From the NCBI GenBank assembly GCA_013360195.1, contig JABWCQ010000015.1, forward strand, positions 1 to 64,000: a stretch of DNA of 64,000 bases. The letters are read 5' to 3'. The position numbers and the translations under genes are program-made. The notes under the pieces were generated by a model, which worked only from the letters and a program-made list of their open reading frames with translations, did no database searches and was not told the DNA's origin. The first letter of the stretch is position 1; the number at the start of each line of letters is the position of its first letter. Source of the stretch: a bacterium. GTDB taxonomy: Bacteria > Electryoneota > RPQS01. Positions 1 to 64,000 of the stretch are shown here, piece by piece.

Positions 1-99
1 GATATAGCTTAGCTCCGTGGTCAATACAGGCACGTATCCGTCTAAAAGTAGTGCCTCAAGGGCGTCTAAGGCTTGTGTTTGCGAGGGTGTTAATGTCAT
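1..99 (-). CDS. Partial gene, LexA-like helix-turn-helix N-terminus
   Basis: The first 33 codons of a minus-strand gene that runs off the left edge. It starts at ATG (complement of 97-99), with AGGACA about 10 bases upstream. The N-terminus reads MTLTPSQTQALDALEALL, then a GYVP segment and TTEL. This resembles the start of LexA-type winged helix-turn-helix repressors (LT-x-RQ...GxPPT-x-E-[LI]). If correct, it is a transcriptional regulator, possibly the SOS-type switch of the mobile region. Only one third of a DNA-binding domain is visible, so the family call is tentative; any small HTH protein is possible. Confidence 0.38.
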   Translation of the reverse strand, partial: MTLTPSQTQALDALEALLLDGYVPVLTTELSYI

Positions 100-140
100 G
101 GGATGTTTGTCCTTTTGGTTTTATGGATCGGCTTTAAACG

Positions 141-169
141 AAAAAGCCGATACGAGTTACCGTATCGGC
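141..169 (-). terminator. Rho-independent terminator, minus strand
   Basis: A perfect 9-bp stem (146-154 with 161-169) around a 6-base loop. On the minus strand the stem is followed by five T (141-145). It lies just downstream of the small minus-strand ORF at 193-423 and upstream of the partial HTH gene, so it would separate two minus-strand transcripts. Confidence 0.6.
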
Positions 170-192
170 GTGCGAAAATCTGCAAAGGCTGT

Positions 193-423
193 TTAGTCCA
201 CTAGCGGTTCATTTTCATACGAATATCGGTAACTGGGAATAATTGGTTTTAACGTGAAATGCTGTTGGGCAGCGCGGGAATATCCACGCTCCATGTACAT
301 AATATACAAAATTCGTCGGCCGAATGCAAGTAAATTTGGGCCTAAAATCAATAAAAATGGTAAAAAACGGCACTTTTTTCGATGTTGTTTCAAAAAATTT
401 TCGTCATGCCGAGACATCACCAA
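193..423 (-). CDS. Small hypothetical protein with one hydrophobic segment
   Basis: A 76-residue ORF, not recognised. Residues about 20-35 are hydrophobic (FLPFLLILGPNLLAFG) between basic stretches, compatible with a single membrane anchor. The only support is the good terminator directly after its stop codon (141-169). No convincing ribosome binding site precedes the ATG, and the start could be the second Met. It may be spurious. Confidence 0.25.
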   Translation of the reverse strand: MVMSRHDENFLKQHRKKCRFLPFLLILGPNLLAFGRRILYIMYMERGYSRAAQQHFTLKPIIPSYRYSYENEPLVD

Positions 424-1394
424 ATCACTATTGTAGCGCGGAGTAATTTCTCGTTATTTTTGGCTATCTAAAATCTTGATCCAACTTATTCCCGCAATAA
501 TTCGGCGTTTTCTGAAATAGGAACGAATTGGATCCCCGGATTAGAACGCTGCACCACTCATAATTTTCACACGAAACCTTGCGTGGCATACCTGATCTGC
601 GTTTTGGCCCTCACCTTCGTTCGCAGACAAGCGGTTGTCTTGGTTCAAGAGACTGCTGTTCCCTGTAAAGGAATGGTAACTGGTATGCTTGAACCGTTAG
701 AATCTAGACAGCACGACGAACGGGACTCACTCGGCGGGCTTCTGATCGCTGGTCGTAACCAGTTGCTTGCGCGAATCATTGAAGCCAGCACCTCGACTGG
801 CTTCTAGTTGTCTTGCCAATACGTGAAGAAAGTTGCATACCCCCTTTCAGCCCGTCTCTTTGACCGGTTGTATGCCCCATCCTCTCCAGATTCTCAACCG
901 ATTTAGAGAGTGTTGGCTTCAAAAGATGTTCAATTTCGGGCGATCTCGATTCGGCGTACTGCGGTTGGTGCCAAACGCCCCACATCGTGTTTTTAATATA
1001 TTGTCTTTTAAGACGTTAGCGTCTAAGTCGGTTTGGCCAAAGCGGACGCCGTCGTAAGTCGATGCTAAACAGACCCATGCGAAGGGATATCCAGCCGGGA
1101 TTCCTGCCGATTCCGACCTTCCCGCCCGCAGCCGTCCTGGAATTCCTATGCCCAATGACATCCAGCGCGACGGAATTTGACGCACCGAGGTATTATCTTG
1201 CTAACATATAGCCCCAGACTTCACCAACATGCGATGATCTATTGAATTAGCTTGAATGTATTTGTAGATTGAGGAGTTACGTTTTCGCCACTGGAATACG
1301 CCCCGCATGCCCAAGCCTGGCCGCACCAAGACGAGCTTAGCTAACACGTCTCACCTGCTTCAACGTCAGAACTCGGCACATAAGCCATAATCAC
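424..1394. other. Gene-poor stretch upstream of the helicase operon
   Basis: About 970 bases without a convincing gene. Short ORFs on both strands have no recognisable motifs, ribosome binding sites or operon context. One clear hairpin is present: 781-788 pairs with 797-804 (GAAGCCAG/CTGGCTTC, 8-base loop), without a T-run. The composition and scattered short frames suggest decayed sequence of the kind common in mobile regions. The promoter of the helicase operon should lie near the right end, but I cannot place it. Confidence 0.5.
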
Positions 1395-4300
1395 ATGCTG
1401 ACAAACAGTCTTCCGATCGGTCGTCCAATTCATCTGCATGGTCACTTTGACGTTCCCGTAACTCTCGAAGATGCGCGACCGTTAGGTGCAGGGTACGAAC
1501 TGCTTGTGCGAACGCCAGACGGAATCCTTGATGAAGTTATTGTCACAGCAGACGAGATTGCGCTAATTCTCCAGACTGACCAGACAGATGATTCTTCGGT
1601 CATAACCGCGCCTTCAGGGACAATCCAGTTGCTCGTGGAGTCGAATCGCATTCGTCTTGCTTATGCGCATGATAGACAGTTTGCAGTAAGCCTCTCCGGC
1701 ATTCGAACGTTGCCGCATCAGATCGAGGCTGTTTACCAACACATGTTGCCTCAGCCAAGATTACGCTTCTTATTGGCAGATGACCCAGGTGCAGGCAAAA
1801 CAATTCAAGCGGGTCTTTTGCTCAAGGAAATGAAGCTTCGTCAGGCAGTTGAACGTGTGCTCATTCTTTGCCCGGCGCCGCTATGCATCCAATGGCAAGA
1901 CGAAATGCTTAGGTGGTTCAGCGAACCGTTTGACACCATTGATTCATCGGTAGACAAGCAACAGCTAATTAATCCTTGGCAACGACACTCCCAAGTTATA
2001 GCGTCAATCGACTATGCAAAGCAGGATGAAGTTCGCGAAAGAATTTGGCAACAAAGATGGGACCTTCTGATTATTGATGAAGCACACAAGTGCTCGGCTC
2101 GTTCAGCTCCCGGCGGCATTGGTCGTGAATCAAGAGTTACCACAACGAAACGGTATGAGCTAGCATTGAAGCTCACTGCCCAGGCAGATCACGTACTACT
2201 TCTCACCGCAACTCCGCATCATGGCGATGATGACCAGTTCGGACATTTCCTGCGCTTGATCGATCCCGATCTCTTCCCGGAACCGCATCGACTAAAAAAG
2301 CAGTCGACAGACATTCGCAAAGAAATATTTCGACTCGGAACAGAATGCCCGTGGTCGCTTCGCCGGTTGAAGGAAGATCTCCGCGACATGCGAGGTCATC
2401 GGCTATTCCCAGACCGTCATGCGCGCACTGCAACTTTCTGCTTAAACGCCGAAGAGTTTGCATTGTATAAATCTGTTACGCGCTATATTAACGAATACAT
2501 GCCGCAGCAACCAGGCACACGTCGCTCATCAGCAGCACTTGCACGCACAGTGCTCCAGCGACGCTTGGCAAGCTCGACGTACGCGATTCATGAATCCCTG
2601 AAAAGACGACTACTTAAACAAGAAGCCCTGCTTAAAGAACTTGAAGAGTTAACTCCAGAGCAACGTCAGAAGCGTTTGGGTAAGTTGTCAGGTAGGCAAC
2701 CAGATATTGAAATGGACGAGGACGACTTGGACGATGAAGCGCGTGACCAAGTCATCGACGACTACATCGGCGTGGCTGAACTTGACCAGATTCGCGAAGA
2801 GATCTTCGAACTACAACGATTAGTCGACCAAGCACGAAATGTCAGGGATCGCGCAATCGATTCCAAACTTAATGAGTTAAAGAAGTGTCTAGGTGAAGCC
2901 GAGTTTGCAGACTTGAAGGACGGGCGTGGCAAGTTGCTGCTTTTCACCGAGCATCGTGACACGTTGAACTACATTCGCGGCCACCTGGAACAATGGGGAT
3001 ATACAACGTGCGAAATTCATGGTGGTATGAATCCTCACCAGCGGAAGTTTGCGCAAGAGCAATTTAGGACACAATCCCAGGTTTGCGTCGCAACTGAAGC
3101 GGCAGGCGAAGGAATCAATCTCCAGTTTTGTCATTTGATGATTAACTACGACATGCCTTGGAACCCGACGCGATTGGAACAACGGCTTGGCCGAATACAT
3201 CGAATTGGACAAGAACGTGATGTCTACGCATTCAATTTCGTAGCGACAGAGTCGGAATTGGGTGACCCGATCATCGAAGGTCGAATTCTCAGCAGGCTCC
3301 TAGAGAAATTGGAACAAATGAACGATGCATTGGGTGGAAGAGTTTTCGATGTCATTGGTGAAGTGCTATCCCTTAACGACGTAAACCTTCCGGAAATTCT
3401 TCGTGAAGCTGCTTATGATCCGCGGCGCCTCGATGAGTACATTGATCAAATCGACCGCATAGACCCACATCGATTGAAAGAGTACGAAGAGTCTACCGGC
3501 ATTGCGTTAGCAAGGAGCTTCGTTGACTTTAAAGATTTTCAGCACAAGAGCCTCGAAGTTGAAGAACGCAGATTGATGCCGCGATATGTTGAATCACACT
3601 TCCTGAAAGCTGCAAAGGAAGTAGGACTTCGTGTGGAACAGCGCGCTGACGGACTATTTAGGATCGAACACGTCCTGCAGGATCTTCGGTCAGAACGCCT
3701 TCGTTCCGTGGCGAAGGTCGGGAAAGCGGACACACAGTACAAGAAAGTCACCTTTCAGAAAGAGGTACTTGAACAAGACGCCCACTTGGACGCAGTGCTA
3801 GTCGGTCCGGGACATCCGCTTTATGCAGCAGTGGATGAAAAGCTGACGGAAAAACTTGCGCCAAGTGTTGGAATGTCCGGTTTCTTTGTGGACCCATTTG
3901 CGGCAACCCCGTATCAGCTTCACTTCTTTGAGATCGCGATTAAAGGCAAGGACATCAAGGGGCAGGATACCATATTGCACGGCGAGCTTGTTGCGGTCAA
4001 GGAACAAGCAGACAATTTCGAGATTGTACCTTGCGATTCTTTGCTGGACTTGCTGCCACACGAGCACATACCAGAAGCATGGCAAGCATCAAGCACGCAG
4101 GGCGCATCTGACTTCTTGAAGAGTGGCTACCAGCTCGAATGTCGTGCTCGGGTTCAATCTGAACGGGAGAAGATTGTCGGCGTGGTTCGAGAATATCTTG
4201 CAAACTCGTTCAAAGCGAGAATTCGACGCGCACAAGAACGTTACTACGACCTCTTGCCGCAATCGCGCGAGAATCCTGACTACAAACTTGCAGCAGATGA

Positions 4301-4883
4301 AGCCTTAAAGCGCGTCGGAGAGTTGGAACGATCTCGTGATGAACGTATGTCAGGACTGGACCGCCTTGCAGTGGCTCGTACAGGCCCCGTGAGACATGTT
4401 GCGACAGCGGTTGTTCTAACAGCGGACAGTGATGTGGATGAACAGTTGTCGGCGCTTGCTGACGAACTTGATCCCGACATCCGCAGGAAGAGTGAACTTG
4501 CTGCCGAAGATGTAGTTATCGCAGCTCTTATCGCAGAGGGCTTTCCCGAAGACCGAATTCAGCGTGTCGGACATCTGAAGCTGGGGTTCGACATTCGTGC
4601 GCACCGAATCAAAGATGCCGAAACAGGCGAGGTGGATGTTCGCCGGATTGAAGTGAAGGGTCGAGTTAAAGGTCAGCCCGTGCGATTGACTACTAATGAG
4701 TGGTACAAAGCGCAACAATTAGGTGACACGTACTGGTTATCTGTAGTCTGGAATCCGACGAGTGCAAAACCGGAACATGTCGCTATCAAGAATCCGGGTG
4801 TTGTGCTTGATCATGCGAAGCGCGAAATCATGGCTGCACGGTTTTACGAAATATCAGCGGATGCTATCAGAACCGCAATATAA
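1395..4883 (+). CDS. SNF2/DEAH-type helicase with C-terminal DUF3883-like domain
   Basis: An 1162-residue superfamily 2 ATPase. Walker A (ADDPGAGKT) is near residues 128-136 and the DEAH box (LLIIDEAHK) near 225-232. The C-terminal helicase lobe carries FTEHRDTL, VATEAAGEGINLQ and RLEQRLGRIHRIGQ around residues 515-615, the SNF2/RapA-like arrangement. A charged coiled middle follows. The last about 100 residues (IEVKGR, then TTNEWYKAQQLGDTYWL) match the DUF3883/'NO VEIN' C-terminal domain, a restriction-endonuclease-like fold. This is the first gene of an operon with an AAA-TOPRIM protein, a DUF1156 methylase and a DUF499 ATPase. In that family context it is the translocase of a predicted DNA-modification-linked defence system, related to the helicases of DISARM class 1 and Hma-type systems. 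No obvious ribosome binding site precedes the ATG. Confidence 0.88.
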   Translation: MLTNSLPIGRPIHLHGHFDVPVTLEDARPLGAGYELLVRTPDGILDEVIVTADEIALILQTDQTDDSSVITAPSGTIQLLVESNRIRLAYAHDRQFAVSLSGIRTLPHQIEAVYQHMLPQPRLRFLLADDPGAGKTIQAGLLLKEMKLRQAVERVLILCPAPLCIQWQDEMLRWFSEPFDTIDSSVDKQQLINPWQRHSQVIASIDYAKQDEVRERIWQQRWDLLIIDEAHKCSARSAPGGIGRESRVTTTKRYELALKLTAQADHVLLLTATPHHGDDDQFGHFLRLIDPDLFPEPHRLKKQSTDIRKEIFRLGTECPWSLRRLKEDLRDMRGHRLFPDRHARTATFCLNAEEFALYKSVTRYINEYMPQQPGTRRSSAALARTVLQRRLASSTYAIHESLKRRLLKQEALLKELEELTPEQRQKRLGKLSGRQPDIEMDEDDLDDEARDQVIDDYIGVAELDQIREEIFELQRLVDQARNVRDRAIDSKLNELKKCLGEAEFADLKDGRGKLLLFTEHRDTLNYIRGHLEQWGYTTCEIHGGMNPHQRKFAQEQFRTQSQVCVATEAAGEGINLQFCHLMINYDMPWNPTRLEQRLGRIHRIGQERDVYAFNFVATESELGDPIIEGRILSRLLEKLEQMNDALGGRVFDVIGEVLSLNDVNLPEILREAAYDPRRLDEYIDQIDRIDPHRLKEYEESTGIALARSFVDFKDFQHKSLEVEERRLMPRYVESHFLKAAKEVGLRVEQRADGLFRIEHVLQDLRSERLRSVAKVGKADTQYKKVTFQKEVLEQDAHLDAVLVGPGHPLYAAVDEKLTEKLAPSVGMSGFFVDPFAATPYQLHFFEIAIKGKDIKGQDTILHGELVAVKEQADNFEIVPCDSLLDLLPHEHIPEAWQASSTQGASDFLKSGYQLECRARVQSEREKIVGVVREYLANSFKARIRRAQERYYDLLPQSRENPDYKLAADEALKRVGELERSRDERMSGLDRLAVARTGPVRHVATAVVLTADSDVDEQLSALADELDPDIRRKSELAAEDVVIAALIAEGFPEDRIQRVGHLKLGFDIRAHRIKDAETGEVDVRRIEVKGRVKGQPVRLTTNEWYKAQQLGDTYWLSVVWNPTSAKPEHVAIKNPGVVLDHAKREIMAARFYEISADAIRTAI

Positions 4884-4893
4884 GGACTCAAGT

Positions 4894-6786
4894 ATGTCAG
4901 CTGACCAACCAGAGCTTTTTGAAGACTCTAAGGTGGACTATCCTGCCGCTTACTTGCCTGTAGCGAACAGCCCGCTTTACGTGAGCAAATTGACAGTCAA
5001 AAACTTCAAGCGATTTGTTAATACCGAGATAACACTGCCTCAGTATGCTGTTCTGACAGGTGTAAACAACTCGGGCAAGAGTACGATTCTCCAGTCGATC
5101 TCTGTGGCATTCGAATGTCTTCGCCTCTGTGTCAACCACACATCGTGGCAGGTACAAACAGTGGGGAGGACATTGTCGGGTTTTGATTTTCTACCCGTAA
5201 ACGAACCACGCGATCTCTGGCACGGCAGGAAATTTCAAAGTCAGAATACATGGATGCCGATTACCGTGCGAGCGGAATTGTCGAATGGGTTCTATTTTGA
5301 GACACAATTGAATTTCTATTTCGGTGGTCTAAACCTAAAAGTGACGGACTGGAACAAGGCGATGGGGGCCGATGCAATAAAAGATGCGTTGGCAATGTCA
5401 CCAATGCTTATTCCAGGCCATGTTGAACTCTCACCTCACGAAGAGTATCGCGTACCCGCACAGATTCACCGCCATGCTATCGCAGGACAATTATCTTCAA
5501 TACTCCGTAACGCACTGCTTACTCTTAGCCAGGTATCGACCGGCACGCCTAGTGCTCCTGGGTTCGATTTTGTTGCCGATGCTGTCAAACGACATTTTGG
5601 CTTAGATGTGCAGCGAGTGGCTTTCGACGAGCTTCGCGACCTTGAAATTCGCGCTCCATATCGAGAAGGAACGCATGACCTCGACATAGTATCTGCCGGC
5701 TCGGGACTTCACCAGATTCTGAAGATCTGTACGTTTATTGCATGGCGAAAAACAAGCGTAGTTTTGCTCGACGAACCTGATGCGCATCTTCACACATCAT
5801 TGCAAACTCAACTGGCAGGTTTCCTTCAAGAACTCGTGCGAACTTTTGGACTGCAAGTTATTGTGTCAACCCACTCGAAAGACCTGATTTCTTGTTCTCC
5901 CATTGAATCAGTATTGCCGGTTGATCCTAGTTCTACGACAATCAAGCCTATCGACCAAGTTGAACACTTGTTAACCGAGTACAGGAAACTTGGACAATTG
6001 AGCAATCTCGATATCGCTTTGCTCTTTCAAAGTAAGCGATGCTTGTTTGTTGAGGGTCAAACGGATGAATCTCTATTGCCAACCCTAGCGCAGAAACTAA
6101 AGAAAAACCTCTTCACAGGTGCAAATCAAATAGTTATTTTCCCGTTTCGAGGTGTTGACAAGTTCACGATGATTAAAGATCTTGCAGAATTGTTTCAGAG
6201 GATGATAGGTAGCAACCTCAGTTGGTACGTTTTGCGTGACAGAGACGTTGCGCCTCCTGAAATGCTTGAACATCAAGCAGGGACAGCAAAATCCAAAGGA
6301 ATTGAGCGTTTTCACATATGGAATCGCTACTCAATTGAAAACTACCTTATCGATCCTTCTACTGTGCGTGCAGCAGTTACGTCAGCAGCAGACAAGGCCG
6401 GGAAAACTGTCCCTTCTGGAACAGAGATAGACACATGGCTTTGGGATGCATCAGAAATTGTATACAAGTCAACACGTTCAGATTTTGTTGAAAAGGTGCA
6501 ATTTTATTATGTTCGGAACGAAGTAGGATCTGACATGAATGACAGTCGGACAAAGGGAACGAATGCTGCGCTAGCTTACTTAGACAATTGCAAAGACTTG
6601 CAAACACGAATTGAAGTTCTTCGCGGAACTGAAATCTTTGGCCAGTTTGTAGGGATTCTTCAAAAACACACTGGTCTCACAATTCGTTTAAATGATTTAG
6701 TGGACTGTCTTACACCCGAAAACGCACCTATTGAACTATTGAAGTTTTTCGATGAACTGGATTCATTAAGTGCATCAAATTCATAA
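4894..6786 (+). CDS. OLD-like AAA ATPase with C-terminal TOPRIM nuclease domain
   Basis: I chose the ATG at 4894, ten bases after the helicase stop and preceded by AAGGA; a longer frame would overlap the helicase. The protein is about 630 residues. The ABC-type ATPase half has Walker A (GVNNSGKST, residues 56-64), Walker B (VVLLDEPDAHLH) and an H-loop (VIVSTHSKDL). It then enters a TOPRIM-like domain with CLFVEGQTDE and YVLRDRD, the Glu and DxD type metal ligands of OLD-family nucleases. OLD proteins cut or nick DNA and are often anti-phage effectors (Gabija GajA is a relative). It is not a standard component of Hma or DISARM operons as I know them. Placed second in the operon, it may be the nuclease that the other genes lack. 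Confidence 0.85.
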   Translation: MSADQPELFEDSKVDYPAAYLPVANSPLYVSKLTVKNFKRFVNTEITLPQYAVLTGVNNSGKSTILQSISVAFECLRLCVNHTSWQVQTVGRTLSGFDFLPVNEPRDLWHGRKFQSQNTWMPITVRAELSNGFYFETQLNFYFGGLNLKVTDWNKAMGADAIKDALAMSPMLIPGHVELSPHEEYRVPAQIHRHAIAGQLSSILRNALLTLSQVSTGTPSAPGFDFVADAVKRHFGLDVQRVAFDELRDLEIRAPYREGTHDLDIVSAGSGLHQILKICTFIAWRKTSVVLLDEPDAHLHTSLQTQLAGFLQELVRTFGLQVIVSTHSKDLISCSPIESVLPVDPSSTTIKPIDQVEHLLTEYRKLGQLSNLDIALLFQSKRCLFVEGQTDESLLPTLAQKLKKNLFTGANQIVIFPFRGVDKFTMIKDLAELFQRMIGSNLSWYVLRDRDVAPPEMLEHQAGTAKSKGIERFHIWNRYSIENYLIDPSTVRAAVTSAADKAGKTVPSGTEIDTWLWDASEIVYKSTRSDFVEKVQFYYVRNEVGSDMNDSRTKGTNAALAYLDNCKDLQTRIEVLRGTEIFGQFVGILQKHTGLTIRLNDLVDCLTPENAPIELLKFFDELDSLSASNS

Positions 6787-6864
6787 GTGTCTGTCGTCCA
6801 TTGAATGGCGATGTCACGCTGAGCAAGAATTGGCCCCAACCTCACGACGAGAAGTTTTAAAGCA

Positions 6865-9846
6865 ATGCCCAATAATCAAGGTAACTCCCCTCGCCTAATA
6901 GAAGATTACTTGCCGATCGAGGCAATTAGTAAAGAAGCCTCGCGGGAGAAGAGTGTCCGCAAGGGACATATTTCGACTTTGCATTTGTGGTGGGCTAGAC
7001 GACCTTTGGTTGCTTGTCGCGCTGCCGTGTATGGCGCGCTAGTGCCTAAATCGCGGTTTGTGCCGGAGAACGGTCCGGACAATAAGAAGCAGAGTCTGGG
7101 GCGGGCCAATGCCGCGAAATTTGTTGAGCGGCTGTGCAAGTATCCCGGTGATCCGAAGGTTATCAAGGAAGCCGAGCAGCATATTCTGGAAGCGCACGCC
7201 GAGCGACTGACTGAAGAGTTAGGCAAGAAGGTCACAGTCGAGGATATTCGCGAGGGGCGCGCACCGAGGCCGAAGGTGCTGGATATGTTTGCAGGCGGTG
7301 GAGCAATTCCGTTGGAAGCGTTGCGGCTGGGATGCGAAGCGTATGCGTTGGATTTGAATCCTGTCGCGCACATTATTGAACTGTGCACGCTGGTCTATCC
7401 GCAGAAGTACGGCAAGCCTGATCCGAACGCAAAAGGAATGACGGGACCGAACGGCACGTGGGGTGGGCTGGCCGACGAAGTGCGCTACTGGGGGGAGTGG
7501 GTGCTTGAACGCGTGAAGGCAGAAATCGGCGACTTATATCCGCCGATACCTGATCCAGCTGCGCCCACGAGTCGAGTGGAATTCGGAAAGAACCAAACCG
7601 AGCTTGCGGCCAAGGGGTTTGAAAGCAAGCAGGCAAGTCTTGGTGAAGAGACAACAGACGAGAAGTTCCTGACACCGGTCGCCTATTTGTGGACACGGAC
7701 AGTGACCTGCAAAAATGCTGCGTGCGGTGCAACGGTTCCGCTCGTGCGTCAGACATGGCTATGCAAGAAGGCGAAGCGCTACGTTGCGCTGAAGATGATT
7801 GCGCCGAGCGGAGCGAAGAAGGTGCGCTTTGAAGTTGTGGAAGCGACGACTGAAAAAGGACTGGGGTTTGATCCGGCTGGCTTCAGCAGGGCTGGGAACG
7901 CAACCTGCCCCTTCTGTGGAACTGTTGCAGACGCCAATTACGTTCAGGATTGTGGAAAAGGTAGGGTAGTTGGGCGACAGCTAATGGCAATTGTTGCGGT
8001 CAGGCCTTCCTCCCGCGGAAAGGTATACATCTCGTCCAATGATTTGCCCAGCCAGTTCATTCCGGAAGACGCACACATTCAAGCTCGACTAACTGACCTT
8101 CTACATAAGACTGGCCTGGAACTGCCGCACGAACCAATTAACCCAGTTCGTCCATCACCCAATGCGCGCGGGATGTCTGCCGTAACGCGTCACGGGCTTT
8201 TGACCTTCGCTGATCTTTTTACGACGCGACAAATGCTAGTTCTTGTTTCGCTGACGGAAGCAATCGCGGCCGGGGAATGGATGTGCAATCGGGACGATGA
8301 ACGAGGTCGCGCAATTTCCGCCTACCTTGCCGCAATGACGAACAAAATTGCTGATTACGGTAGTACTCTGTGCAGATGGATAAGCCAAACCGAGGCAACT
8401 TCAGATACATTTGCTCGCCATGCGCTGGCGATGTTAACAGACTTCGTTGAGCTGGCGCCATTCGGTTCCACTGGATCGAACGCTCATTCAATTCTCGCAT
8501 CACAACTGGACGCTATTAGAAGCGTATGGTCGGACACGAACTTTGCGGAAGTTTTAAGAGGAACTGCAACTGAGCTGCCATCATCTTTGGAGAGAATTGA
8601 CGCTGTAGTTACAGATCCGCCGTACTACGACAACGTTCCGTACGCAGATATCTCGGACTTCTTTTACGTTTGGATGAAACGATCGCTTGGCCGCGCTTAC
8701 TCGGACCACTTCTCTTCCGATCTAACGCCAAAGAAACAAGAAGTGACAGCTCTTTCAGGACGATTCGACGGCGACATGGAAAAGGCCAAGTCAGAGTACG
8801 AGCGTATGATGTTCGAATCGCTTAGCCAATCATCGAAAGCACTTAAGCCAGCAGGAATAGTAACAATTGTGTATGCACACAAGACCACTCTCGGCTGGGC
8901 AACCTTGGTTGATGCTATGAGAAGGGCAGGGTTGACTGTCACTGAAGCGTGGCCCTTGGAAACAGAGCGCTCAGCCAGGCTACTCGCCATAGAGACAGCC
9001 TCACTCGGTGCTTCGATATTTCTCGTTGCCCGCAAGCGTGAAGGAACTCGTACAGGCTCCTATGAATCCGAAGTACGTCCACAGATTGAATCCATCGTCA
9101 GCGAACGCGTCGAGACATTGTGGGAAATGGGAATCAGCGGTGCAGACTTGGTGATTGCGGCGGTCGGAGCAGGTTTGAAAGCCTACACGCAGTTTGCGCG
9201 TGTGGAGAAGGCGAACGGCGAAGAGATGCCTGCCGAAGGCTTCTTGGCCGAAGTGGAAGGCGTGGTGCTGAACTACCTGCTGAAGAAGATTTTCAAAGAT
9301 GCCCGCACCAACGTGGAATCGCTTGATGGCACTGCACGCTTCTATGTGTTGTGGCGCTATGCGTACGGCAACGCTGATCTCGACGCAGGCGAGGCGATTG
9401 TCATGAGCTATGGACAACCCGTAGAACTGGACGGTCCGAAAGGACTATCGAACGGTGTCAATGCACTGCTTGCCAAGAAGAAGGGGACGTACCATCTGCG
9501 TGACTTCACCGAACGCGGCGACGATGACAAACTGGGTTTGCCGGAAGGCAGCGAACCTGCTCCATTGATGGATGTGCTGCATCGCGTACTGTGGTTGGTC
9601 GAGCATCAACCGCGATCCTTGAAATCCTATCTCGACCAAGCGCAGCCCAACCCTGAACACCTACGCCTTGTTGCCCAAGCCCTCGCAGGCCCCGCACTAA
9701 AAGGCAACGTCGAATCCACCGAAACACTTGTTACCACGACTACAGCGGAGCAATCTGCACTCGGCAAGCTGCTGGCGAATTGGCGCGGGCTGGTTGAACA
9801 GGGGTTATTTAATCCGGCGCCAGCACAAGGGACGTTGGGAGTCTAA
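6865..9846 (+). CDS. DUF1156 DNA methyltransferase with zinc ribbon
   Basis: A 993-residue protein. The N-terminal DUF1156 signature (EAISKEASREKSVRKGHIST, LHLWWARRPL) is followed by the SAM-binding motif DMFAGGG (residues 140-146). Four cysteines in CKNAACG and CPFCG make a zinc ribbon in the insert. The catalytic motif DPPYYDNVPY starts at residue 584. The motif order is that of amino-methyltransferases acting on adenine N6 or cytosine N4 in DNA. In this operon it is expected to mark host DNA so that the helicase/ATPase machinery spares it. The spacing of 78 bases from the previous gene is the largest in the operon. The long C-terminal part (about 700-993) is helical and probably contacts partner proteins; that is inference. 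Confidence 0.9.
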   Translation: MPNNQGNSPRLIEDYLPIEAISKEASREKSVRKGHISTLHLWWARRPLVACRAAVYGALVPKSRFVPENGPDNKKQSLGRANAAKFVERLCKYPGDPKVIKEAEQHILEAHAERLTEELGKKVTVEDIREGRAPRPKVLDMFAGGGAIPLEALRLGCEAYALDLNPVAHIIELCTLVYPQKYGKPDPNAKGMTGPNGTWGGLADEVRYWGEWVLERVKAEIGDLYPPIPDPAAPTSRVEFGKNQTELAAKGFESKQASLGEETTDEKFLTPVAYLWTRTVTCKNAACGATVPLVRQTWLCKKAKRYVALKMIAPSGAKKVRFEVVEATTEKGLGFDPAGFSRAGNATCPFCGTVADANYVQDCGKGRVVGRQLMAIVAVRPSSRGKVYISSNDLPSQFIPEDAHIQARLTDLLHKTGLELPHEPINPVRPSPNARGMSAVTRHGLLTFADLFTTRQMLVLVSLTEAIAAGEWMCNRDDERGRAISAYLAAMTNKIADYGSTLCRWISQTEATSDTFARHALAMLTDFVELAPFGSTGSNAHSILASQLDAIRSVWSDTNFAEVLRGTATELPSSLERIDAVVTDPPYYDNVPYADISDFFYVWMKRSLGRAYSDHFSSDLTPKKQEVTALSGRFDGDMEKAKSEYERMMFESLSQSSKALKPAGIVTIVYAHKTTLGWATLVDAMRRAGLTVTEAWPLETERSARLLAIETASLGASIFLVARKREGTRTGSYESEVRPQIESIVSERVETLWEMGISGADLVIAAVGAGLKAYTQFARVEKANGEEMPAEGFLAEVEGVVLNYLLKKIFKDARTNVESLDGTARFYVLWRYAYGNADLDAGEAIVMSYGQPVELDGPKGLSNGVNALLAKKKGTYHLRDFTERGDDDKLGLPEGSEPAPLMDVLHRVLWLVEHQPRSLKSYLDQAQPNPEHLRLVAQALAGPALKGNVESTETLVTTTTAEQSALGKLLANWRGLVEQGLFNPAPAQGTLGV

Positions 9847-9864
9847 TCACGTTCTGAGGTTATA

Positions 9865-10527
9865 ATGAATCGACCCGATTTCTCTAACTACGTCGCGCAT
9901 TTCACGAAAGCTCCACAAAAAGGTTTTACCGGCAAGGATTCAGCAGCCGAGAGTCAGATTGCGGCAGTAAGTGGCGGTGCGATTGGTCGCCTTATTAGCA
10001 TACTAACGAGTCGAACAATCTTGGCAACCAACATGCCTTGGACTGGCTTACCAGCGGTTCCTTTCACAGAATGTCCGTGGTGGTCATTAATAGACCATAC
10101 TGCACGGTACTCACCTTACGGTGTCGGGTTCACAAAGGAGCATCTATTTAATTCGGGTGGCGCTCCTGCGATATACATGCGCCCTGATCATTACAATAAA
10201 CAGAAGTACAATCCGGGCTGGAATCCACATGTGGATGCCTTCGTCACTCCCTATGCGCCCAAACATGCATTCAAAACGGCATTCAAGAACAGATATGCGC
10301 ATTTGAATCGAAAAGGACACGGGACAGATTATTCTCACGAACGCGAGTGGCGAGTACCACACAATTTTACGTTTGAGTTGTCAGCGGTTCAGTTTGTTGT
10401 AGTGAAATCACATCAAGATGTTGCAACGGTAGTCAATTCGATTGGGACAGGATTGAGTCAGGACAAGTTTCTTATCATGGACATGTACAAGCGGATTGAA
10501 GAACTCTGGCCAACACACAAGATTTAG
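9865..10527 (+). CDS. AbiGi/DUF2971-like protein
   Basis: A 220-residue protein 18 bases after the methylase, with a TGAGGT ribosome binding site. It has the pattern HFTK near the N-terminus, FTECP then YGVGFTKEHLF in the middle, and HEREWRVP near residue 160. This order (HFT, FTE/D-x-P, YG-x-GF, ER-EWR) is what I associate with the AbiGi abortive-infection family and the DUF2971 group. I assign it by pattern memory only. The biochemical activity is not known to me. In the operon it sits between the methylase and the DUF499 ATPase, a slot where accessory or toxin-like genes are often inserted. It could instead be a small regulatory subunit. Confidence 0.55.
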   Translation: MNRPDFSNYVAHFTKAPQKGFTGKDSAAESQIAAVSGGAIGRLISILTSRTILATNMPWTGLPAVPFTECPWWSLIDHTARYSPYGVGFTKEHLFNSGGAPAIYMRPDHYNKQKYNPGWNPHVDAFVTPYAPKHAFKTAFKNRYAHLNRKGHGTDYSHEREWRVPHNFTFELSAVQFVVVKSHQDVATVVNSIGTGLSQDKFLIMDMYKRIEELWPTHKI

Positions 10528-10536
10528 AAACATAAA

Positions 10537-13452
10537 ATGAACAAAGTAACTCTTCGCCCTTGGACAGAACTCGTCCGCCTTCATCCTGATGTCGAATCAG
10601 GGGCACTGAACGATTCCGATTTTGCTATTGACCTCGGAGCTATTGCAGAAAATAGTCCGACACTTCCAGCTGTCTATCGGGATCCGCAAGCCTTTTTCGG
10701 TGCAACCTACATCACGACCGATCTTTCGCGATTGCTTGATGAAGTGCTCGCATCGTTAGCGGGGAAAGGCAAATACAATCGTGTCCTGAAACTGCGCACA
10801 CCGTTTGGTGGGGGTAAGTCACATACCCTTGCCACGTTGTTGCACGCCGCAAGATCGCGGATGAAATTGACTGGCGTCCCAGAACTTGAAGGCTATGCCA
10901 AACCGGACAACGTGGCTGTGGCTGTGTTCGACGGCGAGAAGTTCAGCGCGAAGATGAAGGAGATGGTGGAAGGTGTTACAATCCAAACGATGTGGGGTTG
11001 GATTGCGTGGCAGATAGATCCGAAAAAGGCATGGCCTATTGCGGAGCCTTTTGATCGAGACCGCGTTTCGATGAGCGGTGATGACATTCGCAAGCTCCTG
11101 ACTGTTGGTGCCAACGGTCGTCCTGTTTTGATCTTGATCGACGAACTATTGAAGTACGCGGAGCGGGCTGGCGCCGTAGTCATTGGTGATTCCACTATGC
11201 AGCGGCAAGTGAAAGACTTCATCGGAAACCTGACGGTTGAAGTTGCGAATAGCAGTAACTGGGCGATGGTGTATTCCTTGCCATGGAGCAACAGCAAAGA
11301 AGCACTGAACCATCTTTCGCTATTCCAGGAACTCGACCATATTGCTGACCGAGTGGATCAATTGCGCGAGCCTGTGCAAGGCGACGAGGTCTTGCATGTC
11401 ATTAAGAAAAGGCTTTTGGGCGGGACACCACCTGACGACGCTGCACAGAAAGCGGCCGATGTTTACAGTGGAATAGTAAGCGGCATGCAACGATCGCATT
11501 CCGAGACTGATGCCGGGCGACGACAGGCAGAGGAAGAAGGCATTGCACTGCGGGACCGCATTCAGAAAGCCTATCCCTTCCATCCTGCTCTGATAGACGC
11601 AATGAAAGACCGTTGGGCATCGCTTGATGCATATCAGCGTACACGTGGCGCGATTCGCTTCATCGGTCGTGTGCTACATGCGATGAAGAAAGAAGGCACC
11701 ACAGCATCATTGATTGGTCCGGGCGACATTCCGCTGAAGTCGGCTGAAGTTCGTTTGCAGATGCTGAAGGAGCTTGGCGCACAGAACGACTACGATGCCG
11801 CGATTTCACAAGACATTACTGGACCGTCGGCTCGGGCAAAACAGATTGATGACCGTTTGGCCAGGGAAACGCCGTCACTTGCAAATGTGCGACCGGCCAC
11901 TAGACTCGCAACGGCAATTCTGGTTTATTCGTTTGGCGGGCTGAAGCGAACTGGCAAAGACGAATCGGAACATCTTCCTCCAGGAGTCACCGAGAGTGAG
12001 TTGCTTGCAGTGTGTGTTGGTCCTGATTTAGACAATATCACGGCAAAGTCGGTGCTGGCCGACTTGAAGAATCTATGCGTCTATCTGCACTATGACGGCG
12101 TTCGCTACTGCTTCAAGAAAGACCCAAACGTCGTCAAGCTGATTGAAGACGAGCAAAAGATTGTAACAGAGAAAGAAGTTCTTGACCGCGTTCGGAAACA
12201 ACTGTTTGATAAACTTGCCGGTCAAAAAAGCGCCATTGTTTGGCCTGAAGACTCAACGAAAATCCCGGATGGTGAACCGCAGTTTCTATTAGGCTACATG
12301 CCGCTTGATTTTGCAGTGTTACCATCAGATGAGCAACAAAAGCAGGCAATGACACTGTTGTTTCAGTATGGGAATAAACCAAGACGGTATCGAAATGGTC
12401 TCGGTCTTGTCGTACCAGATAAGCGTATGGCAGAGGGCATAAAAAGAGCGATTCGGTCAGTCATCGCAATAGAACGTGTTGACTCGAAACGCAAATCGCT
12501 TAGGCTAACCGACCAGCAAGTTGATGAATTGAAGGAGAGAAGACGTACGGATGAACTTGCAGCCGAGTCCGCCTTCAAGGATCTTTACAATTCTGTTTGG
12601 TTGCCGATTATGAATGAAACTGAAAGTGGAAGGGCCGAAGGTATCGAGAAGGTTACCAACACTGGCAGACCGCTGCAATCTACAGAGATTCACAATCGTG
12701 TGATGGAGTTGTTGACGATTGGCAAACAACAAGTGTTTTCCACAGTCACACCGAGAAAGATGACTGAACGAATAGGCTTTGGTGAAGTTGGCCCCGATGG
12801 GCAGCCACGACTCGGACTATTGGTTGCGAATGTTGTGGACAGTTTCTATGGAATCCTCGGTTTCCACGAACCTCCGCGCTTGGAGTCGGCAGCTGCGATA
12901 CGAAAGGCTGTCGTGAAAGGTGTACAAGAAGGTCTGTTCGGATACACGAGCGGCAACACTCCTACTCTTGGAACGTCAGGGAAGTTCGATGTCAATCCGA
13001 ATCGCGTTGTGCTTAATCGCATGATGTCCGAGGATGAGGTAGATATCGAATCAGGTTTCATCATCGTTCCGACCGCAATTCCGACTCCAGAAACACCCGT
13101 GACGACGTCTTCCGGTGATACTCCCAATGTGTCAGGAGGAGTCGATTCCGGCGGCGACACTACTCGCGGGGCTTCAATCACGGTCGATGGACCTGTGTTA
13201 GGAGGTAGCGCAATTCAGCCACCTGGTGGTCAAAAGGTTGAAAGCATACCTGCAGTCACGATAAAGTTCCGGGCAAATAGTGACCAGGTCTTCAAGGTAT
13301 TTAAGGCCGTTGCAAATCTGGCAGACCAAAGTGATGAAGGAAAAGTCACCGTCACGATTGAAGGACGTTCAAGTCAAGGCATCAAGGTAAGCTGGCTGCG
13401 AAATGCCGTCGAGGAACCATTGGATGAAGCCGATGTAGAGAGGTTGAGTTAA
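10537..13452 (+). CDS. DUF499 AAA ATPase
   Basis: A 971-residue protein starting nine bases after the previous stop. The N-terminal region has the DUF499 Walker A variant TPFGGGKSHT (about residues 89-98) and a Walker B of the form VLILIDELLKY (about residues 195-205). Helical domains occupy the middle. A low-complexity Gly/Ser/Thr/Pro linker (about residues 855-905) leads to a small C-terminal domain beginning TIKFRANSDQVFKVFKAV. DUF499 ATPases almost always occur beside DUF1156 methylases and SNF2 helicases in predicted defence loci, and are the ATPase of Hma-type systems. It is the last gene of the operon. A 10-base palindrome followed by six T (13483-13498) lies after it, but the loop is too short for a normal terminator. 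Confidence 0.87.
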   Translation: MNKVTLRPWTELVRLHPDVESGALNDSDFAIDLGAIAENSPTLPAVYRDPQAFFGATYITTDLSRLLDEVLASLAGKGKYNRVLKLRTPFGGGKSHTLATLLHAARSRMKLTGVPELEGYAKPDNVAVAVFDGEKFSAKMKEMVEGVTIQTMWGWIAWQIDPKKAWPIAEPFDRDRVSMSGDDIRKLLTVGANGRPVLILIDELLKYAERAGAVVIGDSTMQRQVKDFIGNLTVEVANSSNWAMVYSLPWSNSKEALNHLSLFQELDHIADRVDQLREPVQGDEVLHVIKKRLLGGTPPDDAAQKAADVYSGIVSGMQRSHSETDAGRRQAEEEGIALRDRIQKAYPFHPALIDAMKDRWASLDAYQRTRGAIRFIGRVLHAMKKEGTTASLIGPGDIPLKSAEVRLQMLKELGAQNDYDAAISQDITGPSARAKQIDDRLARETPSLANVRPATRLATAILVYSFGGLKRTGKDESEHLPPGVTESELLAVCVGPDLDNITAKSVLADLKNLCVYLHYDGVRYCFKKDPNVVKLIEDEQKIVTEKEVLDRVRKQLFDKLAGQKSAIVWPEDSTKIPDGEPQFLLGYMPLDFAVLPSDEQQKQAMTLLFQYGNKPRRYRNGLGLVVPDKRMAEGIKRAIRSVIAIERVDSKRKSLRLTDQQVDELKERRRTDELAAESAFKDLYNSVWLPIMNETESGRAEGIEKVTNTGRPLQSTEIHNRVMELLTIGKQQVFSTVTPRKMTERIGFGEVGPDGQPRLGLLVANVVDSFYGILGFHEPPRLESAAAIRKAVVKGVQEGLFGYTSGNTPTLGTSGKFDVNPNRVVLNRMMSEDEVDIESGFIIVPTAIPTPETPVTTSSGDTPNVSGGVDSGGDTTRGASITVDGPVLGGSAIQPPGGQKVESIPAVTIKFRANSDQVFKVFKAVANLADQSDEGKVTVTIEGRSSQGIKVSWLRNAVEEPLDEADVERLS

Positions 13453-13561
13453 GTACTTACACATGCAACAAATGTACACAATCACCCGGGTGTTTTTTCC
13501 AATATGACCCTTTAACAGAGTTTGCAGTGCAAGATACTCTTTGTCTTCTGGCAGCCCTTCG

Positions 13562-13720
13562 GAGTACAGCTACATTGAGTACTTCAACTGCAGGCTGAAG
13601 GAAATCTTGAAAGGCGAGATCTTCTATACAGTAAAGCAGGCGCAGGTCCAGATCACGCAGTGGCGAGCGCATTACAACACGGTCAGACTGCACAGCGTGT
13701 CGAGATTATTCGCGAACTAA
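13562..13720 (+). pseudogene. IS3-family transposase (OrfB) C-terminal remnant
   Basis: 53 codons ending in TAA that read as the tail of an IS3-family OrfB: YIEYFNCRLKEILKGEIFYT, then QITQWRAHYNTVRLHS. Intact relatives have E-x-FN-x-[RK]LR...GE-x-FYT-x-x-EA...WR-x-x-YN-x-x-RPHS at the end of the DDE domain. Everything upstream of it is missing. A related scrap lies at 20744-20902, on the other side of the kinase–Hsp70 operon and in the same orientation. Confidence 0.75.
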
Positions 13721-13748
13721 CATTCACAGCACCAACAGGCGACATTCA

Positions 13749-14033
13749 ATGTGGAGTGACTATTATCCCCTAACGGCAGAGACAAAGATTTCACGAAGCA
13801 CTTTTTTCAAAGTAGCTCCTGACGCTGTCGGTGATTTTGTAGTTCTTTTGGGAAGTAGCCGGCAGACTGAAATGAGAGGCGCTGATATCCTGCCGAAGAT
13901 ACCTGCAAGGCACAACACTGGAATGCTGATGTGGATTGCGTATCTTCGACATGACTGCAAGTATGAGGAAGAGATTCAAGACGCACTGGATGATATTTCG
14001 GGTGAATACCCGGATGCCAGAGTACTGCGTTAG
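13749..14033 (+). CDS. Hypothetical protein, 94 residues
   Basis: Not recognised. An acidic C-terminus (KYEEEIQDALDDISGEYPDA) follows a compact alpha/beta-looking N-terminal half (FVVLLGSSRQTEMRG). No membrane segment or metal motif is visible. It lies between an IS remnant and an HsdR remnant, so it may itself be a leftover of a longer gene. The ATG has only weak ribosome-binding sequence upstream. Confidence 0.38.
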   Translation: MWSDYYPLTAETKISRSTFFKVAPDAVGDFVVLLGSSRQTEMRGADILPKIPARHNTGMLMWIAYLRHDCKYEEEIQDALDDISGEYPDARVLR

Positions 14034-14172
14034 AATGCTCTCCAGAATGTGGCGTGTGAATTAGAACACGGCTAGATCACACGGCTCGCTTGGCAATACG
14101 CCGCCTGCGCCGAAACAAGGCTGTAATCCCGCAACTTGTACCGGAATTGGGGGCAGACCAGATCCACTCGAG

Positions 14173-14424
14173 GTGAATGATAGTGCGGTTAAGGTGTTCG
14201 GTTACCAGACACTTCGATTAGTCGCTCAGGAGCTTGTAAAGGCCGTACGAAATAGTGTGACCATTAATTGGACCGTACGTGAGAACGTAAGAGCGAGCAT
14301 CCATGCTATTATTAAGCGGATACTACGGAATTATGGCTATCCACCTGGCAAGCAGGCGAGGGCTACCGATATTGCTCTGGCACAAGCTGAAGTCCTATGC
14401 ATGGGATGGATTGTGGCCGCATAA
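14173..14424 (+). pseudogene. Type I restriction enzyme HsdR C-terminal remnant
   Basis: A short frame that matches the C-terminal DUF3387-like end of type I restriction HsdR subunits: [20 protein letters not shown], then [25 protein letters not shown] and ALAQAEVL. The family pattern is A-x-ELV-x-x-[LV]-[RK]-[KN]-N-x-T-[IV]-[DN]-W, R-x-[SN]-VRA, KRILRKYGYPPDKQ and LAQAE-x-L. The nuclease and helicase domains (about 900 residues) are absent, and no hsdM or hsdS is nearby, so this is a fossil. The flanking 14034-14172 and 14425-14651 hold no gene that I can see. Confidence 0.72.
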
Positions 14425-14651
14425 TCCATATTCTCCCTCTACAAGAGCAAACTGAAAACTAGTGGATTCTGGTACGGCAACATTAGGCTGCGCAAAGGGC
14501 AGTGTCGGAAATTCTATACCCACTTCACGAACACCCGTGAAGCGCTGGAAATGCTCACGACTATTTGGGCAACGGGAGGCGTCACTTGTTGTCTACAAGC
14601 GAGTAGTATGATCTGGCGCGGAAAGCCCGAGCGAATTGGAGGATCCCAAGA

Positions 14652-15755
14652 ATGTCAATACTAAGCGAGGGCGATCACATACGCGGATCCTACCGGATTG
14701 AGCGGATGATTGGGGAAGGTGCGTTCGCCGAAGTTTACCGCGTGCAGCACCGGTTCTTAGGCCGTCAAGCCATGAAAGTGTTCAAGGATGAAGTCGAATC
14801 CCTTGAAGATGTCGAGCGTATGCTCTCCGAGGCTGTACTGCTCTCCAAAATCGGGCACCCCAACGTGATTCGCGTTTTTGATGCAGACGTTCTTGAACGT
14901 AAAGATGGTCATTTTGGCTTTTTTACGATGGAATACGTCCCTGGAGGCAGCCTTGACAGTTACTGGAGGTCCTATCGCAATTCCTTGATGCCTGTGAAAG
15001 ATGCAGTTGAAATCCTACAGCAAGTATGCGCGGGAATCGGTCTTGCTCATTCAGAGAATCCCCCGATTGTCCACCGTGATATTAAGCCACAAAACATACT
15101 AATAGGTTATGATGGCAGCGGCACTCGGGTTCGCGTGGGCGACTTTGGCCTAGCCAAACGAGTTAATCCTCTAACGTTATTGGTGAGTGCGCGAGGAACC
15201 CTTGGATTCAAGCCACCAGAATCATTCGAGAATATGGACTCACCGGCTGCTGATGTTTGGTCTCTCGGCACCACGTTGTATCTGTTATTGACAGATTCGT
15301 TCCCTTACCCCGAGCTTGTCGACCGAGACATAGCGAAAGGAGTCACGAATTTAGGGAAGGCACGTCCGCCAAGCTTCTATAATGCAATTGTGGATGAATG
15401 GTTGGACTCAATCGTTTCTAAATGCCTTTACTTAGATCCAGCCGCACGCTATCCAACAGCAATTGATCTTGGTCGAGACCTGATAAGGTGGCAAAACGAA
15501 AGTGATCAAGAAGAAACATCAAAACGCGTTTTCGTGGAGTCCGGTAGCTCAAAGGACATTCTTGGATCGAACAAGGAAATGGGAAAGTCGGGTGATGCGA
15601 AGATCAAGGCTAGTCGCGCACTGGAGTTAGCGAAGCAACCGGGGAGGCTTACGGAAGCCGCTGACCTGCTCGAGGAGGCAATTACCAAGCTACCTGACAT
15701 ACGTGCACAGTATGAGCCGCTGATTCGGCTGTGGCGCCGTGGCATATGTATGTAA
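14652..15755 (+). CDS. Serine/threonine protein kinase with TPR-like tail
   Basis: A 367-residue cytosolic Hanks-type kinase. All catalytic elements are visible: the Gly loop (GEGAFAEVY, residues 21-29), the ATP-anchoring K42 (AMKVFK), E60 in the C-helix, HRDIKPQN (141-148), DFG (164-166) and a PPE in place of APE. There is no transmembrane segment, unlike PknB-type receptors. After about residue 285 a charged linker leads to a helical repeat-like tail (SRALELAKQPGRLTEAADLL). The start is firm: GGAGG lies 8-10 bases upstream of the ATG. It is the first gene of a four-gene operon with a J-like membrane protein, a GrpE-like protein and an Hsp70, so its targets are probably these chaperone proteins. 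That last point is inference. Confidence 0.9.
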   Translation: MSILSEGDHIRGSYRIERMIGEGAFAEVYRVQHRFLGRQAMKVFKDEVESLEDVERMLSEAVLLSKIGHPNVIRVFDADVLERKDGHFGFFTMEYVPGGSLDSYWRSYRNSLMPVKDAVEILQQVCAGIGLAHSENPPIVHRDIKPQNILIGYDGSGTRVRVGDFGLAKRVNPLTLLVSARGTLGFKPPESFENMDSPAADVWSLGTTLYLLLTDSFPYPELVDRDIAKGVTNLGKARPPSFYNAIVDEWLDSIVSKCLYLDPAARYPTAIDLGRDLIRWQNESDQEETSKRVFVESGSSKDILGSNKEMGKSGDAKIKASRALELAKQPGRLTEAADLLEEAITKLPDIRAQYEPLIRLWRRGICM

Positions 15756-15778
15756 GGAACCATGAGCGATAGGATACT

Positions 15779-17632
15779 ATGAGCACCGGTCGTCATGTTA
15801 TTGAAGAGAAACTTGGCGAGATTGCCACGCCGGAAATCTACAGGCGAAACGCGTTTCGTGTACTTGGGCTGCGAACGGATGCAAGTCCCACAGATGTACG
15901 GCGCATTGGAAAAAGACTGGAAACAGCCCTCAAGGTCGGGTCAGAGATCAAGGTGAGTAGAGTTCCACCATATTCTGCCGAAATCACAGTCGACGAAGTG
16001 ACAGCCGCGATTCATGTCCTTCAAGATCCTATCAATCGCATTGTGCATGAGCTGTTTTGGTTCTGGCCGATGGAGGCCGAGGGATCAGATGATCGAGCAA
16101 TACTTCTTCTCGAGCAAAACGATCCAAATGGAGCAATCGCGATTTGGAACGAGGCGATTACTACGAAACGAAAACGCTCCAAGGCGACTCACAATCTTGC
16201 AATGTTATTTCACACGTGGGCGCTCTGGTTTGAGAACCTTCACAAAAAGGGACAACTGGCTCAAGACGATATTGCGAAGATGGCTAATTACTGGGAATTA
16301 GCCTATCACTATTGGTATCAGTCTATCGGCTATCCAGGCTTCCGCGTCCAACTGGAGACCCGTATTGCAGAGATCAGCGATCCTCGACTTACGCCAGAGT
16401 CGGCCGAGGTCATTGATGATGCGCTCATTAATTCAGTGATTCGCATCAGCGTTGGGGTTGCTATTGCACATGCGACTAGTGGACACACGAAGTCCGCACA
16501 TACGACCTTCGCACGTCTCCGCGAAGGCCCGTTCGATAAGGACTCGATCTACCAAGTAGTAAAAGAGTGCATTCTGCCCGAAACAGAGCGAGTCAAAGCA
16601 GCATGCAAGAATGTAGGGGCAGAACTAAAGGATGAACCCAAATTAGGCCACGCGCTTGCAAACAGGCTTGTTAAGGATACCGCGTTGCCGTTGTCGACGC
16701 TTGACGTATTCGTAACTTACGACGAAGAGGAGACAGCCGAAGACAGCGAGGAGGACATTGAAGACGAGGAAATTGAATGTTATGAACCGGCGTCTGCGTT
16801 GAAGTTGATAGTGGACCAGACTTACGACCTTGTAGCAGATACCATTGAGACGTGTGCAGGACAGTTTGTTCAGGCTACACATGAATGGCGAGAAGTAGGG
16901 TCTATCTTACACTTAGCACGTAGGTTTGCTCGTAGCCAGCTTCTGATCAGCAGATTAGACGAAGCGATAGTCAATGTCGAATCAAGTATGGATGCTGTCG
17001 ACAATGCACACGCGTCGGTTCTGGTGGGTCAAGCAAACGAAGCGACTGAACATGGTGACTACTCCAAAGCAGCAGATTTGCTCAAACGCGCTTGGGAGAT
17101 ATGTAAAGATAAGACGTACAAACAGCAGATATATGGATGGTGGCAGAGTGCGAAGGTACAGCCATCAGCAGAGAACGCTGACACGAAGGACCATATCTCG
17201 ACGCATGCGCGAACAAGTAATTGGCGGAAATCACTCCCCTATCTAATAATTATTGCTATTGTAGTATTCATCTTTGTGAATGATCAGATCTCACGACGGG
17301 ATTTGGTGTCCACTAGAAGCGCGATTGAGCTGGAGAGATCTGAACTACGGGGAATGGAGGGCGAAATCGCTGGCTTGGACTCTGTCTTGGGGATCATGAA
17401 AAATGAGCTTCAGTCATATCGCGCGCAAGTCAACAAGTTTGAGTGGCAGATTGCGAATGGTTTGGACGTCAACAAGCTAGCGTATGACGCTGCGCTTAAG
17501 AGACATAACGAGTTGGTAAAGCGGCACAATGCATTAGTCGCAGATAGAATCAGTAAGTACTCGTTGTATGACGCGAAGCTCAAGTCGTTTAACGAACGGG
17601 TGCGACAATACAACGCAGGAGCAAGGCGATGA
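15779..17632 (+). CDS. Membrane-anchored protein with degenerate J-like N-terminus
   Basis: 617 residues, 23 bases after the kinase. Residues about 23-95 resemble a J-domain: NAFRVLGLRTDASPTDVRRI for the first helices and AAIHVLQDPINRIVHELFWF for helix III. The HPD loop that activates Hsp70 ATPase is missing. Helical, TPR-like repeats follow (AILLLEQNDPNGAIAIWNEA), then a very acidic stretch near 318-335. One membrane helix (PYLIIIAIVVFIFV, about residues 490-505) and a long coiled-coil tail to residue 617 complete it. The topology would put the J-like and TPR region on one side of the inner membrane and the coiled coil on the other. Next to a kinase and Hsp70, it looks like a membrane recruiter or sensor for the chaperone. 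Function is inferred, not known. Confidence 0.72.
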   Translation: MSTGRHVIEEKLGEIATPEIYRRNAFRVLGLRTDASPTDVRRIGKRLETALKVGSEIKVSRVPPYSAEITVDEVTAAIHVLQDPINRIVHELFWFWPMEAEGSDDRAILLLEQNDPNGAIAIWNEAITTKRKRSKATHNLAMLFHTWALWFENLHKKGQLAQDDIAKMANYWELAYHYWYQSIGYPGFRVQLETRIAEISDPRLTPESAEVIDDALINSVIRISVGVAIAHATSGHTKSAHTTFARLREGPFDKDSIYQVVKECILPETERVKAACKNVGAELKDEPKLGHALANRLVKDTALPLSTLDVFVTYDEEETAEDSEEDIEDEEIECYEPASALKLIVDQTYDLVADTIETCAGQFVQATHEWREVGSILHLARRFARSQLLISRLDEAIVNVESSMDAVDNAHASVLVGQANEATEHGDYSKAADLLKRAWEICKDKTYKQQIYGWWQSAKVQPSAENADTKDHISTHARTSNWRKSLPYLIIIAIVVFIFVNDQISRRDLVSTRSAIELERSELRGMEGEIAGLDSVLGIMKNELQSYRAQVNKFEWQIANGLDVNKLAYDAALKRHNELVKRHNALVADRISKYSLYDAKLKSFNERVRQYNAGARR

Positions 17633-18144
17633 CCATGGATTATCGCAGGCGTCCCATGGTGTTTTCTGACGACACTAGCGCCGAATCAACCAAGAAGATA
17701 ACGAAGAACAAGGCCGAAACATTGACACATCTTGAACTGAACAGCCAGCTTGTGCAGTCAATCGTCGTAGTTGCTACCGCTCTGTGGCGCATTCAGACAG
17801 CCATCAACCGATCGAATAGTGCCGCTGATGACCTTACGATCAAGATTGCGCGACACGTGGATGTGGCAATCGAGTCGCTAAAGAACGCGAAGGTCGAGTT
17901 GCGTGCGTACACTGATGAACCATATACGTCCGGAATGGCTGTCAACATACTAGCGATCCAGCCTACTGCAGACGTAACTCAGGATACTGTGGGAGAAACG
18001 GTCAAGCCTACAATCTACTTTAGAGATTACATCGTTCAGAGAGCCGATGTAATCGTATTTCGTCCGGAGAATCAAAGTACAACCGCAATGAATAGTTCCG
18101 AAAATAAGGACGGAGACCAGTCCAAGGAGACTAATCTTGAATAG
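17629..18144 (+). CDS. Small GrpE-like protein (candidate nucleotide exchange factor)
   Basis: A 171-residue protein whose ATG overlaps the previous stop by four bases. A helical N-terminal half (LELNSQLVQSIVVVATALWR) precedes a short beta-like part. That part reads AYTDEPYTSGMAVNILAIQP, then ETVKPTIYFRDYIVQRADVI and VFRP. The ending (E-T-[IV]-x-P-x-[IV]-[YF]...[DG]-x-[VI]-I-V) resembles the C-terminal beta domain of GrpE-type nucleotide exchange factors found beside noncanonical Hsp70 genes. Its place directly before hsp70 agrees. I see no classical GrpE motif, so the call stays tentative. The AAGGAG near its 3' end serves the next gene. Confidence 0.5.
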   Translation: MTMDYRRRPMVFSDDTSAESTKKITKNKAETLTHLELNSQLVQSIVVVATALWRIQTAINRSNSAADDLTIKIARHVDVAIESLKNAKVELRAYTDEPYTSGMAVNILAIQPTADVTQDTVGETVKPTIYFRDYIVQRADVIVFRPENQSTTAMNSSENKDGDQSKETNLE

Positions 18145-20647
18145 GATGACAATTGACTTTGGCATAGATCTGGGCACCACCAACAGCTCCGTTGCGGTGC
18201 TTAGAGATACTGGCGTCGAGGTCATTAATAACCAAGATGGTTCTGTTCTCACTCCGTCAGCAGTATGGTACAACAAGAATGGCAGTCTGCGAGTTGGTGC
18301 AGAAGCCAAAGCGAGATTCGTCGATGACCCCGACAACGCTGCGACAGAATTCAAGTTGAGAATGGGCGAGCCAGCTCGCAAGGAGTTCAAGCGTGTTGGT
18401 AAAACCATGCTACCTGAAGAGCTGTCAGCCGAAGTACTCAAGTCCCTGAAGTCTGATGTACACGTCGGTCTTGGAGAGGATTTAAGGGCGGCGGTCATTA
18501 CCGTTCCTGCCGCGTTCGATGAGCCGCAGTGCAGCGCAACAACGCGAGCGGCTAGGCTTGCGGGGCTCGAAGTGTCGCCGCTCTTGCAAGAGCCGGTCGC
18601 CGCAGCCATGGCGTATGGTTTTCAAAGCAGCATATCAAGAGCATTTTGGCTTGTATTTGATTTCGGTGGAGGAACTTTCGACGCTGCTGTCATACAAGTG
18701 CGAGATGGTCTGATTCAAGTAGTAAATCACGCAGGGGACAATTTTCTTGGTGGTAAGAACATTGATTGGGATATCGTTGACAAACTCTTGGTGCCAAAGC
18801 TCGCGGCTGAACGAACGTTGCCAGATTTCGACCGACGGAATGTAAAATGGCGGGCCGCATTCGGTAAGCTAAAGAACGCAGCAGAGAAGGCAAAAATAGC
18901 CGTATCTCGGACGCGAAAGCCGACACTTATAGAGATTGATTACCTGTGCAATAACGCTGACGGAGATCCGATAGATTTCACATCTGAAGTCAACCCAAAT
19001 GAGATACAGCGCCTCATTGACCCTTGGACAACACAGGCCGTTAGCTTATGTAAGCGAGCACTAAGCGAGAAGGGACTTTCAGGTCATGACCTCGAAAAGA
19101 TAATCCTGGTCGGTGGTTCATCCTTGTTTCCCTGGTTACAGGAGAAGATAAGGGAGGAAATCGGTTCTGCGATAGATCATTCGATTGATCCGCTCACAGT
19201 TGTTGCACGCGGGGCGGCCATCTTCGCAGGGACACAGAAACTCGATACTGCCACCAAGGCAACAAAGGCTGCAGGCTTCACGATCATGTTAGAGTATGAG
19301 CCCGTAGGAAGCGACACAAATCCTACAATTGGTGGTCGCGTTTTTCATCCGAAAGTAGAATCATTCAATGGCTTCACAATTGAAGTGTCAGAAGAAAGAA
19401 GCAAGTGGAGAAGCGGAGTTCACCGGCTCACGGAAATCGGCACATTTCTCACGGAAATTCTCGCAGAAAAGGGACGCCGCAATGAATATGTGATAAGGCT
19501 GATGGACCCACAAGGAACAGTACTACAATGCACTCCAGGCGGTTTCACTTATACGGTTGGAATGGTAATCACCAGCCCTCCGTTACCGCACTCCATAGGC
19601 ATCGCGCAGGCGAACAATAAACTCGATTTACTGCTTAGGAAAGGTCAGGGATTGCCAGCAAAAACACCTGCGGTCAAGCATAAATGCGCTGTTGCACTAA
19701 GAAAGGGAGAACCAGCCTCTAAGGGAAATACAATTAGAATTCCGTTTGTTGAAGGCGAACACGAATCTAAAGCTGATCGTAATCGACTTATCGGGTATCT
19801 TGAAATCCGACCGGATGATCCAAGAGTGAAGCGAGATATCCCATATGGCAGCGATGTTGAGATCGTTGTTGAAATAGACACATCACGTGTAATAAGAGTG
19901 AAAGCGTATGTTCCTGTTCTGGATGAAGAGTTTGATGACTTGTTCAAATCCCACTATGAACCAAAATCCCCGCAAAGTCTTGCAGATGAATTCCGGGAAG
20001 AGCACGAGCGTCTCACATCATGCTTAGTGAAGGCAGCCGATTTAGAGGTTACTAAGGCCCTCCAAGAAGTGGAGCGGCTAGAGCAGGCGCAGATTGTAGA
20101 TGTTGTAGACAGACAGGTAAGAGCTGCCCAAAGTGACGCAGATGCCCGTGGCGAGGCCGAGAAAAAGTTGCTTGACATGCGAGCGGCAGTGGATTACATT
20201 GAGGACATACTGGAGCTCCCGCAGTCAATAGAAGCCGCACAACAGCAGTTGATGAATACCAGAGAGATAGTGACGCAATATGGTACCTCGCGCGAGAAAG
20301 AGTACTTCCGCATCATGGAACGTGACTTGTCTGTGGCCATTCAGCATGATGCAATTGAGGTAATAAGAGCGAAGCAAGATGAATTATGGTCCTTGGGGTC
20401 AGTCATTGTTCAACGTCAGCCTTGGTTTTGGATTGAGTACCTTGAGTACTTGAAGTCGCGCAAGGAAGCATATAGTGATGCGGCACTTGCAAAGCGCCTT
20501 CTTGCTCAGTCTGCAGCAGCTGTTCAATCGAATGACATTGAAGCACTAAAAGCGGTCATTCGCCAGTTGATTGGGCTGCTTCCTCAAGATGAGCAAAGCG
20601 AGGCGCAAGAGAGGGGAAGATTCGCTGGGACAACAATTAGGCATTAG
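18137..20647 (+). CDS. Divergent Hsp70 (DnaK-like) chaperone
   Basis: About 836 residues against about 640 for DnaK. The nucleotide-binding domain is intact: IDLGTTNSSVAV, ITVPAAFDEPQ, LLQEPVAAAMAYGF, VFDFGGGTFDAAV and KIILVGGSSLFPWLQ. After about residue 385 comes an insert of about 110 residues, then a recognisable substrate-binding beta domain (LLRKGQGLPAKT, VEGEHESKADRN, LGYLEI-type strands). A long coiled C-terminus follows, with no EEVD-like end. The start is ambiguous: TTG at 18137 has AAGGAG at ideal distance (six bases), while ATG at 18146 follows the previous stop by one base. It closes the kinase operon. No substrate or client is suggested by the sequence. It is not the housekeeping dnaK, because grpE and dnaJ proper are absent here. 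Confidence 0.9.
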   Translation: MNRMTIDFGIDLGTTNSSVAVLRDTGVEVINNQDGSVLTPSAVWYNKNGSLRVGAEAKARFVDDPDNAATEFKLRMGEPARKEFKRVGKTMLPEELSAEVLKSLKSDVHVGLGEDLRAAVITVPAAFDEPQCSATTRAARLAGLEVSPLLQEPVAAAMAYGFQSSISRAFWLVFDFGGGTFDAAVIQVRDGLIQVVNHAGDNFLGGKNIDWDIVDKLLVPKLAAERTLPDFDRRNVKWRAAFGKLKNAAEKAKIAVSRTRKPTLIEIDYLCNNADGDPIDFTSEVNPNEIQRLIDPWTTQAVSLCKRALSEKGLSGHDLEKIILVGGSSLFPWLQEKIREEIGSAIDHSIDPLTVVARGAAIFAGTQKLDTATKATKAAGFTIMLEYEPVGSDTNPTIGGRVFHPKVESFNGFTIEVSEERSKWRSGVHRLTEIGTFLTEILAEKGRRNEYVIRLMDPQGTVLQCTPGGFTYTVGMVITSPPLPHSIGIAQANNKLDLLLRKGQGLPAKTPAVKHKCAVALRKGEPASKGNTIRIPFVEGEHESKADRNRLIGYLEIRPDDPRVKRDIPYGSDVEIVVEIDTSRVIRVKAYVPVLDEEFDDLFKSHYEPKSPQSLADEFREEHERLTSCLVKAADLEVTKALQEVERLEQAQIVDVVDRQVRAAQSDADARGEAEKKLLDMRAAVDYIEDILELPQSIEAAQQQLMNTREIVTQYGTSREKEYFRIMERDLSVAIQHDAIEVIRAKQDELWSLGSVIVQRQPWFWIEYLEYLKSRKEAYSDAALAKRLLAQSAAAVQSNDIEALKAVIRQLIGLLPQDEQSEAQERGRFAGTTIRH

Positions 20648-20706
20648 TTGGAATCCTGCGAGCTTGCTAATCATTATCCAAAAGTAATCCGCGTCTGTTT
20701 TCCGCC

Positions 20707-20735
20707 AGCGCATTTGGCACAAAAGGATTAGGACT
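20707..20735 (+). repeat. Repeat pair, left copy
   Basis: The 15-base block AGCGCATTTGGCACA (20707-20721) is followed four bases later by GATTAGGACT (20726-20735). Both blocks recur in the same order and orientation at 26327-26341 (one mismatch) and 26367-26376. The two copies bracket the glycosyltransferase–radical SAM–IS3–PAP2 islet. Confidence 0.55.
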
Positions 20736-20743
20736 ATGTATAA

Positions 20744-20902
20744 ATGCCCGACCTAAACCACCTCCAGCGCGCATTGCGCATTCTTCAGCGATTCCTAGAC
20801 GAGCAGTGGCGGGTGCATTACAACACGGTCGGTCGACCCCGCAATGCAGAGTATTGCTTTGCATCAGGTATTGGTAATCTGTGCAAAACTATACTTGTTT
20901 GA
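20744..20902 (+). pseudogene. IS3-family transposase scrap
   Basis: A 52-codon frame with LQRALRILQRFLDEQWRVHY, then NTV, recalling the last helix of IS3-family OrfB (WR-x-x-YN-x-x-RPH). It shares nearly the same DNA with the remnant at 13562-13720 around CATTACAACACGGTC. The rest of the transposase is gone and the frame ends in unrelated sequence. The remaining 20648-20743 and 20903-21098 show no gene. Confidence 0.55.
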
Positions 20903-21098
20903 TCCCAAGTGGAATGGTAATATCATTCCCCCAGATCACTGTGAATGCTGTCCTATTGTTGACGTGAATTGTTGGTACATCGCCGAGTTTGATTCAACCC
21001 TTAAATGCAGCATGTGTATCCAGAATGAATGTGCAACTGTTTTTGTCTGAAAGTACTTTCCATGTCTAAGTGCGATCACATTGCACAGGGTGTTAACT

Positions 21099-21812
21099 AT
21101 GATCGCTACAGTTATGAACAACGTTGCATTTCTAATTCCAGCACTAAACGAGTCAGACTACATTCTGAAGACAATCAAGTCTATTAGAGCTTCATATCCA
21201 TTGGCTCAGATAATCGTTGCTGACGCTGGATCAACTGATCGAACTCAACAAATGTGTCAACAAGAAAACGTACTGGTTGTAAAAGGAGGCTCGCCTGCTG
21301 TTGGAAGAAATAACGCCGCCCGTTTTGCAAAGGCCGAGTTCTTTGTCTTTCTTGACGCCGACACGATTATACCTAGTGGATTTCTTGAGAGAATTCTGCC
21401 TGACTTCGAAGCAAACAGATATGTCGCAGCCTGCTTTCCTATTCAGCCTCTCAAGGATATGGGGCAAAGGCATTTGGCATTTCAGCTTTTTAACGGGTAT
21501 TCGAAGCTAGTCTTTGGACTTGGATCTCTCTCGGTCATTTCTGGTTGCTGTATGCTGGTGAAGGGCGAAGCGCATGGTAATATTGGAGGATTTGACGAGA
21601 AACTTTGCGTCTTGGAAGAAATTGATTACTTCAAACGTATGCGAGCCGCAGGACAAGTGAACAGGTATGATATTCATGTTAGCACATCTACGCGGAGACA
21701 CAAGAAATACTCAAAGTGCCTCGCGTTGGTCGCCTACTACATTTTACACGTATGCGGCGTAAGACTGGAAGGTGATTTTCTTAATTACTGGAATCGAAAC
21801 TCTAAGCCATGA
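21099..21812 (+). CDS. Family 2 glycosyltransferase
   Basis: About 237 residues, a GT-A fold transferase that moves a sugar from a nucleotide donor to an unknown acceptor. The N-terminus reads VAFLIPALNESDYILKTIKS, then IIVADAGSTDRTQ (donor binding), GRNNAARFAKAE and the DxD metal site in FLDADT. The acceptor-side motif GGFDEKLCVLEEIDYFKRMR follows. No membrane helix closes the protein, so it is probably soluble or peripheral. ATG 21099 has AGGG about nine bases upstream; ATG 21114 is an alternative. The stop overlaps the next start by four bases, which couples it to the radical SAM gene. Confidence 0.87.
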   Translation: MIATVMNNVAFLIPALNESDYILKTIKSIRASYPLAQIIVADAGSTDRTQQMCQQENVLVVKGGSPAVGRNNAARFAKAEFFVFLDADTIIPSGFLERILPDFEANRYVAACFPIQPLKDMGQRHLAFQLFNGYSKLVFGLGSLSVISGCCMLVKGEAHGNIGGFDEKLCVLEEIDYFKRMRAAGQVNRYDIHVSTSTRRHKKYSKCLALVAYYILHVCGVRLEGDFLNYWNRNSKP

Positions 21813-22825
21813 ACGCATATCTGTTGAGATACTTGAGATTTGCAATTTCTTCCGGTGCCGTTTTTCGGCTTTCTTTCTTCAAAGACAGAGTTCGTAATGT
21901 ACTGAAACTACTGGGCTCCCTAAGAAAGTCTGATATTCACAATGATCCGATATACTCTGAAATTGAGGTTTCTACCGCATGCAACTTGATGTGCAAATTC
22001 TGTGTTCGACCATTGCTTAGGAATAGGGATAGACTAATGCAACCGGACTTGTTCCTGAAAGTTCTTGACGCAATTCCAAACACACTATTTCTCAATTTGC
22101 AAGGGGAAGGCGAACCATTCCTAAATGGGCATATATTTGAATATGCAGCTATAGCTCGAAAGCGTGGTATATACTGTTTAACATGTACAAACTTAAACTT
22201 GCCAAGTTCTGTAGTCGAGAGGCTTCCGAGTTCTTGGATAAACGAGATAAATGTTTCTTTGGAGAGTACCAGTTCAGAAGCTTATAGAAACTTTCGAGGT
22301 GATCGCAGTGACTTCGAGGTGTTGACTAACAATCTAGAGTATCTCAATAGAGTGAGGAGAAACAGACCACGTTACGGACTATGGATAACCTTAACTCGTT
22401 CAAACATCCGAGAACTCGATAACTTCTTCGTTCTCGCAAAAGCGTACGAGATCCTGCAGCATCTGCGGTTTCAATTCCTACAGCCGAAGGCGAATTACAG
22501 AGCTGCGTATTCAGACGAACTTCAAAAGGACACGATTGATCAGAAAGCATCGACAGCTATCGAAGAGCTTATCAAGAGAAAATCAAAGAAGTATCGTATA
22601 AAAGCATCGGTGTATTCCGAAAAATGCCGCTGGCCATGGGGGGGCATGTTTTTTGACGTGGAAGGCGCGCCCCATCCTTGTTGTTTGTTCAAGAACGTAA
22701 GCGTTTCCCCTGTTGCGAACTACCACAGCCTGCTTTCCAACGAGTTATGGATAAACATACGTCGGGATTTGCTTGCAGGTTGTGATCCTCCTCCTTGTCA
22801 GAATTGTCTGTTCCTATGGAAATAG
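21809..22825 (+). CDS. Radical SAM protein with SPASM-type C-terminus
   Basis: 338 residues. The [4Fe-4S]/SAM motif is C58-x3-C62-x2-C65 (ACNLMCKFC), followed by LNLQGEGEPFLN and INEINVSLEST, the GGE-like and beta-strand landmarks of radical SAM barrels. The C-terminal segment (EKCRWPWGG, PHPCCLFK, CDPPPCQNC) is a cysteine cluster like SPASM/twitch domains, which bind additional iron-sulfur clusters. Such enzymes modify peptides or sugars by radical chemistry. The overlap with the glycosyltransferase points to a shared product, perhaps a modified glycan or glycolipid. No precursor peptide is visible nearby. Confidence 0.87.
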   Translation: MNAYLLRYLRFAISSGAVFRLSFFKDRVRNVLKLLGSLRKSDIHNDPIYSEIEVSTACNLMCKFCVRPLLRNRDRLMQPDLFLKVLDAIPNTLFLNLQGEGEPFLNGHIFEYAAIARKRGIYCLTCTNLNLPSSVVERLPSSWINEINVSLESTSSEAYRNFRGDRSDFEVLTNNLEYLNRVRRNRPRYGLWITLTRSNIRELDNFFVLAKAYEILQHLRFQFLQPKANYRAAYSDELQKDTIDQKASTAIEELIKRKSKKYRIKASVYSEKCRWPWGGMFFDVEGAPHPCCLFKNVSVSPVANYHSLLSNELWINIRRDLLAGCDPPPCQNCLFLWK

Positions 22826-22939
22826 CATATGGTAGCAATACTCTCATCAATAATCTACTTCGAGTACGTTTCCCGAGTCTTTACAGAAATCGATATTTAT
22901 TCATAGCGCGCCGATGATGAAAACTGGTTCCTCACTAAT

Positions 22940-24022
22940 ATGAACGCAAGACAGTATACCAACAGTCTAATATGTGAAGTGTTTGATAGGCTACCCAATG
23001 CTGCAAGAAGGCTACTTGGTGCTGCGATTCGTGGTGCTTTTCCAGCAGTGTTCGAGTTTCCGCTGAGAAGCTTTGGCTTCAACAAAAAACTTATCCAGGC
23101 CTATTTCTACTCTGTGCTCATACTTCTAATCGTTCAAGGTGTATGGGCATTGACCGACGGAACTTTTTGGCCTGACAAGAATCCTTTAACGAAACAGTTT
23201 CTTGAGGATACTGAGAATCTACTTAACTACGCTATTGTAGTCCCCGTTTACTTGGTCTTTGTATTCGCGTTCCTAGGTAGGATATACACGTTAGACGAAG
23301 ACTTGAAAAGAAGCGACGAAACAAACATGTTTGATCACAGACCGCAACGTGACAAACCCAATGTACTATCTGCAGTTATCATCTTATTGATTTCACTGTT
23401 CGGAACGGTTGGCTATGTGCATGATGTGATGCATTACTCTTCTACATACTGGTTCATGAGCATGCCTTCTCCAAATGTTGGCTTTTCGTTACTCGGATAT
23501 TACTACATCCTTGTAAACTTTGTTCTCTTGTTTCTGATTTCGTGGGTTGGAATGGCGCACTTTAAACTTTTTAGTACAGCAGCAAGACTAGGCGCGCATT
23601 TGAAAACAGAACTTCTAACAAGGTCTGACAATGACCTCTACAAGTGGCGAGATGAAAGCAAGATCAAGCGCGCATTGGCCCCGCTTTCTAAACTTGTGGT
23701 GATTTCAAAGGCTTTAATTCTAATGCTCTCTGTTAACATGTTCCTTTGGAAAAAGAATGAAAGCAACATTGGTTATCAGTACGACATATCAATAGTGATC
23801 CTCGCTATGTTCGGGATTTGGGTGTTTTCTATTCCTCGGTACTATATTCAACTACATGTATTTAAAATATGGAAGAAGCTTGACTATCTGGAATACAAGG
23901 ATCTTAGAATGCCGTGGATTTATGGGCTCTCGTCTTTGATAAACGTCATACTAATTGGTATTCTGATCAAAGTTCTGCTTGGTGAAACATGGGCAAAACT
24001 TATAGATGACATTTTTAGCTAG
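22940..24022 (+). CDS. Polytopic membrane protein of unknown family
   Basis: 360 residues, not recognised. About six hydrophobic spans can be picked: FYSVLILLIVQGVWAL, YAIVVPVYLVFVFAFLG, LSAVIILLISLFGTVGYV, YYYILVNFVLLFLISWVGM, ISIVILAMFGIWVF and LINVILIGILIKVLLG. A polar stretch between spans 2 and 3 (RSDETNMFDHRPQRDK) and a long amphipathic region before span 5 are probably cytosolic. It follows the radical SAM gene by 114 bases and shares its AT-rich composition. It could transport or anchor the product of the preceding two genes. Confidence 0.7.
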   Translation: MNARQYTNSLICEVFDRLPNAARRLLGAAIRGAFPAVFEFPLRSFGFNKKLIQAYFYSVLILLIVQGVWALTDGTFWPDKNPLTKQFLEDTENLLNYAIVVPVYLVFVFAFLGRIYTLDEDLKRSDETNMFDHRPQRDKPNVLSAVIILLISLFGTVGYVHDVMHYSSTYWFMSMPSPNVGFSLLGYYYILVNFVLLFLISWVGMAHFKLFSTAARLGAHLKTELLTRSDNDLYKWRDESKIKRALAPLSKLVVISKALILMLSVNMFLWKKNESNIGYQYDISIVILAMFGIWVFSIPRYYIQLHVFKIWKKLDYLEYKDLRMPWIYGLSSLINVILIGILIKVLLGETWAKLIDDIFS

Positions 24023-24163
24023 CAAATCCACAATATGATCGTCGAGTGGTGCCATTTCTTGAGAATTATGGTCGTGATAATGAAGAACATGACCTGCACC
24101 CCATGGACTGGAGAGAGTCTCCAATAAGTGTTAAGTTTGTGGGAACAGAGGAAGGAGCTTTGG

Positions 24164-24523
24164 ATGGCGCGACAGCGACGCAGTTTTACAGACGAGTTTA
24201 AGCTTCAGGTGGTGCAGGAAGTGTTGGCAGGAGCGAGTCAGGCTTCAGTGTCTCGCAGACACTCGGTGTCTGCGAACACGATTCTGCTCTGGCAGAAGGC
24301 TTACAAATCCGGTCGCTTGGGGGGAGAAGCGACCGGCGCGGCGCCGACCGCAGAGGTACGGGCGCTTGAACAGCAAGTGGCCGATTTGCAGCGGTTAGTC
24401 GGGAAGAAGGAAGAACAGATCGAGTTTCTAAAAAAAACCGCCCGGCTTCAGGAACAGCAGAACGCCGTCAAGCCGTCGCCTTCTTCCGGGGCACGCTCAC
24501 GCGGAAAGAAGGATGTGCGCTGA
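24164..24523 (+). CDS. IS3-family transposase OrfA
   Basis: 119 residues from ATG 24164 (GAAGGAGC upstream). An N-terminal helix-turn-helix (RRSFTDEFKLQVVQEVLAG, then SVSRRHSVSANTILLWQKAY) is followed by a leucine-zipper-like coil (VRALEQQVADLQRLVGKKEE). OrfA binds the terminal repeats and pairs with OrfB through the coil. The A8 run near its 3' end is the expected site for -1 frameshifting into the orfB frame to make the OrfAB transposase. Confidence 0.9.
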   Translation: MARQRRSFTDEFKLQVVQEVLAGASQASVSRRHSVSANTILLWQKAYKSGRLGGEATGAAPTAEVRALEQQVADLQRLVGKKEEQIEFLKKTARLQEQQNAVKPSPSSGARSRGKKDVR

Positions 24524-25326
24524 TGGATCTGCCCGCGAGCACATAGTACTATTGTTCACGGACAGCGGAAGATCGCTTGACGCGACGACTTGATTTGCAG
24601 GACCGGATTGAAACGCTGGCGTTTCACAAGGCTGGCTATGGTTATCGGCGCATCACCGCCGAGCTGCGTCGGCAGGGGGTGATTGTGAACCGCAAGCTTG
24701 TCTTGAAGATCATGAAAGAGTCAGACCTGCTGGTCAGGCCACTGCGCGGGTTTACGATTACAACAGACAGCAAGCACGCGTTCCCTGTCTACCCGAACCT
24801 CTATCAGAATCAGTGGCCGGATGCGCCAGATCGCATCTGGGTAGCGGATATCACCTACATCCGCTTGCCGTTGGGCTTTGTCTATCTGGCTGTGATCCTC
24901 GATGCCTACTCACGCAAAGTTGTGGGTTGGGCGCTGTCCAAAAGCCTGGAAGCTGATCTGGTCATCGAGGCCATGAACGTGGCCCTTGCCGAACGCCAGC
25001 CGCCGCCGGGGTTGATCCATCACAGTGATCGCGGTGTGCAGTATGCCTGCCACGCGTACACCGATCTGCTCAAGCAGCACGGCGTTCAAATCAGTATGTC
25101 ACGCAAGGGCAATCCATACGACAATGCGGTGGCCGAGAGCTTCTTCAAAACTTTGAAGAAAGAAGAAGTCTATCTGTCCGACTACCGCACGCCTGAAGAG
25201 GCGAAGCGTCAGATCAAGCACTTCATCAACTTGGTCTATAATCAAGAACGGCTGCACTCAAGCTTAGGCTACGTGCCCCCCGTTGAATACGAACTTCAAT
25301 ACAAACAAACCCAAACCGCAGCCTAA
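24523..25326 (+). pseudogene. IS3-family transposase OrfB interrupted by TAG
   Basis: The orfB frame opens at ATG 24523 (overlapping the orfA TGA) with MDLPAST, then hits TAG at 24544-24546 where relatives have Tyr, and continues cleanly as YYCSRTAEDRLTRR to 25326. The integrase core is intact: first Asp in WVADITYIRL, second in HHSDRGVQYACH, Glu in NAVAESFFKTLKKEE. Both the OrfAB frameshift product and OrfB itself would stop at the TAG. A TTG at 24577 could restart OrfB without the first part, so activity in trans is not excluded. A sequencing error is the other simple explanation. Confidence 0.8.
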
Positions 25327-25595
25327 ACTAAGTGGATACCGACTCCAAAAAATGGGGTGCAGTCCAACAGTCTCTATAGGAGTGCGCTGGGAGGTTCAGG
25401 ACTGTACCCCAGATTGCCACAGTTGGGTATTAATACTACAAGCGAGACTCCGAGCGAGCATGAGTATATGATTGGTTTTATTATCGGATTTAGCACAAGT
25501 GCTATTTAGATCGCCTTCTGCTAATATGTTCGTTTGTCGCTTGTACCCCTTGTGAATACACCGAAACTGGAAGTTTAGGTTGAGGATGCGCCTAA

Positions 25596-26261
25596 ATGAA
25601 AGAACAGAATAAGTCCTTAGACAAATCACACCACACACAATTGCATTTTAAGACTGGGTGGATCATTGTCTATGTAGTTGTGCTACTACTTTTTCTTGGT
25701 GTTGGGGTATGTGCGTCATCCTTTGCTTCAGTAAACCTAATAACACCTGTCGATAAATCGATTCCACTTATACCCGAGTTTGTTTGGATCTACATTTCTT
25801 TCTACGGACTGCCGTTGTTTCCAATATTCCTAAGGACAGAAGACGTTAGTATTGTGGCGGGATCCATTTCGCTTGGATTGTGTTCAATAGTTGCCTTTGT
25901 TCTTTATATTGCAGTTCCAGTACACCTTGAGAGTACTTCATTGGGAAACTCGATATCCGAACAGGTACTTGCGATAATATACTCTTTAGATTTTCGCCCG
26001 AGCGCCAACAAATTGCCAAGCATGCATTCCCTTATAGCATGGACGGTTTTACTTATGTATTGGCAACGAAGAGAGTTAACCTTGTTTAATTCTCTACATT
26101 TGCTGTACACCATACTCGTTTCAGCTTCGACGCTCTTTGTAAAACAGCATCTCTTGGTAGATGTCATATCTGCTGTTTTCTTATCAATGGCTCTTTGGGT
26201 TCCTTCAAAGCTGATCGCTCAAGCGTATATCTCTAGCTTATCAATTAAAAGGACCGCATGA
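25596..26261 (+). CDS. PAP2-family membrane phosphatase
   Basis: 221 residues with about six membrane spans. PAP2 motif 2 appears as LPSMHSLIAW (the SGH-type catalytic His in the PSMH form) and motif 3 as STLFVKQHLLVDV (S-x5-H-x3-D). The first motif (K-x6-RP) is not clear. The PSMH form is common in inositol-phosphorylceramide-synthase-like and other lipid phosphotransferases. It would act on a lipid phosphate at the outer face of the inner membrane. It probably belonged with the glycosyltransferase, radical SAM and membrane-protein genes before the IS3 copy inserted between them. Confidence 0.78.
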   Translation: MKEQNKSLDKSHHTQLHFKTGWIIVYVVVLLLFLGVGVCASSFASVNLITPVDKSIPLIPEFVWIYISFYGLPLFPIFLRTEDVSIVAGSISLGLCSIVAFVLYIAVPVHLESTSLGNSISEQVLAIIYSLDFRPSANKLPSMHSLIAWTVLLMYWQRRELTLFNSLHLLYTILVSASTLFVKQHLLVDVISAVFLSMALWVPSKLIAQAYISSLSIKRTA

Positions 26262-26326
26262 CTAAGTACTTCTTGAGACATAAAAAATATATTGAAAGTA
26301 AGTGTGCTATCTACTTTTCTTTCGTT

Positions 26327-26376
26327 AGCGCATTTGGTACAGCAGTGTCAGGATAATTGCGGTGAAGATTAGGACT
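26327..26376 (+). repeat. Repeat pair, right copy
   Basis: AGCGCATTTGGTACA (26327-26341) and GATTAGGACT (26367-26376) repeat the two blocks at 20707-20735 in the same order, but with 25 rather than four bases between them. The 33-base hairpin at 26377-26409 starts immediately after. Confidence 0.55.
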
Positions 26377-26409
26377 GCAAGTTCAGTCGGGCGGCCCGAC
26401 TGAACTTGC
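26377..26409. repeat. Perfect 15-bp inverted repeat with 3-base loop
   Basis: 26377-26391 pairs perfectly with 26395-26409 around a CGG loop. No T-run follows on either strand, so it is not a simple terminator. GGGTTCGAGCC, which looks like a tRNA T-arm, comes directly after. The rest of the gap 26262-26587 shows no gene. Confidence 0.7.
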
Positions 26410-26587
26410 GGGTTCGAGCCAAGTCGTTCCCCCCAATCTTGAAATTCCGATTCGAATCGTGGATATTGACCTGATTATCACCCGTTTTCCGCACGCTCTC
26501 GCTCCGACAAAAGACGTAAAATCGTCTCGTTGTTGAGCAGAATCGATCGCAGTTAAAGCAATTAGTATGTTTCATACTGTCTAAAGC

Positions 26588-28042
26588 ATGACAATTGATC
26601 AAGACAAGAATAGGGCCAGGATTCGACGAGCTTACGATGCGACCCTGGCAAGAGTCGAATCTTTTATCGCCAAGCCTAACTCCGTGGAGCTTCATGTGCC
26701 CAGCGTATGGATTGACGAGAAGCTTGAAAAGTATGTAAATCTAGGGTTGATATCGTCCGAAAATAGAAAGTACCTTCGTCTCCGAATCGCCGTTGCGATG
26801 CAGCTTCAGGAGTTTGTAGGTTTGAATCCCAATGGAAGCTGGCCCGTGTCTTTCAACGAAGAAGTCAATGGACTTTTCAATGCTAAGTCTTTAAAGGAGT
26901 CTTTACAGCTGCTGCAAATCGTGAGCGCCTCCGACCTGATACTTCAAACAAGAGATTGCTTGAACGACCTACTTCGTAAATCGTCTTCCGGTGAAACAAA
27001 TGAAGAATGGAGGCAAATGGCATCGCGGATTTCGGATCCCATTTATGCAAACAACTCAATCAATACAAAAACACTGCTGCATTTCTTCTTCGTGTACTTA
27101 ATTTCTCGAATTCAGAGCGGCGACCTTTGGAAAGCAAGAGATCTCTTAATTGGACGTGTGGCCGACCTTGATAGACACCTTCGTGCGTATGTTCAGTGTA
27201 GTCCTATATTCGCATCAAATGTATGGCGAGGACTATCGCAAGCGCCTAATTCCGAAGCTACTAAGTTTGGACAAGTCTATTTCTACTATGGACAGAGCGC
27301 ATCGGATCTGGCGGAAAGTGAACGGCTCTACGGTTTCTTTGGTGACGTGGCCGACGAACTCAAAGGAGAGCTGGCAAATGACTTCGCTGAAAGGCATTTC
27401 CTGGAATTTGGGCTTATTCCATCTGATGATTGTCAATTGCCAGAGCTGGAATTCGCTCAATCTCAACCTAGACCGCGCTTGGTATCCGTACCAATTGAGG
27501 TTCCTAGATTGCCAAGTCAGGATCGACTTCGTGAGTTTCTTCCAACGTTTAAGTATACTGGAACATTCTCGGCAGACTATTCTGAGTACTGGCAACTAAT
27601 GAGCGATGAGAATCAAGGCGAGGCTGAGAAATTCATTGCCGACATAGCTGAACGATTTTTCTATCCTGATAATGACTCGCGGCGAACGCGACCTGTGGAT
27701 TTCAATAGTCTAAACTTAAGTAAGGGAAAAGTTGACAAAGGAGAGGAAAGAAACTTGGCGAAGCTACTCGAGTTTACGTCGGATCGTATGATAAACTACC
27801 TAATTGGTCGAAGAATAATGCTGCGTCTCTCGCATTCTAGGACCGAACGAGAGCACTTGGCAAAAAGTCTTGGCTTTCTTGCGCGGGAGGATGGAAGCTC
27901 GATTAAAGGAGGAAAGACATTCTCTTCACATCAAGAGCGATGCGGTTTGAAGATGGACGATTGCAGAGACCCGTTCAGGGTTAAGTCGTCAGTCCATAAC
28001 GTTGTTGGAGAATTGGAGTGGCTCAAGAAGTTCAGATCGTGA
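26588..28042 (+). CDS. Hypothetical protein, 484 residues
   Basis: Not recognised. It is a soluble, mostly helical protein with no membrane segment, Walker motif or metal cluster. Residues about 1-280 are helix-rich with alternating charged and hydrophobic blocks. A Pro-rich joint (FAQSQPRPRLVSVPIEVPRL, about 289-308) leads to a second helical region. The C-terminus has Cys and His (HQERCGLKMDDC). It has its own transcription unit: a hairpin region before it and a strong terminator (28078-28111) after it. Stand-alone helical proteins of this size in mobile elements are often accessory cargo, but nothing in the sequence gives a function. Confidence 0.7.
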   Translation: MTIDQDKNRARIRRAYDATLARVESFIAKPNSVELHVPSVWIDEKLEKYVNLGLISSENRKYLRLRIAVAMQLQEFVGLNPNGSWPVSFNEEVNGLFNAKSLKESLQLLQIVSASDLILQTRDCLNDLLRKSSSGETNEEWRQMASRISDPIYANNSINTKTLLHFFFVYLISRIQSGDLWKARDLLIGRVADLDRHLRAYVQCSPIFASNVWRGLSQAPNSEATKFGQVYFYYGQSASDLAESERLYGFFGDVADELKGELANDFAERHFLEFGLIPSDDCQLPELEFAQSQPRPRLVSVPIEVPRLPSQDRLREFLPTFKYTGTFSADYSEYWQLMSDENQGEAEKFIADIAERFFYPDNDSRRTRPVDFNSLNLSKGKVDKGEERNLAKLLEFTSDRMINYLIGRRIMLRLSHSRTEREHLAKSLGFLAREDGSSIKGGKTFSSHQERCGLKMDDCRDPFRVKSSVHNVVGELEWLKKFRS

Positions 28043-28077
28043 GCTGTCAAACACTTTGAATCATTAACTCCGAGGGA

Positions 28078-28111
28078 AGAGTTCAGATTTTTTGTCTGAG
28101 CTCTTTTTTTT
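28078..28111 (+). terminator. Rho-independent terminator
   Basis: A 10-bp stem AGAGTTCAGA (28078-28087) with TCTGAGCTCT (28095-28104), one G-T pair, followed by seven T. It ends the transcript of the 484-residue hypothetical gene. Confidence 0.85.
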
Positions 28112-28504
28112 GTCCTCGCGAGAGGCTTGAAAGAGGACCCAAGCAATAATCAAACGCTGGTTCCTCTGGCTACACAGACCACAGTAGCCAATGTATCCAC
28201 ATAAAAAACAGCACGGTACGGTTGACTCTTTCGCCACCATTGAGTTCATTTGTCCTGTTCACGGTCACTCACATTCCAAATCACATGCATCCGTATTTGG
28301 ATTCGCACCGATTTGCAACGAGACGAGTGCGACCTCCAGTCAAGGCTGTTGGAGTAAAAAAGATGCCGACTGAAACTGGCCGTAGTTAGAGAAGAAAGAG
28401 CGATCATCGCACACCGCGGCAGACCTCGTAATCAAGCCATCACGCGATTCAACGTCGCAACCGACCTTACCGGAAACAGGAAGTTCATTCGGTTCAGACG
28501 GCTC

Positions 28505-29155
28505 TTGGCACTATCCGAAATGGACGCCTTTGCGATTCTGATCCGATTCTGGAACTACGTGGCCGGCAATCACGCGTTGCTTCCCGTGATTCGAATTGAG
28601 GACGCCGACATCATCGCGGATTTCTGCTGGTTTGCAGGGAAGCCGGACGAGCTCTTGATAGCACTGCAAGACGCGGGATTCGTCGCGCCGGATTACTCCG
28701 TCCATGATTGGTTCACGCACCAGCCGCTCGCTGAGAAAATTGCCAGAGACCGTGAATATTCGCGCGAAAAATCTTCTGCTTTTGGAATTTCTGCTCCGAA
28801 AAATGCAGCAAAGCAAAGAGAAGGTAAATCAACTACCAATCCCCCAACCTTCGCGCGGCCAAATGGCAGCATCGCAACTGGAAGCGAAATTATAGCGGAA
28901 TTGATGTCTGGGTTTGGTGGGCCATTTGAAGAGTCGTCAGATGCCGCAGAGATTTGCTCTGAATTCTGTAATCGATACGGCTATCAAGATATGAAGCAGC
29001 GAGACGCTCTTACCAATCGGATCGCGACATGTGGGGGGCTCTATGGTCTGGACTGTGTTCGACGCATGATCGGCGAAATCCGAGAGGACAGCAGTGTCAG
29101 AGAACCGATCGCTGTTCTTCATCACAAATTGAATCAGGCGATTGGCAAGCGATAG
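28505..29155 (+). CDS. Hypothetical protein, possible replisome-organizer type
   Basis: 216 residues from TTG 28505. The same frame stays open upstream to about 28360 and looks coding there (HRGRPRNQAITRFNVATDLT, then KFIRFRR). However, it has no ATG, GTG or TTG start before 28505. Phage replisome-organizer proteins begin in a comparable way, with a basic stretch and then a helical domain such as AFAILIRFWNYVAGNHALLP here. A short frame beginning ATG at about 28362 (MPTETGRS) ends just where this frame becomes coding-like, so a one-base indel may have split the gene. It precedes a possible primase-like gene, which fits a role in element replication. The C-terminal half contains a Ser/Thr/Pro linker and then a small helical domain. 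The upstream stretch 28112-28500 holds nothing else convincing. Confidence 0.55.
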   Translation: MALSEMDAFAILIRFWNYVAGNHALLPVIRIEDADIIADFCWFAGKPDELLIALQDAGFVAPDYSVHDWFTHQPLAEKIARDREYSREKSSAFGISAPKNAAKQREGKSTTNPPTFARPNGSIATGSEIIAELMSGFGGPFEESSDAAEICSEFCNRYGYQDMKQRDALTNRIATCGGLYGLDCVRRMIGEIREDSSVREPIAVLHHKLNQAIGKR

Positions 29156-29319
29156 ACGCTGGGTTTGAATAGGCACTGAATTTAGGGTGTCAGACCGCTG
29201 CTGACGATATATAACGAACAGTACAGGTTATTGATATCTCGCCTCGTCGCCGCCGGAGTCGCAATCGAATTGCGGGAGTGGGTTTAACTCGACAGCATGA
29301 AAGTCAACTTTCAAGAAAA

Positions 29320-31176
29320 ATGAAATCAAAAAAAGACAACCCTTTGATAAGGTTTGTAAATCAGGGGAAAGTGGATTTGGTAATCGCGCCTTCAATGGCG
29401 CTCATCGGACGATTCGGGATGCGGGGCCAAAGAGACCTTCTGGTGAACCAACATTTGGATGGCGTTCAACGGGTTGGTATTGTGCCTTCGATAGGCGTGA
29501 CTGATACCAACTACCTTGTTGCCCAGGTTTTTCCAATCATAGGGGACCGCCCACAATCGTCATTGAAACGCGCGTTGCGCCTTGTCAATGCATTTCGTCA
29601 AGAACACGTGGTATTCAGCGCGTTGTCCAACGATTCAGACGAATGCACCCTCGCTACCACAACTTATGATATCCCAACTCATCTGGAGCGGAGCGCGCTT
29701 TTGAACGAAGATATGTTCCAAGTGTGGTTGCTTTTCGAGCGCGAGATTGACCTCGGGCGTAGTTGGCTGACGCTTCAAGCTCTTTTGTTAAGCATGGGAC
29801 TTGATACCGGGGTACGAGTCCTTCCATATCCCCATTTTCGCACACAACAGCACATCGAAGATGTTGTATGGCTACCATATTTCAACGGAAAGTCTGAAAT
29901 CATAGGTAGTCAAATACTTGGCGGAACGAAAAACGGATGCAGCGCTATGCTCGACACTTCAAACAAATCTCCAACTAGATTGGCTCAACTTCCTTCCGTT
30001 CTAGACGAGATTAGTGTTAAAGAATTTGGGCGACTTTTCGACATTGCGGAGCCATTTCTTGAAGTTGCTCGCGACTTCATCCCACGGTGGCCGAGCACGC
30101 CAGGTTCTCAATCGACACCACAATACAGCGTTGGCTCCAACATCTCGTTGGACTATTTCGACCCTGACCAAGGTCAAGTTGACAATCCTTCAGCACACAG
30201 TGTTGTTCCCCCAAGTTGGAGCAACAACGCTTCCACAGATTCCGAAGATTCTCGGCGAAAACCAAATTTGAGAGTCTGGCACGCAATCTACAATTCTGTC
30301 AGGAAAAGTCTTGCGCGCGCCGGTATTCTCTTCCTTGGAGACCCGTTGGCCGAGAGTATAGAGGCAGCCCGTCCGATACTACGTTCGCAAGTTCTGACGT
30401 TTTCTGAACAGCATCTGGGATACTGGCGGGACGCCGTCGAGGACATCCTTGGAGTTGAATCCCAATGGACGGAGAATCTAATTTGGGAAGAATTATGTAA
30501 CTTAAATCTCAAATCAATTGCCCTAAAACCTATCCTAATGCGCGTCCGTGCTGCGAGGTTATCGGATCTTCGTGTTGCTTTGATTCTGATTCAATGGCTA
30601 GAAGCGAATGGTGGGGAGTTTTGGGCCGTTGAGGGTGGCTGCAAACTGCGATTCGAAGGAAACGATTATACGATTGCTTGCACCCCGTCGTTTTCTGCCT
30701 TGATATGGAGGCTAACGCAGGATACTGGTGAGCCGCTTCAACTGTCAAATGAGATTTCAAATGCTATGCAGAGCGAAGCGCTGGTTCGTGCAGGATTCCA
30801 CAAAGTCGTAGTTGCGGGGAGATCGCAAGCAGAAGCCCACAGCAAGGACAACATCAGTGAGATCGCCATTATACGCGCTGTACGCGAACTGTTCAAATTC
30901 GCAATCTTCTCGGTTGAAGCTCCAGAAGCGGCCGGAATGAACTTCATCAAAGTTGAAACCAGCCCGGAGCAAGTTACGATATCAGGAACTGTCGACAATT
31001 TGTGTATCGTTCTTAACCGCATGTTGCCAAATACAATTGTATCCGCGCCGGCTTCGTTGGTCGCCTTGCTTCGGGAGGGGACTAAAGAACTAATGGGGAT
31101 TGGTGTCACATGGGAAGAAATATCGATTGGTCGTGGAAAGCGCCGAGAGATTCGACTTAAACAGGCTAAGCCATGA
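29320..31176 (+). CDS. Possible degenerate AEP primase-like replication protein
   Basis: About 618 residues from ATG 29320; a longer GTG start at 29278 exists. Residues about 50-200 follow the order of archaeo-eukaryotic primase domains of the TOTE/mobile-element type. GVQRVGIVPSIGVTDTNYLV sits where relatives have GIYPLL...; MFQVWLLFE sits where relatives have GxHVWIFFE; VVWLPYFNGKSEI corresponds to the N-W-[IL]-x-LPYF-x-G strand. The catalytic acidic pair (hDhD) expected after the first block reads VAQVFP here, so polymerase activity may be lost. The C-terminal 300 residues are unfamiliar. Beside xis- and int-type genes it suits an element replication protein. I assigned this by pattern only; a different family is possible. 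Confidence 0.42.
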   Translation: MKSKKDNPLIRFVNQGKVDLVIAPSMALIGRFGMRGQRDLLVNQHLDGVQRVGIVPSIGVTDTNYLVAQVFPIIGDRPQSSLKRALRLVNAFRQEHVVFSALSNDSDECTLATTTYDIPTHLERSALLNEDMFQVWLLFEREIDLGRSWLTLQALLLSMGLDTGVRVLPYPHFRTQQHIEDVVWLPYFNGKSEIIGSQILGGTKNGCSAMLDTSNKSPTRLAQLPSVLDEISVKEFGRLFDIAEPFLEVARDFIPRWPSTPGSQSTPQYSVGSNISLDYFDPDQGQVDNPSAHSVVPPSWSNNASTDSEDSRRKPNLRVWHAIYNSVRKSLARAGILFLGDPLAESIEAARPILRSQVLTFSEQHLGYWRDAVEDILGVESQWTENLIWEELCNLNLKSIALKPILMRVRAARLSDLRVALILIQWLEANGGEFWAVEGGCKLRFEGNDYTIACTPSFSALIWRLTQDTGEPLQLSNEISNAMQSEALVRAGFHKVVVAGRSQAEAHSKDNISEIAIIRAVRELFKFAIFSVEAPEAAGMNFIKVETSPEQVTISGTVDNLCIVLNRMLPNTIVSAPASLVALLREGTKELMGIGVTWEEISIGRGKRREIRLKQAKP

Positions 31177-31271
31177 TAATCGTTCTACTTGGGGATCAAT
31201 TAGCAGACTGGTTTCTTCCCGTGACCGTCATAGCCAAAATGGACCAACAATTCGGGTATAAGGCAGAGTAG

Positions 31272-31559
31272 GTGAAATCCGTAGGCGAAAAGCTGGACGA
31301 TATCCTCGAAATTCTTCGAGAGTCTCGCGCTGATTCCAGTGGCGCCCCATGGCTCACGCCGGAGGAAGCGGCTGATCGTCTGCGGATTTCGCGCACCCGA
31401 ATCTACCAATACATTCACGAAGGGAGCATTCCATTCCACCGATTGCCCGAGTCGAATCTGATTCGACTGAATGTGCGTGAACTCGATGAGTGGGTGCGCA
31501 ATGGATCGCTACCGCCGAAACCAATCGAAAAGGAAACTATCAGGAGGATCTTGAAATAA
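31272..31559 (+). CDS. Excisionase-type helix-turn-helix protein
   Basis: 95 residues from GTG. The core [20 protein letters not shown], then [12 protein letters not shown] and ELDEWVRNG, is the winged HTH shared by excisionases and MerR-like 'helix-turn-helix domain 17' proteins. Its last base pair overlaps the integrase start (TAATG), so the two are translationally coupled. It probably directs excision, or controls integrase expression. Confidence 0.85.
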
Positions 31560-32584
31560 TGCCTGTCACGGTAAGATGGAAGGAAAGGAAGAAGGGGCGG
31601 ACGTACTTTCTCGACATCGTTCATGACGGCCGAAGAAAGAGGGTGTCGCTCGGTGCGGTCAGCAGTCGCCAGGCTCGCGAAATTGCGGCAAAAACAGAAC
31701 GGGAACTCCTGCTCCATGGCTGGCCTGATGCAAAAACTGGCAGCATGACCTTTTCGGATTTCATGTCACAGTACTTCGACTACTGCGTCGCCACAAAATC
31801 TAGCAGCACGGTGAAGACAGATCGATACGCTCTGCAGACTTTCGCGAAGTTCGTGGGCAATGTTCCCCTAGCCGAAATCACCACGGACAGAATCGAGGAG
31901 TTCAGGCTGCACCTGCTACGGAAGGTGACGCCGACGTCGACAAACGTTGTACTTCGACATTTGAAGTCAGCCATGTCTTGGGCTGCACAGCGAGGATTGA
32001 CCTCCACGAGCCCAGCGGCAAAGGTCAAGTTGAACCGCGTGCCGCGAAACACGCACATGCGATTCCTCGACGATGGAGAAATTCAGCGTCTGCGGGATGC
32101 AATCGGAGATGACACGCAACTTCGGCGCGTTGTCGACCTTGCGTTGTGGACAGGTCTGCGGCGCAACGAGATCATAAACCTGCAATGGTCGGATGTCGAT
32201 CTGAATCGCAAAGTGCTTATCGTCCGAAATAGGGAGGGATTTCGCACCAAGTCCGGCAAGTCACGTAGCATTCCCTTAAACGTTAGCCTGCTCCAAATGC
32301 TGACAGAGATGAAGGCCCTAGGCTGCCGGCCAGATGAGCGCGTCCTAACGGTAAACTACTGGACTCTAGGCCAGCATTTTCGTAGCGCGGCCCGACACGC
32401 CGGACTAAGCGGAATCACGTTGCACACGCTAAGGCACAGTTTCGCTTCGCACCTTATAATGGCGGGTGCCGATATTCGGTCGGTGCAGGAACTTCTGGGC
32501 CACCACGACATATCGGTCACGATGATCTACAGCCATCTAAGTAGGGACCACTTAACGGCAACCGTTGAGAAACTGACTTACTAG
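31559..32584 (+). CDS. Tyrosine recombinase / integrase
   Basis: 341 residues. ATG 31559 overlaps the stop of the excisionase gene by one base; a longer upstream frame was not used. An N-terminal arm-binding region ([20 protein letters not shown]) is followed by a SAM-like core-binding domain ([12 protein letters not shown] to [12 protein letters not shown]). The catalytic domain has Arg in TGLRRNEI, Lys near KTKSGKSR-like sequence, H-x-x-R in [12 protein letters not shown], His in LGHHDIS and Tyr in VTMIYSHL. All six active-site positions are present, so it should be active. It lies about 200 bases from the 3' end of tRNA-Lys, the usual position for an integrase using a tRNA attachment site. 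Confidence 0.95.
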
Positions 32585-32615
32585 ACAGGAGGCCAAAGTG
32601 GTCTCCTGTTCTTTT
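32585..32615 (+). terminator. Rho-independent terminator after integrase
   Basis: An 11-bp stem ACAGGAGGCCA (32585-32595) with TGGTCTCCTGT (32599-32609), one G-T pair, a 3-base loop, then TCTTTT. It begins directly after the integrase stop codon. Confidence 0.85.
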
Positions 32616-32660
32616 AGGTTAATGCAAGTCTGCCTAGCAGAGCGCGGTCCCCCGCCAAAA

Positions 32661-32682
32661 AAACGCGCCAGAAACGCGCCAG
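32661..32682. repeat. Tandem 11-base repeat near the attachment site
   Basis: AAACGCGCCAG occurs twice back to back (32661-32671 and 32672-32682), between the integrase and the tRNA. Tandem direct repeats here are typical of integrase arm-type binding sites. The site itself is an inference. Confidence 0.5.
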
Positions 32683-32747
32683 ATTAGTTGATACTCGTTG
32701 TTAAAACCTGGACTTACGATTGAACATATGAACAAAGTCGCCAAATG

Positions 32748-32783
32748 AAAAAGCCCTGCAAAACAATGTTTTAGCAGGGCTTT
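32748..32783 (-). terminator. Terminator of tRNA-Lys
   Basis: Stem AAAGCCCTGC (32750-32759) with GCAGGGCTTT (32774-32783), with further A/T pairing inside. On the minus strand it ends in five T. It lies seven bases beyond the tRNA 3' end. Confidence 0.8.
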
Positions 32784-32789
32784 AGCTTG

Positions 32790-32862
<73 letters not shown>

Positions 32863-32937
32863 TAACAAGGCCCAGAAGGTACAAAATCCGTTGTCGAATG
32901 TCAAGCTAAGATTTGCAAATCAAGGCCTGATTTGCAC

Positions 32938-33777
32938 TCACGAGTATCTCGCCAGGCGCGGTACCCAAACTCCTGCCGTAAGAGCCAGAAGTATCGCCCC
33001 CAGCACACAACCCAGTACCCAGTTTGAGGGCAGTGTCACCTGAGTGAGCAACAGCCATTCCGTTAGTCGTCGCCCAAAGTAGAGTACCGCAACGGACATC
33101 AACCCTCCACACAACCCAATGAACGCTGCCAGAACGATTCGCATGATGAACAGAGAACGGAGTTCGAGCCCGTACAGAAGCAATAGTTGCCAAACTGGCG
33201 ATCTGAACCTGAAAATAGCGCGTAAAGAGAGCCCAGCCAGTACCCAGCAAGCCAAAGCGAACGTGCCTGCCGTAACAGCGAATTTTCCCCGCAACGCCGC
33301 AAGCAGGCTATCAAACTTCTCCCACAGCGACCGCGGGTATATGACCTGCAGCACCCCTGGCCAGCCTGATACTTCTTCAGTGAAGCTCTGAAGTGCGTCA
33401 GGAGACGGATTGCGCAATCTAACTCGAAAGATGGGAGGGAATGGGTTTTCCGTCAAGACATCTCGCAGTGACTCACCAAGTTCTCGCTCAACTTCGTCCA
33501 ACACCTCACGTGCCGAAAGTGTTTGCACAGTCAGTACATCGGGCCTCAGTTTCAATTCATGTTCATAAACTTGCCGTGTCGAGTCGCTATAGTCAGAAAG
33601 TTCGATTTCAACGGCCAGCTCTTGAATAAAGGCGTTGCGCAAAGAGTCGACTACTTCCACTGAAGCGTAGAGTCCGTAAAGGAAAGTCGTCGCACAGGCG
33701 AGAAGGGATATGGTCAGAAATGAAAGCGTTGGTCGCGCAAAAAGTGTTGTCCAGACGACCCTGATCACCAGCCTCAT
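32938..33777 (-). CDS. ftsX: FtsX-like ABC transporter permease
   Basis: 279 residues with four membrane spans in FtsX order. The first is near the N-terminus (TLSFLTISLLACATTFLYGL), then an extracytoplasmic domain of about 130 residues (VEVVDSLRNAF to PRSLWEKF), then three spans at the C-terminal end (AGTFALACWVLAGLSL, VLAAFIGLCGGLMSVAVLYF, WVLGCVLGAILLALTAGVWV). FtsX recruits and activates cell-wall hydrolases during division. Its start overlaps the end of the ATPase gene by four bases, the usual ftsEX arrangement. Confidence 0.85.
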   Translation of the reverse strand: MRLVIRVVWTTLFARPTLSFLTISLLACATTFLYGLYASVEVVDSLRNAFIQELAVEIELSDYSDSTRQVYEHELKLRPDVLTVQTLSAREVLDEVERELGESLRDVLTENPFPPIFRVRLRNPSPDALQSFTEEVSGWPGVLQVIYPRSLWEKFDSLLAALRGKFAVTAGTFALACWVLAGLSLRAIFRFRSPVWQLLLLYGLELRSLFIMRIVLAAFIGLCGGLMSVAVLYFGRRLTEWLLLTQVTLPSNWVLGCVLGAILLALTAGVWVPRLARYS

Positions 33778-34442
33778 TGAACCAACCTGCCATCTTTGAT
33801 GTGCAACCGTTTTGCTTTGCAGGCAAGCAACGTCGGACGGTGTGTCGTAAGAAGCACAGCCGTGCCGCGAGCATGCGCAAATGAGAGCAGAGATTCTACA
33901 AGCTCGACAGAGTCCGTGTCGAGGTGGGCAAAAGGTTCATCGGCAAGAAGAAGCAATGGCTGGTGGATTAACGCTCGAGCGATTTGCAGCCTTGCCTGTT
34001 CACCTCCGGAAAGTTCGCTTGGCCGGCGCATGGCGGCACCCGCTAAACCTGCCTCAAGGAGGGCCTTTGTTCCTCGCGCTCGGCATTCCGTTGACGCCAC
34101 ACCAGCTATCCTGAGCGGTAGCGCCACATTGTCGAGCACACTCTCCTCATCCATGAAGAGCGGGTGCTGAGTGACGATACCCAATTGCCTCCGCAACGGC
34201 GGTATTCTGCGGGCGGGAAGCGGCCGCAGGGAAATCGAAGCCACTTCGGCATAACCGGAAGCCAGCGGCAATGCGCCGCTCAAAGTGCGAATGAGCGAGG
34301 TCTTTCCGCTTCCAGTTGGCCCTTCAACAATCAAAAGGTCTCCCTGATAGACCAAGAGATCGAGGGCAGACAGAACCGTTTTAACCCCGGCAACAATAGC
34401 GCAGTTTTGTAGCAGCACGATTGGCTTCTTCTCTGTCCTCAC
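33774..34442 (-). CDS. ftsE: FtsE-like ABC ATPase
   Basis: 222 residues from GTG 34442. Walker A GPTGSGKT (residues 41-48), the Q-loop TQHPLFMDEESVLDNV, the signature LSGGEQARLQIARAL, Walker B LLLADEPFAHLD and the H-loop LLTTHRP are all present. It pairs with the FtsX-like permease downstream. In the family the complex signals across the membrane to peptidoglycan hydrolases rather than importing a solute. It could also be a LolD-like ATPase, but the neighbouring permease argues for FtsE. Confidence 0.85.
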   Translation of the reverse strand: MRTEKKPIVLLQNCAIVAGVKTVLSALDLLVYQGDLLIVEGPTGSGKTSLIRTLSGALPLASGYAEVASISLRPLPARRIPPLRRQLGIVTQHPLFMDEESVLDNVALPLRIAGVASTECRARGTKALLEAGLAGAAMRRPSELSGGEQARLQIARALIHQPLLLLADEPFAHLDTDSVELVESLLSFAHARGTAVLLTTHRPTLLACKAKRLHIKDGRLVQ

Positions 34443-34615
34443 GGCCTGGCCTTGTCCTTGGATTCACAATGTTCCACAAGTATAAGACAATAAGAATCAA
34501 ACATCAAGACCTGCAATTGTCTTTTGTCATCAAAAACTGCTTGCGCTGCGACACCGAAATTGAGTATATTCATATCCATAAATGGATTTTTGAGCAATAA
34601 AAATAGGAGCAAATC

Positions 34616-36610
34616 TTGAATCCAGGAATCGTTTCGTTGGTCGCCGGAATCGCCGGACTCTTGCTCGCTTTCTTAATCTACGGCATGGTGAACCGCCAGA
34701 ACCCCGGCACGGAGCACATGCAGAGGTTGGCCGAGAAGATTCACAAAGGCGCGATGGTGTTTTTGAAGGCAGAGTATAAGATTCTGATTCTCTTTGTGGT
34801 GATCATTGCGATACTTCTGTTTGTGTTCCATCCTGATCATGAGACCGCATACGCGTTTGTCGTAGGTGCGGCTTGTTCCATGTTGGCCGGCTACATCGGC
34901 ATGAACGCGGCCACCATTGCCAATGTTCGTACCACATGGGCTGCCAAGGAAAAGGGACAGGGTCCGGCTCTGATTACTGCCTTCTCCGGTGGTGCGGTTA
35001 TGGGTCTGGCAGTTGCCTCACTAGGACTCATTGGGTTGGGAGGCTTGTATTATGCGCTTGACACCAGTCCTAACGTAAACGTCCAGGACGCTTTGGTTGG
35101 TATGTCCATGGGAGCTTCCTCAATTGCGCTCTTTGCCCGTGTTGGCGGAGGCATTTTCACTAAGGCAGCAGACGTGGGAGCAGACCTGGTCGGGAAAATG
35201 GAATACAATCTGAATGAAGATGATCCTCGTAACCCAGCGGTTATCGCGGACAATGTTGGCGATAATGTCGGCGACACGGCCGGAATGGGAGCGGACTTGT
35301 TCGAAAGCTACGTCGGTTCCATCGTTGCGGCAATTGCCATCGCGGGAACAGGTGCCGCGTATGCAGCTCAGAAGTTGGCGTACATGAGCTATCCGATGTA
35401 TCTTGCTGTGGCCGGGCTCATCGCTTCCTCAATTGGCATATTTGCCGTTCGGCTTTTTCAAAAAGGTGACCCGGCCAAGGCGCTATCGTCTGGAACACTA
35501 ATTTCCGGAATTCTGTTCTGGGTAATGGGCTACTTCGTGACAACTTCTCTAAAGCTTGAATTGGGCGTCTTTTGGGCAATGGTCTCAGGTTCGATCGTTG
35601 GTGGGTTGATAGGCAGAATAACGGAATACTATACATCGAGCAAACCTGTTCACAACATTGCCAAGGCCTCAACGACGGGTTCAGCGACCACAATCATCAC
35701 GGGCGTGGCTGTAGGTCTCGAATCAGTCGCCATCCCGATTATATTGATAGGCGGATCCATCTGGATCAGTTATTACTTCGCAGATCTCTACGGAATCGCA
35801 ATTGCCGGTATGGGCATGCTTGCCACCGTAGGGATTGTCATGGCTGTAGATGCTTACGGCCCAATTGCGGACAATGCCGGAGGAATTTCGGAACAAGCCC
35901 ACCTTGGGCCGGAAGTGCGCAAGATTACGGATAAGCTGGATAGCCTGGGCAACACCACGGCTGCAATCGGCAAGGGCTTTGCAATTGGTTCAGCCGCATT
36001 GGCCGCATTGGCATTGTTCTCCGCTTACACGACGGCCGTCGGCATTGATTCCATAAATCTTGTCAGCGCGAATGTAGTGATTGGTCTGTTGCTGGGTGGA
36101 ATGATGGCATTTTGGATTGGAGCATTGACGATGACAGCTGTTGGCCGCGCAGCAAGTGCAATGGTTAACGAAGTCCGGCGTCAATTCACGGAAATCAAAG
36201 GACTATTGGAAGGCAAGCCGGGTGTGGAGCCGGACATTGAACGATGCGTGGAAATCTCGACCAAGGGAGCTCTCCGCGAAATGATTTTGCCGGGTGTATC
36301 GGCCGTTATCGCGCCGATATTGATTGGATTTACTTTAGGTCCGGAAGCCCTGGGCGGATTTCTTGCCGGTGCAACGTTGTCTGGCGTCTTATTGGCGCTG
36401 TTTATGGCGAATGCAGGCGGCGCGTGGGACAATGCCAAAAAGTACATCGAGTCCGGAGCTCACGGAGGCAAGGGTTCAGATGCTCACAAAGCCGCCGTAG
36501 TGGGAGACACCGTTGGCGATCCGTTTAAGGATACGACCGGTCCGTCCATGAACATCTTGATCAAGCTTATGGCCATAGTGGCGCTGGTACTCGCACCACT
36601 GCTGAAATAG
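34616..36610 (+). CDS. hppA: Membrane-bound pyrophosphatase, K+-dependent type
   Basis: 664 residues and about 16 membrane spans. It hydrolyses pyrophosphate to pump H+ or Na+. The hallmark blocks are present: [53 protein letters not shown] and [17 protein letters not shown]. The segment [10 protein letters not shown] has Ala where K+-independent enzymes carry Lys, placing it in the K+-dependent group. Whether it pumps Na+ or H+ cannot be read safely from here. The start is TTG at 34616 with AGGAG six bases upstream. It is transcribed away from the ftsEX pair and convergent with the zinc-type transporter. Confidence 0.95.
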
Positions 36611-36639
36611 GCAACCTCTTACAAAGCTTGTAAAGTGAT

Positions 36640-36662
36640 GCGGGCGGCCATTGGCCGCCCGC
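36640..36662. terminator. Hairpin between convergent genes
   Basis: Stem GCGGGCGGCC (36640-36649) with GGCCGCCCGC (36653-36662) and loop ATT, between the stops of hppA and the ABC permease. Its T-runs are weak. It probably serves both strands. Confidence 0.65.
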
Positions 36663-36666
36663 TCTG

Positions 36667-37473
36667 TTATTGTCGTTTGCCGGCGAAGAGTCGTGCGACA
36701 AGAAAGATTCCAAACAGGAGCAGAACGATTATAGGCCCCGGCAGCAGGCCGTAAGTAACCGCGACGAGTGATCCGGCAAGAGCGGCGAGCGCACCCATCA
36801 CGATTGAAATCACCACAACACGTGAAGCGGATTGAGTAATCAGTCCAGCAGTCACGGACGGTATAATTATCAAAGCTCCAACCAGCAACACACCAGCAAT
36901 TTTCATTGCCAGCGCAATAGTCACTGCAAGTATGCTCAGACTCATCAGATGGATGGCCGTTACAGGTAAACCGGCTGTGCGTGCGCCTTCAGGATCAAAT
37001 AGAAACAGTAGCAGTTGACGCCAGTACACGGACAATAGGGTAATAACAGCGACGCAAAGTGCGGCAAGAAAGTATGCATCACCGACATGAACCTGTGTGA
37101 GTGAGCCGACCAGAAATTCCTCGAGATGACCTCCGCCGCAGTCGTCTGCGTGAACATGATCGTGTACGCTTGACAAAAGCAAACCGGTTGCCACAGCGGC
37201 AGAAAGCATGATTCCGATCGCGCTGTCCGATGAGATATCATCGCGTTTCGGCAGCAGGCCGACACCGAGGCTGAAGGCCAATGCGGATAGAAGAGCGACA
37301 GGAAATACCGGCCAATGCAGGAAAAGCGCCAGTCCAACACCGGCAATCATGCCGTGCGATGCTCCGTGACCCATGAATGCCATCCGTCGGTGCACAACAA
37401 GGAACGACTGGGCTCCGCAGGCTATGCCAAGCAGACTGGCTGTTAATAATGTGAGTATGATCTCAGTGCTCAT
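36667..37473 (-). CDS. znuB: Zinc/manganese-type ABC transporter permease
   Basis: 268 residues with about eight membrane spans, of the ABC-3 family that imports Zn2+, Mn2+ or Fe2+. Typical landmarks are MAFMGHGASHGMIAGVGLAL near the N-terminus, DPEGARTAGLPVTAIHLM in the middle and GALIIIPSVTAGLI. A His/Asp-rich loop (HDHVHADDCGGGH) lies between spans, as seen in metal-handling members. Its start overlaps the ATPase gene by 11 bases. No solute-binding protein gene is adjacent. Confidence 0.85.
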   Translation of the reverse strand: MSTEIILTLLTASLLGIACGAQSFLVVHRRMAFMGHGASHGMIAGVGLALFLHWPVFPVALLSALAFSLGVGLLPKRDDISSDSAIGIMLSAAVATGLLLSSVHDHVHADDCGGGHLEEFLVGSLTQVHVGDAYFLAALCVAVITLLSVYWRQLLLFLFDPEGARTAGLPVTAIHLMSLSILAVTIALAMKIAGVLLVGALIIIPSVTAGLITQSASRVVVISIVMGALAALAGSLVAVTYGLLPGPIIVLLLFGIFLVARLFAGKRQ

Positions 37474-38239
37474 GGTGTCCTACCACGCGATGCGGAAGCG
37501 TTCGGTCATGGAAAACCAGTTCTGCCGGGCAGCCGTAAGTCTTCTCGAGAGCAGCACCGGAAAGCTTCTCCGGCTGATCATGGAAGTGCAAATTGACATT
37601 TAAGCACGCGAGCAGGTCACAAACCGGGGAAATAGCTCCTATGTCGTGTGAAACAAGGACTACGGTGAGGTTCCGCTCGTCCCGCCATTGAGTGAGCCAT
37701 TGATTGAGTTGGTCCTGACCACGTGCATCCACGCCGACGGTAGGTTCATCAAGCAGCAACAATTCCGGTTCGTGGACAAGTGCGCGGGCAATGAGTATTC
37801 GCTGTTTCTGGCCGCCGGATAAGGTCCACCATGTCTTGTCTGCGTGTTCTGACATACCGACGCGCAGCAGTGCGGCCTCTGTTAATTCATGTTGCTTTGT
37901 CACGGAGTGGCTTGGCAGTCCTCGAGCTAGCAATCCCATAGCTACCACCTGCCGGGCACTTACCGGGAATCGCGCGGTAAATTCCCGCTGTTGAGGAACG
38001 TGGCCGACTTTGCTTCGCCACCTTGCTCCAGTGCCAGGGTCTTCTCCGAATATCCGCACCTCTCCCTGCTGGGGAACTTCCAGCCCGAGGAGCAATTTGA
38101 GGAGCGTGGATTTTCCTCCTCCATTCGGACCGATGAGACCAACGAATGCTCCGCGTTCAACGTCCATGGAGATATTCTCCAAGGCAAGTGTCGAACCGTA
38201 GCGAAATGTGACGTTCTTTAGTGAGATAACTTCGTTCAT
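37463..38239 (-). CDS. znuC: Zinc/manganese-type ABC transporter ATPase
   Basis: 258 residues from ATG 38239; a longer frame to 38368 would overlap the upstream gene and was rejected. Walker A GPNGGGKST, the Q-loop VPQQREF, the signature LSGGQKQRILIARAL, Walker B LLLDEPTVGVD and the H-loop VLVSHDIG are present. It energises the permease downstream. The start is two bases after the stop of the EamA gene, so the three form one minus-strand operon. Confidence 0.88.
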   Translation of the reverse strand: MNEVISLKNVTFRYGSTLALENISMDVERGAFVGLIGPNGGGKSTLLKLLLGLEVPQQGEVRIFGEDPGTGARWRSKVGHVPQQREFTARFPVSARQVVAMGLLARGLPSHSVTKQHELTEAALLRVGMSEHADKTWWTLSGGQKQRILIARALVHEPELLLLDEPTVGVDARGQDQLNQWLTQWRDERNLTVVLVSHDIGAISPVCDLLACLNVNLHFHDQPEKLSGAALEKTYGCPAELVFHDRTLPHRVVGHHEH

Positions 38240-38241
38240 AA

Positions 38242-39141
38242 TTAATCGCGGGATGGCTCGACGATAGCGGCAGTACGGGGTTCGAGTACAATAATTAAGA
38301 TACACATGACAATGAGTCCCGCGCCGAGCAAAGTCCAGCCTGCCGGGACTTCTCCAAATGCCGCCCAACCAAGGAGAGTTGCGCCAACCGGTTCGCCCAG
38401 AATTGAGGCGGAGACGACAAACGCGGGCAAGTAGCCGACTGCGAAGTTCAGCAAAGTATGTCCGATGAGAGTCGGGACCAGCGCAAGCATCAGTAAGGCA
38501 AACCAGCTGTTGGTAGAGAATCCTGCCAACGAGACGTCCGCAAAGGACGCCAGAATTGCTTGAAAGATCGACCCAGACATATGTAACACCAGCATGAACG
38601 GAACTAGAGGGGTGGTCTGGCGAAATCGCCGGGCAAAAAGGACAAATATCGCGGCTAAAACAGATGCCGCAAGGGCGAGGATGTTACCCCAAAGTGCCGT
38701 TTCACTGCTCCCTCCACCGAAAGTAATGGCGGCCATGCCGAGAATCGCGCCAACAATTGCCAGGATGCTCCTTAGACTTACAACTTCCTTGAGGAATATG
38801 TATCCAAGGATTGCTGTAAAAATGGGTTGAGTGCATGTCAGAAACGTTGACGCCGCGATAGACGTATAACTAAGGCTGGTAATGAAGCAGACCTGATGAA
38901 GTGCAATAATCATTGATGCACTGGCTATCATCCAGAGCTTTCCCGGCCACATTTCGCGCAGGGCGGCTCGAACTGTCGGCCAAAACAGCGCAAAGAGAAA
39001 CAAAATCGCGCAAAAGCCCCCTCGCCAGAACGCCGCCGCCAAGGGAGGAACATCTGCAAAGCGAATGAAAATGGCAGCGGTTGATACCGCCAGAATGGCA
39101 GGTAGTAGTGCCGCCTTGGCGCGGCTTGTCAGATTTGGCAA
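38242..39141 (-). CDS. EamA-family (drug/metabolite) transporter
   Basis: 299 residues with about ten spans in two homologous halves. The first half has AAFWRGGFCAILFLFALFWP and SYTSIAASTFLTCTQPIF; the second has PTLIGHTLLNFAVGYLPAFV and ILGEPVGATLLGWAAFGEVP, the repeated EamA pattern. The substrate is unknown. As first gene of the operon with the metal-type ABC genes it may serve metal or chelator balance, but EamA proteins are too diverse to tell. Confidence 0.85.
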   Translation of the reverse strand: MPNLTSRAKAALLPAILAVSTAAIFIRFADVPPLAAAFWRGGFCAILFLFALFWPTVRAALREMWPGKLWMIASASMIIALHQVCFITSLSYTSIAASTFLTCTQPIFTAILGYIFLKEVVSLRSILAIVGAILGMAAITFGGGSSETALWGNILALAASVLAAIFVLFARRFRQTTPLVPFMLVLHMSGSIFQAILASFADVSLAGFSTNSWFALLMLALVPTLIGHTLLNFAVGYLPAFVVSASILGEPVGATLLGWAAFGEVPAGWTLLGAGLIVMCILIIVLEPRTAAIVEPSRD

Positions 39142-39327
39142 GAAATCTCGGGAATTGGCAAATTGGGCCTGTCACGGTGCTTGCATTTGATCACCTTTCG
39201 ACCATCAGCCCGTAAGTTGTTAAAATATACAAAATCGGGCTGAGATTCACAATCGGCGCATCCTTGGGTGGTGGGCCAGTTGGGCTTGCAAGAGGTTGTA
39301 TTATTTGATATTTTGAGGATTATGACC

Positions 39328-40536
39328 ATGAAAACCGCGATTATTATATCCGCAGTCTTGCTCTTATCGAGTGGCGCGGTGCATTCGCAATACTTGACTG
39401 TCCGCGGAAGTGTTCCCATGACGCCGCGGCAAGACGTTGCAGTAGCAGGGACCAATGCCTTTGCGGTGGGCGCAAATTCGGTGGCGGTGGTATCCTTCGA
39501 AAATTCTCAGCTTCCTGAGATTGTAGGACAGGTAGCTCCAGGCGTCGGGACGATATCCGCGATAGCCGTACGGGGCGATTACGCATATTGCGCAGGCCAG
39601 AGCAGTGGCATTGTGGTCATTGACATTTCCGATTTCGAGGCCCCGGACTGGGTGAGAAATGTCCAGGCGGCGGCTCCCATAGTTGACGTAGCCGTCGGTG
39701 ACACGTTCTTGGCCGCGGCAACGACCCTGAACATCACGCTTTTTGGTCTGAGTGACCCGGACCAACCGCACTTGCTGGCAACCTATGGTCGTGCCGCCAA
39801 TCAACTTGCCATTGACGCTTCGGCGAGACGGATTCACTGTGCCGGTACCACCGGAGCTTTTGTTGTCAGCTGGACAGTGAACCAGGGTACGGTGACAATC
39901 AGTGCCTTCGACGAATTCGGCTCGAATGAGTACGAGAGTGTTTCATTGGGAGGGACCTACGCCAATTTCGGGCAGGGACTTCAATTCAGCGCACTGAATC
40001 GCACTACATACTCGTTGGCAGGTCAATACGGCGCATCGGGACAGATTAACACGATCTCCTCCGGCTCCAATTATTCGATTATTGGCACGGCTTCAGGTTC
40101 AATAGAATATCTCCGCCAGAATAGCGCAACACCGCAGTTTGCATCAGGTGCACAGGTATCGGGAAGTGTGAACGGGCTTGCAATTAGCTCCAATGAGCAA
40201 TTCGTACTTGCGGCAACCTCATCCGGCTTAACGTTGCTTGTCAACTCACCTCTCGGTGTAGAGGACCGCCCGGTTGTTCCATCGAATTACAAGCTCACTG
40301 CATACCCAAATCCGTTTAATGCAGCAACGACAATTAGCTGGTCAAGCGAATTGCATCACGATGCGAATCTAGTAGTATATGATTTGCTTGGTCGCGAAGT
40401 GAGGTCCGTGCCCGTTTTACCGGGAGCAACCGGGATGGCGCTGGATTTCTCGGCCTTTTCGGCAGGAACCTACTGGGTGAAATTGCAGTCACACGTGCAG
40501 ACGACAGAGCCTTTGAAGGTGCTTTACCTGCCTTGA
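39328..40536 (+). CDS. Secreted LVIVD-repeat protein with T9SS sorting domain
   Basis: 402 residues from ATG 39328 (GAGG nine bases upstream; ATG 39322 is an alternative). A signal peptide (MKTAIIISAVLLLSSGAVHS) is followed by beta-propeller-like LVIVD repeats (GIVVIDISDFEAPDWV, ITLFGLSDPDQPHLLATYG). The last about 80 residues are a Por/type IX C-terminal signal: YPNPFNAATTISW, LVVYDLLGREV, FSAGTYWVKL. In this family the domain directs outer-membrane passage and surface attachment. It is the strongest lineage clue in the window, because YPNPFN-type signals are frequent in FCB candidate phyla. Confidence 0.88.
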   Translation: MKTAIIISAVLLLSSGAVHSQYLTVRGSVPMTPRQDVAVAGTNAFAVGANSVAVVSFENSQLPEIVGQVAPGVGTISAIAVRGDYAYCAGQSSGIVVIDISDFEAPDWVRNVQAAAPIVDVAVGDTFLAAATTLNITLFGLSDPDQPHLLATYGRAANQLAIDASARRIHCAGTTGAFVVSWTVNQGTVTISAFDEFGSNEYESVSLGGTYANFGQGLQFSALNRTTYSLAGQYGASGQINTISSGSNYSIIGTASGSIEYLRQNSATPQFASGAQVSGSVNGLAISSNEQFVLAATSSGLTLLVNSPLGVEDRPVVPSNYKLTAYPNPFNAATTISWSSELHHDANLVVYDLLGREVRSVPVLPGATGMALDFSAFSAGTYWVKLQSHVQTTEPLKVLYLP

Positions 40537-40602
40537 ACCGACCTTCCGCGGTCGAATTGCTCGCCGCTTGCCTGATTGTTCCCACACAAACTTTCCGCGC
40601 AA

Positions 40603-40929
40603 ATGAACTTTTTACAACTTGTAGTTGAGGCTTTGCTCTATTATCTGGCCTGCTCGCTTTTGGCCAAGAAAGAGGAAGCTCCCGGATTTCTTCGTGTCTT
40701 ATTTGTCGTCCTCTTGCTGGCCTTTGTATCCGGTGGAGTAAATGCGGTCCTGCCTGGTTTCTGGATTTCGAGTGCTGTCATCGCAATCGTAAATTTCTTC
40801 ATTCTGTGGCTGGGTTTGGGAATTGGTCTGTTCCGGACGATTCTTGCTCTTATTGCCGTGATGCTCCTGCGCTCACTCTTACAGTACTACTTCGGACCGA
40901 CCGGCCAGGGACCGGCCTTATTCACCTGA
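40603..40929 (+). CDS. Small hydrophobic membrane protein
   Basis: 108 residues from ATG 40603 with three to four closely spaced membrane spans: LVVEALLYYLACSLL, FLRVLFVVLLLAFVSGG, VIAIVNFFILWLGLGIGLF and ILALIAVMLLRSLLQ. No family recognised. It lies four bases before an exported protein gene, so it is probably cotranscribed with the envelope genes that follow. Confidence 0.65.
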   Translation: MNFLQLVVEALLYYLACSLLAKKEEAPGFLRVLFVVLLLAFVSGGVNAVLPGFWISSAVIAIVNFFILWLGLGIGLFRTILALIAVMLLRSLLQYYFGPTGQGPALFT

Positions 40930-40932
40930 TAC

Positions 40933-42153
40933 ATGCACATCATTGTCCTCATTATTTTAACCGGATTGACATCTGTAGCTGCGGAACTGTCACGTCAGGA
41001 TTTTCTGATGTCGTTTCCGGAAATCGCGTACGATGACAGGAAAGTCGTGTTTTCCAACGAGCAGTGGTCAGCGGTGTTTGCCTCGGGTGTTAGCACGATG
41101 TTCACGATGCCGCGTGATTCGCTGGATATGGCTGCCTCACAAGAAGGGCGTGGCTGCCGGGTGGTAGTTGGCAACGCAACATACGTCTGCAATCCAATTC
41201 GCGGCAATTCAATCATAAAGCAAGACGCTTATGGCAACACGGATTTGACCATCACGCCGCCGAATGCACAGGCAATGACGGCATTGGCAGATGCATGGTC
41301 AGTAGTCACGGTGTCACGTGCCGAGGTCACGGAAGAAATCGGTCCGCTCTGCGCGGGACAGGACAAAGTTTGGTTTGGTCTGGTTGCGTTTTATCAGTCG
41401 GGGAAAATGCCTATTTCGGGACTTGGGTGGTTTGACACGAACACCGGGCAATTCGGGCGTGTGTATGCGTCTGCACTGCGCGACTTAACTCCGCGCTGGG
41501 TCGGAGTTCGTGATGACACAGTTTGGGTGTATTGTGGCGCGACTGGAGCCCAGGTGGGAGGACAACTCATCAGTTATTCGACCAAAGACGGTGGGCTGGG
41601 GCAGTTAAATCTTGCAGCGGCGCGTATCCCCGGAGACACGCTGCTCAATGCCGGGATGTGGCGGGATTTCCTGCTGCTGGCCACTGAGGACGCAGTAAGC
41701 ATTTGGCCGCAAGGAGACATGCCTTGGGTATGGCAAACGGATGCCTACGCTTCCCGAGAGAATACTTGGCTAAAGTTCGTGACGTTTGACATCAAGAATG
41801 GTATTAAGAACATCGGGGATGACTTCTTTCCTCTTCCCATGAATTCGCCTGCCATGGCCTTTGCAAAGGTGGGAGACTGGCTGGAACTGTATGCTCCTCA
41901 AGGGGTGGAGGCAACCATGCCTACAGAAAAATGGAAGAAGATAAAAGAGATTGCTACAACTGATGATTGGGGATGCGGCGATTCGCTCTGCTTTGCACGG
42001 GTCAAAGTCAGTGTAACGGGCGCGAACAAAGAAATGGATTTGTTAGACACGCCAATTGTATTATTGCAGGAAGGCGAGACCATTACCAAAATAGGAATTC
42101 GTGCGGGCTGGGTACCCGCCTATCAAGTTGTTCCGGTCTTAATGAAGAAGTAA
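40933..42153 (+). CDS. Exported hypothetical protein
   Basis: 406 residues. A short signal peptide (MHIIVLIILTGLTSVAA) leads to a beta-rich body with repeated Trp/Gly motifs (KVWFGLVAFYQ, DTVWVYCGATGAQ, FLLLATEDAVSIW), suggesting propeller-like blades. No sorting domain is visible at the C-terminus, so it is probably periplasmic. It is ten bases before the OmpA-family gene. Function unknown. Confidence 0.7.
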   Translation: MHIIVLIILTGLTSVAAELSRQDFLMSFPEIAYDDRKVVFSNEQWSAVFASGVSTMFTMPRDSLDMAASQEGRGCRVVVGNATYVCNPIRGNSIIKQDAYGNTDLTITPPNAQAMTALADAWSVVTVSRAEVTEEIGPLCAGQDKVWFGLVAFYQSGKMPISGLGWFDTNTGQFGRVYASALRDLTPRWVGVRDDTVWVYCGATGAQVGGQLISYSTKDGGLGQLNLAAARIPGDTLLNAGMWRDFLLLATEDAVSIWPQGDMPWVWQTDAYASRENTWLKFVTFDIKNGIKNIGDDFFPLPMNSPAMAFAKVGDWLELYAPQGVEATMPTEKWKKIKEIATTDDWGCGDSLCFARVKVSVTGANKEMDLLDTPIVLLQEGETITKIGIRAGWVPAYQVVPVLMKK

Positions 42154-42163
42154 TTCAGTTCAC

Positions 42164-43648
42164 ATGAAAAAGCTGCTGCTGCATTTGCTCGTATTCGCTC
42201 TTCTATTGCCAACCAGTGCCCATGCCCAACCGGCCGTGTCCCTTGAAGACTTGCTGTCGGAAGCTGAAGCGGTGCTTTTGGACGCGAAGACCGCAGAACT
42301 TCATATAATCTTTCCGCGAAAAATGTCACGAGCGGAAGATAATATTCGGGAAGCCAAGGGACAGATGGGCAAGGCGGGAAGCGATGCAATTGTTCGTTTG
42401 AATTTAGAGAGTGCTTTGGAATCGATTGAAACGGCGCAAGGTCAAGCGGAACAAGTGCGGACGAAGTTGAAGACAGTTCTTGACGCGAGAAGGGCTGCGC
42501 AAGCTGCTGGCGCCGGAGACAGCAATCTTCCGACGTGGCAAAAAGCTGAGCGCGCGCTCAATGACATGGCAGCGAAACTGGAGAGCGGGGACGAATCGCA
42601 GCTTGGGGGACTGCAGGAGCCACTCGCTCAGCAATTCTGGGCGGCACGCCGGGAGGCGATGCGTGACGGGTTACTTGCTGAGTCAAAGAACGATATAAGC
42701 AATGCGGAGAAGTCCGGCGCAGATCAGCTTTTCCCGACGCTCATGGCGAGGGCTCGCCAAGCGATGTCGCGAGCAGAGGCACAATTAGCGCAGGAGAATA
42801 TCGAGGAGTGCAGGTTGTCAGCCGCTGAGGCGTCGCGTATAGCCCGTCATGCTAAAGGGCAATCGGATTTTACAGCGCGAGCAAAGACAGCGCGAGCGCC
42901 GGAGGAAGCGTTATTACTTCCCTACGATGATTTCCTGCTTGCCATGGCAAAAGTCTGGGGCGACTCGATTTCCTTCGACGCGGGCGGTGATTCGGCTGTA
43001 ATGAGTGCAAGAGTTATGCTCGACGCACGACTGAAGCGCGACGAGATTGTCAGAGATTCGCTGGCCGACGTCTTAAGAGTCTCCCATGAAAGCATGGAGC
43101 GGGCATTGACGGAGATGCAGACAAGTCTTGCGGACCAGCAGAATCGGATGGCGGAATGCGAGCAGAGGATTTTGGATATTCAGGCCGAGCGTGACCTTGC
43201 CGTGACACGGCTTCGGAGGCAGGAGCTTACTGCGCAACGTGCACAGTTGGCACAAACCGCGTTTGACCCGGGCGACGCGGTTGTTTACCAAACGATGGAT
43301 GGGAACATCGTGATTCACCTCTATGGTTTGAAGTTCGCAAGCGGCCAGGCGACCGTTGACAAAAACGGGAAGGCCGTTATAAGAAAAGCTGCCGAAGCAA
43401 TTGCGGTGTTTCCTGATGTGAATGTGGTCGTGGAGGGACACACAGACGACGAAGGATCAGAGGACTCGAATCAAGAGCTTTCGGAACGGCGTGCGGCGGC
43501 GGTAGGTGCCGCCCTTGAAATGGAACTGAAGTCAAAAGCAAAGATTGAAACGGTCGGGAAAGGCGAGATCTCTCCAATTGCCACAAACGAAACTGCGCGC
43601 GGGCGTGCTCTTAACCGCCGTATTGATCTTGTTCTTACCTTGAAGTAG
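42164..43648 (+). CDS. OmpA-family envelope protein with coiled-coil region
   Basis: 494 residues. Signal peptide MKKLLLHLLVFALLLPTSAH is followed by about 350 residues of Ala/Glu/Gln-rich helix with coiled-coil character. The C-terminal OmpA peptidoglycan-binding domain (about 375-494) has LKFASGQATVDKNGKAVI, VVVEGHTDDEGS, ELSERRAAAV and TARGRALNRRIDL. The helical body probably spans the periplasm while the OmpA domain grips the cell wall. It precedes the barrel–SppA gene by four bases. Confidence 0.87.
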   Translation: MKKLLLHLLVFALLLPTSAHAQPAVSLEDLLSEAEAVLLDAKTAELHIIFPRKMSRAEDNIREAKGQMGKAGSDAIVRLNLESALESIETAQGQAEQVRTKLKTVLDARRAAQAAGAGDSNLPTWQKAERALNDMAAKLESGDESQLGGLQEPLAQQFWAARREAMRDGLLAESKNDISNAEKSGADQLFPTLMARARQAMSRAEAQLAQENIEECRLSAAEASRIARHAKGQSDFTARAKTARAPEEALLLPYDDFLLAMAKVWGDSISFDAGGDSAVMSARVMLDARLKRDEIVRDSLADVLRVSHESMERALTEMQTSLADQQNRMAECEQRILDIQAERDLAVTRLRRQELTAQRAQLAQTAFDPGDAVVYQTMDGNIVIHLYGLKFASGQATVDKNGKAVIRKAAEAIAVFPDVNVVVEGHTDDEGSEDSNQELSERRAAAVGAALEMELKSKAKIETVGKGEISPIATNETARGRALNRRIDLVLTLK

Positions 43649-43652
43649 ATTC

Positions 43653-46166
43653 ATGACAAAACATATTGTATTTTTTTTAATCTTATCAAGTGCGGCATTA
43701 GGAGCGGGGAATTCGCCGCAGCTGCTTGATTATGGCAACGGAATCCTGCAGACAGTTGGTACAGCAGGGAGCTATATGGGCGCTCTCGGATCCTACTGGA
43801 ATCCGGCGGGATGGGCCACAATGTCAAGACACGAAGCGGTGTTCACGTGGAATGATCGTAATGAAGCCAGGAAGCGGATAGACAACTGGAGCATCCTTGC
43901 GGGCGGGCACGGAGTGGGCGCGTCGTTCCGTCGTGCTCTGATTCCCAGCGGCGCTGAATTCAAGAGATTGGATGACTATCAGGTCGCTCTAGCAGGCGGG
44001 AGTCGATCGGAATACTGGGGTGCATCGTATGGCTGGTCCAAAGGACTTGGCGCCGGAGACATACATCAACATCGTTTGACGGTCGGCAGCATTATGCGGC
44101 CGAACAAGTATTCGTCATTTGGCTTGACCGGAACACTGGGGCTTAGAAATGGGCGCGCCCAATGGCAAGGCGATGTAGGACTGCGTCCCATTAATGGTTC
44201 TCACAGGTTGACATTGTTTGGTGATATAGCGGCACACGACAGGGACAACGCGCGCACGCTGCAATGGGGTGCCGGTGTGGAGGTTCTTCCGCTTGAAGGG
44301 ATTCGAGTCGCGGGCAAGATATCGAAAGTTTCCGCAAATGAGCCGGCCCCAATGTTCACATTGGGAATTGGATTTTCCCTAGACGCGACCTCCCTGCATA
44401 TCGCTCCGCACTTCGACAAGGACTCGGAACGACAGTTTACGAGTTATGCCTTACGGCTTGGCAGAGTTGAACCAAGTCTTGGAATGAGTGAACTGATTGA
44501 GAAGGATCAGCGCGTTCTCGCTCTGGGAATGCGCGGCCTGCTGACATATCAGAAGGCGCAATGGTTCGAGCACGACCGGCATACCTTGACCGAGTTGAAC
44601 CGGCTAATTGATGACGCCAAGGCGGACGGTTCAATTGGCGGGATCGCGATGAACCTGTCAGGCTTCAGAGCATCGATGGCCATGACATGGGAGCTTTGTG
44701 AGAAATTGCGGGACTTTCGCAGCTCGGGCAAGAAAGTGTACATGTACGCTGACCGTCCGGGGATGGCATTGACGTACCTAATGGCTCAGGCGGATTATGT
44801 GTGGATGGATCCAATAGGTGAGATGCAATTGTTCGGCTGGGTGATGGGGAGAACATATCACAAGGGATTCTTGGAAAAGCTTGGGCTTGGCGTTGAGGAA
44901 TGGCGTTACTTTGAATACAAATCGGCATTTGAGACTCTCGCACGTGTTGATATGTCGCAAAAAGACAAGGAGCAGAGACTTGAGCTGCTGCATGCATTTC
45001 ACGACGAGTGGAAAAGAGCTATTTCTGCCGGCCGGGGCATGTCGTCCGACTCCATAGACCTTGCGCTCGACTCCTTGGGCTTCATTTCTGCACATGAAGC
45101 AGAGCGGTTTGGATTTGTGGATACGCTTGGCCGCTGGGACGACGCGGAAAAGTTGATTGAATTTGCACGGGGGTCCAGCGCGAAATTCGTTGAACGCCAT
45201 GACCTCGCAGATGAGAAGTCAAGCGATCCGTATTGGGGGGAATACCCTGCAATTGCAGTGGTTTATGCCCTTGGCGAATGTGCAATGGATACGGGAATTC
45301 GCGGTCGCTACACGAGTCGATTGCTAAAGAAGCTGGCCGAGGATGATGAGGTGGAGGCAGTGGTATTACGTGTGGATTCACCGGGCGGTGACGGCTTGGC
45401 TTCAGATTGGGTCGCAGATGGCATGCGCGAAGTCTCAAAACAGAAACCGATGGTCGTGTCGCAAGGGCGATTAGCGGCCTCAGGCGGATACTGGCTGAGT
45501 TCACCGGCTGACAGAGTGTTTACGTCTCCGTTTACAATCACAGGTTCAATCGGAGTGATTGCAGGGTGGGTGTGGAATGAAGGTTTAACAGACAAGACCG
45601 GATTGACTTTTGACAAGGTGCAAGTCGGCAGACATGCAGACGTGGGGTCGGGAGTTGTGATACCTCTTATTGATGTCGAAGTGCCGGATAGAAACGTCAC
45701 CGACGAAGAGCGGGCGCGCGTAGAGAAATTCATTCGCAATCATTATGATGACTTTGTCGGCCGTGTCGCTGAGGATCGGGAAATGCCGAGGGAAGAAACC
45801 GAGAAGATTGCACAAGGCCGAGTCTGGGCGGGAGAAGCGGCAGTAGAAAAGAAATTAGCGGATGAAATTGGTGGACTTGAGAGATCGGTTCAATATGCGG
45901 CCGAAAAGTCTGGTATTCGTAAGGGTGGAAAATATCGAATCGTTGAATATCCCAAGCCGGGTTTGATCAACTTTGGCAGACTCATTGGCCAGCCCTCGCC
46001 AGTTTCTGTGCTCGCATATTGGTTTGGGATTGGTCGTACGGTTGAGGCGGACGACGTCAGAGGCGATGAATCGCGCGACTATTCATTAGACGTATTGCGG
46101 TACTATGCAAAGTTCAGGGGAACGCCTTTGTATATGCTGCCACCCGAAGACATGCTCGTCGAGTAG
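43653..46166 (+). CDS. Outer-membrane-barrel-like domain fused to SppA (S49) protease
   Basis: 837 residues. A signal peptide is followed by about 280 residues of beta-rich sequence with a PorV/FadL-like opening (TAGSYMGALGSYWNPAGWAT). From about residue 285 a two-module S49 protease follows. The catalytic Lys is K423 in EYKSAFETLARVDMS (K209 of E. coli SppA in GKYKSAVEP) and the Ser is S610 in AASGGYWLSSPADRV, 187 residues apart as expected (200 in E. coli). Usual SppA proteins have a single N-terminal membrane helix instead of a barrel-like domain. The fusion suggests a protease tied to the outer membrane or its periplasmic face. The gene ends in a strong terminator. Confidence 0.85.
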   Translation: MTKHIVFFLILSSAALGAGNSPQLLDYGNGILQTVGTAGSYMGALGSYWNPAGWATMSRHEAVFTWNDRNEARKRIDNWSILAGGHGVGASFRRALIPSGAEFKRLDDYQVALAGGSRSEYWGASYGWSKGLGAGDIHQHRLTVGSIMRPNKYSSFGLTGTLGLRNGRAQWQGDVGLRPINGSHRLTLFGDIAAHDRDNARTLQWGAGVEVLPLEGIRVAGKISKVSANEPAPMFTLGIGFSLDATSLHIAPHFDKDSERQFTSYALRLGRVEPSLGMSELIEKDQRVLALGMRGLLTYQKAQWFEHDRHTLTELNRLIDDAKADGSIGGIAMNLSGFRASMAMTWELCEKLRDFRSSGKKVYMYADRPGMALTYLMAQADYVWMDPIGEMQLFGWVMGRTYHKGFLEKLGLGVEEWRYFEYKSAFETLARVDMSQKDKEQRLELLHAFHDEWKRAISAGRGMSSDSIDLALDSLGFISAHEAERFGFVDTLGRWDDAEKLIEFARGSSAKFVERHDLADEKSSDPYWGEYPAIAVVYALGECAMDTGIRGRYTSRLLKKLAEDDEVEAVVLRVDSPGGDGLASDWVADGMREVSKQKPMVVSQGRLAASGGYWLSSPADRVFTSPFTITGSIGVIAGWVWNEGLTDKTGLTFDKVQVGRHADVGSGVVIPLIDVEVPDRNVTDEERARVEKFIRNHYDDFVGRVAEDREMPREETEKIAQGRVWAGEAAVEKKLADEIGGLERSVQYAAEKSGIRKGGKYRIVEYPKPGLINFGRLIGQPSPVSVLAYWFGIGRTVEADDVRGDESRDYSLDVLRYYAKFRGTPLYMLPPEDMLVE

Positions 46167-46200
46167 TCAGAGATAGAATACACGCATTTACAGAAATTGA

Positions 46201-46230
46201 GCGGGCTCAGGAAAACCTGAGCCCGCTTTT
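46201..46230 (+). terminator. Rho-independent terminator
   Basis: An 11-bp perfect stem GCGGGCTCAGG (46201-46211) with CCTGAGCCCGC (46216-46226), an AAAA loop, then TTTT. It ends the envelope operon 39328-46166. Confidence 0.9.
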
Positions 46231-47071
46231 CACGAAATAAGTTGTATTGCGGTTAAGGGCAGCCCCTTAACCACGTGCCCTGCCTGAAATGGTATCTATT
46301 CGATGTTCCTCCAGGTTTTGGGGTTCGGCACATTAAAATGCCGTTTCTACTGATTTCGAACCTCGCATGGCCAACTAACTGACTTTGACATCCGGCAACA
46401 GCGTTTCAGCCGTACTACATGCTTGTAACAAGTGTCAAGCAAGACGTTTCACATTTAATGCCTGGTTTACATCAGTAATTCGTCCAGCCAGCGATGCGAG
46501 CACCCTTAAGGCAAGTAAGAATTTGAGAGCTTACTCCTCTTTAATTTCGAGATGTAAGTCGCTGCCTGAGATCACTGTCCAGGAACCATCTGCGACTCAG
46601 TTAATTATCGTCACGAAAAGGCCAAAAGTCAAGTGACAAACTCACACAGCAGGATGTTGCATGACGGAGCTAGACAAGTATTGAGTGACGCATATAAACA
46701 AAGCGGACAATAATTGTGTGTGAAGAGCGTGTAGTGGTAGGAATAGGAAACGTCCTTTAAATGGTGACAATTCCCGAACATGGAGAACGTACTCTTGGTG
46801 CACAGTTGTAATGCCCAAGTTGCCGTTATCATTATAATAGTAAGCCTGCTGCATGACTTACGCAGAGATGCAGTGAAGAGAAATCCCGCAACGCTTAGAA
46901 TGTGGTTGCGGGATTCTTATTATAAACAGGCCTTAGGCCCGATACTTATCGGCTTTGTGAATAATAGCTGCATGTCGCTTGGAAGGACTGCTTTGCTCAC
47001 GTGCGACGATGAAAACAGCTGCTCTTTCACGTTTGCGCCGCACCAACCGTCGAGTTTCTGAGTAAAACGAA

Positions 47072-47089
47072 ATGTGAAAAACTTCACAT
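47072..47089. promoter_or_regulatory. Operator-like palindrome 1 (Rex or CRP/FNR type)
   Basis: ATGTGAA-AAAC-TTCACAT, a perfect 7-bp palindrome with a 4-base spacer. The core TGTGAA-N4-TTCACA equals the core of the Rex operator and also fits TGTGA-N6-TCACA of CRP-family sites. It lies about 415 bases before the first gene of the gene run. Confidence 0.5.
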
Positions 47090-47447
47090 GAAATATGGCT
47101 TTGCAGTTCTGGAAAGTCAAGTGACTAACACACAGAACAGCGTTGAAAGAGTGATTCTGGAGCCCAAACAGATAATATGACTTGATTTATCAAGTTCGAA
47201 GTGCAAAATTGGAATCGTGATTTTCACGTGCGATTAAGAGGAATAGAAAGCATGATTTTTTCCAGAATGCCTCGCAAGTTTCAGAATATGCCTAGGACCG
47301 TCAGATTATAAAGCTAAACATTCCCGATACTTTTCGATGAATGCAGAACGCTCGCGACGGACTGTAACATTGCTACACAAGGTTGCAACTCCCAAGCATG
47401 CTTGGTACATTGATAACAGCTTGAAAATGCGCAGTTGGGTTGCCTTG

Positions 47448-47463
47448 TGTGAAAATATTCACA
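47448..47463. promoter_or_regulatory. Operator-like palindrome 2 (Rex or CRP/FNR type)
   Basis: TGTGAA-AATA-TTCACA, the same core as the site at 47072-47089, about 40 bases before the ATG of korD and 31 bases before its AGGAG. The position fits an operator overlapping the main promoter of the ferredoxin-linked genes. Confidence 0.6.
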
Positions 47464-47504
47464 TAACTTGACTGTACTGGTCTGATAAATGAACAGGAGA
47501 AGCT

Positions 47505-47777
47505 ATGAGTCTCGTGGAGTCAGTCTCTGCGAACGGACAATTCAAACTGGTCGTGCACGAAACCTGGTGCAAAGGCTGTCGCATTTGTGTGGATTTGTGC
47601 CCGACGAAGACGCTGTCAATGGTTGAGTCTCCTGACCGCTGGGAGGGCGCACTCGTCAAGGTGACCGACATGGAAGCCTGTAATGGTTGCGGAATTTGCG
47701 AGGCTGAATGCCCTGATTTTGCAATTACTGTATTCGCAGAAGGCAAGATGAAGCCGGCGGCTGGAGGTGCAGCATGA
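47505..47777 (+). CDS. korD: 2-Oxoacid:ferredoxin oxidoreductase, delta (ferredoxin) subunit
   Basis: 90 residues with two [4Fe-4S] motifs: C22, C25, C28, C32 (CKGCRICVDLCP) and C59, C62, C65, C69 (CNGCGICEAECP). It carries electrons from the TPP subunit to ferredoxin. ATG has AGGAG five bases upstream. It overlaps korA by four bases and opens the 15-kb gene run. Confidence 0.88.
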   Translation: MSLVESVSANGQFKLVVHETWCKGCRICVDLCPTKTLSMVESPDRWEGALVKVTDMEACNGCGICEAECPDFAITVFAEGKMKPAAGGAA

Positions 47778-48901
47778 CGCCACGTGACCGAGTATTCTGG
47801 GCGGGGAATGAGACAATTGCTGAAGCGGCCTTGCGCGCAGGATGCAATTTCTATGCAGGTTACCCGATTACGCCGTCGTCAGAGATTGCAGCTGTGCTGT
47901 CATTGCGATTGCCGCAAACCGGAGGTGTCTTTCTGCAGATGGAAGATGAAATTGCGGCGATGGGAGCGGTCGTCGGCGGATCATTGGGGGGAGCGAAAGC
48001 CATGACAGCAACCTCAGGTCCCGGATTTTCTCTGAAGCAAGAAAATATCGGTTACGCGATAATGTCCGAGACTCCATGTGTGATCGTTGATGTTCAGCGC
48101 GGCGGCCCTTCCACCGGATTACCCACTGCGCCGGCGCAGTCCGACATCATGCAAGCCAAGTGGGGCACTCATGGCGACCACTCGATTATTGCGCTGACTC
48201 CCGGCTATCCATCGGAAGTCTATCGGGAGACTGTTCGCGCGTTTCATCTATCAGAGATGTTCAGAACACCGGTGATGCTCCTCATAGACGAAATCATCGC
48301 ACACACGACCGAGAGTTTTGACATACCAAGTGATGAAGAGCTTGGCCCAATTCACCCTCGAACATGGTACCAGGAGCGATATGAGGCGAACAGTTTCAGA
48401 CCGTTCCATGATTTTTACCAGGGCAAGCATATTCATATAACTGGACTGTCACACACAGAGCGTGGATTCGCAACTACAAGTCCCGAGATAGTGCAGCGCG
48501 GGATCGAGCATCTTGTAAACAAGATTGAGTTGCAGCAGAAAGAAATCGAACGCAACGAAGAGTACTTACTCGACGACTCCGAAATCGCGATTATCACGTT
48601 TGGTTCGCCTGGCCGGGCTTCAAAGGCGGCAGTTGACCTTGCTCGTTCAGAGGGAATTAAAGCGGGAATGCTTCGGGTCATTACATTCTGGCCGTTTCCC
48701 AAGGAGACCATTCGCAGCCTTGTCGATCGAGTGAGCGCCGTCATCGTGCCGGAAATGAACATGGGCATGCTTCGCAGTGAAGTAGAGCGTGCAGCTATGC
48801 GCAGAGACGTTCAGTTATTAGGTGTGAACTGTGTAGGCGGGGTTCCGATCGAACCGCAGCTCATATTGGACAAGATTCGCGAGGTGAAACGTGGCCTTTA
48901 A
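47774..48901 (+). CDS. korA: 2-Oxoacid:ferredoxin oxidoreductase, alpha subunit
   Basis: 375 residues. Pyrimidine-binding landmarks include AGYPITPSSEIAAVL, MEDEIAAMGAVVGGSLGG and TSGPGFSLKQENIGYAI; the segment DVQRGGPSTGLPTAPAQSD is typical of KorA. It forms the active site with KorB to oxidise 2-oxoglutarate (or a related oxoacid) with CoA, reducing ferredoxin. Substrate preference cannot be read from sequence alone; the KorA-type PSTGLPT block favours 2-oxoglutarate. Confidence 0.88.
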   Translation: MTPRDRVFWAGNETIAEAALRAGCNFYAGYPITPSSEIAAVLSLRLPQTGGVFLQMEDEIAAMGAVVGGSLGGAKAMTATSGPGFSLKQENIGYAIMSETPCVIVDVQRGGPSTGLPTAPAQSDIMQAKWGTHGDHSIIALTPGYPSEVYRETVRAFHLSEMFRTPVMLLIDEIIAHTTESFDIPSDEELGPIHPRTWYQERYEANSFRPFHDFYQGKHIHITGLSHTERGFATTSPEIVQRGIEHLVNKIELQQKEIERNEEYLLDDSEIAIITFGSPGRASKAAVDLARSEGIKAGMLRVITFWPFPKETIRSLVDRVSAVIVPEMNMGMLRSEVERAAMRRDVQLLGVNCVGGVPIEPQLILDKIREVKRGL

Positions 48902-49796
48902 TTATGCAAACTGGCTTCGCCAGGACCTAATGCCGCATATATGGTGTCCGGGATGCGGCATCGGCATAGTATTGAAGTCCGCGATTAGAGCAATGGAGTC
49001 ACTCGGCTGGAATCAGGACACAATCGGATTTGTCTCGGGAATAGGCTGTACTTCGCGCGCGCCGGGCTATGTGGACATGAACACATTGCACACAACGCAT
49101 GGGCGCGCCCTGACGTTTGCCACCGGCTTGAAAATGGCTGCTCCGGACAAGAATGTTGTGGTTATGGCAGGTGATGGCGATTCCGCTGCAATCGGAGGCA
49201 ATCATCTAATTCACAGCTGCAGACGAAACATCAATATCACGATGATCATCGTGAACAACGAGATTTACGGAATGACCGGCGGACAGTATTCACCTACCAC
49301 GCCGGGTGGAGCGCGGGCGGCAACGGCGCCATACGGCAATATTGATCCGGGGTTCGATCTCTGTCAACTGACGATCGCTGCTGGTGCAACGTACGTTGCG
49401 CGCGGTCACGTCGCAAACGGAATATTTCTCGAACGCTTGATCAAAGGCGGCATGGCACACAAAGGATTTGCCGTGATCGAAGTCATGTCCAATTGCCATA
49501 CACAGTACGGACGGAGAAACCAGCATCCAGATCCGGCAGAACTGGTTGAACACATCGCCTCGAAAGCAGTTACTCTTACCGCATGGAACAAGATGACCCC
49601 TGAAGAGAAGATTGGCAGATATCCAATTGGGGTTTTGCATAAGGTTACCGACAAACCGGAGTACTGCGAGTCTTATTACAAGCTTCAGCAGCATGCTCAG
49701 GAACGGGTACGTGATGCCGCGAGAAGAATTTCTGAAGCGGAGTCGCTCAGAGTTAAGCCTGAATTGCCGGGGGGAGGGATACCCAGTGAGAACTGA
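48891..49796 (+). CDS. korB: 2-Oxoacid:ferredoxin oxidoreductase, beta (TPP) subunit
   Basis: 301 residues from GTG 48891, overlapping korA by 11 bases. It starts with the cysteine motif WCPGCGIGIVL. The TPP-binding motif is GDGDSAAIGGNHLIH with VNNEIYGMTGGQYSPTT closing the Mg2+ site, standard for KorB. It holds the cofactor on which the oxoacid is decarboxylated. Confidence 0.9.
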   Translation: MAFNYANWLRQDLMPHIWCPGCGIGIVLKSAIRAMESLGWNQDTIGFVSGIGCTSRAPGYVDMNTLHTTHGRALTFATGLKMAAPDKNVVVMAGDGDSAAIGGNHLIHSCRRNINITMIIVNNEIYGMTGGQYSPTTPGGARAATAPYGNIDPGFDLCQLTIAAGATYVARGHVANGIFLERLIKGGMAHKGFAVIEVMSNCHTQYGRRNQHPDPAELVEHIASKAVTLTAWNKMTPEEKIGRYPIGVLHKVTDKPEYCESYYKLQQHAQERVRDAARRISEAESLRVKPELPGGGIPSEN

Positions 49797-50358
49797 AATT
49801 CGATTCGCAGGCGTTGGCGGACAAGGTAACATTCTGGCGGGAGAATGGGTCGCATTAGCCGCTCACAATATGGGATTGAACGCACTTCAAAGTCCGACTT
49901 ACACGGCGCAGGTTCGCGGCGGTCCGACAAGTGTAGACGTATTGATTGATAAAAACCCCATTGGGTATCCACGACTCATCAGTATAGACTTCTTTCTTTG
50001 CCTTGCTCAAGGAGCTTGGAACCTGTTCTCCGTTCAGATGAAAGAGGACTCGATAGTTGTGATCGATCCGAACCTGGTCACCAAAGTTGGATCCGGCCCA
50101 CAGCAAATCTATCCCATTCCGATTATACAGGTGACAAAACAGACCGTAGAAAAGCCGGTCTACACAAGCGCAGTTTCACTTGGCATTTTCTGCAGGCTGA
50201 TGCCAACGATTCCTCAAGATGAGATGATCCGCACCATTGAGAAGAACGCCCCAGCCGGCACAGTAGAGAAAAACCTTCTTGCCTTTAGAACGGGGTGGGA
50301 TATTGTGGACAAGACAAAACCAGTTCCACGCAACGAACTCGCGCAAGCAACAGCCTAG
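49786..50358 (+). CDS. korC: 2-Oxoacid:ferredoxin oxidoreductase, gamma subunit
   Basis: 190 residues from GTG 49786, chosen because GGAGGG lies about seven bases upstream and the protein then begins with the family N-terminus TEIRFAGVGGQGNILAGE. Further landmarks are SPTYTAQVRGGPTSVDVLI and VVIDPNLV. The gamma domain completes the CoA-binding part of the enzyme. It overlaps korB by 11 bases. Confidence 0.88.
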   Translation: MRTEIRFAGVGGQGNILAGEWVALAAHNMGLNALQSPTYTAQVRGGPTSVDVLIDKNPIGYPRLISIDFFLCLAQGAWNLFSVQMKEDSIVVIDPNLVTKVGSGPQQIYPIPIIQVTKQTVEKPVYTSAVSLGIFCRLMPTIPQDEMIRTIEKNAPAGTVEKNLLAFRTGWDIVDKTKPVPRNELAQATA

Positions 50359-50362
50359 GAAT

Positions 50363-51232
50363 ATGTCCGGATATTTGATTTACTCTTACCGCAAGCTGGC
50401 GGACAAGATCCACGAATACTGGGTGGAATCTCCGCGGATAGCGGCAAAGCACGCCGCAGGCCAATTCATCATTCTCAGACTAAACGAGCACGGCGAACGA
50501 ATCCCGTTGACAGTTGTTGAAACGAATAGAGAGAATGGTCAGATTAGGTTAATTGTGCAGGAAGCAGGGAAGACGACCGAAGAATTCGCCCATCTGAAAG
50601 CCGGCGATTTCATTCTCGATTTGGTTGGCCCACTCGGCCAGGCAACTCACATTCACAACTGGGGCAATCTTGTGGTGATAGGCGGCGGAGTCGGTGCAGC
50701 ACCGCTACTTCCGATTGCCAAGGCTGCCAAGGCAGGCGGGAACAAAGTCCATGCCATTATCGGCGCGCGGTCGAAGGATCTCTTAATATTGACCGACGAA
50801 TTCAGTTCAGTCTGTGATGAAGTGCGAGTCTGCACTGATGACGGTTCGTTCGGTACGAAGGGATTTGTAACCGACGTGCTGAACTCATGGTGTGAAGAGG
50901 GTACTCGGTTCTCCTATGGAATCGCTGTCGGTCCGGTACCCATGATGCGCGCTGCTGCCAGGACTATGGGGCAATGGAATATTCCCGGCCTGGCGTCCCT
51001 GAATCCAATCATGGTGGACGGCACGGGAATGTGCGGAGCCTGCCGCGTTACGGTCAATAAAGTAACCCGATTCGCGTGCGTGGAAGGGCCGGAATTTGAT
51101 ATTCATGGTGTGGATTTCGATGAACTGATGATGCGCAACCGCTCTTACGTCCGGGAGGAACATGAAGCCATTGAGCATGCGCATACGTGTCAACTTAACG
51201 AAGCAATGAAGCATGTCCGAGCAGAAGCGTAA
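50363..51232 (+). CDS. NfnA-like ferredoxin–NADP reductase / sulfide dehydrogenase subunit
   Basis: 289 residues from ATG 50363 (AGGA upstream). It has an FAD-binding beta barrel (AAGQFIILRLNEHGERIPLT), an NAD(P)-binding region (LVVIGGGVGAAPLLPIAKAA), and a C-terminal [2Fe-2S] cysteine set (DGTGMCGACRVTV, RFACVEGPEFDIHGVDFDEL). This is the layout of the small subunit of NfnAB and SudB-type enzymes. With the next gene it would exchange electrons between ferredoxin and NAD(P)H. It overlaps the next gene by 20 bases. Confidence 0.86.
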   Translation: MSGYLIYSYRKLADKIHEYWVESPRIAAKHAAGQFIILRLNEHGERIPLTVVETNRENGQIRLIVQEAGKTTEEFAHLKAGDFILDLVGPLGQATHIHNWGNLVVIGGGVGAAPLLPIAKAAKAGGNKVHAIIGARSKDLLILTDEFSSVCDEVRVCTDDGSFGTKGFVTDVLNSWCEEGTRFSYGIAVGPVPMMRAAARTMGQWNIPGLASLNPIMVDGTGMCGACRVTVNKVTRFACVEGPEFDIHGVDFDELMMRNRSYVREEHEAIEHAHTCQLNEAMKHVRAEA

Positions 51233-52652
51233 CCTGAAATTGCATCCGCCTCGGACACCGATGCCGGAACGCGATCCCGTCGAGAGAGTCAAGGGATTTG
51301 ATGAAGTGCCCTTGGGCTACACAGAAGAGATGGCAAGAGCTGAAGCCGAGCGTTGCCTGGATTGCAAGAATCCGAAATGTGTCGCGGGTTGTCCGGTTAA
51401 CATCAATATACCGAAGTTTCTCCGCGAAGTTCGCGAGGGACGCTATCAAGACGCGGCGGATACCCTTCGCGCGACGAATTCACTGCCTGCGGTGTGCGGA
51501 CGGGTCTGTCCGCAGGAAGAGCAGTGTGAAGCCGTGTGCATTGAGGGAATCAAACACGATCCAGTGGCGATCGGAAATCTCGAGAAGTTTGTCGCCGACT
51601 GGGAACGCGCACACCGTGCGGTTACGACTCGCGAATCTGTTGAACCTACGGGATTCCGGGTGGCAATAGCAGGTTCTGGACCCGCCGGATTGACTGTTGC
51701 CGGAGACTTGGCAAAGCTTGGTCACAGCGTCACAATTTTCGAAGCGCTGCATCGCCCTGCCGGTGTCTTGGCATACGGGATTCCCGAGTTCAGGCTACCA
51801 CGAGCCATCGTCAAGTCGGAAATCGAGTACATTGAGCGCCTCGGTGTCAAATTTGTTTACAACGTGGTCATAGGTGTTACCGTTACGCTTGACGAGTTGT
51901 TTGAAGAAGGGTATGATGCGATTTTCATTGGAACCGGAGCCGGACTGCCGAAAATGCTTGGCGTTCCGGGAGAGAATCTGGTCGGAGTGTTTAGCTCCAA
52001 TGAGTTCTTGACGCGTATCAATCTGCTTGGAGCTGACAGATTCCCGGAGTTTGACACACCGGTGTTACATGCCAAACATACGGTTGTAGTTGGAGGTGGG
52101 AATACTGCGATGGACTCGGCACGTGTGGCACGCAGACTGAATCAAGCACGAGTCTCGCTCGTTTACCGACGTTCCGAGGATGAACTTCCCGCCCGTAAAG
52201 AGGAAGTTCACCATGCGAAGGCGGAAGGCATTGAATTCAATCTGCTCTGCAATCCTGTTGAAATCCTGGGCGACGGCAACGGCAGGGTGAAGGCGATGAG
52301 ATGCATTCGCATGGAGCTGGGCGAACCGGACGCTTCGGGTCGTCGCCGTCCAGTCGAGATAAAGGGAAGTGAGTTTGAACTTGAGTGCGACGCAGTAATC
52401 GTAGCTGTAGGGAATGCGCCAAATCCGATATTGACAAAGGCGACTCCGGACCTCGAGCTGACCAAATGGGGTACGATCAAAGTGGATCCTGAAACGAATG
52501 CCACAAGCAAAGCCGGTGTTTATGCAGGAGGCGACATAGTTAGCGGAGCGGCCACGGTGATTCTCGCCATGGGAGCGGGACGCAAGGCAGCCTCGGCGAT
52601 GCACGAATTTCTGATGAATCTACCTGCAAGAAAAACTGTGCAGGCAAGCTAA
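51213..52652 (+). CDS. NfnB/GltD-like NADPH oxidoreductase subunit
   Basis: 479 residues. N-terminal cysteine clusters (ERCLDCKNPKCVAGCPVNIN, CGRVCPQEEQCEAVC) bind [4Fe-4S] centres. Two Rossmann folds follow: VAIAGSGPAGLTVAGDLAKL for FAD and HTVVVGGGNTAMDSARVARR for NAD(P)H. The C-terminal GVYAGGDIVSGAATVILAMG is the family signature. The same fold serves as glutamate synthase small subunit, but no gltB is present and the NfnA-like partner argues for NfnB. Electron bifurcation is inferred from context. Confidence 0.86.
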   Translation: MSEQKRNLKLHPPRTPMPERDPVERVKGFDEVPLGYTEEMARAEAERCLDCKNPKCVAGCPVNINIPKFLREVREGRYQDAADTLRATNSLPAVCGRVCPQEEQCEAVCIEGIKHDPVAIGNLEKFVADWERAHRAVTTRESVEPTGFRVAIAGSGPAGLTVAGDLAKLGHSVTIFEALHRPAGVLAYGIPEFRLPRAIVKSEIEYIERLGVKFVYNVVIGVTVTLDELFEEGYDAIFIGTGAGLPKMLGVPGENLVGVFSSNEFLTRINLLGADRFPEFDTPVLHAKHTVVVGGGNTAMDSARVARRLNQARVSLVYRRSEDELPARKEEVHHAKAEGIEFNLLCNPVEILGDGNGRVKAMRCIRMELGEPDASGRRRPVEIKGSEFELECDAVIVAVGNAPNPILTKATPDLELTKWGTIKVDPETNATSKAGVYAGGDIVSGAATVILAMGAGRKAASAMHEFLMNLPARKTVQAS

Positions 52653-53014
52653 TGGAACAATTATACGACATCATTCCATTTTCGATGGGCATAGGAACGC
52701 TGGCCTTCGGGGCTTTTCTCGTGCTGCTGCCCTACCTGATTTCGCCAAGAAGCAAAGGCCGCTTTCGCAGCGAAACTTACGAAAGCGGCGAGCCAATCAT
52801 TGGAGAAGCATGGGTACAAGTTCGCGCCCACTACTATATTTATGCACTTGTATTTATGGCCTTCGACGTGGAAACTGCTTTCATCGTGCCCTGTGTTGCG
52901 GTGTTGAGGTCATGGGACAGCTGGCTTCCTGTGATTGAAGTGGCGGCCTTCCTGATTATTTTGAGCTTAAGCCTTGTATATGCACTTAAGAAGAAAGTGC
53001 TTGAATGGGAGTGA
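52652..53014 (+). CDS. nuoA: Complex I subunit NuoA
   Basis: 120 residues, three membrane spans, with the conserved loop [14 protein letters not shown] and [20 protein letters not shown]. The first base overlaps the last base of the nfnB-like stop (TAATG), coupling the redox enzyme pair to complex I. Confidence 0.93.
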
Positions 53015-53016
53015 CA

Positions 53017-53547
53017 ATGAGCGAGTCCCTTGAAAAGAGCAACCATATTGAAGGCGGCGAGGACGTAGAGCACATTCCGCCGATTGTGCAGTTTCTGCCG
53101 TTGCAGAAAGCACTCGATCTTGCCCGCGCAAATTCTTTGTGGCCGTTAACGTTCGGAATTGCCTGTTGCGCGATCGAGATGATGGCCGCATCGGCAAGCA
53201 GATATGACACGGATCGTTTCGGAGCAGGAGTCTTCAGGAATTCACCGCGGCAGGCCGATTTGATGATAGTTGCCGGCACAGTGAACTTGAAAATGGCTCC
53301 AATTATTAAACGTCTCTATGATCAAATGCCGTCGCCGAAATGGGTGATTGCGCTTGGTTCGTGCGCGATCTGCGGAGGACCTTTTGATCAAGACAATAAC
53401 TATGCGGTTCTTCAAGGGGTGGAGAAGATTGTGCCGGTGGATGTCTTTGTGCCGGGGTGTCCTCCGCGGCCTGAAGCGTTGATTCACGCGATCTTGGAAC
53501 TGCAAGAGAGAATTAAGTCAGGGAATTCAAATGCCACTAGAGCCTGA
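53017..53547 (+). CDS. nuoB: Complex I subunit NuoB
   Basis: 176 residues from ATG 53017, preferred over 53005 because GGGAG lies just upstream. The N2 cluster ligands are visible: the double Cys in [12 protein letters not shown] (C50, C51), then [10 protein letters not shown] and [14 protein letters not shown]2 is the last cluster before quinone. Confidence 0.93.
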
Positions 53548-55186
53548 AACAGTTGAACCTGTGGCGGAACAGCCGGTCGCGTATCCTGAGTGGATAGACA
53601 AGTTACGCAGTGCCGGGGCGACTGAAGTTTGTAGTCTGGACTATTCAAAAACGGGGATGGACGTGGACGCTGTGCTGATACCACAGAGTCTGCTTGTCGT
53701 TGCACGACTGCTATTGAATGAGCACTTCACTCTGGAAGCGTTGGTTGGAGTTGACCGGCAGCCGGAGTTCGAAGTGCTTTACTTATTCCGGCCTACAAAT
53801 CAAGGACCTCGCATACGACTTCGGCTTAAAGCCGAAAGGGATAATCCGGTACTTCCAACTCTATCAAGTGTATACTGTGGAGCGGATTGGTACGAGCGCG
53901 AGATTCACGACATGTTTGGAATCGAGTTCTCGGATCACCCGCATCTCCGCCCACTCCTTCTCCCGCATTTCACTGAGTTCCATCCCTTGCGCAAGGACTT
54001 TTCGGGAGCTCCTATTGTTATTCCTGAGGATACGGTAGAAATCCCGGAACTTGATGTGCAAGCGGCATCAAGACTCGGCCAGACTACGGGTTTGCGAAGC
54101 GACTTTTTCCTCAATATGGGACCGCAGCACCCTTCCACACATGGAGTGCTGCGTATACTGCTTCATGTTGAAGGAGAAACGGTGTTGGGAGGCCGCTGTC
54201 ACCTGGGCTACAGCCATCGCGGGACCGAAAAACTAGCTGAGAAGAAGCAGTACGTACAGATTCTCCCTTACACCGATAGAATGGACTATCTTTCCCCGTT
54301 GAATTTCAACTGGGGATACGCGAAGTTGCTGGAACGCGCAACCGGGATCGATTCGACGCCGCGCGCAGAAGTTATCCGTGTCATCATGGGGGAGCTTAAT
54401 CGGATCGCAAGTCACCTAGTTTGGCTCGGCACATATCTGCTGGACCTCGGAGCGATAACACCTTTCTTGTATTGCTTTGAAGACCGGGAAAGAATATTGA
54501 CCATAGTAGAACGCGCTACCGGACAACGGATGACGGCGTCATACATTGTTGCAGGCGGAGTCCGGAACGATGTGTACTCCACATTCTCTTCTGAAGTATC
54601 TGAATTCCTGAAAGACATGCGGAAGAGGCTCGTGGAATACGACCAATTAGTCATCGCGAATGAGATTTTCCTGATGCGTACTCATAATGTCGGTAAGCTA
54701 AGCGCGGAGAAGGCAATCGAGTTCGGCGTCAGTGGACCGGTTTTGCGCGGCGCTGGTGTGGATTACGACGCACGCCGCGACGAACCGTACTGTGAACTGT
54801 ACAGGGAGCTTGAGTGGCAGGTTCCGGTTGATCAAAGCGGCGATTGTTTAGGACGGTCACGTGTTCGCATGGCAGAGCTTGAACAAAGTGTGAATCTGGT
54901 TGAGCAGGCGCTGTTAAGACTTGAAGATGGCCCAGTTCGTTCGAAGGTGCCGAAAATCTTTAAAGTACCTGCGGGCGAATATTATTCTGTAACCGAAGGC
55001 CCCCGCGGCGCAATCGGTTGGTACTTGATTGGAGACGGCAGCACGAATCCGTACCGGTTGAAAGTGCGTGTTCCGTCATTCGCAAATTTGCAGGCGGTCG
55101 AGCATCTGATACCCGGCACACGTGTCGCGGACGTCGTGTCAATTCTCGGCAGCCTTGACGTTGTAATTCCGGAGATAGACCGGTGA
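53531..55186 (+). CDS. nuoCD: Fused complex I subunit NuoCD
   Basis: 551 residues, overlapping nuoB by 17 bases. Residues about 1-175 are NuoC ([45 protein letters not shown]). After a short linker the NuoD part begins ([20 protein letters not shown]) and carries [23 protein letters not shown] and a C-terminal [18 protein letters not shown]. NuoD lines the quinone cavity. Fusion of C and D is known in several lineages including enterobacteria. Confidence 0.93.
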
Positions 55187-56148
55187 CATTGTTTGAAATT
55201 CTCTTGCGACTGGTTCTGGCCTTTGGTGCAGTCATAACCTTTGTCACATTAAATGCACTCTTTCTCGTTTGGCTCGAGCGCAAGGTGTCGGCGGTGATCC
55301 AAAATCGTATGGGACCTTCCGAAGTCGGCCCATTTGGACTCTTGCAGACACTCGCTGACGCCTTGAAGCTGCTCGGCAAGGAAATGATCACACCGAAATC
55401 GGTGGATAAGTATGCATTTTTGCTTGCGCCAATTATTGCGTTTTTGCCGGCTCCACTGCTGGTGGCGGCAATACCAATTGCCGAAGGTGTCGCAGTCTCC
55501 GATTTGAATGTCGGCGCGCTCTATCTTCTCGCCATTTCAAACGTAGCATTGCTTGGCATTCTGATGGCAGGATGGTCGTCAAACAACAAGTACTCAATGC
55601 TGGGTGCGATTCGAGCGGTCGCCCAGAACATAAGCTATGAAATTCCGATGCTTCTGGCAGTTCTGACGATCGTGCTGATGGCCGGATCACTGAAACTAAG
55701 TGAAATCGTCTCCGCACAGGAGTCAGTTCCTTACATTCTGCTGCAGCCTGTGGCCTTTCTAATTTACTTCATCTGCAGCATAGCGGAGTCGAACCGCACA
55801 CCTTTTGACTTGCCAGAAGCCGAGTCCGAGCTTGTCGCAGGTTATCACACTGAATTCACGGGCATGCGATTCGCATTGTTCTTCCTTGCCGAGTACACCC
55901 AAGTGTTCGTGTTGTCAGCCATCGTTACTCTCTTCTTCCTTGGAGGATGGAACGGTCCATGGCTGCACCCGGTGGTTTGGTTCATGCTGAAGACGTACCT
56001 TGTGATTTTTGTGGTTATGTGGCTTCGCTGGACATACCCGCGGCTTCGCTCAGACCAGTTAATGAACTTCAACTGGCGCATTCTGCTTCCGCTTGCCATT
56101 GTCAATCTCCTGGTGTCTACGGTAATTTACAGGGGGACAATAGGATGA
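55183..56148 (+). CDS. nuoH: Complex I subunit NuoH
   Basis: 321 residues from GTG, eight to nine membrane spans. Landmarks: VWLERKVSAVIQNRMGPSEV, GPFGLLQTLADALKLLGKE, AESNRTPFDLPEAESELVAG and YHTEFTGMRFALFFLAEY. It links the quinone site to the proton channels. Overlap of four bases with the previous gene. Confidence 0.94.
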   Translation: MTLFEILLRLVLAFGAVITFVTLNALFLVWLERKVSAVIQNRMGPSEVGPFGLLQTLADALKLLGKEMITPKSVDKYAFLLAPIIAFLPAPLLVAAIPIAEGVAVSDLNVGALYLLAISNVALLGILMAGWSSNNKYSMLGAIRAVAQNISYEIPMLLAVLTIVLMAGSLKLSEIVSAQESVPYILLQPVAFLIYFICSIAESNRTPFDLPEAESELVAGYHTEFTGMRFALFFLAEYTQVFVLSAIVTLFFLGGWNGPWLHPVVWFMLKTYLVIFVVMWLRWTYPRLRSDQLMNFNWRILLPLAIVNLLVSTVIYRGTIG

Positions 56149-56618
56149 GCAAACGAGGATTCTGGGGAGGTTTCGCCAGTCTTTTGATTGGACTGGGTGT
56201 GACATTCAAGCGGATATTCCGCCGAAAGGTCACCATTAAGTATCCGCATGAGCCCGTACCCGTGTCACCGATCTATCGCGGTCCGGTCAGGCTTATAGCG
56301 GATGAAGTAGGAGCTGATCACAAATGTATTGGATGCCTTGCCTGCCAACGCATCTGCCCGACACATGCAATACCGGTCTTGACGGTTGCGAAAAATGAGC
56401 AGAACAAGAATTATCCTGTGGATTTTGTCATAGACGATGCACTCTGTTGTTTCTGTGGCTTGTGTGTTGACGTGTGTCCGACGGAAGCGTTGGAGCATGC
56501 AAGAATCGGTGACTTGGCTGCAACATCTCAATCTCTGCTTCGCCGCGAAATCCTGCACGAAGGGTCGATTACCTCGGATAATTTTCCGACCCGAAAAGGG
56601 AAGAAGGGGGGCAAGTAG
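56145..56618 (+). CDS. nuoI: Complex I subunit NuoI
   Basis: 157 residues from ATG 56145, overlapping nuoH by four bases. Two [4Fe-4S] motifs: C61, C64, C67, C71 (CIGCLACQRICP) and C101, C104, C107, C111 (CCFCGLCVDVCP). With NuoE, F and G missing from the operon, NuoI is the likely entry point for electrons from ferredoxin. Confidence 0.93.
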   Translation: MSKRGFWGGFASLLIGLGVTFKRIFRRKVTIKYPHEPVPVSPIYRGPVRLIADEVGADHKCIGCLACQRICPTHAIPVLTVAKNEQNKNYPVDFVIDDALCCFCGLCVDVCPTEALEHARIGDLAATSQSLLRREILHEGSITSDNFPTRKGKKGGK

Positions 56619-57151
56619 TGTCTGACTTCCTCTATATCTGCGGCGCTGCGCTAGCCTTGTCTGGTGGCATAATTGCGGTTATCGCGCGGAACCTTTTTCA
56701 CGCCGCTCTCGGACTCGCCCTGACGTTAACCGGAACTGCGGGATTGTTCATTCCACTCGCAGGTGAATTGATTGCGGTTGTGCAAATTCTCGTCTATCTC
56801 GGCGCGACGGCCATAGCGATAATTTTCATTCTGATGCTCTCTCCGCCGTTCTACCTGCGGAGACCGCATCGAAACGCCTTGAAAGTTGTCGGCGCGGTCG
56901 GCGTGGTGCTGATTTTCGCAGTGCCTATCATAGGTGCTGTTTTGTCACTGCCGCAAACCTATGGAGCAACCTATCCTGTGCCGACAGTCCCGGAGATCGG
57001 GCGTGCGCTTCTAAACGATTTTGTCTTTCCGTTTGAAGTAATATCAATACTCCTTACCGTCGCCATCATCGGAGCAATCGTCCTGGCGCGCGACTTGCCC
57101 GAAGACAAAACGGCAAATAAAGCAACTGTAACTGGGGAGGACAGCAAGTAA
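56618..57151 (+). CDS. nuoJ: Complex I subunit NuoJ
   Basis: 177 residues from GTG (TAGTG overlap with nuoI), five membrane spans. The conserved third helix reads AVVQILVYLGATAIAIIFIL, with the pi-bulge region typical of NuoJ. The C-terminal tail is short and polar. Confidence 0.9.
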   Translation: MSDFLYICGAALALSGGIIAVIARNLFHAALGLALTLTGTAGLFIPLAGELIAVVQILVYLGATAIAIIFILMLSPPFYLRRPHRNALKVVGAVGVVLIFAVPIIGAVLSLPQTYGATYPVPTVPEIGRALLNDFVFPFEVISILLTVAIIGAIVLARDLPEDKTANKATVTGEDSK

Positions 57152-57456
57152 TGTCACTCTCTGCCTACCTGATACTTGCCGCAGTTCTATTTCTTCTGGG
57201 CGCATTTGGATTAATGGAACGGCGGAACATGGTCGGTCTTTTGATTTCAATCGAGCTCATGTTGAACTCTGCAAGTATCAATTTCATGGCATTCAATCAT
57301 TTTCTGTATCCGGGAACGGTTACCGGACAGATCATGACACTTTTTGTGATAGGTTTGGCTGCCGCGGAAGCTACGCTCTTTTTGGCCATTGTGTTCGCGG
57401 TGTATCGTCACTACCGTTCGATAAATGTTGAAAACGTTGACCATTTACGGGGGTAA
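57151..57456 (+). CDS. nuoK: Complex I subunit NuoK
   Basis: 101 residues, three membrane spans. LLISIELMLNSASINFMAF carries the Glu needed for proton transfer, and AAEATLFLAIVFAVYRHYRS the second acidic position. One-base overlap with nuoJ. Confidence 0.93.
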   Translation: MSLSAYLILAAVLFLLGAFGLMERRNMVGLLISIELMLNSASINFMAFNHFLYPGTVTGQIMTLFVIGLAAAEATLFLAIVFAVYRHYRSINVENVDHLRG

Positions 57457-59357
57457 TGACAATGAATGAATCCATGCAAATTCAACTTGGGCTCGCGACC
57501 GTACTTTCACCAATCATCGCGTTCGCTTTGATTTCGGCTTTTGGCCTGCGAAAACCGGTGATCGCCAAGCTGATTTCATTGCTCGGCGCGTCCGTCAGCC
57601 TGGTAAGTGCAAGTTTGCTGCTGCTGGGAGTCGACGACCCGAATTTCAAAGTTCAGGCGACCTGGTCGTGGTTGTTTGATGATCCGTCTAAGTTCACAAT
57701 TGGACTTCTGCTCGACCCGTTATCGCTCGTGATGCTCTTCGTCGTCGCAATAATCTCGTGGCTCGTCCAGTGGTACTCCCTGTCTTACATGGAAGATGAC
57801 GAACGACAAGGCAAGTTCTTCGCATTCATATCGCTTTTCAGTTTCGCAATGATGGGTTTCACGATTGCTCCAAATCTTTTGCAATCGTTTATGTGCTGGG
57901 AGCTCGTGGGATTAGGTTCCTATCTACTGATCGGATTCTGGAATCATCTACCGTCTGCGGCAACGGCGGCGCGCAAGGCTTTCGTGGTAACCCGTTTAGG
58001 TGACTTAGGGTTCTTTGCGGCGCTATTGCTTGCCTGGACAGGTTTAGGCACACTAGACTTTGGAGTGATGTCCGGAAACTCAATGGGCGCAAGTTGGCAA
58101 GCTTCATTTGGCGGCGCAGATTATGGAGTCTGGATTTCGATTGCATTATTCCTTGCGGTCGCTGGAAAGAGCGCACAGTTCCCATTGTATGGCTGGCTGC
58201 CGGATGCAATGGAAGGTCCGACACCTGTCAGTGCGCTCATTCATGCTGCGACAATGGTTGCCGCCGGTGTGTATCTGCTTGCTCGAATGAGCTTTGTGCT
58301 TGTACTTGGAAGCGAAGCCGCGATTTCAGCCTGGCATTGGTTGGCCGTTATTGCCATGATTACTGCCTTAATGAGCGGCGCCGTGGCAATCGTTCAAAGC
58401 GATATCAAACGTGTTTTCGCCTATTCAACCATCAGCCAGCTTGGCTACATGATAGTCGGGATCGGAACCGGTGCGGTCGTGGCAGGGATGATGCACCTGT
58501 TCACCCACGCATTTTTCAAGGCACTCCTCTTCTTGACGGCGGGCGCTTTCATCCATGCCGCCCACTCAAATTCAATCACAGATATTGCCCGGGCGGGCGG
58601 CGCGAAGCTGAAGTTACCAATGATTGCGCTGTTCGCAGGATCAATGGCGCTAATGGGCTTCTTTCCGTTTGCAGGATTTTACAGCAAAGACGCCATACTT
58701 GAGCATTTATTCGCAGAAGGTGACTGGATCCTGTTCATAATGGCTCAAGTAGGTGTGTTTATTACTGCGTATTATACGGCACGAGTCATCTACCTGCTGT
58801 TGAAGGTCCCAGCAGAGACTAAACACGAACCGGGTCACAAAGACATTCACGGCCATGGACTTCATGTCGGAGGTTGGATGAAGCTTCCTCTGGGATTTCT
58901 TGCTTTTGCTTCCCTTATTGCAGGGAACGTGTGGTTATGGAAATCCCACAGCTGGTTCGCAATCCCAGAAGCGGAACATGGTAATGCAGCCCTGATAACC
59001 GCAATTGTATCCACGGCAATAGCTGTTGCCGGCGCGTACTATTCGGCCAGAGTTTTCTATTGGCGGAATTCGTCTGATCCGCTTGCGACGATGACAGGTC
59101 TCGCGCGGTTGCTTCGTGAGAAGTGGTATCTCGATGAAGCCTATCGGGTTATCGTTCACAATTTCTATTTGCCAATTACTGCCTTTCTCCAAAAAGTGGA
59201 AACCAATGTCGTCAAAGGCGCTTTGGACGGCATTGGCACTGTCAGTATGACATTGGCTCGCGGCTTTGCGAAGGCACAGACCGGCGAGGTGCAACATTAC
59301 CTCGGCATGTCGTTTGTGGTCGTTGCCGCGGTCGTATTAATCATGATGAGTCGGTAA
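57456..59357 (+). CDS. nuoL: Complex I subunit NuoL
   Basis: 633 residues, an antiporter-like subunit with about 15-16 spans. SFMCWELVGLGSYLLIGFWN contains the channel Glu. AGKSAQFPLYGWLPDAMEGP, TPVSALIHAATMVAAGVYLL and AYSTISQLGYMIVGIGTGAV are standard. The His-rich loop (KDIHGHGLHVGG) and the lateral helix region near the C-terminus follow. Confidence 0.94.
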   Translation: MTMNESMQIQLGLATVLSPIIAFALISAFGLRKPVIAKLISLLGASVSLVSASLLLLGVDDPNFKVQATWSWLFDDPSKFTIGLLLDPLSLVMLFVVAIISWLVQWYSLSYMEDDERQGKFFAFISLFSFAMMGFTIAPNLLQSFMCWELVGLGSYLLIGFWNHLPSAATAARKAFVVTRLGDLGFFAALLLAWTGLGTLDFGVMSGNSMGASWQASFGGADYGVWISIALFLAVAGKSAQFPLYGWLPDAMEGPTPVSALIHAATMVAAGVYLLARMSFVLVLGSEAAISAWHWLAVIAMITALMSGAVAIVQSDIKRVFAYSTISQLGYMIVGIGTGAVVAGMMHLFTHAFFKALLFLTAGAFIHAAHSNSITDIARAGGAKLKLPMIALFAGSMALMGFFPFAGFYSKDAILEHLFAEGDWILFIMAQVGVFITAYYTARVIYLLLKVPAETKHEPGHKDIHGHGLHVGGWMKLPLGFLAFASLIAGNVWLWKSHSWFAIPEAEHGNAALITAIVSTAIAVAGAYYSARVFYWRNSSDPLATMTGLARLLREKWYLDEAYRVIVHNFYLPITAFLQKVETNVVKGALDGIGTVSMTLARGFAKAQTGEVQHYLGMSFVVVAAVVLIMMSR

Positions 59358-59363
59358 GAAAAT

Positions 59364-60818
59364 ATGGAATTTCCGATTCTCTCAATTATCATGCTCTGCC
59401 CGGCAATTGGCGTGGTATTACTATTCCTCGTGCCGGACGGTAATGACCGTATGGTGCGCGGCCTTTCGCTTGCCGTGTCCATCGTTGCCATGTTCTTTGC
59501 AGGATGGATGTACCTCGCGTACGACAGGGCGGCAGCTGGTTACCAGTTTATCGAGCAATACCCCTGGATGCCGGGCCTGAATTCGACCTATCATGTGGCG
59601 GTCGACGGCGTGGGGGCGACTCTTGTTCTCCTGAATGCCATAGTCCTTCTGACGGGCGTCATAACGTCTTTCAGCATTGACTTTCGTGTCAAGGAATACT
59701 TCATTCTATTCCTTCTCCTTGTGACGGGAGTGTTCGGCAGTTTCATCTGCATGGACTTTCTGCTGTTTTTCATCTTCTTTGAGATCGCCGTTCTTCCGAT
59801 GTATCTTTTGATTGGCATTTGGGGATCAACTAACCGGGAATACGCGGCGCTCAAGTTGACAATTATGCTCCTCGCAGGAAGCGGTCTCGTGTTCGTCGGC
59901 TTGATAATGACGTACTTCACAAGCGATGTCAGGTCGTTTGACTTCTTCGCATTGCGGGACGGCGGCGGGTTTTCGCCTGGATTTCAGAACATTGTTTATC
60001 CATTGATGTTCCTTGGCTTTGGAACGCTTGCGGCCGTCTTTCCATTACACAACTGGTCTCCTGACGGTCACGTTGCTGCACCGACAGCAGTATCCATGCT
60101 TCATGCAGGCGTGTTGATGAAACTGGGTGCATATGGTGTGCTTAGGTATGGTATTGAGCTGTTTCCGCTGGGTGCCGACCATTGGGCACCGGTTGCCGCA
60201 GTTTTGGCTGCCTGTGGTGTCGTGTACGGAGCGCTTGTTGCAGCTCAGCAGACTGATCTTAAGTATATGATTGGATATTCATCAGTGTCTCATATGGGGC
60301 TTGTGATGTTCGGTTTGGCTGCGGGCAACGAGCTGGCAATTACCGGTGCCGTCTATCAAATGTTTTCACACGGCATTATGACAGCACTTTTCTTCTCGGC
60401 AGTCGGCTTCTTCTACGAGCAAACCCACTCGAGAAACATACACGAATATGGCGGTTTGGCGCGGAAAACGCCTTGGGTCGCGACATGCTTCATTATTGCC
60501 GGCCTTGCAGGCGTCGGTCTTCCCGGACTGGCGGGCTTTCCGGCTGAATTCATGATCTTCCTGGGCGGTTACGAGCGATTCCCTGTTCTGACCTTAATTG
60601 CAGTTCCCAGTCTTGTCTTCGGGGCGTTCTACATGCTTCGCGTGCTGCAACGAGTCTTCTTCGGCCCGGAAGCGGGTCATACTCCGAAAGTACATGATGT
60701 CGGAGTTTTCAGTGGTTCGGCGCGCGTTATTCTTGCCGGCCTGATCATACTGTTTGGAGTCGCACCGAGATTGTTGTCCGACCTGATTTCACCTTACGCA
60801 ATGGAGTTTTTCAAATGA
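59364..60818 (+). CDS. nuoM: Complex I subunit NuoM
   Basis: 484 residues, antiporter-like, about 14 spans. FFIFFEIAVLPMYLLIGIWG has the key Glu; PLHNWSPDGHVAAPTAVSML and MIGYSSVSHMGLVMFGLAAG are typical of NuoM. The stop overlaps nuoN by four bases. Confidence 0.94.
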   Translation: MEFPILSIIMLCPAIGVVLLFLVPDGNDRMVRGLSLAVSIVAMFFAGWMYLAYDRAAAGYQFIEQYPWMPGLNSTYHVAVDGVGATLVLLNAIVLLTGVITSFSIDFRVKEYFILFLLLVTGVFGSFICMDFLLFFIFFEIAVLPMYLLIGIWGSTNREYAALKLTIMLLAGSGLVFVGLIMTYFTSDVRSFDFFALRDGGGFSPGFQNIVYPLMFLGFGTLAAVFPLHNWSPDGHVAAPTAVSMLHAGVLMKLGAYGVLRYGIELFPLGADHWAPVAAVLAACGVVYGALVAAQQTDLKYMIGYSSVSHMGLVMFGLAAGNELAITGAVYQMFSHGIMTALFFSAVGFFYEQTHSRNIHEYGGLARKTPWVATCFIIAGLAGVGLPGLAGFPAEFMIFLGGYERFPVLTLIAVPSLVFGAFYMLRVLQRVFFGPEAGHTPKVHDVGVFSGSARVILAGLIILFGVAPRLLSDLISPYAMEFFK

Positions 60819-62239
60819 TTCTCCAATTGCTCCCTGAATTTGCGGCACTTGGCGCATTATTGATATTGTTTATTGTCACACTTGGCAATAATGTCTCAGA
60901 TCGCACGGCCCGCTGGATTACTCTTCTGCTTTCCGCGGTTGTAACTGTGGCTGCAATAATGGCTCAGAGTCAAAGTGGCCTGTTGTTCTCAGAGAGCTAC
61001 AAGCTCGATAGCTATTCGCAGTTCTTCAAAATTCTAATGGCGGCCGGCCTGTTTGCGAATGCTCTGCTGGGCTGGCCCCTTCGTTCAGTACCCTCGGTGC
61101 AGCGAAGCGAATATTACTTCCTCTTCTTTGCCGCCGGGCTAGGTATGATGCTGCTGGCGAGTGCCTACAGTTTTCTTGTGCTTTATGTGTCGATGGAACT
61201 GCTCTCATACTCTCTTTATACGATGGTCGGTATGCGCCGCGCCCGAACAGAGTCTATCGAGAGTTCAATCAAGTATATCATCATCGGCGCAACAGCAAGT
61301 GCTATTGGCTTGTTCGGCGTCTCTTACATCTATGGCGCGACGGGAAGTTTGAATTTCGGCGACCTAATGAACATGTTGAAAGGCACTTCAACCCCGAGCG
61401 CGCTGTTGATGCCCGGTCTGGTCATGGTCCTCAGCTCGTTCCTGTTCAAGCTTGCGGCATTTCCCTTTCATGCTTGGGCTCCCGACGCTTACGAGACCGC
61501 TTCCTCTCCGGTGGCGATGTTTCTGGCTTCGGTTTCCAAGCTTGCAGGTATTGCATTTTTGTTTAGATTAGTCACTATGGTCAAGCCCTATATGCCGGAG
61601 TTCGAAATCGTAATCGGCATTCTCGCGCTTGTCACCATGACGTTTGGCAACCTTGTTGCATTCAGGCAGAAATCGGTCAAGAGACTTTTCGCCTATTCGA
61701 GTATTGCGCAGGCCGGCTATTTAATGCTTGGCATGATCGGCTTTGGAGACAGCGCTCCGGTGGCCGTAGTATTCTATTCCGCGATCTATCTGTTGATGAA
61801 CCTCGTAGTCTTTGCCGTCGTACTTGAACTGGAAAGACAAGGTGAGGATCCGACCTTATCTGACTTTCAGGGCCTGTACAAGCGAAATGCTCTGATAGCC
61901 ATGGCACTTCTTGTGTCGCTGTTTTCCCTTGCAGGAGTACCTCCGCTTGCCGGCTTCTTCGGGAAATGGCTGCTGTTTTCGAGTGCGGCCGAAGGTGGAC
62001 ATATTTGGTTTGTGGCGATCGCGATCTTGAATAGTGTACTTTCGCTGTACTATTATTTGTTTCTCGTCAAAGCCGCTTATTTCGGCGACGTCCCTGCCCA
62101 GGCCGCACCGCTGGACAAAGGTGGCCCGCGGCTGGCAATTTTGCTGACCACAATTGCCATCGCGTTGCTCGGAATATACCCCCGCGTGTTAACTGAGTAC
62201 CTGAGCGGTCTGAATTTACCAGGCTCGCTGCTTCCTTAA
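60815..62239 (+). CDS. nuoN: Complex I subunit NuoN
   Basis: 474 residues, antiporter-like, about 14 spans. Landmarks: LYVSMELLSYSLYTMVGMRR, FPFHAWAPDAYETASSPVAM, FAYSSIAQAGYLMLGMIGFG and AGVPPLAGFFGKWLLFSSAA. It is the last complex I gene. NuoE, NuoF and NuoG are not in the window. Confidence 0.94.
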   Translation: MILQLLPEFAALGALLILFIVTLGNNVSDRTARWITLLLSAVVTVAAIMAQSQSGLLFSESYKLDSYSQFFKILMAAGLFANALLGWPLRSVPSVQRSEYYFLFFAAGLGMMLLASAYSFLVLYVSMELLSYSLYTMVGMRRARTESIESSIKYIIIGATASAIGLFGVSYIYGATGSLNFGDLMNMLKGTSTPSALLMPGLVMVLSSFLFKLAAFPFHAWAPDAYETASSPVAMFLASVSKLAGIAFLFRLVTMVKPYMPEFEIVIGILALVTMTFGNLVAFRQKSVKRLFAYSSIAQAGYLMLGMIGFGDSAPVAVVFYSAIYLLMNLVVFAVVLELERQGEDPTLSDFQGLYKRNALIAMALLVSLFSLAGVPPLAGFFGKWLLFSSAAEGGHIWFVAIAILNSVLSLYYYLFLVKAAYFGDVPAQAAPLDKGGPRLAILLTTIAIALLGIYPRVLTEYLSGLNLPGSLLP

Positions 62240-62280
62240 TATCACAGAATCAACTAAATACACTCAAGAAGGAGTCCATC

Positions 62281-62472
62281 ATGGCGCTTCACATTGACGA
62301 AACCTGCATCAACTGCGGAGCCTGCGAGCCCGTTTGCCCGACAAAGGCAATCACGGAAGGACCGGACATCTTTGTCATCGACCCGAATACTTGTGTCGAA
62401 TGTGTCGGTCACCATCCTGAACCACAGTGCGTCAAGGTCTGCCCGGTAGACTGTATTGCCAAAGCAAGTTAA
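62281..62472 (+). CDS. 2[4Fe-4S] ferredoxin, Allochromatium type
   Basis: 63 residues with AAGGAG before the ATG. First motif C9, C12, C15, C19. The second is stretched: C38, C41, then C50 and C54 with eight residues between C41 and C50 (CVECVGHHPEPQCVKVCP). This spacing marks the low-potential Allochromatium-type ferredoxins. Placed between complex I and pyruvate:ferredoxin oxidoreductase, it is the natural shared electron carrier. Confidence 0.92.
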   Translation: MALHIDETCINCGACEPVCPTKAITEGPDIFVIDPNTCVECVGHHPEPQCVKVCPVDCIAKAS

Positions 62473-62522
62473 TCGCCCACTGAGCCAAGTCGCCGTGCGC
62501 CACTATGCACGCGGTGCAATGA

Positions 62523-64000
<1,478 letters not shown>

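Follow-up and report, generated by a model that had tools for sequence, protein, structure and literature searches.

Hsp70 machines are normally housekeeping systems that serve many clients. The closest published idea to the gene set considered here is the Hsp70/GrpE/DnaJ theme of the predicted GAP1-N2 conflict systems, in which an Hsp70 and a GrpE are linked to a protein with DnaJ or TPR domains (Kaur et al., 2020; PMC7159879); these systems are centred on a GTPase and contain FNIII proteins, and a kinase appears in a different theme that does not overlap with this one (PMC7159879). An Hsp70-like protein is also found inside a predicted defence system in the CoCoNuTs, a type IV restriction group, where the Hsp70 of CnuD/CnuCD is described as having degenerate Walker A-like motifs and as fused or linked to McrBC (PMC11090510). 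That chaperones can feed immunity is indicated by bNACHT25, whose phage sensing requires the host DnaJ (PMC12169576). Hanks-type kinase domains are found in the defence kinases PD-T4-6, MAD6, PglW and those of the Stk type.

The window analysed here, a stretch of bacterial DNA of 64,000 nucleotides, encodes a Hanks-type Ser/Thr kinase, a membrane-anchored J-like/TPR protein, a GrpE-like protein and an Hsp70 in a single operon. The operon is a recurrent variant of the Hsp70 machine, coupled to a kinase and with its J contact rewired, and we found no description of the four-gene set in the open-access papers searched. It differs from each of the systems above. The GAP1-N2 domain (PF20013) was found in 0 of 12 genomes, namely that of the window and 11 with close relatives of the operon, by a search whose control in Corynebacterium glutamicum was positive, and neither the window J-like protein nor any related large protein that was scanned has an FNIII match in Pfam, which rules out a GAP1-N2 Hsp70 system. 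CnuD of the CoCoNuTs is likewise ruled out, as the ATPase motifs of the operon Hsp70 are intact and the window operon lacks McrB and McrC. In the bNACHT25 case it is a housekeeping DnaJ of the host that acts with a NACHT effector, whereas the operon has dedicated chaperones and no NACHT protein was seen. With the defence kinases it shares the Hanks domain, but their partners are absent here: the PADLOC models for MAD6 and PD-T4-6 do match the window kinase domain, yet the MAD6 (MADS) score of 145.7 bits lies far below the NCBIfam MAD6 cut-off of 460, and what is matched is the generic kinase domain.

Gene content of the operon and loss of the canonical J contact

The preliminary description had proposed four genes packed into one operon, and this is what we find: all four lie on the + strand, with the kinase at 14652–15755 (367 aa), the J-like protein at 15779–17632 (617 aa), the GrpE-like protein at 17629–18144 (171 aa) and the Hsp70 at 18137–20647 (836 aa), and the successive intergenic spacings of 23, −4 and −8 bases agree with those claimed. 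The Hsp70 has a possible alternative start at an ATG three codons in (18146), although an AAGGAG motif is well placed for the TTG. Promoter and terminator scans gave nothing above chance level.

The kinase is complete, as had been claimed, matching Pfam Pkinase at 6e-43 and retaining the invariant Lys (K42), the HRD motif (HRDIKPQN, at 141) and DFG (at 164), so that its catalytic residues are intact. Its C-terminal tail, ending in LWRRGICM, is common to several kinases of its clade, and close relatives head the same operon at loci L021, L023, L024, L025, L030, L031 and L032. Throughout the window clade the kinase is stand-alone and intact; an intermediate group (L034, L038, L041, L044 and L056) has an HRD-bearing kinase fused to an AAA+ domain, and many copies from Bacteroidota have either HNE in the catalytic loop or no recognisable loop, next to an AAA+ domain whose Walker A is intact. 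The stand-alone kinase is only one form of the component, as in most relatives AAA+ is fused to a kinase or to a pseudokinase. The series from kinase alone through kinase with AAA+ to pseudokinase with AAA+ suggests one way in which phosphorylation and unfolding were coupled and later separated.

The second protein consists of a J-like domain (aa 16–100), an alpha-solenoid/TPR body, a transmembrane segment near aa 482 and a C-terminal coiled coil. It had been put forward as a single-pass membrane protein with a J-like N-terminus, and both features are supported: a transmembrane scan predicts the one segment near aa 482, and membrane anchors are also carried by the J-like proteins of many relatives. 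A single-sequence search returned no significant Pfam family, but when the N-terminal 85 residues were compared as a 25-sequence profile with the sequences in the PDB, the best matches were mostly DnaJ J-domains, individually weak (best E 0.002). In the AlphaFold model (pLDDT 89) the predicted helices at 19–29, 37–52, 71–82 and 84–92, with a loop between the second and third, follow the order of a J-domain; a fold search with the whole model returned only TPR solenoids from the PDB and no J-domain fold, so the J-domain reading comes from the profile search and the helix order and not from a fold match. The HPD motif is present in 0 of the 25 J-like domains aligned, which leaves a textbook J-protein role doubtful, and a J-like domain lacking it could fail to stimulate Hsp70 at all.

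For the small protein, too, a single-sequence search gave no significant Pfam family. Its AlphaFold model, helices followed by a beta domain with a core pLDDT of about 96, has GrpE chains as all of its best 12 matches among PDB folds (best E 8.9e-6), which bears out the earlier suggestion that it is GrpE-like; the model makes it a GrpE-fold protein with predicted activity as a nucleotide-exchange factor. Homologues occur in 71 loci, and in alignments many of them have a hydrophobic, transmembrane-like segment together with a coiled coil.

The identification of the last gene as an 836-residue Hsp70 is secure (PF00012, 2.7e-80), with the qualification that this match covers only the ATPase domain (aa 8–367). 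Beyond it lie an insert of about 115 residues (about 368–481), a peptide-binding beta domain at about 482–596, which was recovered as the substrate-binding domain of DnaK type by hhalign (probability 96.8, E 2.5e-10), and a long helical C-terminus. The equivalents of Lys70, Glu171, Asp194 and Thr199 are conserved in 88–90 of 90 Hsp70 homologues, and the protein is therefore predicted to hydrolyse ATP. The canonical hydrophobic linker (VLLLDVTP), by comparison, was found in 0 of the 90.

Arg167 of DnaK touches the aspartate of the DnaJ HPD motif. At the equivalent position the same 90 homologues have Glu (49), Gln (13) or Pro (12), and Arg only once, so that both sides of the HPD-Arg167 contact are missing in the operon family, and the two appear to have been lost together. 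The set thus resembles DnaK-DnaJ-GrpE in having an Hsp70 ATPase with conserved catalytic residues, a peptide-binding beta domain, a GrpE-fold partner and a J-like partner, but it differs in lacking HPD, Arg167 and the linker, in the length of its Hsp70 and the insert that this contains, in the membrane anchor and TPR body of its J-like protein, in the linked kinase and in its patchy distribution.

Recurrence and accessory status

Relatives were drawn from a plasmid search, which gave the first of them, from 84,980 species genomes, in which an Hsp70 alignment found 80 loci, and from further plasmids. The J-like protein is too divergent for a single-sequence search, which found no match in 60 relatives, genome contigs or plasmids; it was with the Hsp70 alignment that relatives were found. 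Chloroflexota, Acidobacteriota and Proteobacteria all have examples of the gene order kinase, J-like, GrpE-like, Hsp70. It is that of the window in a gammaproteobacterial MAG (L021), in Dehalococcoidia (L022 and L030), in Anaerolineales, where there are two Hsp70 genes (L023), and in Edaphobacter, where the J-like gene is in two pieces (L024, L025 and L031, the last being Edaphobacter modestus, a cultured carrier); in Pyrinomonadaceae (L032) the J-like and GrpE-like genes are swapped. A wider family, mostly from Bacteroidota, has the J-like, GrpE-like and Hsp70 genes in that order, followed by the kinase-AAA+ or pseudokinase-AAA+ fusion, often together with TerB-like and DUF6804 proteins.

All three partners are present at 40 of the 49 loci with enough flank, defined as at least 7 kb before and at least 5 kb after the Hsp70. 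A J-like profile run against 386 diverse genomes picked out five carriers including the window host, and the remaining four all have a kinase or Hsp70 of the family linked to the J-like gene. L014 and L034 are one contig and are counted once. One relative that had seemed an orphan Hsp70 (L015, in genome G120) proved to have a J-like ORF at the 3' end of the locus. The question of whether the four genes travel together in unrelated genomes can therefore be answered affirmatively, for dozens of genomes, and the notion of a dedicated set is upheld by the same genes being kept across phyla. The window Hsp70 itself falls in a supported 13-row clade in which Chloroflexota, Acidobacteriota, Pseudomonadota and Omnitrophota are mixed, in a tree that comes from a quick search and includes metagenome bins that may contain foreign contigs. 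No relative was found in IMG/VR with the Hsp70 alignment, nor any match to the Hsp70 C-terminus in a phage collection, and the set accordingly does not look phage-borne.

The operon is accessory, being rare and patchy in distribution. Queried with its C-terminus, the Hsp70 was detected in 1 of 39 genomes of the host's phylum, and separate housekeeping DnaK, GrpE and DnaJ are encoded elsewhere in the host genome, in keeping with the view that this is not a housekeeping cluster. Other carriers also keep a separate GrpE (15 of 16 above the cut-off).

Genomic neighbourhood

Preceding the operon, and outside it, is a complete Hma defence system (1395–13452, + strand), which confirms the anti-phage operon predicted directly beside the chaperone genes. 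PADLOC models identify the HmaA helicase (1395–4883, 2.3e-184), the HmaB methylase (6865–9846, 3e-124) and the HmaC ATPase (10537–13452, 3.9e-92), all on the + strand, as are the OLD-like ATPase (4762–6786) and the AbiGi-like gene (9865–10527, PADLOC AbiGi 2.6e-6) of the same system. The region does look mobile, as first thought, with the debris of insertion sequences on one side and not, as had been described, on both: an IS3-type OrfA/OrfB pair is found downstream at 24128–25326, and what lies on the left flank is by Pfam the remnant of a type I restriction subunit.

Defence genes are strongly associated with the wider family and with the plasmid relatives, and more weakly, indeed modestly, with the window clade. 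Plasmid relatives adjoin BREX, ZorA with an AAA/helicase pair, Gabija-like ATPase/helicase pairs, restriction-modification genes or Tn7-like transposition genes. Around the outer-clade copies, 106 neighbouring ORFs match 205 PADLOC models and an equal number of control ORFs, taken from arbitrary stretches of those genomes, match 7, a contrast that is no formal test since the control stretches were hand-picked. Model counts are not gene counts, as one helicase or kinase matches dozens of models, and the contrast is for this reason backed by named genes. Single-protein scans named defence genes at 8 of the 12 outer loci examined: PsyrT (L047), Mokosh-like genes (L049 and L053), a DISARM-like helicase (L058, in Chryseobacterium gilvum), type I restriction genes (L061 and L069), a GajB-like helicase (L068) and TIR/restriction genes (L075). 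Among the 90 neighbouring ORFs of the window clade, by contrast, one AbiE pair and a kinase were almost all that turned up, and the link to defence there rests mainly on the window copy itself. Recurrence near defence genes, which the preliminary description had set as a check, is thus seen in the outer clade and on plasmids and much less in the clade to which the operon belongs.

Possible roles of the machine

In the model presented here, the J-like/TPR protein would sit in the membrane with its solenoid capturing a target, and its J-like domain would recruit the operon Hsp70 through a contact that does not involve the HPD-Arg167 pair. The Hsp70 would then burn ATP to remodel or take apart the bound target and be reset by the GrpE-like protein, and the kinase, or in most relatives the kinase or pseudokinase with AAA+, would toggle the machine, with the J-like or the GrpE-like subunit as the probable substrate for phosphorylation. 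Its most likely use would be in the response to phage or another proteotoxic attack, as sensor or effector. We infer a physical complex, its control by the kinase ('kinase-gated' in the preliminary description), an orientation in the membrane, a trigger, an outcome and the sensing of phage. Taken as a whole, we would give an even chance to a kinase-regulated, membrane-tethered and horizontally spreading Hsp70 remodelling machine that is plausibly a sensor or effector of such attack.

A defence role is plausible from the neighbourhood, and no nuclease, pore or other effector is recognisable in the set itself. In its more specific form, a membrane-tethered, HPD-independent Hsp70 would inspect or dismantle phage or damaged assemblies under a dedicated kinase, which in one lineage would have become a pseudokinase fused to an AAA+ unfoldase; this immune machine we propose only tentatively. 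Defence islands carry non-defence cargo too, and it is possible, if short of probable, that the operon is an island-borne fitness module with no part in immunity, an accessory envelope or proteostasis machine that, when the cell is stressed, extracts or disaggregates proteins of the membrane or cell wall or helps in their assembly, the AAA+ being the extracting part in the fused forms. The membrane anchors of many J-like proteins would suit such work, as would the transmembrane-like segment and coiled coil of many GrpE-like proteins, the SH3, peptidoglycan-binding and DUF6804 proteins linked to relatives, and the AAA+ of the relatives with its intact Walker A; the locus in G120 is surrounded by housekeeping genes, and the defence signal around the window clade is weak. 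The patchy distribution and the strong excess of defence genes near outer-clade copies argue the other way.

With the complete Hma set adjoining the window operon and other copies beside many different defence systems, one might also imagine a regulator or quality-control partner that folds, activates or restrains the large proteins of its neighbours, Hma for example, and does not stand alone. We think this rather improbable: almost every locus has a different partner, and at most loci of the window clade no defence gene is recognised nearby, which leaves no sign of a dedicated client system. As for chance juxtaposition, or genes decaying in a mobile region, the restriction-gene remnant upstream and the IS3-type element downstream might have invited it, but recurrence in dozens of genomes refutes it, and with overlapping genes and intact catalytic residues we give it next to no credence.

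In Edaphobacter the J-like protein starts with an apparent response-regulator receiver domain, read from its sequence, and this putative domain would fit a signalling input. Were a mobile Hsp70 set, complete and linked to a kinase, to be confirmed, it would imply that chaperone machines can be portable in bacteria and serve one special purpose, which may be immunity. With both halves of the textbook DnaJ-Hsp70 contact lost, the family is a natural system in which to study how an Hsp70 is recruited without HPD.

Kinase-AAA+ proteins of the Bacteroidota relatives

In the wider, mostly Bacteroidota family, the catalytic HRD motif of the kinase is replaced by HNE at L009, L070, L077, L092 and other Bacteroidota loci, and we regard the kinases that bear this replacement as pseudokinases. 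The Walker A motif of the AAA+ module fused to them is intact in the same proteins, many of which have their C-terminal end at or near IGF. Downstream of the Bacteroidota kinase-AAA+ gene, a small DUF6804 membrane protein and a TerB-like protein are recurrent (L050, L054, L055, L059, L065 and others).

Genes and remnants around the operon in the window

The Hma defence system preceding the chaperone operon is complete (1395-13452) and contains two additional genes, one encoding an OLD/GajA-like ATPase (4762-6786) that is interposed between HmaA and HmaB, and the other AbiGi-like (9865-10527), between HmaB and HmaC. An 83-aa ORF at 14173-14424 matches T1RH-like_C (7e-23), the C-terminal part of a type I restriction endonuclease subunit, and is what remains of a lost restriction-modification system. 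Downstream of the operon lies an OrfA/OrfB transposase pair (24128-25326), IS3-family-like as judged from the ORF sequences.

Variation among relatives and in the host

On Shewanella and Aeromonas plasmids (L008, L010), Tn7-like transposition genes adjoin genes for Hsp70, a 123-aa GrpE-like protein and an ATPase; the Hsp70 on the Aeromonas plasmid is broken. The Edaphobacter J-like protein is divided over two ORFs (L031:7247-8188) and at the N-terminal end resembles a response-regulator receiver domain, possibly a signalling input. One family operon, from Anaerolineales (L023:7536-12499), carries two tandem Hsp70 genes, one far more diverged. The genome that the window comes from has a third Hsp70-like match, partial and scoring 43.6 bits (L003; G000:C1:194228-194722).
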